Positions 1-64,000 of a DNA stretch of 64,000 nucleotides are shown here, piece after piece. Positions within the stretch are counted from its first letter, which is position 1. The number at the start of each line of letters is the position of its first letter. The stretch covers positions 11,301,538 through 11,365,537 of the forward strand of contig OX467091.1 of assembly GCA_950106755.1 (NCBI GenBank), in the 5' to 3' direction. The notes beneath the pieces are model-generated. The model worked only from the letters and a program-made list of their open reading frames with translations. It was not told the origin of the DNA and did no database searches. Made by a program: the position numbers and the translations under genes. The DNA comes from Climacium dendroides. Its lineage: Eukaryota; Streptophyta; Bryopsida; Hypnales; Climaciaceae.

Positions 1-114
1 TCTCTTGCTGACAGGAACTTGAACATGAGCCTCAGCATGAATGCCGGCTGGAGTCTTGATCGTCAGCGCCGTTGCATGATTCTCTCGAACTTCCCGACCG
101 TCTTCGTGCCATAA
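1..114 (+). CDS. 3' end of a protein-coding gene cut by the window edge
   Basis: Frame 1 is open from the first base and ends at a TAA at 112-114, giving 37 residues that end in FPTVFVP. The other two plus frames close within about 20 bases. The local GC is clearly higher than in the AT-rich DNA that follows, and an AATAAA lies downstream, which fits a last exon plus trailer. I do not recognise the product. With so little sequence this could also be untranslated exon sequence that is open by chance. Confidence 0.35.
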   Translation, partial: SLADRNLNMSLSMNAGWSLDRQRRCMILSNFPTVFVP

Positions 115-711
115 TTTTGTGCACTTTTAAGCGCAAGTTCCTGCGAATTTTCTTCACCGCCTTCTGGTAGTTGGACCTGACTGACTCTGAAGGTGAAATT
201 TTTTCGAGAGGCTACTACAGCTTTGGTTGCCAGCCCTCGGAGATGGCGCTGATGAACCTTCCAGGTAATGGAAACAGAGTTGGAGATTGTTCCTGGGGTA
301 CTGTAGCCGACACGTTAAAAAATGCCACGTGGGCGCTTTTATGTCCGTCGTCTGTATGTATTGCTTGCCTGTGATGAACGTTGTCCTTCAGTCGCCGTAA
401 GGCCCATTCTCACTTGGACTTAAGCATTTGGAAAGAACGGTAGTTGCACTATTGAAATGATGTCTTGTTCACATGAACTGTGGGCCTTAGCACCCGAACC
501 TACGTGGAGTTCTATTTGACTGGGTTGTAAGTGCGGTCTTAGTTGCAAAGCTCCGAAAACAGGGGAGAAAAGTTTGGCATTAATAGCAGGTTTTTCACAG
601 TGCCTCCTTCTTGCTGAAATGAAGATCCCAGACGATCTGGGAAGCTTTACTTGCGGTGTTAGCTAATTGTTGTCATCAAGCTTGATTATAAAAAATTAGA
701 AACACAATAAA
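115..711 (+). terminator. Probable 3' untranslated region with poly(A) signal
   Basis: GC-richer non-coding sequence follows the stop codon and ends in AATAAA at 706-711, after which the sequence becomes strongly AT-rich. This is consistent with the transcribed trailer of the gene ending at 114. The short open frame at 171-374 starts on TTG and has no recognisable features. Confidence 0.35.
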
Positions 712-1774
712 GCCACAAATGTGTACAGCACGGTGTTATCCAAGAACTTATATCTCCCAGAAATTATGCAACCTTGATTTCTGCAAAATAAATCATCTCA
801 CAGCTACAGTAATTATTATTACAACATAAAACCCGTTATATATAATGCCAGTCATCTTTCAAAGGGGAAAAAACATATTCATTGTGCAATTGAAGGATCA
901 TACGTTCAAATTAGCTTGTGGTATATTGAGCACAATGATATAACATTATTAGATAACTTAAAATCTAATCCCACTTTTTAATTTGATAAATAATGAAGAT
1001 AAATAAGAAGCTTTAATTTCCACATACATTGTTTATTCTCCATTTCAAGAATTTTGAAAAACAAAATCCTTGCAATGAATCACTATTTGATAATAGTTTT
1101 TAAATTGACATTTGTAAATAGGCAATTAACATAGTGATGCACACTATTTTCAACCATTTCAATTGAATCAATACCTTATTTGTCATAATTTTTGAAATTT
1201 TTAATATAATTTTTTAGTATGTTGTAAGATAATTAGTAAGATGAATCTTTTCAAATACTTTCAAATCCTATAGATTTATTATATATAAATATTGTCTCCT
1301 TAATTGCTTATGCCTCCAGTTTCATTTTTTAAATAATGAGTATAGAAACATGCATCTTGAGAGCACCTTAAATTTATACTCTCACTTTGCAATGAAAGGG
1401 CTCTCAACTCGTTGCAATAGTGAGTTCTTTGTGTTATATTGTAACCACATGTGTCTAAGATGTATATCTAGGGAATATTAGTCACATCTTTGAAATAGAT
1501 TTTTCCAAAATATACATGAAACATTTAGAGATTATTCTTGTATGTGATTTTTTGCATCTCCTATTTTGTTTTTAAGTTTTTAGAGTTTTGTTGTCAAACA
1601 AAAATGACACACTATGTTTTGATTAAGCTAACTTTTTTAGGTTGATGTTGGTGATTCTCCTTGAGGTTTATAATAATTTAAGAGAATCCCCCCCCCCCAA
1701 GAACAAAACCATATTTATATTATAAAAAAAAATTACTTGGAAGGAGGTACTTATCCAAATCATTAATACCTTAA

Positions 1775-1990
1775 CATGGAATTAGAAAATGTTGATCCCA
1801 ATTGTAAAAATGTTCTTTTAAGTAAAAAGTATCCTACAGTTTTGTTTTTATCCCCAAAATTGAAAATTAAGTTCCAAAAGAACTTTATATGTTTATTTTT
1901 GAATGCACTACCAACAAAACAAAGCCCTTCACAACTTTCATCTTATTAATTGGAATACAATGATTTAAAACTTTATGTATAGATATCAAA
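1775..1990 (+). repeat. Partial copy of the dispersed AT-rich repeat family
   Basis: The order of short blocks matches 6070-6260: a GGAATT..GAAAA block, TCCTA(C/T)..TTTTGTTTTT, a run ending in AAATTGA, then AACTTTCAT.TTATTAATTGGAATA. Similarity was judged by eye and is diverged. It carries no coding capacity. Confidence 0.4.
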
Positions 1991-2869
1991 CTATCCATTC
2001 CAATCCAATCCAATTCAATCAATTAAATTTTAAAAGGGAAAGGTAATTAGGTATTTATAGCGTTCCAATTTGAAATTTATAGCATTAAGTTTAAAAAATA
2101 AAATTTGTTGTACTTATAAAATGGCATGAAACAAAGCTTCACAAGTAGAAGATGTTCATTAGAAGCTACTTTGAAAATTTCATGCAATGATTCTAAATAA
2201 TTTGAAGTCACTAGAGTTTGCAAGAAAATTTAGAATGGGATCAATAAAATTCTAGAAGGATTAAGAAATAGAGCTCAATATGCTTCATGTATCCATTGGC
2301 TACGTTAATTACAAAAAACAAGGTAATTTGTGCCTACAAGGAGTATAATGGTATCTATATAATATTTTATTTACAAATATCCAATCTAAAAAAAATAAAG
2401 TTATATCATCTTAAGATAGAAGCTTACAATTGTTTTATAATAAGATTGATAATTTTTTTAATGTGTTTAATATGCTTGTAAAGTTCAAATACATATTATA
2501 GCCCAAAATGATTTTGGTGTTCATGTAATCATGTTTGTAAGTTGGGCATTTTGGACTGGTTATATTGACATATTTTCAAGCTTACTTTGGTATACATTAT
2601 AAAGAATAGGTGCATCTTGAATAGGATCCTTGAATATTGGGAGTGTGAAAACTTCAGGTAAAGAATGTTATAGCTACTTACTTATATAAAAAAAGTTAAT
2701 GTGATTTCCATTCTTTGAAATGATTAAGTAGAAGTTGGTACGAGACAGAGGGAAAAATTAAATGCCAAGAGCTTTAAGGTGGGTTTAGAATACACTAATC
2801 CAAATGGTGAGATTGTTTTATCAATCAAAGTTAACCTCGTGGAGTTCTTTGTTTCAAAAAAATGTGAAA

Positions 2870-3200
2870 ATTGAACATAAAAACAATCCTTACACGTTAT
2901 TTTTTAAAGAAGATGCTCTAATTGCACACAAAACAAGATTATGCTCCATAACTTTCACATCACAAATTGATATGGAATGAATCAAAGCTTTCTATATAGA
3001 CAAAAACACAACCAATGAGAAGCAAATTTTTTAAATTTGATGTCAAATTATTGTGGATTTCTTTTGTTGCTTGCCAAGTTGAAATTTGGCCATAACTTTT
3101 GCTCTTGGACTTGGATTGAAATAAAAGTTATAGTCTCCAAAAGCTAATAAGTTTTCTGTCTTTCAAAAAAGTTTCCAAAAAATTTGTCAAAACTTTTTCT
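2870..3200 (+). repeat. Second partial copy of the dispersed AT-rich repeat family
   Basis: The core ATAACTTTCA....AATTGATATGGAATGAATCAAAGCTTTC matches the corresponding block at 6240-6290 and 57975-58020. The following block, with CATAACTTTTGCTCTTGG and AAATAAAAGTTATA, parallels 6390-6440. It is non-coding and diverged. Confidence 0.4.
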
Positions 3201-4649
3201 CATATGAACTTGTCCAAAATCCATTTAGTCCCATGTACAGACTATGGAACTTTAGGATTTAAATATTGAACCATGATATTGTTGAAAGCATTATTTGATG
3301 TCAGTACATTAGAATTGAAGATTACTAGATATAATCCTGTATGCAAATGAAAGGAGTTGGCATTGAAAGCATTCCCATTGTTATTGAATATCAATGATGA
3401 AAAGTGAGAACAAGTTTGCAAAAAAATAATTAATTAATTATTAGTATTTTTTAAGGTGACATTGTTCCAAAAAATATTGCAATTTTGATCATGCAACGAC
3501 TTATAAAAAAACAATTTATTACTTAAGATTGCCAAAAAGTTATTATGCCCTTGATTCAACATCTTCAAATTCATTTGTATAAGCATCAAAGTCATATTTC
3601 AAATTTCAAATAATTTTCAAACCTTTAAGGTCAAATTTTAACAATTTTATGAAAGACAAATCTTATACAATGTATATGAATATATTCAATTCTATAATAG
3701 TAAATATATTCATATCAATTGCTATTAGAGTTAATTATAGTGCATTTAAGAGAACTTTACCTAATTGTGTTGTGTTTGCAAAAAATTCTTACCTAAAATG
3801 TACAACCTTCATAAATAAGAACCTTGTAATAATTTTAGGTACTATTTTCCACACTTTCAAAATTTCAAACTTTTATGAAATGGAGCTCAAAAAATATATT
3901 TTAAGAGTATAAAAATTCCTTTTTGACTATCAATAAGACCCAACAAAACTTTTATAGTTGGAACCATGTTCAAAACCTTATGCTTAATAATTAAAACCAT
4001 ACTTAAATCCTTATTGAGACACATTTAGGTGTTGTTTGCTTATCTAAATCTAAGAATTCTATTAGACCCATTTTGTGGCATTTAGATGACTTTAGAATAG
4101 TCAATTCTTATTGTCAAACCGTTTGGGATATTGTTTAATGAAAATGGCTTAGATGGTGTTGAAAATGACTATTCTACATAAGATGATGCTCCAAAAAAAT
4201 TGGACCACAGAAAATTGTCATTATAGTGCTTTGAACCTTTCTTCTGTCCCCCTTCGACCTCCCTCCTCCCTTTCGACTCCCCCTGCTCTCCTCCCTCCTC
4301 CCTGGTGACCTTCTCAATTTCAAACTCTAACATGGAATTTCGTGCTTTCAAGGACTTTTAATTCGAGTGGTCCAATGATTCCCTTCAAAAATTTGAAAAT
4401 TTGTTGTGCTTTACTAGCTTCATTAACCCTAGAAATGCTTGAAAGCCCTTTGAGGCTGTATAGTATATTATGAATACAACGGTATTCGACTAGAAAAATA
4501 TTGACCAAATATTGTTCATTACAAAGTAAATTAATGATCATGCTCATATGTAAATAACAATGTATCACAATTCATATAGTAAACCATTACAAAATAAACT
4601 AGCAGTTACTGCCACTTCATGGTGCATAGTGACAAACTATATACCATGA

Positions 4650-4785
4650 AAAAAAAATTTAATTTTAAAATTTTTCATTTTTCATCCCCCAGACCCCCAC
4701 CCCCTTCCCAAAAAATTTAAATTTTTTGGGAAGGGGGGTGGGGATGAAAAATGAAAAATTTTAAAATTAAATTTTTTATCCCCAC
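4650..4785. repeat. Long near-perfect inverted repeat (hairpin) with C/G-rich flanks
   Basis: The two arms meet between 4718 and 4719, in the centre of AAAAAATTTAAATTTTTT. The left arm has TTTAATTTTAAAATTTTTCATTT.. then CCCCC..CCCCCTTCCC; the right arm is its reverse complement with only a few differences. Each arm is about 65 bases with no loop. This could form a cruciform in DNA or a long hairpin in RNA, and may be a fold-back MITE. Confidence 0.8.
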
Positions 4786-4867
4786 CCCACCCCCCGGCCC
4801 CTCCCATCTTATAATTTTCAGGGGTGGGTAGGGAAATGCAAACAATATGGGATATCTTCTTGTATCT

Positions 4868-4962
4868 GTACCCCCCATGTATTCATATCCGTATCCCTAT
4901 ACCCGTATCATATCCATATCTCGTATCCCATACCGTATCCGTATCCGTATCCCATATCATAT
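4868..4962 (+). repeat. Degenerate GTATCC hexamer microsatellite
   Basis: Variants of (C)GTATCC, CATATC and CCATAC repeat about fifteen times, the clearest being CCGTATCCGTATCCGTATCCC near 4930. The open frame across it is a repeat artefact. Confidence 0.75.
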
Positions 4963-5655
4963 TCAACCTACAATGTGAAAGTTATGATTTTTTTAATTAT
5001 TTGTAAATTAAATAATTGAATTAAATAACAAATAATTTAATTCTTTTATTTTAAAAAAAAAGATAACTTTCAAATCGCATGTCCAAACACCGCAAACAAA
5101 GCCCTTGCATTCCTTCAAGCATTAAGTATTCTATTTGTAATAAGAATGCACCTTCTCACACCACGACAAAGCCCTTGCACTCCTTCCTGCATAAAAGATA
5201 TTGAATTCTTAAGTTTTTACAAACTAAAAATTCATTTTTATTATTTTTATTTTGGCTCTAGCAATAGCATAAGGTGACACTTCAGTTAGTTACTTAATCC
5301 TTGAAAGACCCTTGGAGTCCCTCTATACAAGCCGTATTTTGCCTTATAATTCTTCAATTGTGGTTTACTATCTATTGAAAAGAGGCTGTCACACTCCCTC
5401 TCTATTAGTTGCCCCCCCACCCCCTTCAAAAAAATTACAGCCGTTGATGGGTTTTTTTAAAATACTGACCAATGAAATCACCGTTGATTTCCCAAAAAAT
5501 CACAAGCCATTAAATTTGAGCTAGATTTAATCTGAGCCGTTGATGTAGAATACGATATGGATACAACAGACATATACGTATACAAATATAGGTGGGATAT
5601 AACATCCATGCAGAGATCTCATTGTATCAAACAAACAAAACAAATAGCGTAACTT
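4963..5655. other. Intergenic sequence with no gene seen
   Basis: AT-rich DNA with short imperfect repeats of CAAAGCCCTTGCA-type sequence at about 5097 and 5167. No frame has convincing coding character. Confidence 0.5.
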
Positions 5656-6551
5656 AACCCCTAAAGTTCCTTGACTATATTTTCACCAAAAACACTCTAA
5701 AACTGCCATTTCTCTTACAAGTAAAAAAATTTAGAAAAAAAACATTTTGGGACACTTATAAACATATGATCTTGTAGTATGCTAGTTTGAGAAGATGTGG
5801 AAAAAAATTTAGAAATGTCTTCCTTGTGGATTGCAGGATATTAGCATTTGAAGTGACAAAAATCCATTTTTGAGCCCTGCAGTACTTCACAAGGTCACAT
5901 TTATATGTAAAAATGTCCAAAATAGTGGTGCTTCTTTAGATTCATTCTTCAAGGGAACTTGGCTACATGCTTGAAAAATTTCAGATCATTTGGAAGTGTA
6001 CAATATATAGGAAAAAATTAGTAAGTAGAAAGAATTAGAAAATGATTCAAATACTACATTGTTAAGAATTTAGTTATGGAATTGAAAAATGCGAATTCCA
6101 ATGGTTGTAATGTTATAATAAACAATCTACATCCTATGATTTTATTTTTTCCAAAAAATATTAGAAATTGAGTTAAATAAAGGACTTCAAAGTTTATTTT
6201 AAAGTAGAGATTTCATAACTTCCTGCAAACTAAAACTCCTCATAACTTTCATTTCATTGATCAAAATGGAATGATTCAAAGCTTTCCACATATATATAAA
6301 TCTAGAAAAACAATTTCAAATTTTTATTTCTGAAAAAGTGAATTTTTTTATCTGCCCAAGCTACCCGAGTTGAGAAACAAACAAGCTTTTGCATTATAAC
6401 TTTTCACTTGTATACTCAATTGAAATGAAATTTAGCACTCATGAAAGATATTCTTCATCCACACTTTTTTTTTAAAAGTTCAGCCTAAATAAGTTAAATC
6501 TCTGCTCACATGTATCTGCCCAAAAAACTTATATTGTGGTTTAGGGGTTTT
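5656..6551. mobile_element. Non-autonomous TIR element (TTAACCCCTAAA ends)
   Basis: The left end reads TTAACCCCTAAAG and the right end near 6540 reads TTTAGGGG, its inverse. A second copy at 57640-58303 is collinear and closes with CTTTAGGGGTTAA. A third begins with TTAACCCCTAAA at about 14651. The interior is about 0.9 kb of AT-rich sequence with no open frame, so it must be mobilised in trans if it is a DNA transposon. The exact right border and the target duplication are unclear. Confidence 0.5.
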
Positions 6552-7689
6552 TCCTTGTGATTTCTTCTTCTTATTAAATCAATATTTTTTAAATTAATAA
6601 ATCTATTAAACAGAGTCCTTCATGGCTTGTCATGTTGCATAAAAATGTGACAATGTAATAAGAAATTAAATTTATGCGCTTGCTTTCATAAGTTAGTGAT
6701 AAAAACTCATTCATTTTTAGTTGAAGGGAAGATAAGTTGTTTATCAATTCAAAATTTTTGGCTCTCATTATGAATTGCTCCAATTTAACAAACTTTCTAG
6801 ATTAGCACGATTTTGGGTGCCAATAATTTTGACATTCATCTACTCTAAAAGTTATGATTGGTATGGGCTTCCATTATTTCAGATTGCATGCCCAGCAAAT
6901 TGCCGAAGTTATGAAATTCCATTTTCTTCGCCAATTTAACGAAACTGATGCTAATCAATGGGAAAATCTCTTGGTATTCCAACCTTTCCAGACACTTTCA
7001 ACTCAGATGTATACCAAGCCTTGAACAGCTGTTTGATTTTCAGAGTTTGGTTCAGTGAAACTAAAAACACCAATGCAATTAATATGACCAAATAATGTAC
7101 ACTTTCATTCTAGAAGTTGCATGACAATCACCTAGAAATTTCACTTAGAAGCAGTGCAAAACTTGACTATTGGATTTGGATTGAGTTGGATCACATGCGA
7201 CATCCCATGAGCGACTTCTCGTAAGACCAGCCATCCGGAGCCTTCGTATCTGTGCACTTTGGTTGGCGTACAACAGGCGCAGTAGAGCATGCCTTACTAT
7301 ACCGGGGTACATGTAATCTATCACTTCCCAGCATTGATCTGAAGAATTCAATGTTTACAATTCATATAGGAAACATGCTCAAACTCAGAATCAAAGTGTA
7401 CATACCTTACTGCCATGAGGATGCACGTGGGATCGTGTCTCGTGGTTGTAAAACACTCCAGCTACGAAATGGCGCAGCAAGAAACTCCAAACTTCAAATA
7501 GATCCTACTTCTACGGAGCTCTAGATCCACATTTGAAGAGCGAAATGATACAATACTAAAACAACAAGAAAGTTTCCACATTGGAGCAACCTAATATTTG
7601 AACATTCACGGAGCTTTGAGATTTGGAGCAAATTCGGTGAGGAGAATTCGGAGAAACACAAAATGATGCAATCGGAAAAGCAACAAAGT
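6552..7689. other. Intergenic sequence with no gene supported
   Basis: AT-rich to about 7140, then more balanced in composition. Two overlapping open frames around 7145-7524 on opposite strands show no known domain and look like chance. Nothing else could be assigned. Confidence 0.5.
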
Positions 7690-7815
7690 TGCACGTCAAC
7701 GTCGGAAGGGAGGCCAGGAGGGAGGTCGGATGCCGGAGGGAGGTCGGAGGAAGCAGTTGCACGTCGAAGGGAGCGGGAGGTCGGAGCGAGAGAGCAGGGA
7801 GGTCGAGGATGGACA
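7690..7815 (+). repeat. Purine-rich degenerate tandem repeat
   Basis: Repeats of GGAGGGAGGTCGGA, GTCGAAGGGAG and GGGAGGTCGGAG make a G/A-rich strand that reads as open frames on both strands (R/E/G-rich on plus, P/S/L-rich on minus). A related tract lies inverted at about 4245-4310. Translation products here are low-complexity artefacts. Confidence 0.65.
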
Positions 7816-8659
7816 GACTGGCCCCCTCATCCTCATCCATCCAGAATTGGGACAATGAGGGGGTCAATTCACCCTGAGTGGCCCGTTTCGTCCGTCAATG
7901 TCGTCGCTGCCCGAAATGGAAAATGCCTACCCATAACAGGCGTGTGAACGGGCCACCTTGCGGGTTGGGCCACACAAAATCAACAACCCCCAAAAGCCTA
8001 ATTTTGGAAATCCACGAATCCAAACCGCATCTGCTCACGCCTCAAAACCAGAATGACCAACCGTGCAAATAGTATTCCATAGCTGACAAGGTGGAAAGAA
8101 ATCGTCACACCACGACGTGGCCTCGTGACACTGACACTGACTTCAGAGAAGCTGAAGTACTGGTACGTTCGCACCTGGCGTTTGGTACAACGCTCATACA
8201 AACATACTGTAATACCTTTGGTAAATGACTGATTCTATTGTGAACTTGCTGCTCGCTTTCAGAGGCTGTCGAGTTTCTCAATGAAGACACTCCGTTATTG
8301 TGAACAGGTTAAGTTGCATGGGTGGTGTAAACTACTTGTCGAGATTTCAGAGCCGAGACTGGAGCCCTTGGGTTACGAGATTTCGGCCATGGTCGGACTT
8401 TGACAGCTGGAGATCGGCTGAACATGCTTTCTAATGACATTCCACTAGGAGTATTCCACTTTGAGACGTGTATCACTGACGTATCAAACAGAGGGCGTCT
8501 GCGCCCACAGACCAACGCTTTTGGAAAACTTGAGCAGGAAACAAGCATTTTGGAATACTTGACAAGTGAGCAGGCTCTGTAAGCAAGGGTTTGAAACTGT
8601 GCATGTGACCCTTATCTCGTGAGAGGAGGAATTAGCTGTGTAGGAGGCTCTGTCTTAGT

Positions 8660-11600
8660 ATGAGCAGTTCTGGGAAGACTTCATCAGCCGCGACGAAGGT
8701 GCTGGACGATTACCTGTAAGTGTGCACCCTTGATCTCAATTTTTGAGTCGTAGAGTCTCTAAATGCAGTACTTGCTTCGTGCTGGTTTGGACGGGCAGAG
8801 CCTAGGTTTTCAAGCGCGCTGGAGCTCTGTTCTTTTCTCAGCGAGTTCTAACCTTGCAGTGGCTCATTTTGATGGCCCAGTATCGTTCGGTTTTAACTCT
8901 ACTTTAGCCTTGGCAGTGGGTTCGCTGCGATTTCTTACTTCGCGCTGCTTAGTCTGATTTGTGTACCCGAAAAATTTGTTACTTATTGTTCGAGTGGTGC
9001 CAGTTCGTAATTCCTCTATCGTTAAGGCAAGAGGGGACTGTTTACCGACGACAATTTGAGGAATCAGTCCCTTGTTGCTTAACCGATCGAGAGCATCTTA
9101 GTTTTGTCGTTTTACCTCCTGTGCCTGATTCCAGGGTTTCTAGTCTGAATCGACTGTTTGAGTTCTGTTAGCGTGTCCTGACCTTGTCTTTGCTACTCCT
9201 GGCTCCAGGTCCTACATTTTCTCGGTCTCAGATGCTTTTGTGGTGTTCAGTTGTGAATCTCTATCTGTCTTAGAACAGGAGACTGATTTTTCGTATTATA
9301 TTGGGTCTGGTCGTAGGTAGACGTACGAAGTACGTACTTTGAATTTCGAGGGGTTTTGTACAGTTGATGGGTGTCACGTTTGTGCTTACTTGCCTCTAGG
9401 TCGACGCACGTTGCCTTGTGTCTGAAATTGTCGGTAAGCGTGGCGAAGACTGCGAACTGACAGAACATGCACAGTAGATGAAAAGTTACCAGTGTCCTAG
9501 ACATTTGGATAGGATTCCAAGCCAGGGTTAAATTTTAGCGCTCTGTCCCTTCGGCGAAGTCCCCGCGCCTGAGATTATGAGGGTGAAAATTGTCAGAAGT
9601 CATGGCTGCGTGCAGAGTACGATCTGATCCACCTGGTGACAGTGGTATGTGTCTATAAGTGGGAAATCAAATTGTAGTTGTTGTATGTGGTTCGATTGTT
9701 TTTGGGAGGGATTTGAATGTGAAGTGTTTTAAGCAAAAGGCCATAGGCTTATATGTAACTTGCTTTAGTTCTTTCTGATTTGTTTATGGTATAGAACATG
9801 GCCTGGTCTGTTGTCCTATCATTTGGCAGAATATATAGGTTGAGGTGAAATAGCCATATTTTAAGAATGTGAATGTATTGTCTTGGTTGATCAAGAATCA
9901 ATCTCTTGCAGCACACTTTGCCGAACTAATCATGATCAATTTCTTGGCCTTTCCATGGGATAAACATGGAAGATGCCTTTCTCATCTAGGTTACATGTAG
10001 GATTACATTTGAATGGTTTTATAAGGTAGTATTATGATCAGTAGTGCATGTTTACAACTCGTAATGATCAGTAGTACATGAATGTGCTGCTGTTCTCTAT
10101 AAGAATTTTGAAATGTTTGTTTCTTTTGTCTTCTTATTTTGATCATGTAATTGAGTGAATCTATTGATGAATGGATTTTGCCTTCTTCACATATTTGATG
10201 TGGAGGTCATTTGTTTTGACAATGTCGTGACATTTATAAGTAGTTATATGCTTCAAAACTTTGGAGAACTTGTATGAAGTCTTCTTTTGTACTTCACATA
10301 CACGCATGAAGTTCTTTGTATTCATCATGTGAGATAATTATCAAGAAAGGTTGAGAGTATGTATTCTAATGATGGACTGATTCTATTCATTTGTATTTGT
10401 ATTATTCGTATCTATTAGATCATGGCTGAGATGAGGTTATTAGGAATGTTCGTTGTGTTCTTCTAAGAATGTTGTTTCTTTGTAATTTGATGTAGTAATT
10501 GCGTGGTGGACCCGATTCTAAGGATGACTTCCGGGTAAGTTAGAGGAACATAATTTGCTTTAAATGTAATTATGAATATCTTTTTCTATTTGAAATTCTG
10601 GATATAGGTTGTAAGTACAAAACATTATCTGCACTTGTATCATGTATCAATAGGATGAGTTTTAGTTTATTACCCTATACTTTTAGAATTTTATTTTTTT
10701 ATTTATAAGTTATATGCAAAGTGATTAAGGGAATTTGTTACCTATTTCTATTATATTTTTAATGTAGAAACTTAAAATGATTGAAGGGGGCCTCAACCCC
10801 CCTCCTAGTCTTTCATGGCTTTCCAAGAAACTTAAAATGAAATTGGATGATCAGGAATTAAATCAATCAATCCCTAAGTTATTTTTATCGGAATTTTCTT
10901 GGAGAAACCTTGAACAACATCGGATGAAAAGGGATTAAGGCGATTGGCCTTTAACCCACTTCCAATGAAGTTTTATGGTAGAATCCAAAAACCAATAAGT
11001 TAGAAAGCTATATTGACCATTACTAATTTGAACTCTTCTTTCATTCGGAAAGGCTTTAGAAAGTTGAAAAGCAATTGGATTTAAAGTGTCTTTTATAAAT
11101 GATAGATTTTCTAATTCATCATAGTAGTACAAAGGCTGATATGAAGTAGGCAAGGATGTTATAGAAGTTTTATATTTATTTACTGATATACTAAATTTTG
11201 ATAAATTGATTTATACTTGTAGGAAGAAAAAGGTACATCCAAATAGGAGAAAAAGTCATAAAGACTACGTCAAAACACGTATGACGGCAAAAGCAGTTAA
11301 AAAATTTGAACAAGTGAAATCTGAAGTGAAAGGTATTGTTTGAGAGTTGAATTTGCATGATTTATATTCTTTATCATAATTTTGAAAATATATTTATCTT
11401 TCAAAATGTAGCATATATAAGGAATAAAGAATTAGAAGTCATATTTTTATATCTTGTAAAGATCATGATACCATGTCATTCTTCTATCCCTATATTGTTT
11501 TCATATTGTAATTTGATGTTAGTGTTCAAATTTTAGAGTAAATATCATTTCTGCAGTTGCGTATTTTAATATTTCTGTCTTCATTGGAACCTTTAGTAAT

Positions 11601-12840
11601 TGATTTTGGAATTGCATAGTTTTATTTTATTTTATGTTTCAATTACAGAAAATTAATATATGAATGGATTATATTTTATTGAATAATGCACTCATATTTG
11701 AATGGTTGGATTTCAGGTGCTTATATTGTGAAGAAAGAACGGATAAGTGAAAATTTGGATGGACTGTATGTAGATCACGTTCCCGATGAGTATTTCCTTA
11801 TCAGTCATGGAAATGTGGCTGTACAAGATAAAATTTCGAAAGAAATTGTGCTTGTTGTAAACTGTTTACCTTTCAACAAGATGACAACTGACCAATACAA
11901 AGACTACGAGAAAGTGACCACTACTTTAATGACCGTCAAGAAAGGGGCTAGTTTTGTGGCATGCAATAAAGTACAGAGGACGGGTCAAATGTTTGCTGTC
12001 GGATGGAGATCAGGTACATTTTCTTTCATTGAAAAGGTAACTTCATTTTGCAGAAGGTATAATATGGATTCTTGTATAATGTTGTGATTTCGAATTTATT
12101 TATCAAATTCATATTTTATTTTCCAAATTTAATTGTACCATACACGTCTATTTGGAAAAACAGGTTATGACAAAGATTTGAGTCTTGGTCGGTATGTTCC
12201 TCATAAGCGGATGCAGACTATTGTTTCCGAACTTGAAAACTGGAAACATCATCAAATACTATTGTCAGATATATCAACCTTGTACAGTAAAAGATTTTGT
12301 GCTTTGGCGCCATCTTTATTTGAGGACACTCGGACAGAAGTGTTGAATGCAGGGGTCCCAACTTTATCAGAAATAGAGTTCCAGAGTTTAGAGGTGGAGG
12401 GCAATGCATTCTGTAGCAACTTAAGCTTTACTATGAGTGATTTCAGTAATGCATTTCATTGTGATAGGGATTTTAACTCTTACGCATTTGGTATGTGGGC
12501 TCCAACATGTTCAAGTAGTGGCTACCTAAGAAGCCGAAGTAATGGCTTTCAAAGTCAAGGGGGCCATTTTCTTTTAGGGAGTTATCAAGTGTGTGTAGAT
12601 TTGAATTCATGTGACGGAATAGTGGAGATTATTTGGCGAGGTAGGAGTGATTTCCATAGTACAGTTCCGTCCGTTACAAGTTCAAACTATACAAGGATCG
12701 GAACATCCTTACAGGTGAGCGATACATTGGTTGGTCGAATGAGAACACTATGCGAAATGCAAAAGAAAGGGATAGATATACGTAACCAAATTAGGGGTGT
12801 CAATGATATAGTGGACTTGAAAATGAAGAATGCTAAGTAG
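8660..12840 (+). CDS. TET/JBP-like 2-oxoglutarate/Fe(II) dioxygenase
   Basis: Five exons: 8660-8715, 10496-10534, 11223-11332, 11717-12013 and 12164-12840. Every junction keeps frame and has GT/AG borders (two GTAAGT donors), giving 392 residues with no internal stop. An in-frame TAG at 8633 supports the ATG at 8660. The N-terminal part is Lys/Arg-rich (about residues 32-70). The C-terminal half carries the iron-binding triad H266-x-D268 (in FHCDRD) and H332 (in SDFHST), a GGHFLLGSY strand, a GIVEIIWRG strand before the second His, and R345 in TRIGT, the likely 2-oxoglutarate-binding Arg. This spacing matches the TET/JBP-like oxygenases known in rust and other fungi and in algae, several of them transposon-linked. 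The predicted role is oxidation of a modified DNA or RNA base in the nucleus; the substrate is unknown. It could be a host gene or captured transposon cargo. Confidence 0.8.
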
Positions 12841-14648
12841 TGGTGATATACAAAGGTACTTGAGGTCACATGCCAATGTATTTGGAGAATCATATTTGTT
12901 ATCATCCTTTATATATATATGTATTTTTGGTATTAGGTATGTTCCATTATCTATCTTTCATGGTAATGGTACGTAACCTCTAATATGAAGAAGACAACAT
13001 TTTTGTATTGATCTATAGGCTTCTAATATACATTGTAGGTAGAAGCTAAACCAAATGAATATTTTTTTAAGATATGAAGATATGAAGTGTAGTAGATGGA
13101 TTGTAATTTCCGTTGAATCGCATCTTGTAGGCTTGGCTTTTCCAAACTTGTACGTCTTTGAATTTGTTTCTACTTCTAAGGAATTATGTTTTATCTAGTA
13201 GATTGGCATTATGTGAGTCAGATGTGATCTTAGTGGCAATTGCATATCTATGATTATAATAGTGTTTCTCATGTTTGTAGGACTTGGCAATATTGTTCTG
13301 AAATTAATGGGGATGGTCATTTATCAATAAGTTTCTTTTGGAATATAGATTGGAGATGAATTTCTTATAATATGTTTCAAATGTTCTTGATGTTTTTGAT
13401 ACTTTGTTTTAGCCATGGTGTTCTTAGAGTATGTTATCACTAAAATGATTGAAGATTTGTATAGAAGAGTTAACCTAGGATTTCAGAAGGGCAAGTTCTT
13501 ATGTTTTATATAGTATATTGACAATTGTGGATGTACTTCTTATATGCTTGAAGTTCATATTGAATCTTATGTCAATTGCTGGGATGTCAACTTGATTTAA
13601 TATCAATAGTTTTATCGGAAAATGGAATTAGAGGAGGTTAAATTGGATCTTCGGTTATTGTTTGTGGTTTGTACTAGTTGACGTGAAGATTGTATTGTCA
13701 TCCTTTCTTTTACAAATATGAGAAACATATACTAGGCATATTGCTAAGTTTTATTAGTATAAAGATGACTATTATATAAAATGTCAATTGAGGTAGAATT
13801 AAAAAATTAAAAAAATTAAATGATGCCCCGTCTGACTGGATATGATGATGTGGCCACCAACTGGTGTCCAGGTGGCATAAATTTGGAGCTACTGAACATG
13901 ATGAATTTGATCATGTTTTAGGAAAACATATAGATTTCCAGGCATGTTACATCTAGTTTTAGGCGTCTCTGGAAACGACCCCCGCAACAGATTTTAGGTG
14001 ACATTACAGTTGACGTTACACTTAACACACCTTCAATTGAAAAAAACATATTTTCATGTTTTCTAAAACCCCACATACAACATGGGTTTCTTCTAGTGAA
14101 TGTACGTTTTTCTTGTTGTAAGCTTACAACTCCTATACAATTTTGCACCCAAAACTGGCATCCATACTAAAAAGCAAGCCCTTTAGACATCTGTACACCT
14201 AGATTTTGGAAAAAAAATAATTTATTTTATTGTGAATGATTATAAATCCATACTGTTTTTCATAGTCAGCAAAGCTTGGGAAAGGCTTGAGAAAGGCTTG
14301 GGCACTCAGAGATTAAAGTGTAGGGACCTTCAATTTGTAATAGGTGGGAAAATTTGTACTAAATTTCAAAGGCAATATTATAAAATAACTTATCCCTTCA
14401 TATTCTTTTATGTAGAAAAATTTATAAGTGTTTTGAAATATAAACTTGAAAAGGAAGGCTAAAATGGGCAATCTTTTTCTTTACAAGACATTCAAGTATA
14501 AGATGTTTGAATGAAGTTGTTCAGGTATACTTGATAAAAATTGAATAGGAAAAAAACTTAATTATTGCAAAATGAAAAGGCTTAGATGTTGAAAAGAAAT
14601 ATTTCTGAATTTTCTTCAAGTAGATAAATTTCATCATTTAGATATTGC
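12841..14648. other. 3' flank of the dioxygenase gene and AT-rich intergenic DNA
   Basis: The first few hundred bases are probably 3' UTR, though no perfect AATAAA was seen close to the stop. The rest is AT-rich. Small open frames at 13918-14148 (minus) and 14232-14462 (plus) lack domains and look like chance. Confidence 0.45.
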
Positions 14649-15190
14649 ATTAACCCCTAAACGTTAGAAACTATTTTTTTTTGGCAAGACTACAAATTAA
14701 GGTAGCTCACCACAAATGGAGTGTTTATTATTGTTTCTCTGAAAATTTTACGGAACATTGATGTGAGGAGTAGCTTTAAGGTCTAACAATTTTCAGAAAT
14801 TTAGACCGCAATGCCAAAAAGTTATTGCATGATATGTGAATTTCATTGCTTTGCAAGTAGCCTAGACACCTTAGAAAACTTCTTGAATTTTTTTTTTTTA
14901 AAACAAAAATTTGAAATAGATTTTTAAGATATTTGTAGACATGATAAACTTTGAATCTTTGTATTTTAATTATTGAGATGAAAGTTATAAGTTTTTTTCA
15001 ATTTGTAAGTAAATATGAAATCCACAAACTTCTCACCTACCTACAAATTAAAAAAACTTATAACTTTCATCTCAACAGTTGAAATGGAAAGATTCAAAGT
15101 TTAGCTTGTGAAATATTTGCTTAGAACCTATTTGGAATTTTTGTTTTTAAAAAGAGTAATTTTTAAAGAATTTTTTTGAGGAGCCTAGGC
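14649..15190. repeat. Dispersed repeat copy with internal inverted repeat
   Basis: It begins with TTAACCCCTAAACG, like the element at 5656. Inside it, 14890-15006 and 15047-15155 form an imperfect inverted repeat: GAGATGAAAGTTATAAG..TTTTTTCAATTTGTA on the left and TACAAATTAAAAAAACTTAT..AACTTTCATCTC on the right, continuing into AAACTTTGAATCTTT / AAAGATTCAAAGTTT. The loop is about 40 bases. It is non-coding and probably a decayed MITE. Confidence 0.6.
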
Positions 15191-15714
15191 TACCTGCCAA
15201 GCAAAATATTAATTAATTTCATAAGTAGAATTTTTATTTCAACAATTGTAGGATGCAGCAACCCATAGGAGCAATTATTAGTTTACCACTTGTCATTAGA
15301 ATGTGTCCACATTTTTTTAAAGCTTTGTGCAAGCACTTGTCCCTTGTTTAGTTTTCTCCTTGCTGGGTAGTATCCCCTGATACCGTTCAGTCACTGCCCA
15401 AAGTGGCTCCAAATAAAGCTGCAAAGTGGCTCCAAATAAAGCTACTGATGTAGACAAACTATGTTCTTAATAACATCAATAAGAAAACATCTTATGTTGT
15501 GTCAAACATTGCAAAGAATATGTGATGATGCAAGTGACATGAAAATGTTCTTTAAATTTTGTTGCCCTATTTTTGGTGACATCAACTAAAATCTTGTAAA
15601 AAATTCAATGTTTTTTTGGAAATATCACATGTTTTCAAAAAACACGTGACATTTTCTTGGACATCAAGCGTTTTTCTAAAAACATGAGGAAAAACATAGT
15701 TTTCTTAGAGCATT
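15191..15714. other. Intergenic sequence with a 23-bp tandem duplication
   Basis: CAAAGTGGCTCCAAATAAAGCT occurs twice in direct tandem at about 15399-15443. Nothing else recognisable was found before the composition shift near 15715. Confidence 0.5.
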
Positions 15715-18700
15715 GATGCTCTGAGGCAGGCCCCCGCTCGGCAAGGTTTAGGTCAACCCCGGCAGGTTCTGCGGCTCTTTTTCTGCTACCATGTGGCTTG
15801 CGTATGGAAAGTTTTATTTTATTGTTTTGACTGGGTCTAGTGCCAAATGTGGCGCACTTCCCTTCGCTTTAAGCAAACAGACAAAAGAGAGAGACAAAGG
15901 ACAGGCACGAAGGCGCATTGTGTGCTGCCTTCCACCGTGTAAGTATAATGGTGCTGGCCGGGCTATGTTATATATATTAGTATAGCTTATTTACATAATT
16001 GGTATTGGGAAGTTCAATACAACCGGATTTACAAACACTTCTTGCAGTATTAGGGTTACTATAGAAGGGCAAAGGGTAATCTTCATCGTGTGTATACAAA
16101 AACCAATAGTTCCTGCTACAACACAGTTCAAGTAGTCCTATTAGAATGTTGTTTTATCCTTTTGAACTGAAGTATGTTGCATGGACTACATTCAATTCTT
16201 CAACCTTCGCTGAATAAATTCGCCACGCTTGTCGTTGTCACAGACTAACATTATAGGACTCCATCTGTCCATGTCTTTTTGTGTTTTTATAGGTACACAC
16301 AATCCTGAGGTTTTAGGTGGAAGATGAAGAGTGTGTGCTGTTCACTGCTCTTGTGTTAACATTTAGGCAAGGTATGTCATCTTGAAGGTTATCTTTGCAG
16401 CTTGTAGACATGATTTTCTGTCGAAGTTCATTGCCGATTTTAGAATACACAGGAATGGGTGCAGCTCGATGGCCGATATTGTACCACATTCACGGAAATG
16501 ATGTGAACAGCAATCCATTTTTCTGCCTGCCATTACAGAATCATCTCATCTTTTGTTTCTGAGTACACATGAAATTACAGTATCGTGGCAGAGAAGTTGC
16601 ACCAAGAAAAACAAAAATTGCACCGAGAAAAGCAGGAGCTCAAGGGTCATCATCTTCGACAAAAGCATCGCAACTGCACTACGAAGTTCTGCCACGCATG
16701 TTCTTGAACAAACAGTTTCTTGCAGATTGTGAGTGTCGGTGTCATTTTCTCTTACTGTTATATAAGAGAAAGTGCATTGTAAAGTCGTTCCTACATCCAT
16801 TGCAATTGCAAAAGAAATGTAGAGGTTCACATCAGTTGCATACGTAGAGGTAGTCATGGAAACTTGAAGGAGTTCAAATACTACTTTTGTAACAAGTGAG
16901 AAGTTGACAAGGCATTCTCATGATTGCATGTAGTATGTGCAGAGGAGGCTCCTCATCTGCTGCCGGACTTTTTCAAAATGACTTCACAGAGATGGCGACA
17001 AGCGTACCATATTGAGCGATCAGTGGCGGCAATGAATGGCATATTGAGGTATCCTTGCGGTTGCCAAAGGTGCCATGGTTTCAAGGACCAGTCCGTGAAG
17101 GTGGTGGCAATGCATCATAGGAAACACGGGCGTGACAAACACTTAAGCGAACCGCTCCTTGTAAGTTCCAGTCAATATGCGTCTTTTGCAGCCTGCATTT
17201 GTGGCACCGTGCACTAGATAAAGCATTGTACTCTGTCATTCATGCTTGTAAACTGAAAGAATTGAATGCATAAATATTGCAGCAAAATGTCGACAATACT
17301 GTACAAGAAGAGGCCGGTGAAATAGAACCAAACGATGCACATGATGACAACTTTCCAGAAGAACCTGATACTGAAGTTGAAGAGCAGGAGTTTGTAGAAG
17401 CAGAGGATGACAACTTCTTTGAAGATGCGCCAAGGAACACAGATGTCAACTTCGGAGAACTTGCTGGAAATTACTTTGCTCGTACCGATGAAATTCATGA
17501 ACACATAGGAGAAGAGGAAGACTCAGTTCTTGACTTTGAGGAATTGTCATCCGAGGACGAGGAAGAGGATATGACCCCTATCTTGGAGGAGATGCTTGAA
17601 CAATTTGCGAAACCTCTATTTCCAGGGTCGAAAACATCCAGGTTGCAATTCAGCATCATTTTAATGTCTTTGTGCTCTTTATATTTTGTCAGCCATCACT
17701 GCTTGGATGAGATTTTAACTTTTCTCCAGGACGACGTTTTGCCATCGGACAATGACTGTCCTCGGAATTCGTATGAGATGAAAACTACTCTCATGAAACT
17801 AGGACTATCACATGAAACTATACACTGTTGCGACTGTGGCAAGACTCTGTACTGGAAAGAGAATGCTAATCTTCAAAACTGTCCGAAGTGCAAGAGGTCA
17901 AGATACATAGATGGATCCCAGAGTGTTTCAGTTAGAGTGTTGAGGTACTTCTCATTGATTAAGAGATTGACAAGAATGTTTCGATGTCCGGAGATTGCAA
18001 AATATTTACGTTGGCACTCAGAAAATCACTCAGTGGACAATAAGATGCGCTCAGTTGTGGACAACGAGCAGTGGAAATTCATTGACGAGACTTTCCCGAG
18101 CTTTAGTCGGTCTTCCAGAAACCTTAGGATGGGCCTTTCCCTAGATGGAGTGAATCCCCACACATTGCAATCTTCAAAACATTCTGTATGGCCAGTTATG
18201 TTGGTTTTATACAACCTCCCTCCATATCTAGTGACAAAGAGATTCTTTATATGTTTGACCATGATTATACCAGGTCCTCGTTCTCCATCAGATGAAACCA
18301 TTGACGTATACTTGGCACCACTTGTTCATGAGTTAAAGAAGTTATGGAGAGGAGTGAAAGCCGTTGACATGTCTGAACCTCCAGGAGGGAACAAAAATTT
18401 CATATTGCGAGGACTCCTTATGTGGACCATAAATGACTTCTCCGCTTATACATTAATATCAGGACAAAGTGGGAAAGGGTATGCAGGATGCCCAATTTGT
18501 GGTGAAGGTACATTTGCCGAGCATTCACGAGAAGCACAGAAAACAGTATTTTTAGGGAACCGCAGGTGGCTAAGGCATAATCACAGGTGGAGGGCAGCTC
18601 GAGCAGCATTTAACGGGCGAACAAACTTTGAAGCCGCACCACCTCGTCAATCTGGAGAAACAATAGTTCAACGGGGTGGGTGGAGGGAATCTTTTCTACA

Positions 18701-21700
18701 ATGTGGTGGCCGTCCAAATTCGAAGCATGATCTAGTCAAACAAACCGGAGTCAAGAGAATCAGTATACTATTCCAACTACCGTATTGGCAGGTGAGTTCC
18801 TTTTTTTCTGGTGTAGAATTTGGTAGACCTTACTGACTTGCAAAGTATTCAGATATACTATTGCGCACTTCACAGAAGTCTTGTAATTGGAAGGTCGTTC
18901 GGAACGGAAATTATTGTCTATCCACAAACATTTGAATTGCAAGTTTACCAGTACTGAAGAAGTAGAGAAACCTCTAATGAAGATGAAAGGTAATAGGAAC
19001 TATGTGTGTGAATGTTGGCTACCGTCACGCGTATACAAAGTTGTAAAGACCGTTGTTAGTAGTGTACAGTTTGAGGCCGTCTAGACATTTCCCAAGAAAA
19101 TCTGCGGTTGCGGGTATGAGTTACACGTTCGGTACTTGTTCACTGAGTGGTTCATGTCATTGCGCATTGTCATGGGCTTTGTCGGAGTCCTGTTATACAA
19201 AGAAGAACTGAAATGTCATAGTGACAATCCGTAGGTGTATAGCAGACTATTAGTTGCATATATATGTATGTTGATGAAGACTGCGTACCGTAGTTCAAGA
19301 TGTGGAGGTGAGAGTTATAAGAATTAAGCCCTTCATGGCATGTGTGTTAGTTGATGGTCCTTGGTGCGTTATTGTATTTGCCTGACAATGATGAAGCTAT
19401 AATGAAAAGGCTGGGTAGGTCGAAGACATTTGTATTGCATTTCAATCTTAGATAGGATGTCCAGCACTATAGTTCTGTACAGGATTCGAGGGGACTTGCT
19501 AATTATTTACCTTGTTGGGTGCAGTCTTTCAGTTTGTAATTAACATTTAGTATCATCAGAAATTTGTACATGGGCAGGGGTCATCGCCACTACTTAGAAG
19601 GGGGCTTACATTTTCCTTTAAACAGTCATGTTAGCTGAACATGTTTGCATTTCAATATTTACACATGCAGGTACTTCCAATACGGCACACGTTGGATCCA
19701 ATGCATTGCGAAAAAAACATTAGTGAAAATATTCTTCGCACTTTTTTCGGTGAAACAAATGGTGCTAAATCAAGAGAAGATTTGAAGGCACGTGGGATTC
19801 GACCACACCTACACTTGGAAGAGAATGCCGATGGACGAACTTTTTTCATGCCCGATGCACCATATGTATTGAGCGCAGAGGATCGAGAGGTTTTCTTGAG
19901 TACTTTGTAAGAGTTGAAGTTTCCTTCACAGTATGTTGGGGATATGAGGAATAAAATTCAACAAGGGAAGCTCCGTGGCTTGAAGACACATGATTACCAT
20001 ATTTTGTTGGAGCAGGTCATTCCACTGTGCTTACGAAACATTGGTGATCCGAAAGTGGTGGGAGCTGTCATGCGTTTGAGTAGACTATTTCGCAGAATTT
20101 GTGCGAAGGTCATTGATGTAGAGCAAAAGGAGAGAATGATTGAAGATGTTGCGGAGACTATTTGCTCTTTAGAAAAAGAACTACCGCCTTCCGTTTTTGT
20201 CATTATGATGCATCTTCCAATACACTTGGTAGAAGAAATGTTCATTTGCGGTCCAGTGCATACGCGATGGATGTATCCTTTTGAGCGGTATATGAAGGGT
20301 TTGAAAGGCTTTGTTAAAAATAAAGCCAAGCCAGAAGGAAGTATGGCATTTGGGTATATGAGGGAGGAATCAATAGGTTTTCTGAACGAATACCTCTCAG
20401 AATATACAGCAACAACAAAGTGGGCTTGGGACGACAAGGAAGAGTCGGCTATGTATGACGAAATCTTGGAGGGTGTGAAGAAAGATCGACCAATGAGTAT
20501 AGAATTCCAAGAACTCATCTACTCATTCGTGCTGGACAACACCGAGCACATGGAACCGTACAGAAGGTGTATATCCTGAATTTTTGGTCATAGTATCCAA
20601 TATGCATTTTGTTATTGTGATGTACAATGTGTATTATATAATTTTTAAATTCGATATTAAGTGACAATGTCACGAAATCTTATTAGTTCTGTGCATTGCA
20701 ATGCACGGAGAGCTTCAAGAATGGTATTCTTTGTAATGTAATGGAAGAAAGAGGTTCATGGAATCGCATATGCTTCTATTGATGATGTGGTCGAGGGGAC
20801 TATAGTCATCCTAGGAAGTGACGCGAAATAGACGTACATCTTTAGCCCTAGAAGACATTGCTAGGAAGGCAAGCAGAATTGTTTTAATTTCCTTCAATGG
20901 AGCAGAGCAAATGATGCATAGGTGTTGGAAGCGTTACTTCAATTATCTTGATCTTTATGGTCACATACGCTTGTTAAAGGAAATGACAATGATGCAGTCC
21001 TTTCTGATTTTGAACATGGTTTGCAATTCGTACACATCTGTGAACAGTGGACGTCCATGGACAGTCGGCAAACATGGAATAATAGAAAAATTATGTCCAG
21101 TAGTGACTAGGTTCATTGTTTGCTATGTGAATGGTCCATAGGAGATATGGAGAAGCAGTGGTGGAACAAGAACAACAGAGGAAAGACTACCGGCGCCAGC
21201 AACAAAGACGAGGGCGCAGAACTCGATTCTCATATCCGGCACATCTTCAGCAATTACCAAGTTTTGAAGTCTGGGTTCTGGAGGAGGTGAGAAGATAGGA
21301 ACAACTTGGCCTTCAGGTGCCCTCGGAGGTGGTGGACACTGCGAGGGGGCCATTGCCTATTGCGGCCTCTTATAAATCAATGTACGCATTTGAAAACCAT
21401 TATCGTGTTTTGAGCTCAGAGCAAGCACTGAAAATGGCCGATAGTGGAGTGGCTGCGACGTTCAAACAAGTTTGCAGAAATGGATTGCGAGACAACAATC
21501 AAGTCCATGGCGATATGGAATATGTAGGTCACATCGAGGAAATTCTGGAGTTGAACTACAGAAGGCATTGTCTACTTGTTTTTGTCTGCGATTTTGTGAA
21601 AGCTAATTACATTGGACAAAATGCAACTATCAAGAAGGATAAATGGGGTTTTACGTTAGCAAATTATGATCGGACATATGGAAGAGTTTGTAGAGATAGC

Positions 21701-24055
21701 TTTGCTTTTCCAATCCACTGCGAACAAGTTTTTTATTCCCAGGCAAAGGAAGCGCCAGGATGGAGGGTAGTTATGAGGAAAGAAGTGAGAGGAAGACATG
21801 TGCTACCTACTGATGAATGTGAGGAACAAGCGCAGTTGTTTGAAATGGAAGAGGATGATGCTTTTGAGGGGCTTCGTCCAGAAAGGGAAGTCGGGGAGGG
21901 ACAAGTACCTCCAGCAAGAACAGGACAGCATGTTTCACTGGACCCTGTTCCATCACCGCACAGGAACAGAAGTAGAGGTGGAGGAAGAGGAATTAGTCGA
22001 CGAGTTCGTAGTAGACGCGGTGTGTGTCCACATTTTGCACAGGAAGACAGGGTAGCAATGCATGCAGAAAACGACTTCTCTTCAGAAAAAATGGATGAAC
22101 AAGCAGAAGAGGAGTTTTTGTATAGGACGTGTGTCACCGAGGAAAATGAAGGAAGTGGAAGTGCAGCACTTCCGAACAGAGATTCTACTTCCAGGAGGGT
22201 TCAATTAAGAACTGAAGTACAAGAGATTTTCTCGGAAGAGGAGGGAGACCTTGCTGTAGGTGATGGAAGTGAGTGCAGTAGTTCGTCAATGTCTTGTGCT
22301 TCAATGAATTCATTAGGGAGCGACTCTGTACAGGTCAGTTCTCCAATTGTAATTCAATATAGTATGCATTGCTATTGAAGACTTTCTACATAATATAAGT
22401 GCAAGTAAGTGAGAGGCAAGTGAGTACGTGGAATGCATTTCAGACCACTTATTAGTAGCTTGTTGTTTTAAGGAAAGAAGGTTTGCATTTCTTTCACGTC
22501 ATTCACTTATTCTAGAACATTTCTACAGAAGCCTTACATGAGGAATGATTGCACAAGTGTGGTCAACCATTGTAGGTAGCCATAGGTAAAGAACATGGTT
22601 CATTTCAATGGAATGAAGGTCAACTGTGAAGCTTAATGTAGGGTAAGTGTAGTTCCGCATTCTGTGCCATTGTTGTTCTATTATTCACTACAGAGGAAAT
22701 GATTTTGAATGGAAAATGTTTGGAGGGACTGCAGGACTGAATATTGTCTTCACATGACTGAAGAACTACGACTGGAAGGTGCACACAAGTTGAATAGACT
22801 TGAATAGTTTATAGGAGTATGCCTGGCATAACGTCCTTGAAAGGTACTGGTACATCTGACATGTACAAGTGAATTGTCACCTGTATTTTGTGTTTGACGT
22901 ACAAGGAGTGACAAGTGTATATCGTGGTACCAATGCATTTGTAAATATAGAACGGGAAGTCTTCTATGTCTTTTTCTAAAGAGTTGACAAAGTACTAGAA
23001 GTGTACAGCACAGTGATATTTGAAGTGAGGAGCCGCTATAGACCATGAACTAAAAATTATTGGTTGCGTTTTTAGTATTCAGAGTTCTGTTCTGTACAGT
23101 GCCCACTAGGTGCTGTCGTAACATGACTTTCACATTCGGAATGGGTTATATGCATTTCAAGAGCTGCGGTGGTTGTTGATTCTATGGAGCTCTCCTAGCA
23201 TGTGATAGGAAGACATGCTGAAAGTATAGAGATTTCCAGAATTCTACACTAAGAAAGCAGAGCAAGTATAATAAGGAAATGCGGTGGAGGTGGAGGACAG
23301 AACATGTTGTCAGTTGTGCATGGGTCCTTCAGCACGTTTTTTAGTGCCCATATGTATCTGAAACGAGGACAACCGGATAGATATTGGGCTTTGTTGATGT
23401 GGTCCTTCAGTACTGCCATTGAAGAAGCCTTGAAAGTTATCGGTGATGTTGTAATAGTGACGTGCACAGAAGTTTCTATCATTCCATGTCATGCTTCAAA
23501 CTTAGTAAACGAGTGCATGAACCAAGTACTAGACGAAGGCTTATGGGATGAGTGACAAAGAAGAAGTCATGGACCCAACTCTAGTGATGCTGGAGCAAGT
23601 GCAGGACACACAAAGTAGTATGTTTTGTAGAAGAAGATGAAGTGCTGACATCGTCGGTACCAAAGTGTACAGGGTTTACACTTTCAGACTTTACATTTCT
23701 GCAGAATGCAATTGTCGTCGGAGAAACAGTGAATGATGGTCTCCTCAATAGCAACGTTGTTCATAAACTGAACATAGAATAAGTTATTGATTTTGTGATG
23801 TTCATTTTGAACAAATTGTCTGTCGGTTCAGTGGATGCCATGTTGCAGGACATTGGCGGCGTATGTGTCTTCTACCAAAGAATGTAGAGCACATGCATTG
23901 ACGTCGTAAGTAGATCGTAATTGTCTGAAGTTTTCCAAGGACTATGGACAAGGTTCTGCTTATTATGGACATGTGTGGATGGTAGGACTACGAATGGAAA
24001 TATTTTCTGCGAAGCAACGGTGCTGTGTCTCCTACCTACTGTGGGGCCTCTGGTT
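15715..24055 (+). mobile_element. CACTA (En/Spm-like) DNA transposon block, borders approximate
   Basis: GC content rises abruptly at about 15715 and falls again at about 24055, enclosing the Tnp2 transposase relic at 16924-22333. Sequence before the transposase (15715-16900) and after it (22379-24050) shows no other domain, although short splice-bounded stretches may be leftover exons; the open frame at 16569-16847 has basic, exon-like composition. I could not find convincing CACTA...TAGTG termini or a 3-bp target duplication, so the borders rest on composition and the transposase position only. Confidence 0.5.
16924..22333 (+). pseudogene. Tnp2-type CACTA transposase, inactivated
   Basis: Exons by eye: 16924-17160, 17283-18791, 19671-20566, 21142-21286 and 21317-about 22333, all with compatible phases. 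Domains in order: a transposase-associated Cys motif (YPCGCQRCHG), an acidic stretch, a CxxC pair (CCDCGKTLYW, CPKCKRSRY), the Tnp2 core (RMGLSLDGVNPH, IIPGPRSPSDETIDVYLAPL, MWTINDFSAY), a HTLDPMHCEKNISENIL segment, the DUF4218 region (GLKTHDYHILL, GPVHTRWMYPFERYMKGLKG) and a DUF4216-like region (HGDMEYVGHIEEILEL, WGFTLANYDRTYGRV). Two in-frame stops interrupt an otherwise continuous frame: TAA at 19908-19910 and TAG at 21296-21298. Both fit Gln codons changed by one C-to-T. The TAG could instead lie in an implausibly short 30-base intron. In life the protein would cut the ends of CACTA elements. Confidence 0.88.
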
Positions 24056-24789
24056 AGAAATATGAATTCAAAATTTTAGTATTTAATCATATGTAGAAAA
24101 TTAAAAACTCGGGTGTTTTCATCGCGGGTGAAATATGGGGCAAGACATGGGCCTCATCAATCTTCCCTGACCAGCTGCTGAAAAAAATGCTACATTACTT
24201 TTGCACGAAAAGTTATTGCTGAGCTTCAATTCCTCTCACTATGTAAAACTCGTTTAAATTTTTGGAGAATTGAATCAACTTTCTCTCTTCAATTTTTATG
24301 TAATCATGTTCTACCGATTTTGGAAAAAGTGATTCCGTTCTTTTCTTGGTTTATTTATACTCACGAATATTAGAAAATTCATTGCTTCAGTCAACAAATG
24401 TTTGCCTGCATTTTGAAACTACAATCGTCTTTTTTGTCTGTAAATTCCACCGCTTGACTCTACATTATTGATCATACAACGTTTTCCAAAAAAGGCATGA
24501 TCGAGCAAGCTATAAGCGCCAGTGGAGGACACATGAGCTTCAAGTTGTCTGTCACATGCGTTATAATTAATGGCCGCGATTACTCTTATTTTAGGTTATG
24601 GTACTTACTGCATTAATTAAAGTCTTAATGATACAACACCTTACTTTGCAGCACATGACATTGACAAAGGTCTGACAAGAATTTGACAGAGATACCTCAA
24701 TTCAACGAATTGACAAGAATAACTGTGCAGCAAGTGCCTCCTGTCGTTTTGGACATTTCTGTGTCAACAACTTGTCATTTCGGGCCCCT
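24056..24789. other. Short AT-rich spacer, no gene seen
   Basis: No frame with coding character was found between the CACTA block and the Rep-like relic. The small plus frame at 24683-24865 overlaps the relic's far end and is not supported. Confidence 0.45.
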
Positions 24790-25975
24790 TTCTCCTGTAG
24801 TGTTAGCAAGACTAGATCCAAGATTCATATGCTTAAAAAAATTTGAGTCACGTCATCCATGGTGATTGTATTTGGCTGTATCATACATTTCCAGAGCGCA
24901 ACGGTTCTTGTGTATTCTATGTCGCCTTATCAAATACGAAGAACCCATGAAGCAGATGGGATGTATTGTCTGGATTGTAGCATTAGAAGGAGTGCGCTTG
25001 GAAGAATGTTGCCCAACCGCTTTTTAAGTTTAAATTTACAAAAGGTAACAACTTTTTCAATGAGATTTTTATATATCAAAATGACTCAGTTTTTGGCAAA
25101 AGGAGTCCCATGTTTAACATTCTCCTCTACACCCTCGTCAATTTATTGTGAAGTCATATTCTGTTGAACACAATCAAAGTAATCTTCTCCTTTGTCCTTA
25201 ATGTAGTAACCAAGCATGCCTATGTAAGTGTGGAAACTAGTGTTCTGTAGTGTTTTGCTAAGGATATGGTGAACAACAGAGGCATCTCTTGGTTTATTCC
25301 AACCAAGGTACATTTTGATTAGTTTGTTGACCACAATTGTAAAAGTAGCCATAATCCGACAAACCATTTGTAAATGGAGCCTCATCATAGCACCACCTCT
25401 TTCGATAGCACAAAGGCCAGAAATGCATTCTTTCTCGAGGGAATTTTCTATTGTTTTCAAGTGATCAAAGGAGGTGTCTGAGCTACCAATAAAAATTGTT
25501 ATATTTAAATCCAATAGGTTGCGCTCTGGATGCTTTTGTTTTGCATATTGTTTGAGGTAGTAGTGTTTATTACAAAAAGAGCTTTTGGGGGCGTAGTGCT
25601 CTTCATAGCTTTGGAACCTATTCTAGGAGCTCCATCATTTTTCTGTGATGTAGGAGGGTTTTTCTTGGTAGGTTTTGTCTTCTTTCCCATCTTCGTACCT
25701 TGTGTAGTCGAAGTAGTACTAGCAGTAGGAGCAAGAGGGGTCTCCATTTGCAATTGCCAACTTAAATGGGCAACAACTTTAAGAGCTTGTGAAAAAAAGT
25801 AAGTCCCATGTTTGAAGAGTGAAAGTGATAACAAAACACACAAAATCAAGAGACAATAAGTGGAGATTCTTTTTATTCCAATTATATACATTGATACTAA
25901 ATAGGCCATTTCTAAATCCCTAAATTCATGATCTTGTGTAACATCTCCCGCATTTCCTTCACTTTCTAACAAATG
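24790..25975 (-). pseudogene. HUH/Rep-like (Replitron-like) transposase relic
   Basis: Reading the minus strand, a Lys/Pro/Thr-rich leader (frame 25972-25505) leads into a second frame (25514-25143). This has a strand ending ITIFIGSS (Rep motif I position), ISGLCAIERGG..RLHLQMV (HUH-like motif II, H-x-Q) and MLGYYIKDKG (YxxK motif III with the candidate catalytic Tyr). Homology-like sequence continues past a stop with frame changes, through KRLGNILPSA, PSASWVLR and RTVALWKCMIQPN down to about 24800. Several stops and at least two frame changes make it non-functional. The single-Tyr Rep plus C-terminal domain layout fits Replitrons, eukaryotic HUH transposons described in green algae and other eukaryotes. 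This is assignment by remembered motifs, not by search. A CRESS-DNA Rep-derived insert is the main alternative. Confidence 0.65.
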
Positions 25976-28900
25976 CTATGAGCAACAAACTCTTGAATTA
26001 GAGCTTCCAACTATGGATCTCTAAACCATAAACCCACAATTACAACTTCTAAAAACTCTGAGACTATCTCAATTTGATCGAGCCCAAGAGACCAATTCTA
26101 CAATGAATAGGTAAGTTTCTCCCTAGGTAGAACCTTGAGCAAACCCTAAAATCTCTAGCGATTCTACAATTATCAACCACAACACACTCTTAAAGAAGCT
26201 CAAAGTGCTCCTCTGGCTTTGACTCCAACATAACACCATACTGAAACTCTTACACCCAATGCCACATTCAAACCTTAGTGGATGGATAGTTACAAATGGA
26301 TTTTGGTTAATTGATGGTCACCAATTTTTCTTCCAATTGATGGTAGAGGTGGAGGGAGTCTTTTTCTTAAAAACAATCAATGACTTTTGTTTTATAGGGC
26401 CAACGAAAGGGGTAGGCAATGTTGGAGGCATTATCAATAATTTGAAAATGAATCTAATTCAAATCTACAATAGGGGGGATTTTTTTAACAAGATCGATGG
26501 TTGTTGTTGTGTATTGGAGGCAAGAGGAGGCAAACACTTGATAGTATGTAATCATAGTGGATAGTCAACTACTAATAGTGTGGTCCATGTATGATGTCAT
26601 CCAAATCAACACCAGATAGTAAATGCAATAAGACAAGCACTTCTTAGAATTTCTGAGATCAAAAAGTATTAGTACAGTATGTTGGCATCTAATTGTCACT
26701 CAAGCATGTTACTTGCTAAGTTACACTTTGATTCAATTCATTTGCCCCTATCAAAAGGATGTATGCAAGAAATGTTGTAAACTAGTACTTGGATGTAGAT
26801 ACAGGCCTAGCACAATAGATTTTGCCACTAAATTAAAAGTCAAATGAATACATGATCCAAAGCTTGTCATACCTTTGTACTTTCAATCTTTTTAAACCCT
26901 TAAACAACAAGCTAGTTACCATGAAAATTATCTGTTTGGGTACCATGTGAATTGTTGGCTTAAAAAAATAGAAAAGCATTCATTGGAAGACATACTACTA
27001 TAGGAGACCTTCTTTTTTCATACAAAATTTGGAAGATGAATAGTTGCACTTCTGTCCTACATGGAGAGATCTTTTTGTCATTCATTGGCCAAAAAATGTT
27101 GTCCTCCACATCATTTATAGGTTAAAGAAAACATGACGTCCAAAACTTTTTGTACATCTATCACACTATCATCTATTGTAGCACACTTGTCATAACTTCA
27201 AACTCTGGCATAACCATCTTTAACACATAGTAAACTTGCATGCTCTTTAAGATGGAGAGATTCAAACTATATTGGAGCCATCCGTAACCAACTGAATAAG
27301 GAACTGAGAACATGATTTGTAGTACTATGAGTGGAAGCAAAAATATGTGGAAGTGCAGAGACAAAAATGAGGGAGATTGACAAAAATTTGATCATTTTCA
27401 AGATTGACAAAATCCTATGAATTTTACAAGGCAAAAAGTGCAGTCAACCCATGTCCAAAGTGTAGAGTCTAACAAAACTGCTCAAAAAGAAACAACTTCT
27501 TATTGACTTAAATATAAAAAAAGAGTGCTATGTGTCATAGCACTCTAGTAGTGTCAATAATACGAGAACCAAGAAGACTATACAAGAAAGGGGGGCACCG
27601 TTCGTTTGTATCACCATGATTGTGAAGACCAATAATTGTTCAATGCATCACGCGGTCAACAATCGCCAACGGCTCCACAGCCCGCGCTTTAGGCGCAATC
27701 TTAGCACTTAGATTGGTGCCCATCATGAATGCTAGCATGTTCATTCGAAATGGCCACTAGTAGTACAATGTTTTCAAAGTTCACTGCGATGCTTCTAACC
27801 TATTGTGTGATCAAAGAAGCTGCTACATTGGAGAAGGAAGGCCATGGTTAGGGAGGTTGTGTATAGTTTGATCATGAGAAGTAGGTTGTAGAAATCATGT
27901 ATTGCAGTGAAGAGTGTGATGCAGAAGTAAATGCAAAATGTAGAGGCGTCCCAAATTGCTAAAAAAGCACGGTGTACTATGATAGAGGACCGAAGGGCAA
28001 AAGGGACGTTAAAAGCATGAAGGCTACGGTGGACGTTGTTGCCAACACCAATGTCATGATGTGGGCCATTTAGTAGTTGAAATGATGTCTTTATTTATTA
28101 GCAAAATGTGTTTAGTATTTCTAATTGTTTAATAATAGAAGATTGGTATTAAAAGTTTGGTGTTAAAAGCTTAATGTTAGTAGCTTGGTATTGAGCTTGT
28201 GTTGGTTAGCTTAGTAGAAGCCGATTGATAACTAGTTTGTTAGTAGTTGATACTTGAATTAGTGGGGTTTGAATTAGGGTTAGTCAATAGTTAGCCATCT
28301 TGGAGTTTGAGATTTCTACTTGAAGTAAAGGCTGGTCTTTTATCTCTATTTATTGTTTTTGGTATGTTGAGAGGTGTGGAAGGCACTTGAAGTGCTAGTT
28401 GTGTATTTACTGTTGTTTAATGTTGAAAGGAACATTGATTTATAGGAGTTTTGTGTTGCATTTTGGTTAAGTAATGAATGGATATAAACTTTTGAATTTG
28501 AGCTATTAAGTACTTGATCTAATATGATGTTAAGCTTCAAAGTTAGATCTATTATGAAGAAACAGTTATGAGGCTTTGAAGTGAAGATGTTTGAATTCAG
28601 AGGTTGCCAAGAGGCCGTTTTTAAGAAGCTTATTCTTATTGAGATATTGTGCAACGAAAATGAAACTCTGATGGTATCTTTTTTTATCTTATTTCATGGC
28701 TTTTATCAAAATTTTAGCCTCAATGAATTTAGGATGTAGAAGTTGTGCATTAAAATACAATCGAGTTGAAGAGGTAGTGAAGGATTAAGAAATTAGTAGT
28801 ACAAAGATGTCCACCAAAGTTGAAGAATATCTTAGAATGTGATGAAATTTGGTGAGTAAATATTTGGTTGATTGATCTATATTGTGGAAAAGTTTCAAGT

Positions 28901-29514
28901 TGTTTGAAACTATTGTTCAAAAGTTATATTAAACTAAAATTAGATATGACAATTTTTAGGATATAGTAAAAATTGTAGAATAGAGATTTGGGAAAAGGAA
29001 AGTTTTAAGATAGGTTTATTATTATTTAGGGTGTTTAAAGATATTAAATACTACTTACAAAGCATTTCTACAACAAAGACCTTGTGCTATTCCAAATTTA
29101 ATAGCAAAACTTTGTGACAACAAAAACCCTAACATGTTAGGAACATGGACATCGTTGTTCCTTGATGCCTTCTATCACTTTGTTAGCAGATGCTTTGCAT
29201 TTTTTCTAGCTTGTTCTGCTTCTCAAAGGGCATGAGTTTCTTTTTGCTGCTGAACCTTTGTTGTACATGTCTTTTCGCACTATTGTTTTTTTCCTCTTAT
29301 TTTGCGGCTTTCGTTTTTAGGAGCTCCTCTTTCTACATCCAAATGCGTTCTTGTTCTACAACATCTAGTTTGGCTTGCCTTCTTTGTACTATGATAGTGA
29401 TATACTGATCCAATGTCAACACAAGGGATTTGGAGAAATCTAAACTTGGATCTCATTATCTATTGCTTATTTGTGGTGTTAGTGATGGAAATGTGAGGAA
29501 CATTACAAAGTTTA
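25976..29514. other. Intergenic DNA, no gene supported
   Basis: Mostly AT-rich. A perfect 10-bp-arm hairpin, GAGTGCTATG-TGT-CATAGCACTC, sits at 27523-27545. Around 28140-28230 there is a loose repeat of GCTTGGTATT/AGTTTGGTGTT words. A slightly GC-richer patch at 27590-28080 may be an old coding remnant, but no domain could be read. Open frames at 26259, 28346 and 29190 have no supporting features. Confidence 0.45.
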
Positions 29515-29767
29515 GACCTTACGGTTTGTCAACAGTTATCATGTGGTTATCATTGTTTCATGGGTTTGCACATTAATTACAATTTATTGCATCATTACAA
29601 TGGATTATTTCACATCATTATCACATTGTTACAATGCATTACTTGCAACTACATTGTAATGATGCGAAGTAATGCATCGTAATGATGTGATAAATTGTAA
29701 TTAACATGCGAATTCATGAAACAATGATAACCACATGATAACTGTTGACAAACCGTAGGATTTAAAT
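29515..29767. mobile_element. Fold-back MITE at the 3' end of the pogo-like relic
   Basis: The left arm, beginning CCTTACGGTTTGTCAACAG at 29517, and the right arm, ending CTGTTGACAAACCGTAGG at 29766, are near-perfect inverses over about 70 bases. The centre contains further inverted copies of ACATTGTAATGATG-type words. TA dinucleotides next to both ends could be a target duplication. It is non-coding, and the minus frame that runs over the right arm is partly MITE sequence. Confidence 0.7.
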
Positions 29768-31210
29768 TTTGTAATGAAGCGCATGATAGAATCCACGGTC
29801 TGAAGCTCCCTCTCTAATCCGACGATTTTTAATGGCACATTCGGGTTGTTGGAGTTTACATCCACAAAGAAGTGGTCAACGTTTGCATCTAGCTCCTCTA
29901 CCAACTCAACAATAATGTCTTTGGATGCAAGTAATACTTCATCCCATTCCTCTTCCATTTCAACCCTTCGTTCTTCTATTTCAACCTCTCGTTTTTCCAT
30001 TTTACCCCTTGCTTTTTCAACATTCACTAGTGGGTTATTGTGAGGAAGTTCTAGTTGTTGTTACTATAAAGATGACAATGCACTGTGGCTACCATTATGT
30101 AGACGATAAGTTTCATATAGCTGGCATTGTCCTCACACGGCGTCTCAATTCAGAGGCTATATTCTCATGGCTCTAAAACCATTTTTAATATTTTTTTGTG
30201 ATAAAGCCTTTGTCAATACCAAAGAAGCCTAATGAGCTTATATGTCCTTAGATGGTACATCATCCACATTTCTATTGCTCCAATAATCACAATAGCTTTT
30301 AAAATGTTGTTTGAAGGACCTAAATACAACATAGTCTAGTGGTTGCAACACATGGGAAGTATGCGTAGGTAGAGTGACGACATCAAGCCCCATTGCCTTC
30401 GCTTTACAAACGAACTTTAATGTCACGTACCTATTGTGTCCATCTAGAATAAGCAAGTACCATCTTATAGGTGAGATGCCTCCTAAATGCTTCACATTTA
30501 TAATGAAATGGTTAAGCCATGTAGAGAATAAATATGTTGTCATCCACGCTCTTGCATAGCCATAGCAACGTTTGGCTCACACCTTTCTATATAGTTTTTA
30601 CCAACTTGTTTGCCATGAAATATGTAAAATGAGGAAATGGTTATCATGTCTATATTGACACAAACAAGCACAGATAGCCATTCCTTCTTGTCATGCATTA
30701 TAGAGAAAACAGAGTTTATCCCTTTGTGAGCAATAATCCAAGTACCTCTATTTTGCTTTGCTTGCACCCCTATTTTGTCACAATTCCAAATTTTATAGGA
30801 AGGGTATGCTTTTGTTGTGTAAAGGAAGGCTAGGTTATCATATAAGGATTTAGTATCGTTTTTGCCACTACTTCATCCAGCTCTTGCCAAGGATTCCATT
30901 GCAGAATGGAGTTCATGTACCACTTGTCATCTTGAAAACCTTCAACTTCAATACCATTGGAGTCAAGCCATATCCTAACTTGCACATTGCCAACACATAG
31001 TTTACTAGTTTTTGCTCTTCTTTTGGATTGAGAATGGCAGGTGGTTCACGTTTACAGGAAGTGCGTACTCCATAACACCATTCACAAAGCAAAGAATAAG
31101 GTATGGAAATTTTTGCAATGCTTCCCTCATACTGCAAACGTCATCCACTTTAGAGATTGCCGCCTTCAACTACTTGTCACTCTATATTCTAGTTCTCCTC
31201 GTCATGTGTT
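29768..31210 (-). pseudogene. Pogo-like (Tc1/mariner, DDE_1) transposase relic
   Basis: Minus-strand pieces in order: an HTH-like segment (SIPYSLLCEWCYG..., then PPAILNPKEEQKLVNYVLAMC.LGYGLTP, 31137-30913), KIWNCDK with the first catalytic Asp, KKEWLSVLVCVN, SFYIFHGKQVGKNYIERCEP and AMAMQ (30767-30540). After a one-base frame change come MTTYLFSTWLNHF, WYLLILDGHNRYVTL (second Asp) and LPTHTSHVLQPLDYVVF (third Asp, 30543-30238). Then KALSQKNIKNGF is interrupted by stops down to about 30130, followed by a Glu-rich coiled tail (30027-29768). Stops also interrupt the N-terminal part. The family cuts and pastes DNA at TA sites; this copy cannot encode an enzyme. Confidence 0.85.
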
Positions 31211-32529
31211 GGTGGTCTCTGTGCTCCTGGACTTGGTCCTCTAGGAGGCTACTGTCGATTTGGTCGTTCATCATTGGATTCGTTGCTAAAAGTTGGACAT
31301 TGGCAGCGAGCACATCGCATGCAGGCCTTTAGAGAGTGGGAGCCCAAGCCCTTGGTATTTGTGATAGTTACTAGAAATTGTTACGCACTTCTCCAACCAC
31401 CTTGTGTACAAACAAAACTCCATATGTCAACTTCAATTTCTCTTCAACTCATATGGATAATAGCTGATTTCCTCTTTTGACAACGCATGTGAATTTTTTG
31501 CTCTTGCGTTGCTGCTTAGTAGCCTCTTCTCCGCCCTTCCTCCCCACTTCTTGTTGTGGTATCATGTAAAATCAAATTGCAATTGAGATAGAATAAGAGT
31601 GCCAACAATGGCAGTGGACTAAAATTCCTAGAAGTCAATGGTAACGTTTGGTTTTGTCAATAATTCCAAAGCAATGTTCCGTGTGTGGATTTTGAATGTA
31701 TAACAACAAAGATGGCATTTCCTACATTATATGACAAGATGCCTAAGACACAATAGAAGAGGTCATCGGTTGTAGACTTTGAAAAGAGGACATCTTTTCT
31801 ATTGTTGATGTACAAGTACAGTCGATGCAATAGTATGTCTAATGTTACCATTGGCATGTCATGAAAAAGTGAGATTCAATATCCTTGTCCAACCATAATC
31901 TTAGTATGTGTACATCTTTGATTGGTTAGAGTTCAGGGCCATTCTTCAATTTCTTTACTAATTGAATGGATACTTCAGCAGATCTATTAAAGACTATTAT
32001 GAGGAAAGTTCTTGTCAAAGTGCATGATGTCATTCTAAAGAAATTTGAAACTAAAGGTCTTAGTATGTAATTGCTTCTAGACATAGGTAGTCATTATTCA
32101 AAAGCTGACCACATGGCTGGGGATGCAATAGACCTGTTAGACTACTGAAATAAAGTGAAGGAAATTCTACTAATAATTTTAGTCAATGGCTACTCTTGAA
32201 AATGACGCTATAGTTGAAAACCATAGGCACCATCACATGGCACCATTCCTGTATAAAAGCCTTACTAGTCACAAGTTTGTTGTTCATATTACATCCAACT
32301 ACTATCAAGTATTTGGTCTAAATTTTGTCACAGTGGAATCTAGCAGCATTCTTTCTATAGATCAATGTCCAATGGGGGTTCATAGTTGAAAAATGAGGTT
32401 ATATGCTTAATAAATCTTTTGTACTTACAATGTTCACTAAGTTACGATTCACTGAATTTGAAGGGGTTGTCATGCTTACAAATCCCTCTTAGTACAGTGT
32501 GTAAGGCTTGTGATCAACTCCTAAGTATC
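31211..32529. other. Upstream part of the pogo-like element and AT-rich spacer
   Basis: On the minus strand near 31270-31330 a Cys-rich CMRCARCQC stretch may belong to the N-terminal zinc-binding part of the pogo-like protein, broken by stops. The rest (31500-32529) holds no recognisable gene. The plus frames across 31012-31480 are shadows. Confidence 0.4.
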
Positions 32530-32770
32530 CATATATGAGGAAAAAAAGTCTTTGGGGTTCTAATTCAACGACGCTAGCGTGCGAGCCTTGAGCGGCGAGC
32601 TTGTGAGCTGCGAGCGTAAGCCTTGCGAGCGTGGAGCCCCAAAAATTATAAAAACCCAACCCCCCCTCCAAAAAAAAAAGTTAAAAATTTTTGTTCTAAA
32701 AAAAGACTTGTACTTACTATTTTTAGTAAAATTTGGGACCTATGACCAAGCCACCTATGACCGTGAATTT
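32530..32770 (+). repeat. Dispersed repeat with degenerate GAGC/GCGAGC tandem core
   Basis: The core GCGAGCCTTGAGCGGCGAGC...GTGAGCTGCGAGC is built of GAGC-ending words and is preceded by GGGTTCTAATT. It is followed by poly-A/T sequence and ACCTATGACCGTGAATTTTT. An inverted copy with the same block order lies at 47590-47720. It is non-coding. Confidence 0.6.
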
Positions 32771-32994
32771 TTAAAAAAAAATTATTTCAATAATTACCAT
32801 TTGAAATGTGAAAATTTTCTTCAACATTAGTATACAGTTAGGCATGTACTTCCAACTCTATAATGCAACTATGTATGCAATCACCAATCATTTATAGGAA
32901 AAGATATAATTAGTTTAGCAAAGAACACTATAAAAAATATTTGATGGACATTACCTAGCCTCCACTATAGCTGCTCTAGAAGAACTCTTAAGAC

Positions 32995-33125
32995 TTAGCT
33001 CAATATGGGGATTGCGCCCAACGGCATAATTTGGGACCTCACGGGATTCGAACCCAGGCCATCACATTTCAGTCTCATGGACCTCTCGCTAATATACTCC
33101 AACTTAATGGAGTGATTACTCAATT
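32995..33125 (-). mobile_element. tRNA-derived SINE
   Basis: On the minus strand an A-box-like TTAGCGAGAGG (about 33085-33095) is followed about 35 bases later by a B-box GGTTCGAATCCC (33041-33052), the spacing of a tRNA-type internal RNA polymerase III promoter. The arms needed for a functional tRNA cloverleaf do not pair well. The sequence continues downstream with non-tRNA sequence (AAATTATGCCGTTGGGCGC), as in SINEs. A degenerate tRNA pseudogene is the alternative. Confidence 0.55.
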
Positions 33126-33639
33126 GAAAAAAATAAATATAAAGCATAGAAGACGTCTTCCTAGAAAATGGGTAAGCAACCATAAAAGATAAATGACATG
33201 AAAGACAAAAGGAAAACAAAAGAAAGAAATGGGAAGTAAAATGTGAAAAGGAGGGTACTAAATTATACAAAATAGAAAAATAAAATGAAATACAAGTAAC
33301 AGTGGAGGAAAAAAAATAGTATGGACTTAGGATAGGAAAAAAATAAAAAAACATACAATTGCATGACGAAACAAATGAAAGTCAATATTAAGAAGAATGG
33401 AAATACTAATGGAAAGCCAAGGTAAAAAAAGGGGAAAGACATGTGAAATACAATTCAAGAAGAGAAAAAGAAAGAAGAAGGAAAAGAAAATGTCATTCAT
33501 ATTCATATTTTCATAACTACATTACCTCTTTCAATTGTAGTTTTCAAGCTTCCATTTTTCTTTACTTCCCATCAATTCAATGGTATTTTAAATATATTAA
33601 AAAAATACCATTCAAATACATATGAAGTTTAATACGTGC
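33126..33639. other. Purine-rich low-complexity sequence
   Basis: A/G-rich stretches such as AAGAAGAGAAAAAGAAAGAAGAAGG near 33445-33490 dominate. No gene was seen. Confidence 0.5.
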
Positions 33640-36600
33640 CTACTGTGGCATAGTGATTATTCCTGCTCGAAGTAAAAGAAGTTTCAACTCATTGAAACTA
33701 TAACTCGGTGCAGGAATGAATTTGTCGTCATGGATGTCCATCTTGCAGAAATATCGATACAAGTAATATAGGTGCTTGCAATTCACATACTGTTGACGTC
33801 CTCCAATAGCTAAAGTAGACATGTTCACAAAGTCTGGGCATGTGCAGGAAGGGAACATACCCACGGTTACTCGATACACATTTTTGTTCTGATCTATCCC
33901 AGTCTCCAGAGATATGATTGCTCCTAGTCCCGGGAAAGGAAGCAAGGTCACTCCCAAAATTTGACCTCTAACATTGCCTGCACTCTCCCACTTATTGCGT
34001 TGTTCTGCAGTTGGTGCATTTGCTATTCACCGTATGGTTCGATTGTTCCTCACTGTAGGATACACATCTGCATTTGTTGGCGGGACTTCATCATATACAA
34101 CACTTTCAAAAATCTTTGACATACTGAACAAACGACGTGGTGACAATGTAGGTTGTTCTTACAACCGGAAGCCAACATGTTGCAACAATAAAGTCTCGTC
34201 TCGACTGAGGTTTGTTCCTGTCAAAATAGGCCAAATTTCTGGCACATCCGGCCAATCTATTACCCACTTACGCTTCGTACCCTTCACACATCGTTCAATA
34301 TCATCTGTACAGAACCAAAAGTCTGCAAATACCTCTCGTTTTGTTCCGTAATCTTCTTTTCTACCACGATAAGTTGGAGCTGTTGTTCCCTTTCGTCCTC
34401 TTGCAATTCGAGCAGTGCACTTCATATTTGACCCTCGTTGCTGAGCTTGACACTTAGCATTAGATTTGTGACTGATCCTTGCAATGTATCACTTTGATGT
34501 GTCACAGTCACTTTCAAATGCAATTGTGACATGGTTATACATATTTGACTCTGGTTTTTTTCCTTTGCCTTCCGAAGAGTTTATAGGAGGAATAGTGGAC
34601 CTTGTTCGGACACAAGGTTGAGAGAAATTTACTTTGTCTGGTCGATGTGAGTCTCCTGCATCGCCAATTGGAATGTCCAATTTCCTCTTTGTACTCCCAA
34701 ATATCTCTTTTCCTTCCAAATGTGGTATACGACTTCCAATTCCTTCAGACCCAGGTAGGGAATTCAATGCTTCTGCCATTTTCTTAGGGTCTCCACTTCG
34801 TCTTGCAGCTCTCAACTTCAACTCCCCCTTTGACGGACCGGATCCAGAGGCATGGCCTCTCAAATATGCACAGTAGTTTGTCATTTGCATCCATGCACGG
34901 ATGCTATCATCACATGTGGCATCAAACAAATTGTTTCCTCGGTTGCTAAACATTTGAAGCCATTTATTATGAACTGTCTCTGATAGATTGCACGAAGGCA
35001 TATCTGCCATCTCTTCCAGATTCAAATCCTAGATATGCATCCAATAACCAAAATTACTTCTCATAATTACTTTCATTCATTCCACCTACAGAAAATACTG
35101 AAGACCATTAATTATGTGCATGTATAGTTCAAATGGCATAAAAGGCATTCCTAAATAATTAATTAGAAAACACATACTATTTATGTTGAAACAAAATAAT
35201 ACATCATCAATATACAATTCACTTTTTACGTCGAATATGACTAAAACTTGCTTGTACAGTAACAAATTTACATATAGAAAAGTGAATATTCTCTTACCAT
35301 TTGCATGAACCCCCCCCCACTGTTGGTATCTGAAATGCCAAAATGCCAACCAATGCTCCAAGTGATGAAGTGCATCTTCCGTAGCAGCACCTGATGATAA
35401 CCACCATGAACGAATTGCTAGGTAACGTGTCTCTGCCTCCTCCATAGTTTTAGCATCTTTATATTGTTTGCAGAGTGTATTGTGCTGTTGTTGAAATACC
35501 TCCTTAATATGTTTCTAAGTATGTTTTTGGAGAGAAGTACTCCAATGTAGTAAGCATGTCCTCTCCCTATTCTCCATTTTCTCATTGGCACATCCACTTC
35601 CGTAGACAATTCGAACTGCATTCCAATTGGCCATAGCACTATCTGCCATGAACCCTTTAAAGTTTGGGTGATCTAGTCCATGTCTTGACATGACAACATT
35701 CAATGACCTCCAGAATTGCACTTGAATTTCCGTATCTTCTGACTGCATATCACATGTTGCAATGGTCATTACCTTTTTGTACTCGGTATCGTACACGTGG
35801 CAAGCCATTGTAGTCCAGTCCTTCACACGCTTCACGTGGTCAAACATCATCCATGCATTCTGCAGATTCCCCCCTGGCTGCATGCGCTTCACCAAGTCTA
35901 CTCCACTACCAGGTCCTTCGGTCAGCATCTTGAAAAGGTATACCTTCTCCTTTCCTTGACTAGGAAAAACGCTATCATGAATGAACTCAAACTTTGAGTC
36001 TCTCTTCATGGTCATAATGTTGTCTATGACTCCTCCTCTATTGTTTGAGCGAAATGAAGAAATCACATTCCGAATGTTTGGACTGCTCAAATACTGGAAA
36101 CGACCCATCACTTCCTCCAATTCCTCCCCTTGCAACATCTTCTTCTCTTCATTTCCGTTGTGGAATAGATAGTTTGTAAGGAAGTCTTTGCTTGCTGATA
36201 GAGCAATGGCGGAGTTCGTGGCCGTTGGTGTTTTGGCCACTTGCTCTGCAATCAATTCACTAATCTTCTCTGCAGAATCTTTGTACATGCCTTTGGCAGT
36301 AGGGTGAGCATGATGTCCAAAATGAATAGCGGCCCTAGTCATTTTTGGATTCTCACTATAGCAGTAGTACATCCTAGCATCACAGGTGCTTAGACACGTA
36401 GGAGTTTTTCTACAGAGTTTGCAAACCAGAGTACAGTCTTTAGGAGGAGTATCCCCTACTGTGAAAGCGAAGGTTGTCGCATCAGTCCACTCAGTTTCGT
36501 TGCGCTTTGAAGCCCTCTTCAGATAGTCACACTCTACATTTAGACAAACAAGATGACCAGCGCAGTATGACTTACGGAACTTCAACTTGTCGAAGTTGTG

Positions 36601-37458
36601 GATGTTTGTAGTCACCAACTTGCACCATGGGTGTCCATCATATCTCTTGTCCATTCCTTCTAAGTTCTTCACCGCTAATGAAGAAGAAGATGAACAACAT
36701 GGAGGCAACTCAAATATGACATTTCCATTGAACATGGGTGGAAGAAACTGTACGCAATGGTGCTTCATGCTGTTCAAGTCCATCGTTGACAACTCATTTC
36801 GTGAACGATGCATTCTGCCTAATCCCCTCAAAGACTCCATTATACTGACTCGGTTCTCTAGATTTGGTGGCAATGGAGGATGGGACAGTTTAGTTTGACC
36901 TCCACTATCTGATGGATTGCTTGACACTGGCTTCACTGAAGCATTTCCCTGCCATGCAACTTCAATTTTGCATGCAGTTCTCCGGACTGTTAAGTCAGGG
37001 GACTCTCCTTCGGATTCACTAGACAACTCTATGATGGTATCTAACTTCTCAATTTTAACTGGGCGAAGACCTGAGTTATCAAAAAGGATTGGCAGAGCTT
37101 GACGACTAGGACTGCATGAAACCATATGAGCAACATATGGCATATCTACAGAAGAGTTATCTAACTGCCTACTTCGAATTTCGGTTGATGCATTTACCAT
37201 AGACAATGGTAGCCTATAAGCTCTATAGTTTCCAATAGGAAGATACCAATACTGACTTCCTTCCTCTATAGACTTCAATATTGGAATTGACTGCTGTACT
37301 TCTCCTGATTCAGACATTCTCTCTTCTTCTACATAGATGGACGACTCCACAAATCTAAAACGGACGTGCAAGAGATGGCTCAGAACTCTAGCGTGTCCAC
37401 CCTCATCAACTGGAAACACTAGGGGAATGTCATGGCCATCTACATGAATGCAAGCCAT
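33640..37458 (-). pseudogene. MULE-like transposase with Cys-rich and SWIM zinc fingers, inactivated
   Basis: The first plausible Met is the ATG at 37458 (MACIHVDG). Exon 1 runs to about 35293, and exon 2 starts after an intron at about 35031. A Cys/His cluster (CAGHLVCLNVECDYLK, CKLCRKTPTCLSTCDARMYYC, then TRAAIHFGHHAHP, about 36290-36570) precedes a DDE-like core (IATCDMQSED; FKGFMADSA at about 35640). Next come WWLSSGAAT and WLAFWHFRYQQWGG, then MADMPSCNLSETVHNKWLQ, and finally a SWIM finger (CTCPDF ... CKHLYYL, about 33758-33855). The frame is broken by TAG (35515-35517), TAA (34159-34161) and TGA (34027-34029), and by a G9 homopolymer (C9 on plus, 35310-35318) where eight G would restore the splice phase. 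The family resembles MULE-type transposases seen in bryophytes. No terminal inverted repeats were found. Confidence 0.82.
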
Positions 37459-38940
37459 GATACAATCTTCACTTGAAAACAATAGTGAAGATCAACTACA
37501 AATTTGTCTTTGGTGTTTTGAGTATGAATACTCACTCTCTTATAGTGCATTTTCATGCATATTGATTTTACTATACAACTAGTGAAAACTGAATAGGATA
37601 CTAGAAAGTAGTTAAACTTCAAATTTACCGGACATTAACAACTGTCTTGCAACTTCTACAACATTCTCATAATAGGGCCCCACAGTTAAACATTTATTGA
37701 TGTTCGCGGCTATACCTGGCACACTTACACTACGTATAGAAGAAGTACTTGCGCACCAATTTCAAAAAATAGAATAATTGGCAACTAAGCCTAGTACTCT
37801 AGTAGGCTCAGATTGTCTACAATAGAATTATTTGCGCAACAATTTCAAAAAATAGAATAATTGGCAACTAAGCCTAATACTCTAGTAGGCTCAGATTGTC
37901 TACAATAGAATTCTTTTTGCACCAATTATTTGAAAGTTGATAACATGACTACCACTGAGGTATACAGTACAAAAATATAATAGAATAACCTATTTTCCAC
38001 ATACAATAAAAAGGGATTGCATTGCAATTTTATGTACATAAATGAACACATCCATTTGTACTGTCTATGCTTCAGTAATTAGAACTGCTTTCAAAGCACT
38101 TCCTAAAGAAAGAAGATGGTTTATATATTCCCTCGGATTGCCTCATGGGGATTGCATATATATTCCTTCAAATTCCCTCATGGATGGCCCAAATGTCTAC
38201 ATTCATTACAATTGTGATGAATATGAAACTAACTTCTGATTGTGAGTTCTTGGCTAAACTTTATTTTTAATCCTATTTAACTTTCATAGTTTCTGGTAAC
38301 TATAAATCATGCCCAATGTTATGGATATAGTACAATAAACAATGAAATAAGCCAATCAGCCTGCCTCTTTAATTAGGTTCCTTCATCATGGCAAGTTCCT
38401 TTATCATTCATTGGCTTCAGCATACGGTGGCACACACCATTTTATAAGCCCAAGCCATTAACCTTACACAAATCCACATAACCCACATAATTGCATCCTT
38501 GGACAAGAAATGAAAATATTTATCTAGTGTAGAATGTGAAGAGAGTATAGTGGTATCGTAAAACTTAATTTTTCTATTCACTGTAGCGGAAATGTAATTA
38601 TTCGTATAGAGTAGAAATTGAAGATAATAGTCAGAAGAGAACTAATTTAGCATAGCATTTCTGAACATTTTGTGAAATTAAGAATTAATCTTTCTATTCC
38701 ATATTCGACAATAGTCATAATGAGTACTCTTCCATTTTGTATTCAACAAAATGCACTTAAAGTTTTTGGTTTCATGAAGTTTGGACCTGCATTAGAAAAT
38801 TCATTGATTTCTAAGTATGTTTTGAGTTGTGGCAACGGCATAGGGCACTCCAGTATTCTCATGATATAAGGTAGGTGGCTCTTAAACCGACCCTTAAGAG
38901 GTCATTGCATTTTTGGGAAAGCTAAACAACTCAAAACAAT
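37459..38940. other. AT-rich intergenic DNA with an 83-bp tandem duplication
   Basis: Apart from the duplication listed separately, nothing gene-like was found. The plus frames at 38042 and 38672 have no domain. Confidence 0.5.
37751..37914. repeat. Direct tandem duplication, 83-bp unit, two copies
   Basis: GCGCACCAATTTCAAAAAAT at 37751 recurs as GCGCAACAATTTCAAAAAAT at 37834. The two units differ at only a few positions through CTCTAGTAGGCTCAGATTG, so this is a young duplication. Confidence 0.9.
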
Positions 38941-40383
38941 TTTCAGTGAATTGGCGTAGAAAAAAAAATTGAATTGACATCTAATCCCAGTCGTTTCATA
39001 TTCTGTGGACCTTTGTGGAATTCGAATCCACTTGCAATTTCGACTCTAAATTTTTTGTTGACAGTCCTTGCAGCATTGTAAGCCCATGCATTGGAACGAT
39101 TGCCCAGTGCCCGAGAAGAGAATTTCACATAAATCCTGAAGTTCATGCATGAAACAGCGCAGTGTGAAGTTCGATGAATTGTCCCAAAATTCTGTGCATC
39201 GCTTCAGTCTATAGTCTCGTGAAAATTTCTACGTGACCTCACGACACCACAAAAGCAATCGGAACGGCTGGAATCCCAACTCACCATCGAGAACGAACTT
39301 CTTGAAATTCGTGGGTCACCGTATTCATTGGATACGGTGCTGTAGAGGAAGAGCCCGAGGGCCGTTCAAGGGTTAAATTATTACTGTCAGCCTGTTTATC
39401 GAGGTATTTAACCTTCTCTCTCAATACTCTTCTGCTGAGCAAGCTAGTTTCATGGAAATCAAGCAGGTTTTACGGTGCAGCCTTTTTGCGGTTGGTAGAT
39501 TTTGACTGGGATTCTTCCGTAAACAGCCGAGCTCATCCAAATGCATGCACCGAATTCATAACCACAAACCAAATTTGATTGAGATTCTTCTGTAAACAGC
39601 CGAGCTTGCGCATGCAAATGAGCATTTACTTTAAATCAGCATATTCTGAATTCCGGAAGAACTTTTAGCTTTGCGCACGGCGCTCCCCAGCTTTGTCCGG
39701 GCACTAACGTTCCCACACCAAAATGCCCTCCACTGCTTGCGCAAACAAAGCCTTTTAAGGCTTCGTTTTCGAATCCATCGCAAGCAAGGTGTGCCATTAG
39801 CTGATAATTACATGATGAAAAATACAGAGCTGATTCGGCAAACCTCGACAAACGTCAAAAACTACAGCACCTGACAACGTCGCATGCATGACGTGCCATC
39901 TCAGGATCTGAATTCGCTAAAACTGAAGACCACCGAAAATCCTTTTCCGACTGAACTACCTATACTCCATGTGCATCATTATGAGTTTGGAATTTCTTGC
40001 CATACTGGAATGACGGACCGCATGTGGCCATACTGACATCAAGGGAAGGAATGTTTTGAATTTGAAAAGCGTCTCCCGAGGTTCTTCCTGGGAATCTTCC
40101 GTAAGAACTTCCTTCCTCTAGCTTCGAATGACTGCAGTATAGAATTGCAGGGTCTCTCAGACATCCTCAACTACTTGCTTCGTGCTTGACGTTCTCAACT
40201 GCTTGCTTAGTACTTGACGTTCTCTTGTTCGAGTCTCTGGACGGTCCACGAGTTTCCCGTAGTATCCCTGAAGTCCCCTTCGGTAAGTGTCCTCTCTCCT
40301 CTTACTGTAGTTTCCAGTTAATATTTCCCGTTCATTTAAGCTTCATTGACTTGCTCTTGTATTCTAGCTGAACTTCTGTCGTC
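38941..40383. other. GC-richer flank upstream of the methyltransferase-like gene
   Basis: Composition rises from about 38950. GGCACTAACGTTCCC-like unique sequence and near-duplicate lines (CTTCGTGCTTGACGTTCTC at about 40180, CTTAGTACTTGACGTTCTC at about 40205; a TTCT(G)TAAACAGCCGAGCT phrase at about 39518 and 39590) suggest a promoter or 5' UTR region with small duplications. No protein was recognised. The 67-residue minus frame at 38943-39146 is not supported. Confidence 0.4.
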
Positions 40384-43300
40384 ATGCAGGTGGCTTCGAA
40401 CTTCGGCGGTACGCTCCATCCTCCGAGAATGCGGAACACTAGGAGACAGAAGCGGCTGCAGTCGGAAGAGGTGGAGCCGACACCGACTTTAAATGACTTG
40501 CACAACAACCAAGTTAGCATCGTCCTCCAATCGAGATGTCTGGCTCTCATTGCGAAAGATTTGAACTTTTTTCTACTCTGAAGATTCTAATATTTACAGC
40601 AGTTTTCCTGTTCATCTGGGGATACAGTTTGTCTGAGCAGTGACGATCAGTGAGCAACTATGCCAGGCATAGCTGCTTTTCCGTTTTTGATAGACCTTGA
40701 ATTGAAGATCGCCCAGTCTCTGTTTGGTAGACGAATGCCTTCGATCGGTCATAACAAATTGATCATTAGAATGTAGTTGAATTTCATGAACCGCTAGTTC
40801 AGCAGTTGGGGCGTCTTCCACAACTGGATCAACAATATGAAATAGAGGTTCTGTCATAGTCTCTGAAGTATTCTCCCGTCGCTGCGATCGTGGAAGAGGT
40901 ACGTGCATGAGTAGGTTCGCGATGAGGAGGTTCGGAAGTTCCGGAACATGCTGGGACTGGGAAGGCCAAAGTGACCAGCAAGACATGAATTGGAGGTAGC
41001 GTGAGCTACCCCAAGGAACCCTGTCGGGTCCGATAGGGTTCCCTGGGGTAGCTCACGCTACCCCCAATTCGTGTCTTGCTGGTCACTTTGGTGTCGTTGT
41101 GAGGATTCAACAGGGTCCTTCAACAGATTCAATAGAGCTACAGAGCTACTCCGCCATCGTGGTTTTCTTTTTCCATTCATCCAATCTTGTCCGTATGGTT
41201 CGATTGGGTACTGCAGTTAGGTACAGTACGCTTCGGTAGCAATATAGTAATGATGATAAATAGTGTTACGTATACTAATTGATTTAAAGAAGTCAACTAT
41301 TGGACAAAATTATTTTACAAAATTACATTTAGTGTTACATATTATTTCATCAAATTACAATGAAAAAAATAAAAACCTAAAAATATGAATTAAGAAATGG
41401 TGAACAAAACACTAAATGCAAACCAATTGAAATTTTGAGTGGGTGTGGTAGAAATTCAAGTAAAACTATTAGTAACATAACACTAAATACCATCATTAGT
41501 GTAGTCGACGTGACTTTAAGTTCATTGAGAAATTCATGGTCAATGCAAACGCCGTGGACCAAAACGCACACGCCATGAAAAAGCAAGACCAAAACCAGGA
41601 GTAGCGTGAACTACACCAAGGAACCCTATCGGACCCGACAGGGTTCCTTGGGGTACCTCACGGTACTCCTATTTCTCGTCTTGCTAACCTAGTCTCCATG
41701 GTGAGGGATGTTCAATATGCACGTCAGTAGTGGGTTTACAGTACGTTTCAGCAGCCATGTTTGGGTGCATTGACCGGGAATGACCTCAAGTGATGTCCAC
41801 GTGATTTTGTTTTATGTTCAAGTGCATGAGTTCTATTTTTTTAATTGTTTCGATTCCTTGAGTTTCCTCCCTGTATGATTATAAGGAAGGGGTAGGCATA
41901 TGTCATAAGAGGGCTTTCCCTATTTTCGTGCAAATTACAGAATTTATAAATATTTGGTATTCTAGCTATGTGAATGCTGAAATGGAAGTCAAGTAAGTTT
42001 GAGATGTCAGTTTCTGTTTTTAATATTGATTTTTTCTTCTTACTTTTTATTGATGTACTCTTAGTATTATTTTTTAAAAATTTATTCGATTGTAACTAAC
42101 ATTGGCCTACCTTATTATTAAAATGGTTTTGCAGATGAATACACATGAGAGTCTGAACGACCATGCCCTTTTACCAATACCTTCCAGTATGGCAATCCAT
42201 ATTGCAGATGTTGCGGGAACTTCGGAACCTAGGACTCCAGAAGATAGAAACATCAACATTGCTAGCCAGTCATTGCCTCATGAAGACACTGACTTGGTAA
42301 GCCTTGGAGACATTCTTGATGCTTGTGACCGAGCAGCTGATCAATTAGATGAACCTTGTTGCAGTAGGTTCAGTGATTCCAAAAAACGAAAACGAAAACA
42401 ACCAGTGTTCTCTCCTGAGAGTTCTGAGACTGAGTATAGTAGCTCTAATTGTCAAACATCAATATCCATTTCTAGTCCACCAATTGAGGATATTAGAGAT
42501 ATTGCTGGCAGCTCCGGATTGGGCAGGCACGATATTGTCCTCATCCACTTGAGTTTTGATTCAGATGCTAGTGTAGAAATTGATTGAGTTTGAAAGGAAT
42601 AGAGGCAGTTGCAGTGTTGCAGCATTTGTATTACTTAGTCATTGGTGTTATTATGATATGGGCGATTATGTATTACTTGTACAATCCTTTGTATTGAGAA
42701 TTTTCTTACCATCATAGTAAAGATTTGTTTTGCAAGTTGAACTTGGAACTTCTGGAGGACTTCCGTGTATTTCGTAATTGCTCTAAAAAATGTATATGAT
42801 CTTGCAGATGGAGGAGTCACCAATTAATCTGTCACAAGCAGAGGAAGTTCATTCAACTCCACCTACCAGTGAAAGAGGTCAACCAGAAATTGGCACTGAG
42901 GAAGAAGGAGATGTTGAGGTGAATGATGTTGATGAGGAGGAGGAAAAGGAGTTGCTGGAAGATGAACTCCGACGGTTGCAGAAGGTAGACTCTGTGGTCA
43001 CCATCGAGAGTTTGAGGATGAGGCCTCAGAAACACTCCCGAATGCGCATACCTTTGTGCAGATTGGTACCCATGCTAATGGTTAGGCCCACCCTCTCTTA
43101 TGATCTTGTAAAGCTTGAACAAGAGTTTGTTCATGGATATCGGGATGGAGCCGCAGTTTTTTATGTTTCCACAACTAATGAGGCGGGGGAGTCTTCTGAA
43201 TTCTCGAGAGATGAAATGGATGCTTGGGGTCCTTTGTGGAAATCAGAGAATGACATCTTCAATGAGTACTTAGATTCATTACCAGAGTTGAGGTACTTGA

Positions 43301-46300
43301 AGAACTCGAAGTTTTTTATCTGTGATGGAAATCACCGTCGCTTGGCGTGGATGAATCATATCTCGAGGCTGCATGTGGCGGATCGAGCTTGGCACATTTC
43401 AGTAGACAGCATCATTTTGGACACGAAAGGGAGAATAGAGCTTGTCATGCAGATTATGCATGACATCAATAAGTAAGCGTGTATCATATGATGTTGTTTG
43501 ATTGAACTTAATCTTTGACTTTTATTATTTTGTTATTCAATTTATTCATATGTATGAAATGATTTTATAGCCTAATGTGAATTGTAGGTCAACGGAGGAT
43601 TCCCATGTGAAGACCAATCTAGTTCATACTCTTTATCGTGTTCAAAAGTATGGGCTTCTTCCCATGGAGAAGTTCAATGAAATGTTGAGACCTTCTGAGA
43701 GGAAACGTTGTGGTACGCAATCAGTGAGAAAAACATGGTACTCAATGCCAATGGAGGTCTTCACGGCTTTTGTTTTTCGGGTAAGAGTGAGAATGTTCTA
43801 ACTATTTTATATATCTTTCATTTTAGGTCATTACAATATAGAAAGGGCTGAAGAATGTGCAAATTTGGTATAATTGAAATTGTGTTGATGTTATTTTTTA
43901 GCAAGAGATAGCTCAAGGAGCGGATGCCGCAGTACGGAAGTACAATGAAGTGACAGCATCTGAAGATAAAAGTGATCAAGGGGTGGCTAATGCCATGAGG
44001 GTTGGAGCTAAGGAGAAGGCGGCAAAGTTGTACGTGAAAATGGGAAAATTGCTTGCGGTGGCAAATCCTACTCACGGTCCAGGATTTCTGGAAGAGGTGA
44101 TGAAGATTTATGATGTAAAAAACGGTTGTCTTATTTTTTATTATTGTGATTTATTTAATGCTGAAAATTTTTTATTTCCTTGTGAAGGTTGAAAAGCATT
44201 GGACCACAAATGAGGTTCCTAAAATGACATTGGAAAAGCTACAAATGATAGCCACTTGCAATACCTCTGCAGCACAGAAGACAAAGTTGTTGAAGTGGTG
44301 GAACTTGTCCATGCCTTCACGGGATGCCAGACGTTTCCCTCCAAAGCTAGTTTCTGAAGATAAATTGGGGCCTTTCCTCAATAAATGGGTTTGGTGGGCA
44401 GGGGTAAGTGTTTGTATTTATGTAAATGATTTTTCATGTATATAATGACAAAATCATGAAGTACTACATTTTGCAGTTTTTGTTTTTCATGTATATGAAA
44501 CGATAATGGAGTTGTACTGATAAGAATATAATGCAGATTGAGGATAGTGCGGTAGAATACTTTGACAATGTAGTCAATAAAGATGGCCTAAAAATCAATA
44601 TGGCATCCCCACTTCAACGGGAGTATCTTCCAGAGTATATAGAAGGATGGAGAAGGAAGATTTGGGATCAAGGTTTTGGCCCGGCTTTGAAGGGATCAAA
44701 CCCTTTTAAGAAGTCGGAGACCTTCTCAAATTTTGATGGATCAAATGATGTTGTTTGTAGAGTTCTTTTCCGGTATGTTTATGTAAATATGAATTTTATG
44801 TTTCCTTACTTTCTTCGAAGGATGAGCATACGTAGTTATTTGTTCAGTGAATTTGTGTTATTTGTAACAAGGAATTCGGCTATGTGATTGTTACTAATTT
44901 TTTGAATGTTCTTATTGTAGGTATTTCAAGTACGAGCTTTTAGGGAAGAACGCCATACCTAGGGAGGATCTTCCTCCATTTCTAACCACATGGTTGGACT
45001 GGAGTTCTGAAGAGTGCATGTTCACGTCAAGCCAATTGAAGACATTCACGACGGCTCATCTAAGTGGTGGTGCGTGGTATCTAGATTGTCCGTTGACATT
45101 TACTCATCCATCGGAAGTAGAACTTCGGAAATCACTAGATGGTCTTGGCGTCATTGACTTGGAGGTTCCCGAATTCAACAACTACACTGATCAACAGAAG
45201 AAGAAAGCAATTGCAAGGAGAATGGTTGCTAACAAGAAGAAAGAGAACAAAGAGCAAGAGATTCATGAGAACAAGGAGAAGAAAGAAGCGGAGCGTCTTA
45301 TGAAGTTAGCAGAGAAGGAGAAGGAGAAAGAAGAGGGCAAGGGGAAAGGCAAAGGCAAGAAGAAAGAAGAAGGCAATAAACAAGTACCGGCGTCTTCAAC
45401 GGTTGATCAGAACTCGCATATGCAAAGTGGATCCCAAAGTGGGTTGAAGAGGAAGGCGATACTTCCAGATTTCATAAAGGACATCGTAACACAAGGTACT
45501 CAAGCCATAGTTCTTGGTGATGATGCAGACGTCACTTTAGAGGAATTGATCTTGAACGTCTCTATAGTGGACGTGATGGATAACATGGAGTCCGAGGTGC
45601 CCAAGTGCTATACTGAAGTGATGACCTTTTTGAAGAAGGTAACCATGATGCTTTGTCTAGAACTATGAATCCTTTTTTTTGTGGACCTTTGAAAAAAAGT
45701 TGTATAAATAATTGATTGTTTGCATAAATTCGTTTCTGCAGTTGGCACCAGGGAAGTCCCGTATGTATGGAGGTAAAGTGAGCCAAGCACCTTTAGTGGA
45801 CCTCATCTTCTTTGACTGCCAAGAGAATTTACCTGTCCCAAATGTATCTTCTCCAGAGAAAGCAATACCTTCATGGAATTCAGATCCAGAGTATGAAGCC
45901 ATTCAATCGGCCTTCTTCTTTGCAGATATGCACTTACAAGACCATGGGTGCATGATAGTATTTCAGTCGTGGTGTGCCGATTCAAAGGGCATTATTGCAG
46001 GATTGTGCGAGTCTTATCCTTCACTGGTAATGAAGAAGGAATGGTTGGGTATCAATCGTATGCATTTAACTTCAGCTGTGGAGGACTCGGAAACGGTTAG
46101 TGTTTTTCAAATATTTTCATAATTTTAATGGAAACTGGCATTGACAGATGGTTGTATTCTTTTCTAATACATAATTTTTTTGTGACTGTAGACTTTGAAG
46201 TTTGGAATCACTCTCTTGGTGAAGGACCTCGGTGATAAAGAGAACTCAGGGTTCTCTTTGAAGCGATCACAAGCAATGCAGAAGGCAAAAGTAGACCTAC

Positions 46301-46780
46301 GCAAGGATGATACATTAATTAACTACACAACTGAAGAGAGCATGTTGGTCAATCCACTAACCAAAATTCCATGGCAAGGGCCTCGTGAAAAGGATGCTAG
46401 GTTCTTCCAATTCCTTATAGAGGGGACAACTGAAGAAGGCGACTTGGTTTTCGACTGCACAGCATCCACTGGTTAGTTTTCATTTTAGTAACTGGATTTT
46501 CATATATGTGTTCATATAATGATTCATTGATATGAATTGTATTTTGTAATTTGTAGGTGCATCAATTACAGCATGTCGCAGCACGGGACGACACATAGTG
46601 GCTTTAGAGGAAGACAACACTGTTTTTCACGGCGTCCTTGAACCTATGAAAAGGAACATTGAAGAAGATGTGATAATAACTGAAACGCAACTGCCACTAC
46701 CGGCTGCATCTTCACAAGATTCGGATGCAATGATAGTGGTTCCTCGGAAATTTCCTCGCCGAACTAAACCTAGTAAATAA
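40384..46780 (+). CDS. ParB-like plus divergent beta-class DNA amino-methyltransferase protein
   Basis: The core model is 42808-43472, 43588-43780, 43902-44096, 44188-44403, 44537-44772, 44921-45638, 45742-46095, 46192-46471 and 46557-46780. All junctions are in phase with GT/AG borders, giving 1026 residues without stops. Possible 5' exons 40384-40512 and 42135-42296 also join in phase 0 (about 97 more residues). In core numbering, an acidic N-terminus precedes a ParB/Srx-like FFICDGNHRRLAW (DGNHRR 173-178). Residues about 590-660 are Lys/Glu-rich and probably coiled or disordered. The C-terminus has VDLIFFDCQEN (766-769) where N4/N6 methyltransferases have (D/N/S)PP(Y/F), then FDCTASTGAS (947-955) where the SAM loop DPFxGSGT sits, and HIVALEED (970-972), the ribose-binding acidic site. 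Motif IV before motif I is the beta-class order. The changed DPPY site raises doubt about catalysis. It may be transposon-derived. Confidence 0.75.
40966..41091. repeat. 126-bp near-perfect hairpin, copy 1
   Basis: Arms of about 63 bases start CCAAAGTGACCAGCAAGACA and end TGTCTTGCTGGTCACTTTGG, with the core GGTAGCGTGAGCTACCCCAAGG. The centre is near 41028 with essentially no loop. It lies within the putative first intron of the methyltransferase-like gene. It may be a fold-back MITE or a small-RNA precursor. Confidence 0.85.
41582..41685. repeat. 104-bp hairpin, copy 2 of the same family
   Basis: AGCAAGAC...GGAGTAGCGTGAACTAC on the left mirrors GGGTACCTCACGGTACTCC...GTCTTGCT on the right. 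The centre CCCTATCGGACCCGACAGGG matches that of the hairpin at 40966. Arms are slightly more diverged. The two hairpins bracket about 490 bp of AT-rich DNA. Confidence 0.8.
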
Positions 46781-46862
46781 GTTTTTCATATTTTTCAAGT
46801 GCTATTTGACATCCTACTTCTTCTATTTCGTGACTTTAATATTCTATATGTTTTTTTTGTAG

Positions 46863-47124
46863 GCGTAAGAAACTGATGTCCACAGATGCATTGAGGAAGA
46901 GACGCAAACTAGTACTAAGTCCAGAGAAGCCTTTTGATCTCCCAGTTTATGCTGAGCAATTAGCATCAACATTTGCAAACTTTGGTAGCTTAGAACCAAA
47001 ACGTAGAAAAGATACCTATGCTCTTAATGTTCTGCAATTTATAGATGAATCGGCAGCAGAGGGGAAAGAGACTTCAGAGTCTGAGAGTAGCTTGGCATCT
47101 GCAACTCAGTCCACTACAACCTAG
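46863..47124 (+). other. Possible additional last exon of the methyltransferase-like gene
   Basis: A TAG acceptor at 46859-46862 precedes an open frame with basic, coding-like character (TDALRKRRKLVLSPEKPFD) ending at 47124. A GTAAAT donor at 46773 would leave phase 1, while this frame needs phase 2. Either an unseen donor is used, or a one-base indel has detached this exon and the stop at 46778-46780 is now the real end. Confidence 0.4.
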
Positions 47125-48004
47125 ATTTATGAGATTGATATATCTCATGAGTCAAATTATTATGTATTCATTTACAGTATGATTTGATTTGATTGTGTGT
47201 TTTATGGCTACATCTTTAGTATGATTCATTCCCCTTCAACATTTTGCATTTTATGTTTTCTGTCAAAATTAACTCTTGAATGTCGGATAGGGTCCCGTAG
47301 AAATCAATGATTCTGGAACCGTGTGACATCATTTACTTTAACAATACCAAAAATAATTATTGGGAGTCAAAGTATTGTAGAAAATCTCTCTTTTCCACCT
47401 TTAATTATGTCGATGAATAGTTGCAGTTACGTCCTACATATGAGATTATTTTGTCATTCATTAGACATTTGACGTCCTATATGGCCTTTCTGGGTTGAAC
47501 ACAATTGGTTGTTGCAATTTTTTATTTCATTTAAGTTTATAAGTAAGTAAAATTTCAGAAGAATGAGCTCAAATCTTCACCAAAAAAATACACTTACATC
47601 CACGGTCATAGGTCCCCCACATTTTTTTAATAAAAAATCTTTCCCGCTCATAGGCTCACAGGCTCATGGACTCACGCTTACAAGCTCACCTGCTAGCAAC
47701 CCTGGGTTCTAATTAGTCTTCTCTTGACATGTCTTCTTTGAAATGTAGGTTCAAATGAGGCAAATTGTAACTTATTCAATATTTACTACTCTAGGTACTA
47801 TTATCAATCACTATAGTGTTAATATACTTGGTGTATTTCATAAGTACATATCATTAGAACACTTAAAAGAAACAAAATTGGTTGTTGGTTTCTGAATTAC
47901 CTACATGGTGGACATTGTGCGTCCATTGTTACCTACTGCTCTAAGAGTGTTTGTTGCAACAATTTTCCTTCTTTGCCGATGCAAACGCAAAGTCTCCAAC
48001 TACG
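47125..48004. other. 3' flank and AT-rich spacer
   Basis: It holds the inverted copy of the GAGC-type repeat (listed separately) and no gene. Confidence 0.45.
47590..47720 (-). repeat. Inverted copy of the GAGC-type dispersed repeat
   Basis: On the minus strand the order is AATTAGAACCC, GGTGAGCTTGTAAGCGTGAG, CATGAGCCTGTGAGCC, an A/T-rich run, then GACCTATGACCGTGG. This parallels 32530-32770. Confidence 0.6.
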
Positions 48005-48183
48005 CATAATCCTCTACATCATTGTCGCTAGGAGGTTCCTCGGCATTGCTGCTATGTGAGTCATAATTGTAATTCTGTAAATGAACTTCTGCAAAATCAT
48101 CATTCTCTTTGTTTGTGAAGGTTGTTTCTATGAATGACATGTGCTTCTCACCTCTCCTATGCCTTTCTAACACTACAAGTTCA
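48005..48183 (-). pseudogene. C-terminal remnant of a transposon-type protein
   Basis: The minus strand reads openly from VLERHRRGEKHMSFIE through NDDFAEVHLQNYNYDSHSSN to an acidic tail PSDNDVEDYA and a stop. The composition is protein-like and unlike the AT-rich surroundings. The family is not identified. No further upstream coding could be traced. Confidence 0.4.
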
Positions 48184-50440
48184 GTTCACAATAACCTAGT
48201 CCCTCCAATTATGCATGTTTAGCACTCATTCATAGATACAATCCAATTGAATAGTAGTAGTCACAATTCTTGAATTACTTAGTTAAGATACATCTATAAG
48301 CAAATGACAAGGTACGATATGAGATACTATAGAATATATTATACAAAGTATGTTCATTGATAAGGAATGAGCTAATGGCTTGTAAATCTAACTTACAATA
48401 AATGATTTTGGAGAAAGCAAATGGAAGTTCTAGAAGTCACTCAAAAACACTTGCATTTCTGTCCAACTATGTGTCCTATTCCATCAACAATGAAGTATTA
48501 ATATACTACTTCATGTTCCTAAACCACTACATAGCTCTTTATGTTACAACTAAAACATGTCACCATTTCCAATATACCATGGTCTTCTTTGTGTTACATG
48601 TGGCTTTCGATTATGTTGCTGCCTTTATTTGGAGCTATCCAACTAGAAACCACATTAGAACTATCCCAAATAAAAATAAGGAAATGACTCTCCCTCTTTG
48701 CTGCATTTCAACCACCCTATTGACTGTCAATGGGGGGCTAGTTGGTAATGGGTGGCTCCACCTTAAATAATTGTAGCTGAAGCAAATGTATTTTAGCATT
48801 TCAACATGTAGTGAAAGTACAACAAAATTAAAAAAATCGGTGAAATTGTCAACTGCTTATGACACGAGCCTTAAGCCTTGAATTTGTGTTTTAATGGATT
48901 TTAAGTTCTTTTGCCATGGCAACACCTAAAAAGCTAGCATGCATATTTCTTCTCACCACTTTGTACTAGAACTCTTACCATCTTAGTGCACACTCCCTGG
49001 AATCATTTGCTAAGGTACAAATTCACTACTTTATAAGGAAATGACTTAAATATGTTCTAGTTTTGTTTGGCTATGATGATGTTTGCCACATACCTTTCTT
49101 GCTCTTCAATATCACATTTAATAGTTGCTGAAAATAATATTGTTGTTCTCAACAAAGAATATTTTTATTTTATGCGGTAGACTTCCATCAATTTTGTTTA
49201 TATAAGAAATTTTGCTTAACTTTGTTTTGACCTCAAATGTTGGTTAAAATGGCAAAAATGGAAGACTTTTGTGATATTGATGCAGTTTTAGTTTTGATAT
49301 TAGATTTGGGGCTTCAATAACAACTTCTATGATATTGGTCTAGTTCCTCGGATCTAATCTTGGCCTAGTTTTTAGAGATTTAAAATATCCTAATTTTCAG
49401 AGCCTTAGCCACTTGAATGTCACATATTGGCACACTGAAAGACGTGATACCTATCTAGTAAGATCATTTTTAAGTGACTAAATTCCCTCAATTTTGAAAC
49501 ATGCATGTGACCAATTTCATAAAACTCTAATCAAAACCTATCTGTCCTAGGTAGTGGTTTTAGACCTTGCAATTACTATAGTTTGAGGAAAAGCATATCA
49601 TTCAGTATCTTAGTTTGCTTAGGACTAGTGTGCTTTGTACCATTGCCACAATCAAAACTCAAAACAAAAGTAAAAGTAATTTTTTAATTTTTTAGATCCA
49701 AAAAATACTTCAAAATTCAATAACTTTCACACCGTTAGCCTAAACACCACAAAACAAAGCTAAGTGCTTTCCAATGGTACCAATCATGCGACTGGAGGAC
49801 GCATAGTTCAAGAGATCTCAATGTGACAAACAAACAAAACAAAACAAACATGTCTAAGATATAGATATCACACAATATACTAAAGTGAGAAGATTGACTA
49901 TCCCAATTTGAATTAGAGAATGCATCATTAGGGCCGTTGTAGTGCACAACTTCAATTGCCAGATTAATATCTTCTTTCTGTCCATTTTGAGTTTCATTGA
50001 TTTTGAACATCAAATTCTTGTCATGAATACTTGACCTTCCAAAGAGTTTTCAATTCTTATTTGAGAATCTCCTCTTACTGCAAAACACAATTTTTACCAC
50101 CCCTATTGTATACTATGCTTCAATTCTAGCTTGAATCTAGAATAGTTGCATGCCAACTCTAAGTCTAAGTTGGTGAGAATTGATTGAGAGCTGCCAATTT
50201 TGATGTAGTGCACATTCAAATTGCAAGTCTTTCATTTTCATTGATGTAGTGTCATGGACTATAGTGGCCCAACCATGGAGGTGGAATTGAAAACCAGCAA
50301 AAAGCCAAGCATGAGTACAAAATAAGTCCACACACTCTTGCCAAGTGAAGGAAAAAATGGAGTGCCATGTGGAAATGTGATCCCACATGCTAGACCCAGA
50401 ACACTAGCATTTGACGAGAAATTTCAAAAATTGTCCCCTT
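48184..50440. other. AT-rich intergenic DNA, no gene supported
   Basis: The 122-codon plus frame at 48402-48770 and minus frames at 49735-50388 show no domain, splice context or composition shift. They may be chance or very old element debris. Confidence 0.4.
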
Positions 50441-50886
50441 AAAAAGGAAAGTTTTTGAGTTCTCATAGGAATTAGGAAAACTTAAGAATACCGGATCTCC
50501 GGATCTGGAAAAATTCCATTAGGTATAAAAAACCTAATTCCGGAATCCTAGAAAGTTCCGGAAATCGGATGACGGCGCCGGCCCTAAAAGCCAGAAACCG
50601 GATCCGTACTAGGGTTAGGTTTTTGCCGCCAAAACCTGTCTCGTACATTCATCCGACCGACTGTCCGTCTGGCCAGTATAAGAGGAGAACTGTAGCCGGA
50701 AGAAGACACGAGTACTTCCTTATTTTCCTTACACCTGTGTTTTCCATCTTCCTAGCTTTTTGAGAATTCCGATAGACTGAGGGACTATGTGAGTTGCGAT
50801 CGTGCAGGGGTTACCGGAGTGAATCTTTGTGAGTCGGAGAGCGGGAGAGGTAGGGAGAGATTGTGTGAGATTTTCCTGTGAGCACG

Positions 50887-52230
50887 ATGTCTTCCAAGGC
50901 AAGCCGGCGCAAGCTGAAGGATCTGCTCGAAGACTTAGACGATGAACTTCTGCCGTTGCCGCCTCAGCCGAAGACGATTCCGGTGATGAAGGTGGTGCCG
51001 GAGGTTCCTACCGAGGAGGACCGGTTAGAGCGCCTGCGACGGAACCTCACCAACATGGGGTGTGAGGGTCTCATGGAGGTTCCTTGGGGCATAAGGGAGG
51101 AGAGTTTAGTGTCCGATCTACTTCGTCTGGAAAGCAGTATCTTGGATACCACCCTCCGGGCGAAGCCAGAACTGTGGTCGGTTAACACATGGAGAGCCGT
51201 CTACAAGTTTTGGGAGGCGCCGGACAAGGTTATGGAGAAGAATCAAGAGGTTATGGAGGGCGAATTCCGGGCGCCGGCCAATCCGAAAGAGGGTCACTAG
51301 GTTTCCGACTTGGTGAATCCGGAGTATCGGGATGTGATAGCATTTCTTAACCCTATCCTCCATCCAACCAAGCCAAGGCGAGTGGTAGCAAAGGTGGCTT
51401 CCGCCATCCTAGGGAGTCTTCAAGGTAAAATAATGATGGATTGAGCAGCCATCATCCACGAGTTAATAGGGGATCTTGTACGCTCCCTCCGGTCGGGGAA
51501 GAAGGGTCAAAGCCCTCTTTCGGCGTACCTTTCCCATTTGTATGCCCAGCACTCCCTACTTAAGGCAAATGAGGAGAGTGCCTACCAGGAGCTAGTTCAA
51601 CTCCAGCAGTACGGAGGAGAAGAACCTTCTCCCCGTGACTAACCGGATGATGAGGAGACGAAGGACGAGGAGCTGACCACTCCTCTAATGAAGAGGCGAC
51701 GGCAGAATAATACTCCACCGGTAAGGACGACAGAGGATCCTCCCGCGCCGGAGCCACTGGAGGAAGAAATTCCGGACCGGAAGACGGAAACCAGACTGAC
51801 TCCAGAAGAAGTCCGACCTTCTGCACAAGAGGTTGGACCTGCGCAGCAACAAACTGGGCCCGCTCAGGCCGAGGCCGGACCCTCCCGGACCAGGCTTATG
51901 GAGGCAGAAGAGGGAGATAGAACCCACATGCAACTAGGGGGGACGCCGTTGGAGGATATCGCGGAAATGGCCCAACACATTGTATGGCGGGCGGATGACC
52001 TCATGAAGTTTCTCGAGAATTACGAGGAGACCCTCAAGCGGGTGTGCCGGAAGATGGCACTGACTGACCGGAATGCCATCTTCCGGAGGACGGATGCGTT
52101 GATGGCGACAGAGAAGCAAAACACTCTCTTGATAGAGGAATAGAAGCGGTTGGTGACGGAGTTGGGGGCTTTACGGGTGGATAAACGTACATTACTAGAC
52201 CAAGTCAAGGTACATGCCCATGGTGGAGAA
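50887..52230 (+). pseudogene. gag-like / retroelement-type gene with four nonsense codons
   Basis: From ATG 50887 a GC-rich frame encodes a Lys/Glu/Pro-rich N-terminus, then RLRRNLTNMGCEGLMEVPWG, IREESLVSDLLRLES, TWRAVYKFWEAP and YRDVIAFLNPILHPTKPRR, followed by a Pro/Glu-rich linker and an amphipathic helix (ETLKRVCRKMALTDRNAIFR). The same frame runs through TAG 51298-51300, TGA 51442-51444, TAA 51640-51642 and TAG 52141-52143 without indels. It fades near 52210-52230, where composition drops, perhaps at a GTACAT donor. A GC-rich leader from about 50520 may be a promoter or LTR-like end. The GIREE-type domain recalls a large bryophyte (Marchantia-type) family of unknown, probably element-borne, function. 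Confidence 0.65.
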
Positions 52231-52859
52231 GGAGTATTTACTTGTAAGAATCTGCATTCCAAGCCTTTAGCTAGCTCTCAATATCAACATTTGGGATTTA
52301 GTTTGGTCCCAACTTTTGGATTCCAACCCATGTGTCTACATCACCATATCAAGCTCAATCTACAAGAGGTAAACAATAACGCAATAATGCTATAACGCAC
52401 TTAGTTTCCCTGGGAAGCTCTGTTAGTAAGACACTTCTTCAATGATCAAGTGTCATTCCCAATTTACATGAGTTTAGTCAATCTTAACTACTTGTATAAA
52501 TAAAATTATATAACTTGGCCTTGACTTATGGGAATTGGCCCACCTAAAAGCACCAATCTCGGTCATTTGCAGCAATTAATGTGTCTTCTACCAAATTTGG
52601 AGTAGAAGCAAAGCTAGAAATATAATTTGTTGTTAAATTTGAAATTTCTCTATTACTTTACATCTAGAGAAATCACATTACAAAATCATCTCGCCTTCAT
52701 TGGCTACTGCGCTTTGACTCTAGAATAATCTTTGGAATTCAATGAAATAATCAAGAACAAGGATTGTTTGCTTTCATAAAAAAAATTATGTCATCACCCA
52801 TAGAAAACTATGGTCGCAAGGATTAATTCAAGTAGCCCCTTTCAGTCATCATAGTATTT
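52231..52859. other. AT-rich spacer
   Basis: No gene was seen. It may include the decayed 5' portion of the PQQ-type pseudogene that becomes readable at about 52900. Confidence 0.4.
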
Positions 52860-54981
52860 TGAAGACAAGATTGAATCATCTATTACCTAATTTCTATTTC
52901 ATTTGTGGTAGTGAATATTATATAGGGATGTCATCACTATCCGAGGGTGTTTTAGAAGATCCTTGTTGCTCATTTCAAGGAGTATGTCAAAAGTTGATAT
53001 CAAAACAAGAGAGATCAAGTAGAAGACAAACATGCTACTTGACAACAATGGCAAAGTAGTGCAGCCATATAGGAAAGTAGTCCATCAATAGATTCCAAAA
53101 GAAAAGCTATATACATTTCCACTGGAAACCTCTACTCTTCTCTTCTCGACACCATTGCACATGAACAAAGAGAAAAACAACAAAACACATCGAGATGTAC
53201 ATGATCCATGCATCAACCCAAATGATTATTCTAAGTCTATTCTTGCCTTGGGATCTAGATAAAGGAGCAATTGTATGGGCTCATCATTTAGAAGGCTATG
53301 ATACTTGGACATCAGTATGCATTCAAAATGGGCCATCATTGAGGTCATCATCATCCAATTGCCCTCCTGTAGTAGGACCAGACTATAATTTTGGCAAAGC
53401 TCCTATAATGCTTACTATCAAAAAGCATCCAATAGGTGCAAGCATGGAAGATGGTGAATGTGTTGATATTGTTGTTGCTGGACAAAAGAGTGGATTTTTT
53501 GGGGCACTTGACCATGATGATGAAATACTTGTATGGGATGTAGTAAACAATCTTTTTCCTTTCTTTTGATCAAAAGAATATATTCATGAATATATTAGTG
53601 TTTCAATTTTTGCCCCTAAATGACCACTTTGATTGACCATATCATAAAAATATAATTAAGATGAAATCAAAGTTTATGTTAAAAAAATTAGAGAAGAGTC
53701 TTGCTTGTAATGGTAAGAAATTGGACAAACATTAAGTTTCCTGATGCCCCTCTTAAAACTATTGAAAACAATGAAGTTGAATTTTAGCATCTAAGTCTAT
53801 GAGGAGCTAAGAATCAAGTATCAAGTAACAATCATTTTGTATTCATTTATTCAATAATAGTTTAATTTAGTTTTGAAGGAGGGATTTTAGAAGAATTACT
53901 TGCAATGTGAAGAGGAAAAAGGCATAGAATTCTTGAACAGATCCTCTTCAATGTAGAATATAGGGACTTGATAAGTTATTTAGATCCTAAGTCACCAATT
54001 ACAAAGACGGATTTGAATAAAAAAGACTCTTTGAAATATACAAGGAAAGCATATATTTGCTTAAATGGATGAGGATTGAAGTACTTTCTATAAAATGCTA
54101 CGGAACTTGATCATCATATTTTGAAAATGCATTAAATTTTTAAATATTTTATTACTGCATTGTTTTGTATGTTAAGGTAAGTGGACTTGGAAGCGCTTTA
54201 GAAGGATCAATTTAAGGAGCAGCAACTAATGGTCAACGTGTCTTCACCAATGTGGGCAATTATTATAAGGAAAATTTCACATTAGTCCCATCCAATGTAG
54301 TCACAACAAGCGGGGGTTGGATATCCATAAATGCATCCTTTAGTAAGATTCTATGGTCCACAGCATCCCCTGATGCATCTATACCCATTGGACCTCTTAG
54401 TGTTGCAAATGGTTTGGTACTCACATATTCTTTGGGATTACCAAATGGAATAGTATATGCATTGAATTCAAAGTTTGGCAAGATTTTATGGCATTACAAT
54501 GTCACTGCTCCCATGAATGGCAGCGTCTCAACACTAGAAGAAAACTACGTTGCCCACGCATTTAAACTATGTTGGGAACAACCAAACCATGTCATATGGA
54601 TTTTGTTGAGATCCTAGTTTCAAACATTGAAATTCTATGTTTGAGTGCAGTTTTCAATGTAACATTCTATGTTGGAGTGCATTCCAACGCAACGTTGTAG
54701 TGCATTCCAACGTAACATACTGCATTTCAACGTAGAATGTTACGTTGAAAGCTGCACACTAACGCAGAATTTCAACGTTCAAAACTAGGATCTCAACAAA
54801 ATCCATATGACATGGTTTGGTCGTTCTCAACGCAGTTTAAACACATGGGCAATATAGTTTTTTTTCTAATGTAATCAGCAATGGATGCATCTATTTTGGA
54901 AAAGACATTAAAACTATAACAATTAGCTCAAATCCAAATTACACACTTGGTCATGCTATTGATGCCATCTATGTCACTTAA
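52860..54981 (+). pseudogene. PQQ beta-propeller, polyvinyl-alcohol-dehydrogenase-like pseudogene
   Basis: Readable blocks in order: EYYIGMSSLSEG...CCSFQG (about 52910-52985), YISTGNLYSS and DPCINPNDYSKSILAL in shifted frames (53110-53250), DLDKGAIVWAHHLEGYDTWTS and VVGPDYNFGKAP..VVAGQKSGFFGALDHD (53258-53530), GAATNGQRVFTNVGNYY..TSGGW and NGIVYALNSKFGKILWHYN (54210-54505). After the MITE comes VISNGCIYFGKDI (54870-54905), ending in TAA at 54979-54981. Repeated GxIxW/GKILW blades are typical of eight-bladed PQQ quinoproteins, which oxidise alcohols. At least three frame changes, a TAA (about 54211) where a Trp is expected, and the MITE insertion kill the gene. No intact copy lies nearby. Confidence 0.85.
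54567..54836. mobile_element. 270-bp fold-back MITE with TTTAAA target duplication
   Basis: The ends CTATGTTGGGAACAACCAAA and, inverted, CTGCGTTGAGAACGACCAAA form long TIRs that extend through CCATGTCATATGGATTTTGT and GAGATCCTAGTTT. The element is flanked on both sides by TTTAAA (54561-54566 and 54837-54842). The interior has repeats of TTCAACGTA/ACGTTGAAA words. It interrupts the PQQ-type pseudogene after a GSVSTLEENYVAHA-coding segment. Confidence 0.9.
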
Positions 54982-55345
54982 ACCCTAGCACTCGTTCAAT
55001 CAAACTTGGAATTGTAGATGTCAAAATGCACTCCTTCATTTTAATATAATGCAAAGGTACTAGCTTGTGACAACCAATGTATCAAGTTGAGAATAAAAAA
55101 GAAAAGCTTAAAAAAAATTGTGTTCATAAATAATAAAGTTTCAATTTTGGAAAAAAAGGCAATATTTTTGGAATACATTCTTGATTTTTGAGTGAAATTT
55201 TACCATGTGTCATACTTTATTTCCTTTGTGAAGTATTTTTGGATAAACACTAGAAGAATCCTATGTTTATCTAGATATAAATTGTTTAACTTGACATTGT
55301 TTATTTAGACTTTCAATATAGCAACCCCATATTTTTATGTCAATA
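54982..55345. other. AT-rich spacer
   Basis: Nothing recognisable was found. Confidence 0.45.
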
Positions 55346-56153
55346 CTAGTGGTTGGCGCTTGCTATACTACACATTCACTATTAGAATTTCATTAGAATT
55401 TTTATGTATTAGATAGAATGCAAAGCAAGAATTTCAATAAATCTTTAGATAAAAATTACTAAAATCTTCATATAATTTTTTTAATAAATAAGCATATACT
55501 GAAATAAACAATAGAAATTTAATGAATGATGAATGAAATACATGAAATGATGAATATGGTAAAAGATACACATACATTAGAATGCATTAGAAATTTAACT
55601 CAATTGTTACAAACAATGGCAACCCAAATAAAAGAATTTAAAAGAAAAACTTGTAAATCTCAAAAGCTTCGTGAACAATTTAATTATTGTGAAATCCAAA
55701 ATCGATTCAATCTAATAAATTTCTCAAATCATTTGGTAGTAGCAATAGAAAATTAAAATTAGAAGCTCAAAGCTCACAAAAGCACAAAATCATAGAAATG
55801 CAAAAGAAGTATAAAGCCAAGAAAAGCAATGGAATTGCTACCTTTATAATATCACCATATTGATCCTCTTTAATATCACCTCAATTGCAACGACTATATT
55901 ATTTCTATAATATCATCCTTTGTAAAAAGTGATATTACAGAGGTGATTGTGAACTGCTACTCTATTTTAGTAATATCACATTGTGTGAAAATATGATTTC
56001 TATATACATGATTGGAAGTATTTTTATAAAATAATTAAAATAATTATTTTAAAAACTTATCGAAATCATTATCATGATTTCTATTCAAATATATCAAATT
56101 TTTACTAATATGTGATACAATGAATGTGTAGCATAGCAAGCACGAGCCCCTAG
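55346..56153. mobile_element. TIR element, copy 1 (about 0.8 kb)
   Basis: The left end CTAGTGGTTGGCGCTTGCTA is inverted at the right end as TAGCAAGCACGAGCCCCTAG, with TIRs of about 32 bp reaching into ACACATTC / GAATGTGT. TA flanks both ends (AATA|CTAG and CTAG|TATT), as in Tc1/mariner-type insertions. The interior is AT-rich and non-coding; the 76-codon frame at 55526-55756 is weak. Confidence 0.75.
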
Positions 56154-56227
56154 TATTAATGGTAGCATTTGTGATATTACAGAGGGACTTATGATTTTAG
56201 TAGTATGATAGTATGATAATAGTATGA

Positions 56228-57057
56228 CTAGCGGTTGGTGCTTGCTATGCTACGCATTCATCATTAGAATTTCATAAGAATTTTTATATATTAGATTGAA
56301 TGCAGAACAAAAGTTTCAATAAATCTTCAAATAAAAATGACTAAAATCTTTGTATAATTTTTTTATAAGTAAGCATATGTTGAAATGTACAATAGAAATT
56401 TATTGAATGATGAATGAAACATATGCAATGGTAAATACTGTAAAAGATATACATACATTAGAATGCATTAGAAATTTGACTCCGTTGTCACAAAAAATGG
56501 CAACCCAAATAGAAGAATTGAAATGAAAAACTTATGAATGTCAAAAACTTTGTGAACAACTTAATTGTTGTGGAATCCAAAATCGCTTCAATTGAATAAA
56601 TTTCTCAAAATCATTTGGTAGTAGCAATAGAAAATTGAAATCATGAAAGTTCAAAGCTCACAAAAACATAAAATCATAAAAGTACAAAGAAGTATAAAGT
56701 CAAGAGAAGCAATGGATTTACTACCTCTATAATATCATCCTAAGGATCCTCTTTAATATCATCCTATGAATCCTCTTTAATATCACCTTAATTGCAACAA
56801 CTATATTATTTCTATAATATCACCTTTTGTAAAAAATGATATGACAGAAGTCATTGCAAACTACTACTCTATTTCTGTAATATCACATTGTGTGAAAATA
56901 TAATTTCTATGTATGCATGATTGAAAATATTTTTACAAAATATTTAAAATAATTATTTTAAAGACTTATCAAAATCATTATCATGCATTCTATTCAAATA
57001 TATCAAAATTTTACTAATATGTGATACAATGAATACATAGCAAGCATAAGCCCCTAG
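56228..57057. mobile_element. TIR element, copy 2, in tandem with copy 1
   Basis: It begins CTAGCGGTTGGTGCTTGCTA and ends with the more decayed TAGCAAGCATAAGCCCCTAG. It is collinear with copy 1 throughout. The 74 bases after copy 1 (TATTAATGGTAGCATTTGTG...) recur after copy 2, so the pair arose by duplication of an 882-bp segment and not by two insertions. Confidence 0.75.
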
Positions 57058-57115
57058 TATTAATGGTAGCATTTGTGATATTACAAAGGGAGTTATGATT
57101 TTAGTAGTATGATTA

Positions 57116-57639
57116 TGTCAACATTGACATCCACTAACATTCATTGTAACATCTTCAATGACATAAAAACATAGGGTTGTTACATTGAACATCTAGGTAA
57201 ATAACGTCAAGTTAGACAACTCATGTTTATAGATAAACATAGGATTCAACTAGTGAAAGCTCTTGATGGTTAAATTCTTTCCAAGTGAAGTTTATGTACA
57301 CACAACAACTTAAAGATTCTTAAATACCTAGGTTCCAATAGCCATAAACAGGTATCACACAATTTTTCGATGAAATGAAAATCCCCAAGTTGTTTGATGC
57401 CATTATTGCCATACTTGCTTTGGATACCGTACTTGGCGTGTATAGGACACAAAGATGTCTCTATTGCAAAGATGTCCCAATTACCCATCTTAAGAACTAA
57501 TGGATCTTCCCAAGCAAATAAGTAGGGACATGAAGTTTAGGGAAGTGAAAATTGGTTGAACACTTCTAATATCATTTAAGTGGGTATCCCTAAATTGTCA
57601 CTTTTTCTACAATGCCTAGTTACTATTATTAATCCCTAG
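57116..57639. other. AT-rich intergenic sequence
   Basis: The minus frame at 57270-57488 has no recognisable domain. No gene is supported. Confidence 0.4.
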
Positions 57640-58303
57640 GTTCCTTCATTATGTTTTTACTAAAATTGCTCTAAAGTTATCATTTCTAGTATAAGTACCA
57701 AATTTTATAGAAAAGAATAATTTGGACATATGTAACCATGAAATCTTGTAGTAAAACTGGTTTGAGAAGATGTGGAAAAAATTTCAGCAATTTCCACCAT
57801 ATATATTGCAAGATATTAAGTGTTTGGAATGACAAAAATCTTTTTTTTGTCTTTGAAAAAAAAAAAAAAGCAATTGCACTTTATAAGCAAAAATATTAAA
57901 AAATTTAGTAAAATAAAGGACTTCAAAGTTTATTTTGGAGTAAAGAATCCATAACTACCTGCAAACTAAAACTCCTCACAACTTTTGACTCATTGATTAA
58001 AATGGAATGATTCAAATCTTCTCATGTAGATATAAATTGAAAGAACCAATTTCAATTTTTATTTCTTTAAATAGAATTTATTTCTAAATTGCCCAAATTG
58101 CTTGGTCAAGGAAAAAAAATGCATATTATACAATAATTTTTTAACCATGTAGTCAAAAGTTATGAAAATTGTTGGGCTTTAAAGAAGAACCTTGTCCCCA
58201 TGTTGTGTGAAAATTTAAAAGAAAAAAAATAAAAACTTCACTCATAGTTAACTACCCAAAATCACTATGTTGCCAAAAAAATTTAGCTTGATCCTTTAGG
58301 GGT
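57640..58303 (+). mobile_element. Diverged copy of the TTAACCCCTAAA-end element
   Basis: It is collinear with 5656-6551. Shared blocks include TTTGAGAAGATGTGGAAAAA, AAATAAAGGACTTCAAAGTT, CCTGCAAACTAAAACTCCTC and AAAATGGAATGATTCAAA. The right end reads CTTTAGGGGTTAA at about 58290-58303. Confidence 0.6.
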
Positions 58304-58698
58304 TAAACTAGTTGAAATTTCATATTTTCTTGTTGAGAAGTTAAAAGAATTTATGATGTATCAAAGAATGTGACATTTGACTATTGTATGCAAAAGTTAT
58401 GAAGAATCAAAGCTTTTTTGGTAGAGGTTTTTAAATCGTTTCTTTGGCATATGTACATATTGATTTAGGAGATGAGTACAGAGTGATGATGGTGATTTTA
58501 GAGACAGTGCAATTTGGGGGTACCAGGGCACAAAGGTATGGGAAGCCCTCATCAGATTAGGCACTTGGCAAAAATGCAACAAGTGCATGGTGAAGCCTGA
58601 CTGTTCACTCACCATTTTCAAAACTTCCAGGCCCTTCTGCAACCTACTGACCGACGGACGGAAGACATTAACCAGAAGGTCCGCGACACCGACCGAAG
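58304..58698. other. Upstream flank of the HSP20 gene
   Basis: AT-rich, then GC rises near 58600. No separate gene was seen. Confidence 0.4.
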
Positions 58699-58704
58699 GT
58701 CGGC

Positions 58705-58771
58705 GAAGGTTCTAGAGCCATCGTCTCCCTTTCTTGTTGCTTCTGGAAACCACCATGGTGTCCGATATAAA
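58705..58771 (+). promoter_or_regulatory. Heat-shock promoter: two HSEs and a TATA box
   Basis: GAAGGTTCTAGAG at 58705-58717 is a heat-shock element (nGAAnnTTCn, followed by an imperfect third unit). TTCTGGAA at 58741-58748 is a second element of the TTCnnGAA type. TATAAA at 58766-58771 lies about 190 bases before the HSP20 start codon. This arrangement predicts control by heat-shock factors. Confidence 0.75.
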
Positions 58772-58954
58772 GAACACCCATGGCTCCAGTCTCCCCCGAG
58801 ATCAAGCCTTCCGATCAAACTATTGCCATCTAATTTTTGCTGTAGATCGCCCATAGTCTTTGCGTAGTATTCAGCATTGTCAGCTCGGTTGTGTGGAGGA
58901 CACTTAGCTTGCTCTGGTACTTGGTGTGCATTCAATCAGCTCCCGTCGTTGAGA

Positions 58955-59467
58955 ATGGCACTCTTTCCGTTCATGGGGCGCCGCAACAACTTGTGGGACG
59001 CCCCCGACCCGTTTGATATGGTGGTGTCCGTGTTCGACAACACCCCGGCCAGCTCGTTCGCTCGCGACGCGCACGCGGTGGCGAGCACCAACGTGGATTG
59101 GAAGGAAACCCCCACGGAGCACGTGTTCAAGGCCGACCTGCCTGGGCTGAAGAAGGAGGAAGTGCAAGTGGAGGTGGAGGACGATAGGACGTTGAGCATC
59201 AGTGGGCAGCGCAAGAAGGAGGAGGTGCAGAAGACGGATACCTGGCACCGCGTGGAGCGGAGCTCCGGCCAATTCATGCGCAAGTTCAGGCTCCCGGAGA
59301 ACGCGAAGCTGGATCACATCACGGCGAAGGTGGAGAACGGAGTGCTGACTGTGGTGGTGCCGAAAGAGGAGAAGCAGAGACCGAAGACGCGCAGCATTGA
59401 GGTCGGTGGCCATGATGGCCATCAGGAGGCCATGGAGGTGAAGCCCGCGGAGAAGACTGCAGCATGA
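58955..59467 (+). CDS. Cytosolic class I small heat-shock protein (HSP20)
   Basis: Intronless, 170 residues from ATG 58955 ([12 protein letters not shown], the usual plant class I beginning); an upstream in-frame start would add a non-conserved leader. The alpha-crystallin domain covers about residues 47-145: [20 protein letters not shown] opens it, FRLPENA.LD and [10 protein letters not shown] (127-136) close it, and I148-E-V150 is the C-terminal I-x-I/V anchor. It has no targeting peptide, so cytosolic. It forms oligomers that hold unfolding proteins for refolding during heat stress. The Lys/Glu/His-rich tail (148-170) is longer than usual for the class. Codon use is GC-rich compared with the flanks, typical of highly expressed genes. 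The promoter carries heat-shock elements. Confidence 0.97.
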
Positions 59468-59717
59468 TCGTCGTGAGCAGTTGACTCGGAGAGTTTTGGA
59501 GGCCTGTTGTAGGGATTAGAGTGCTTTCTTGGCTAGTTATTGGGAACGTCAGCCCAAGATTCTGGCTCGGTGGGCACTCATGGCGCAGTGAATTTGGTTC
59601 ATCTCCAGAAGGCAGTATACGTTACTAGCACCGTCCGGCTATAGCATCAGTGAGTAGAGAGTATTGATCGAACAGGAGTTCGATTTTGCGTGTACATGAA
59701 AGTATTTTGAGTAACTG

Positions 59718-59723
59718 AATAAA
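59718..59723 (+). terminator. Poly(A) signal of the HSP20 gene
   Basis: AATAAA occurs about 250 bases after the stop codon in otherwise non-coding sequence. Confidence 0.6.
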
Positions 59724-60299
59724 AAACAGCAGGTTTTCTATCTGTGAGTACTTGCGTGAGCTTTCAGTTTGTTGTTTCGTTTCAAGCAGAGAGAGTACTC
59801 TGCCGTTAATTTGGTAAGACCTTGGATTCTGCAAATGTACGTCCAGGACCTTGGAAGTGTTGCACGAAGTCACATGGAAGGGGTGAACTCTTTGTCGACG
59901 TAATTTAGGGAGGTTGGTTGGAGGTCATTTCGACTCCCTGGCCAGTTCGAAGCGCAATTGACAGCTGTAATTTATCGCCAGGATTCGACAATCCAAGAAA
60001 TGAAGCCCATGTCAGTACCTCCAGTTGTGAAACGGCTGCGAAAACCGTTACAAAACCAACCACATCGACAGATGAACACATATGGTAAGTTACGAACCAA
60101 TTGTGTCAAGTGCCTTCGATTGATCTCCATGACTTCCATGATATCGCAACAATCATCGCCGTGATGAGAGCGGCAGTTCAGAGCCAGTTTAGCAGTAGTC
60201 TGTCATTTCCGAATAGGGTTATTCGTCTCTCTAAAGAGTAGCAGCGAACAATACTGCCTTTGAAGAGGTCTTGCACGAGTTTCCAAAATTGATGGAAAA
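59724..60299. other. Intergenic region and 5' flank of the lipocalin-like gene
   Basis: Moderate GC, with no domain in the small frame at 59958-60164. It probably contains the promoter and 5' UTR of the gene starting at 60300. No clear TATA box was found. Confidence 0.4.
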
Positions 60300-63200
60300 A
60301 TGAAGGGGACGACGTTCACCTTGATTCTGTTCCTTGCAATCCCGATCGCAGGAATTCACGGGGATGCCAATCAGGGTTCATTCTGCGCGAAGGCGATCGC
60401 AAACTACAACACCAGCGGGTCATGTCCTCAGGTTTCGACCTTCGACATCATCGACACAGCAGCGTACACGGGCGTGTGGTACGAGCTCGGAAGCACCGCC
60501 CAGTTCAAGCTCTTGTCGGAGGCCGGATTAGACTGCCTGCAAGCCAATTACACGCTGCAAGTTTCCAACGCCACCACCTCGCTCGCCGTCGTGAACAGCG
60601 GGAGGCGCTCTCTGGGACCCGTGGCCACATTGGGCGTCACCAGCATCAGCACGGGCGCCAAGGATGTGTGCACGAGCGCTCGCGACGTGTGCGCGTACCT
60701 GGGGCCTCCGAGTGGAATGATGCAGTCCGTCAGCGAGCTTCGGAGAATCGCGTCCATCGTGCGCACGGAGCTTCCCGATCAGGCGACGATTCTCGACGAC
60801 GTGGCTCGAAAGATTGAGGGCTACGGAAGCAGCATCTCCAAGGAGTTCACTATGGTGGCTGAGCATGTGCAGACCATTCAGAAACTGGATGGATACCTCA
60901 GCGCAGGGAACAACAGCACGACGGCCAACGTCGAGCAGATCAAACTGGAGATCATGGAAATCTGCAAGCATGTCGACACGCTTGCGATGTTCGTCGGTGA
61001 GATGGCCACTGCGAGGATTCTTCTCGGGCAAGTGCGTGGCACACTTCTCTGTCGTCTCCCCTCTCGTCTGAAACCCTAAATGGTTGTGAATTTCGAATTT
61101 GACTCACCTCTGTATTACGACATGTCTGAGAAACCCTAATTTCGAATCATTCTTCAGAAGATTGAGTAGTCAAGTATGAAGTCGAGGAAACATGATTAAT
61201 CTCCGTGGTCTCACATTACACTGTAGCAGCATCTGATATCACCTAATTGTAATAGATATGTCGTAGGGTTGAATGGACAAAAAGGGGACTGGAAACCACC
61301 ATTCAGACGAATGACAAAACTTGTCTGGTGCAATGAGGGGTTTATTACATGAATCGTTATGTTGACTTTTCGATGTTGTCCACGTTTTGTGACGACTTTG
61401 TTCCTGCAGTTGTCCATTCATGATCAGACCCAGAGTGATTTGGGGGCAAGTGTTTTATTTAATGAACTGCTTTGCTCAATTCGCAGTCTTTTTCAGTTTC
61501 GTTTGTTAAAATCGATGTCTTGTAGCCCACAAAATTTTGACTATGAATAATGACGCAATTTGCATCGAAATTGGCTGAATTCAATTCCCAACACCCTCTC
61601 TTGAATTTGAGCTCTGATCCGCCTCAATTGTCGCATTTAGGTGAGGTTGCATAAATTAGGGCTCTTGTTCTGAAGCTCCTGGTGATATTGCAATGTGAGC
61701 AGGCGGTGGTGAAGCTCCTCATAGCCGGGGAATTTGTGAGTACAGTGGACGTAACGGAAGCATCAGCCCTGATCGGAGCCGCAGAGCAAAACATACTGCT
61801 GCGAGCAGATCGAATGAAAGCGAGTCTACGGGCCATGAGCACTGCTGCAGAGGTTTTGGTCGCTGACACAAGCGTGCCCTACCGGAACATTTCGTGGAGT
61901 TTGCCTGGAGTTGCCACTCAGAACGTCACCAACAAAGGGAGATTGGAGGTTGGCTTGATTCTCACCCCAAAAATCTGGAAAAAAGATTGTAACAAAAATA
62001 AAATTCGTTAGGCCTGCAGTCATTCAGCTTTCCACTGTAGCTACACTATTGACACTCGGTAATGTGAGAATAACGTATGTCTAACAGTCATGTTAGCGCC
62101 GGGGCTCTGCACCGTCAGAATGAACAATTGCAGAATCATGTCCATGTGTTCCAAGACTCAAATGAACCCCTAAATGCCCAAGGCCTTTTTGAGCTGCTTG
62201 GAATTCACACGAGGAAAAGAAAACACAACCATATCATGTACAGATTGAAAGATTATAATGTTTGATCATGAGGGTATTCAAACATCAAAAGTGATTTGAA
62301 TTTTTCAATCCTATGAGGATAAAGGGCCTAACATGCACAATTCCAATCAATTTATGTCTTCTTAAAATTTAGTCTATAATTTTTTTAAATGAATTTTTAA
62401 TATGATTTTTTCTCCAAGATTTAATGTATTTGCACTCATTCCAAGAGCCCTCAAAACTATGGAAAGTGAAGATTGCAATGGACCCCCTTTCACAAAATCT
62501 TGCATAGAAAATTCATAATCAATCATTTTCAAAATCAGATTTTTTTCCTAAAACTAAGCTTCAATAACAATTTTCTGAAAACATGAACTACTAAAAATAG
62601 AAAATTAGTTAGGTTTTATTTAACTTTAAAGTATTATGGATACCAAAATTGGGTGTCTTGGGCATTCAAGTGTTAAGGTGGAAACACCTAAAACCATCAA
62701 AATAAGCAATATAGTTGGAGACACTTTTTCTAGAAAAAATATTTTATTAGTAATTGAAAATCATGAGTTTTTAAAAATAAAAATAATTTTTGAACAGGGC
62801 ATCTAATTTCTATGAATTTGAAAGTGGAACTCCATAAGATACCATGAACTACACTGTAGTTAAATTGCCTTGGTATTAAAACTAAAATTTCAAAAAATCA
62901 ACAGTCAATAAATCACAGTTACATATGGATATGGTTTAATGAGACTTTGGAAGGGTTCTCTTAAGGAAAGTCTATTGCATAAGATTGGGTACAAGGATGA
63001 TATTGGGTGTTTTCATGTCAATATGTTCTTGATTATATTTGTAAAGTACAAAGTAAATAAAAGTGTGCCATGGCCAAATCTAATTTTAGAACCATAATTG
63101 GCATGTTCTCATTTACTATATAACTAACAAATTCATTAGAGCATGCTTGTTTGCAATTGTTGAACTCTATTTTTGCCATTAATTGTATATATATATATTT

Positions 63201-63898
63201 CATCTGGTAAACATATGTTGTGCGACTTATCTTGTCACTATATGACTTGGTGTGACATGTATCCACTGTAAATAGTACTCAATCTAAATCTAGGTTAGAT
63301 GAATGAAAAGTAAGACAAGTTTTTGAAGTCACACCTAATGTATAAATTCTAGTAAGCCAAACCTTCAAATTGAATTATAGTTATAATTCATGAACTAGGA
63401 AATTCACATTTAATGTGAATTCAACACCTCAATAGAATTGTGCCAAAGAAAGAAAATTTGAGAGGCTCACTAAACTTTAGATACCTTTGGTACAATCATT
63501 TTCCTAGGAATTGTGAATGAGACCTACACATGAAGAGTTGATGTTAAGAGTTTAGGATTCATGAAATGGTTTGATCACATTTTTGTGTTTGTGATAATGT
63601 GCAGATCTCCATCTTGGGAGTGAAGGCGCCATATAACATTATAGCTATGGAAGGATTACCAAGCAAAGGGTACGAATCAGCACTTGTGTACTCGTGCACA
63701 GAGAATCATGTCTTGGAGACCATCCAACAAACATTCTTTGTGTTGTCACGGCGACCTATTCTTTTGCCTGCTACATTGGACCGCTTCTTGGGTGTAGCAG
63801 CATCCTTGGGGAAAGACCTTGATTGTGAAAATCCCTTTCTCACATCTGGTTGCAATTGTGCACCATTTGTTGAGTCTTGTTCTCATTGGACGCAGTAG
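60300..63898 (+). CDS. Secreted lipocalin-like protein with a long central insertion
   Basis: Three exons, 60300-61031, 61703-61948 and 63605-63898, join in phase 0 to give 423 residues. Residues 1-21 are a signal peptide (MKGTTFTLILFLAIP core), so secretion or an endomembrane location is likely. The lipocalin signature G58-V-W60-Y-E follows CPQVSTFDIID, and strands continue through CLQANYTL. Residues about 140-310 are helix-rich (exon 1 end and exon 2, AEQNILLRADRMKASLRAM) and not lipocalin-like. Strands resume with ISILGVKAPYNIIAMEG, SALVYSC and TFFVLSRRPIL. The C-terminus is Cys-rich (CENPFLTSGCNCAP..ESC), suggesting disulphides. Lipocalins bind small hydrophobic ligands; the ligand here is unknown. 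The second intron (61949-63604) is AT-rich and without genes. The GC-rich first exon contrasts with the later introns. Confidence 0.8.
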
Positions 63899-64000
63899 CC
63901 ATTAGTGGAAGACAACAACCATTTGAATGTATAGGTATTCATCTTATGTGCCATGTAGAATGTTCATAATCTACTACCACTATCACTATTCTTGCCAAAG
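63899..64000 (+). other. 3' flank of the lipocalin-like gene
   Basis: This is probably 3' UTR sequence; the window ends before any poly(A) signal. Confidence 0.4.

Follow-up and report, generated by a model that had tools for sequence, protein, structure and literature searches.

VANDAL elements, a group of Mutator-like elements (MULEs), are plant DNA transposons that carry an accessory gene next to that of the transposase; the product of this gene, VANC, is an anti-silencing factor that is to our knowledge neither a ParB nor a methyltransferase protein. A parallel in protein architecture comes from the brown alga Ectocarpus. The transposon Sola1-1_Ec32 of this alga is reported to encode an accessory protein of 1104 aa, on the strand opposite to its transposase, in which a ParB-like domain is joined to an N4C/N6A-type methyltransferase domain (PMC12477816). 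The authors also point to relatives in green and red algae, predict that the protein makes 4mC or 6mA, and propose that ParB-methyltransferase accessory proteins bind to, and mark, the transposon that encodes them (PMC12477816).

Here, we describe a comparable gene in the land plant Climacium dendroides, in a stretch of 64,000 nucleotides (hereafter, the window). Like the Sola1-1_Ec32 protein, its product unites ParB-like and amino-methyltransferase domains (the latter recognized by profile) at a similar length, and is encoded within a large DNA transposon on the strand opposite to a presumed transposase. The two differ in that the present element has a land-plant host, a 10-bp target-site duplication, and a SWIM-like presumed transposase, and its changed methyltransferase motifs IV and I may also set the protein apart from the algal one. 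A literature search by titles and abstracts found no land-plant transposon with a ParB-methyltransferase gene, which does not by itself prove absence. The element and its parts are as follows.

32566..47704, no strand: whole DNA transposon, 15,139 bp, with two divergently oriented genes (from between-copy similarity limits and target-site duplications)
32556..32565, no strand: left target-site duplication, GGTTCTAATT, 10 bp identical to the right-side copy
47705..47714, no strand: right target-site duplication, GGTTCTAATT, 10 bp identical to the left-side copy
32566..32637, plus strand: left terminus, a short imperfect terminal inverted repeat followed by a cluster of seven GAGC (between-copy comparison)
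47646..47704, minus strand: right terminus, CAGGGTTGCTAGCAGGTGAGC when read inward; the window copy has four GAGC (between-copy comparison)
33640..37458, minus strand: presumed gene for the transposase, with exons 37458-35298 and 35028-33640 delimited by eye

The limits of the element were read from comparisons with other copies. On the left, similarity stops at 32565/32566 in all three other copies examined; on the right, it stops at 47704 in 16 of 17, the exception being a copy (L022) whose match ends early. Past the right end the flanks differ between copies as judged by eye, except in L013-L015, which have a common flank. All four copies examined at both ends are bordered by 10-bp target-site duplications: the window has GGTTCTAATT, two other copies have CTCGTGTGAT and TATAATATAG, and in the remaining one the two sides differ at one position. 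One terminus reads CAACGACGCTAGCGTGCGAGC and the other, taken from the opposite side, CAGGGTTGCTAGCAGGTGAGC, with GAGC repeats next to each. These sharp ends, together with the flanking 10-bp duplications, define the element length of 15,139 bp. Two divergent genes are present in all four near copies read upstream, including the window, and the same layout recurs in L029, the only copy of a diverged subfamily that was read (coding dS 0.48). L029 has the same right terminus at 88% identity, and its intergenic stretch shows no similarity to that of the window.

The element belongs to a sizeable family. A 30-mer over the DGNHRR motif of the ParB-like domain has 18 exact matches in the source genome (412.6 Mb, 123 contigs) and none when reversed as a control. 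A protein search of the genome, with 41 candidates scored, returned 169 exon matches, which among those listed are 79–100% identical apart from one at 50%. Clustering the 18 exact matches with 52 of the 169 exon matches yields at least 47 element loci. The window and the 17 other exact-match copies form our set of 18 close copies, and three upstream stretches were compared as well. The core frame of the gene is open in two close copies (the window and L023), and in the other 16 it is broken by stops, frameshifts, truncations or insertions. The ParB-methyltransferase-like gene is accessory cargo of this ~15-kb DNA transposon family; a lone host gene, as the original prediction had it, is ruled out by the copy number, the termini and the target-site duplications.

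From reading frame and splice signals, we rebuilt the accessory gene as a nine-exon core at 42808–46780 on the plus strand, encoding 1032 aa, with two likely upstream exons that join in phase and bring the product to ~1129 residues.

40384..40512, plus strand: likely coding exon 1 of the ParB-methyltransferase-like gene, 43 in-phase codons ending at GT (from frame and donor only)
42135..42296, plus strand: likely coding exon 2, 54 codons (AG acceptor, GT donor, phase)
42808..43472, plus strand: ParB/Srx-like exon, fold at 43033-43470, DGNHRR at 43324-43341
43588..43780, plus strand: coding exon (splice signals, phase, L029 comparison)
43902..44114, plus strand: coding exon (splice signals, phase; the donor is GC in L029)
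44188..44403, plus strand: coding exon (splice signals, phase, L029 comparison)
44537..44772, plus strand: coding exon (splice signals, phase, L029 comparison)
44921..45638, plus strand: coding exon with a Lys/Glu-rich linker (splice signals, phase, L029 comparison)
45742..46095, plus strand: methyltransferase-like exon with the motif-IV-like DCQENLPVP, DCQEN at 45814-45828
46192..46471, plus strand: methyltransferase-like exon with the start of the motif-I-like DCTASTGAS, from 46453 (profile matches)
46557..46780, plus strand: methyltransferase-like exon with the end of motif I, an acidic residue region and the TAA stop (splice signals, profile matches)
46864..47124, plus strand: conserved ORF downstream of the stop codon (TAA at 46780), aligned to L029 without gaps at 90% identity, dN/dS ~0.26

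All core introns are GT..AG with consistent phases, and DCTASTGAS is split over the last of them (46453–46471 and 46557–46564). A long central segment connects the ParB/Srx-like domain with the methyltransferase-like domain. Exon 40384–40512 is open in all four other copies with full coverage, three of which keep the GT donor, and a deletion cuts it in L009. Exon 42135–42296 is open in 16 of the 17 other copies (L011 has a stop); its acceptor is changed in L021 and its donor in L012. No in-frame GT–AG join from the gene to the ORF at 46864–47124 was found; this ORF is possibly an alternative C-terminal exon, as judged from sequence. The structural claims made in the original prediction held up: one large gene of at least nine exons, a start at 40384, the DGNHRR motif of a ParB/Srx-like domain, a C-terminal methyltransferase-like region in beta-class order, and DCQE and DCTASTGAS in place of DPPY and the usual SAM loop.

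The gene is constrained, as measured by sequence comparison between subfamilies. Window and L029 differ with a dN/dS of 0.15 at dS 0.48 (ParB part 0.11, methyltransferase part 0.20), and window and L030, a decayed subfamily copy compared pairwise only, with 0.21 at dS 0.21 (ParB part 0.05, methyltransferase part 0.30). L029 is 81–93% identical to the window at the DNA level in exons and 59–84% in introns, and its core frame retains eight of eight AG acceptors and seven of eight GT donors (the other is GC), with one in-frame stop. Since L029 conserves exons more than introns, keeps the splice sites and has a dN/dS of 0.15, the core frame is not a product of chance. Among near copies, the plain NG86 dN/dS (0.42 pooled over pairs) is distorted by a C-to-T mutation spectrum, and was therefore recomputed with a context null. 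In 15 close copies, variants found in at least two copies gave a missense ratio of 0.57 with one stop, and singletons a ratio of 0.81 with 17 stops; one stop against 17 is expected if the elements that spread are those with an intact gene. As these comparisons indicate, purifying selection preserves the ParB-methyltransferase-like gene while the element increases in copy number. The between-subfamily dN/dS of 0.15 and the shared two-gene layout of the diverged copy show that the element retains the gene as one of its own components. The original prediction had offered selection or recent arrival as reasons for the preserved frame; selection stands, and a recent single arrival is contradicted by the dozens of copies and their target-site duplications. 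It had also named many disabled copies with dN/dS near 1 as evidence against itself: 16 of 18 close copies are indeed disabled, but the subfamily dN/dS is 0.15. Taken together, its observation was confirmed and its interpretation partly supported.

The product of the opposite-strand gene, ~1180 residues long, has a part rich in Cys and His and, at its C terminus, a SWIM-like CxC..CxH finger that matches Pfam SWIM below threshold (E 0.061 and 0.031). The gene has several in-frame stops in the window; in L027 both exons are open, and in L026 and L028 the gene is interrupted. In L029 its protein is 90–93% identical, with in-frame stops and dN/dS values of 0.21 and 0.10, and so both genes are under constraint within one element family. 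Between-subfamily dS is higher for the accessory gene (0.48) than for this gene (0.21-0.27), as measured with different near copies for each, and recombination between subfamilies is thus possible. We presume the gene to be the transposase based on the gene layout, the weak SWIM match and the terminal structure. A match to the MULE domain PF10551 was found neither in its product by hmmscan nor at this locus among 60 genome matches at E ≤ 1. Mutator-like elements create target-site duplications of 8-11 bp, a range that includes the 10 bp seen in four of four copies here. Sola transposons create 4-bp duplications, a length that none of the four copies has.

We assign the region at 43033-43470 to the ParB/Srx proteins by its predicted fold and DGxHR-type motif; DGNHR is present in 76 of 83 aligned ParB-exon sequences. 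The exon has 862 matches at E ≤ 1 in public protein predictions (7996 candidates scored), suggesting a large family. The canonical ParB motif is GERR, and DGNHRR replaces it here. Relative to the CTPase DNA clamps ParB, Noc and KorB, the region also contains an insertion, no helix-turn-helix was noticed, and the model is 10-18% identical to these proteins among the matches listed; a single-sequence structure prediction reached a pLDDT of only 32. A Pfam scan of the 83 members found no family named ParB. Weak matches were to KMP11 (seven members, best E 0.0047), DUF1015 (six, 0.002), and, with one member each, DndB (0.032) and DUF6551 (0.18); we take DUF1015, DndB and DUF6551 to be kin of ParB. 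The sole match of the ParB-exon profile to PDB sequences was a ribosomal protein (E 0.15), and the whole protein gave nothing at E ≤ 1 against 5.8 billion proteins, where piece-by-piece searches did give matches. In a structure search the ParB-like model matched the DNA methylase of Mycobacterium phage Vincenzo (E 0.026), a likeness to phage ParB-methylase proteins; unlike these, the exon has no tblastn match in 50,697 phage records. It has no confirmed match in IMG/VR either. A phage or giant-virus origin was considered and found no support from the ParB exon in these two collections, and the “viral” structure matches reflect the ParB fold only.

The C-terminal region is of beta-class methyltransferase ancestry, as judged from profile matches and motif order. 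A 256-residue piece matches methyltransferase and DNA methyltransferase families of PHROGs (E 6.6e-8, 7.7e-8 and 1.6e-5), CcrM (E 0.0026) and N6_N4_Mtase (E 0.0038). All of these matches cover the motif-I half, and those to Pfam and NCBIfam lie below curated cut-offs. A six-sequence profile aligned both halves collinearly with DpnA from the PDB, placing DCQEN on DPPYN, in a weak match (E 0.63). As in the beta-class enzymes CcrM, DpnA and rotifer N4CMT, motif IV precedes motif I, and there are weak matches to CcrM and N4C enzymes; where these enzymes have their catalytic and SAM-loop motifs, the present protein has DCQEN and DCTASTGAS. Motif IV (DPPY) has a catalytic role in amino-methyltransferases, and motif I (FxGxG) forms the SAM loop. 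In the window, DCQE stands in place of [DNS]PP[YFW] and TxSxG in place of FxGxG: of the five residues in DPPYN, the first Asp and the Asn remain, and the other three (both Pro and the Tyr) are replaced. We found four outside homologues. The three that span motif IV read FDCQENLPVP, FDCQENLPVP and ADIPENLPVP, the last in a distant homologue (P0004), so that D-x-[QP]-E-N-L-P-V-P is present in all three (P0001, P0002 and P0004). Because these homologues share ENLPVP, the replacement of DPPY is characteristic of the family and does not reflect damage to the window copy. With Pro-Pro-Tyr of motif IV and FxGxG of motif I both replaced in conserved family sequence, canonical N6-adenine or N4-cytosine methylation becomes less likely, and the accessory protein is probably not a conventional methylase.

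The close copies have decayed in a biased manner. In 15 of the 18 (L019, L020 and L022 were left out for an insertion, deletions and truncation), 465 of 564 variant cells are C-to-T or G-to-A. The C-to-T rates per site are 0.42, 0.47 and 0.12 in exons and 0.56, 0.50 and 0.13 in introns for CG, CHG and CHH, respectively; A or T sites in exons show only 0.01-0.02 changes of any kind per site. This spectrum suggests plant-type cytosine methylation of the copies by the host, with decay after insertion. Given such heavy decay, any anti-silencing would be incomplete or transient, and the long-run methylation that it suggests counts against a permanent protective effect.

Inside the element, several non-coding sequences stand out.

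40966..41091, no strand: near-perfect palindrome in intron 1 with 62-nt arms (sequence scan)
41582..41685, no strand: second, weaker copy of this palindrome (sequence scan)

In counts uncorrected for the many words compared, TGCGCAA occurs seven times in the element against 0.5 expected and CATGCA 12 times against 3.3, and words derived from the termini and the palindromes are likewise enriched. Five TGCGCAA/TTGCGCA sites lie between the two genes in the window, two of them within an 83-bp tandem repeat. None of the five is lost in L027 or L028, L026 retains both of those that it covers, and the subfamily stretch L031 has none. This cluster is a lead for a candidate binding site. Elsewhere in the window, at 58868–59467, lies a neighboring HSP20 gene whose best PDB matches are HSP16.9B (E 3e-43) and a class I small heat-shock protein of 18.1 kDa (3e-42), presumably from wheat and pea, respectively. 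This likeness and the plant-like C-to-T context of the copies agree with a land-plant host.

The reading that we favor, and consider probable, is that an accessory gene under purifying selection, carried by a ~15-kb DNA transposon, encodes a protein that would act on the element's own DNA and would aid its transposition or counter silencing. We infer that the protein most likely binds DNA in an element-specific manner and assists the transposon in resisting silencing or in transposing. The ParB-like part, alone or with bound nucleotide, would sit on the element's DNA, where the GAGC repeats near the termini and the intergenic region are candidate targets; the lack of conservation of the latter region in L029 counts against binding there. 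On the same DNA, the methyltransferase-like part would be a module for binding DNA or sensing SAM, or else an enzyme of altered chemistry, and would help the element to transpose or to resist host silencing. A broader proposal, possible but doubtful, is that these elements are an undescribed and abundant class of land-plant transposon in which a ParB-type clamp and a non-catalytic or re-tasked methyltransferase fold may form a system for self-recognition, bacterial-style DNA marking or anti-silencing.

Several alternatives bear on this assignment. That the element is Mutator-like, with an anti-silencing accessory gene analogous to VANC, is unlikely: the 10-bp duplication, the SWIM-like finger, the divergent accessory gene, a plant-type decay suggesting that copies become methylated, and the five TTGCGCA sites kept in L027 and L028 would all fit, but PF10551 gave no match to the presumed transposase by hmmscan or among 60 genome matches at E ≤ 1, the terminal repeats are short, and the sites are absent from L031. 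We also regard it as unlikely that the protein is a functional amino-methyltransferase depositing 4mC or 6mA on its own element by means of an unusual but working motif IV. Its beta-class order, the weak collinearity with DpnA at motifs IV and I, the retained first Asp and Asn (with DIPEN in P0004), and the constraint on the methyltransferase part (0.20) speak for such an enzyme, as does the modification that the Ectocarpus authors predict for their protein (PMC12477816). Against it are a motif IV that has lost its two Pro and its Tyr in the window, TxSxG in place of FxGxG in motif I, and the report that changing SPPY to APPA in rotifer N4CMT, a eukaryotic amino-methyltransferase, abolished 4mC addition (PMC8885841).

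Two other explanations carry little weight beside the favored accessory-cargo reading. Large plant transposons often carry captured fragments, and the broken core frame of 16 of 18 close copies would suit passive capture by pack-type transduplication, in which the gene does nothing for the element. Yet dN/dS is 0.15 overall and at most 0.40 in every part, the exon structure is conserved, the two genes remain linked in L029, and algal transposons provide precedents (PMC12477816); this constraint, linkage and precedent make capture very improbable. We give almost no credence to a domesticated host nuclear gene or a recent single arrival, to which one might turn on seeing an intact gene in the window next to a broken neighbor: there are dozens of copies, with element ends and target-site duplications at the window copy and three others. 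For the window copy, a host gene is refuted by the flanking 10-bp duplication and by identical termini elsewhere.

A ParB-methyltransferase accessory gene opposite a transposase was already known from Sola1 of a brown alga (PMC12477816). What is new here is the land-plant host, the different kind of element, and the conserved loss of the canonical catalytic motifs. Our findings take the known range of transposon-encoded ParB-methyltransferase accessory proteins beyond algae, into the genome of a land plant and into a further type of element. Because the family is multicopy, with both intact and broken versions, they make the algal bind-and-mark proposal directly testable.

We examined the stretch that separates the element's two divergent genes; it contains a recurrent short motif and a tandem repeat:

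37749, 37832, 39606, 39671 and 39737: TTGCGCA sites (n = 5)
37741-37927: tandem repeat, 83 bp, 2.3 copies

The word TGCGCAA occurs 7 times versus 0.5 expected. All five TTGCGCA sites are retained in two other close copies of the element, L027 and L028, and none occurs in the subfamily stretch L031. Judged from sequence, the sites are possible binding sites.

The first intron of the ParB-methyltransferase (ParB-MTase) gene contains two mutually related palindromes:

40966-41091: palindrome
41582-41685: second palindrome

RNA folding of positions 40940-41120 yields -136 kcal/mol (z -15), and the palindromes could be a source of hairpin small RNAs. Another close copy of the element, L009, lacks 40452-41936. 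At the other end of the gene, 3' of its TAA at 46780, lies a further reading frame:

46864-47124: conserved ORF, dN/dS about 0.26 against the diverged subfamily copy L029

We searched for a GT-AG intron that would join this ORF in frame to the ParB-MTase gene, and found none.

Between subfamilies, dS is 0.21-0.27 for the presumed transposase gene (33640-37458, compared with L031) versus 0.48 for the ParB-MTase gene (42808-46780, compared with L029). Within the latter, dS is 0.29 for the MTase part, versus a range of 0.47-0.71 across the other three (ParB, middle and third). This uneven divergence across genes and gene parts may be a sign of recombination between subfamilies. Three further close copies of the element, L013, L014 and L015, all lie on contig C3 at 2.79-2.97 Mb; because their right flanks are near-identical, they probably arose by duplication of a host segment rather than by separate insertions.

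Elsewhere in the window, we identified a small heat-shock protein gene, an oxygenase ORF and a CACTA-type transposase cluster:

58868-59467, + strand: gene for a small heat-shock protein most similar to class I members from plants, which makes it a helpful indicator that the host is a land plant
12133-12840, + strand: ORF whose product matches the Tet-like 2OG-Fe(II) oxygenase domain PF20515 (E 7.5e-39)
17274-22378, + strand: CACTA-type transposase cluster (Transposase_21, E 1.5e-65; DUF4218; DUF4216 below cut-off)

The oxygenase ORF is positioned upstream of the CACTA-type cluster. If the two belong to one element, it would be a second transposon in the window with a base-modifying accessory gene.
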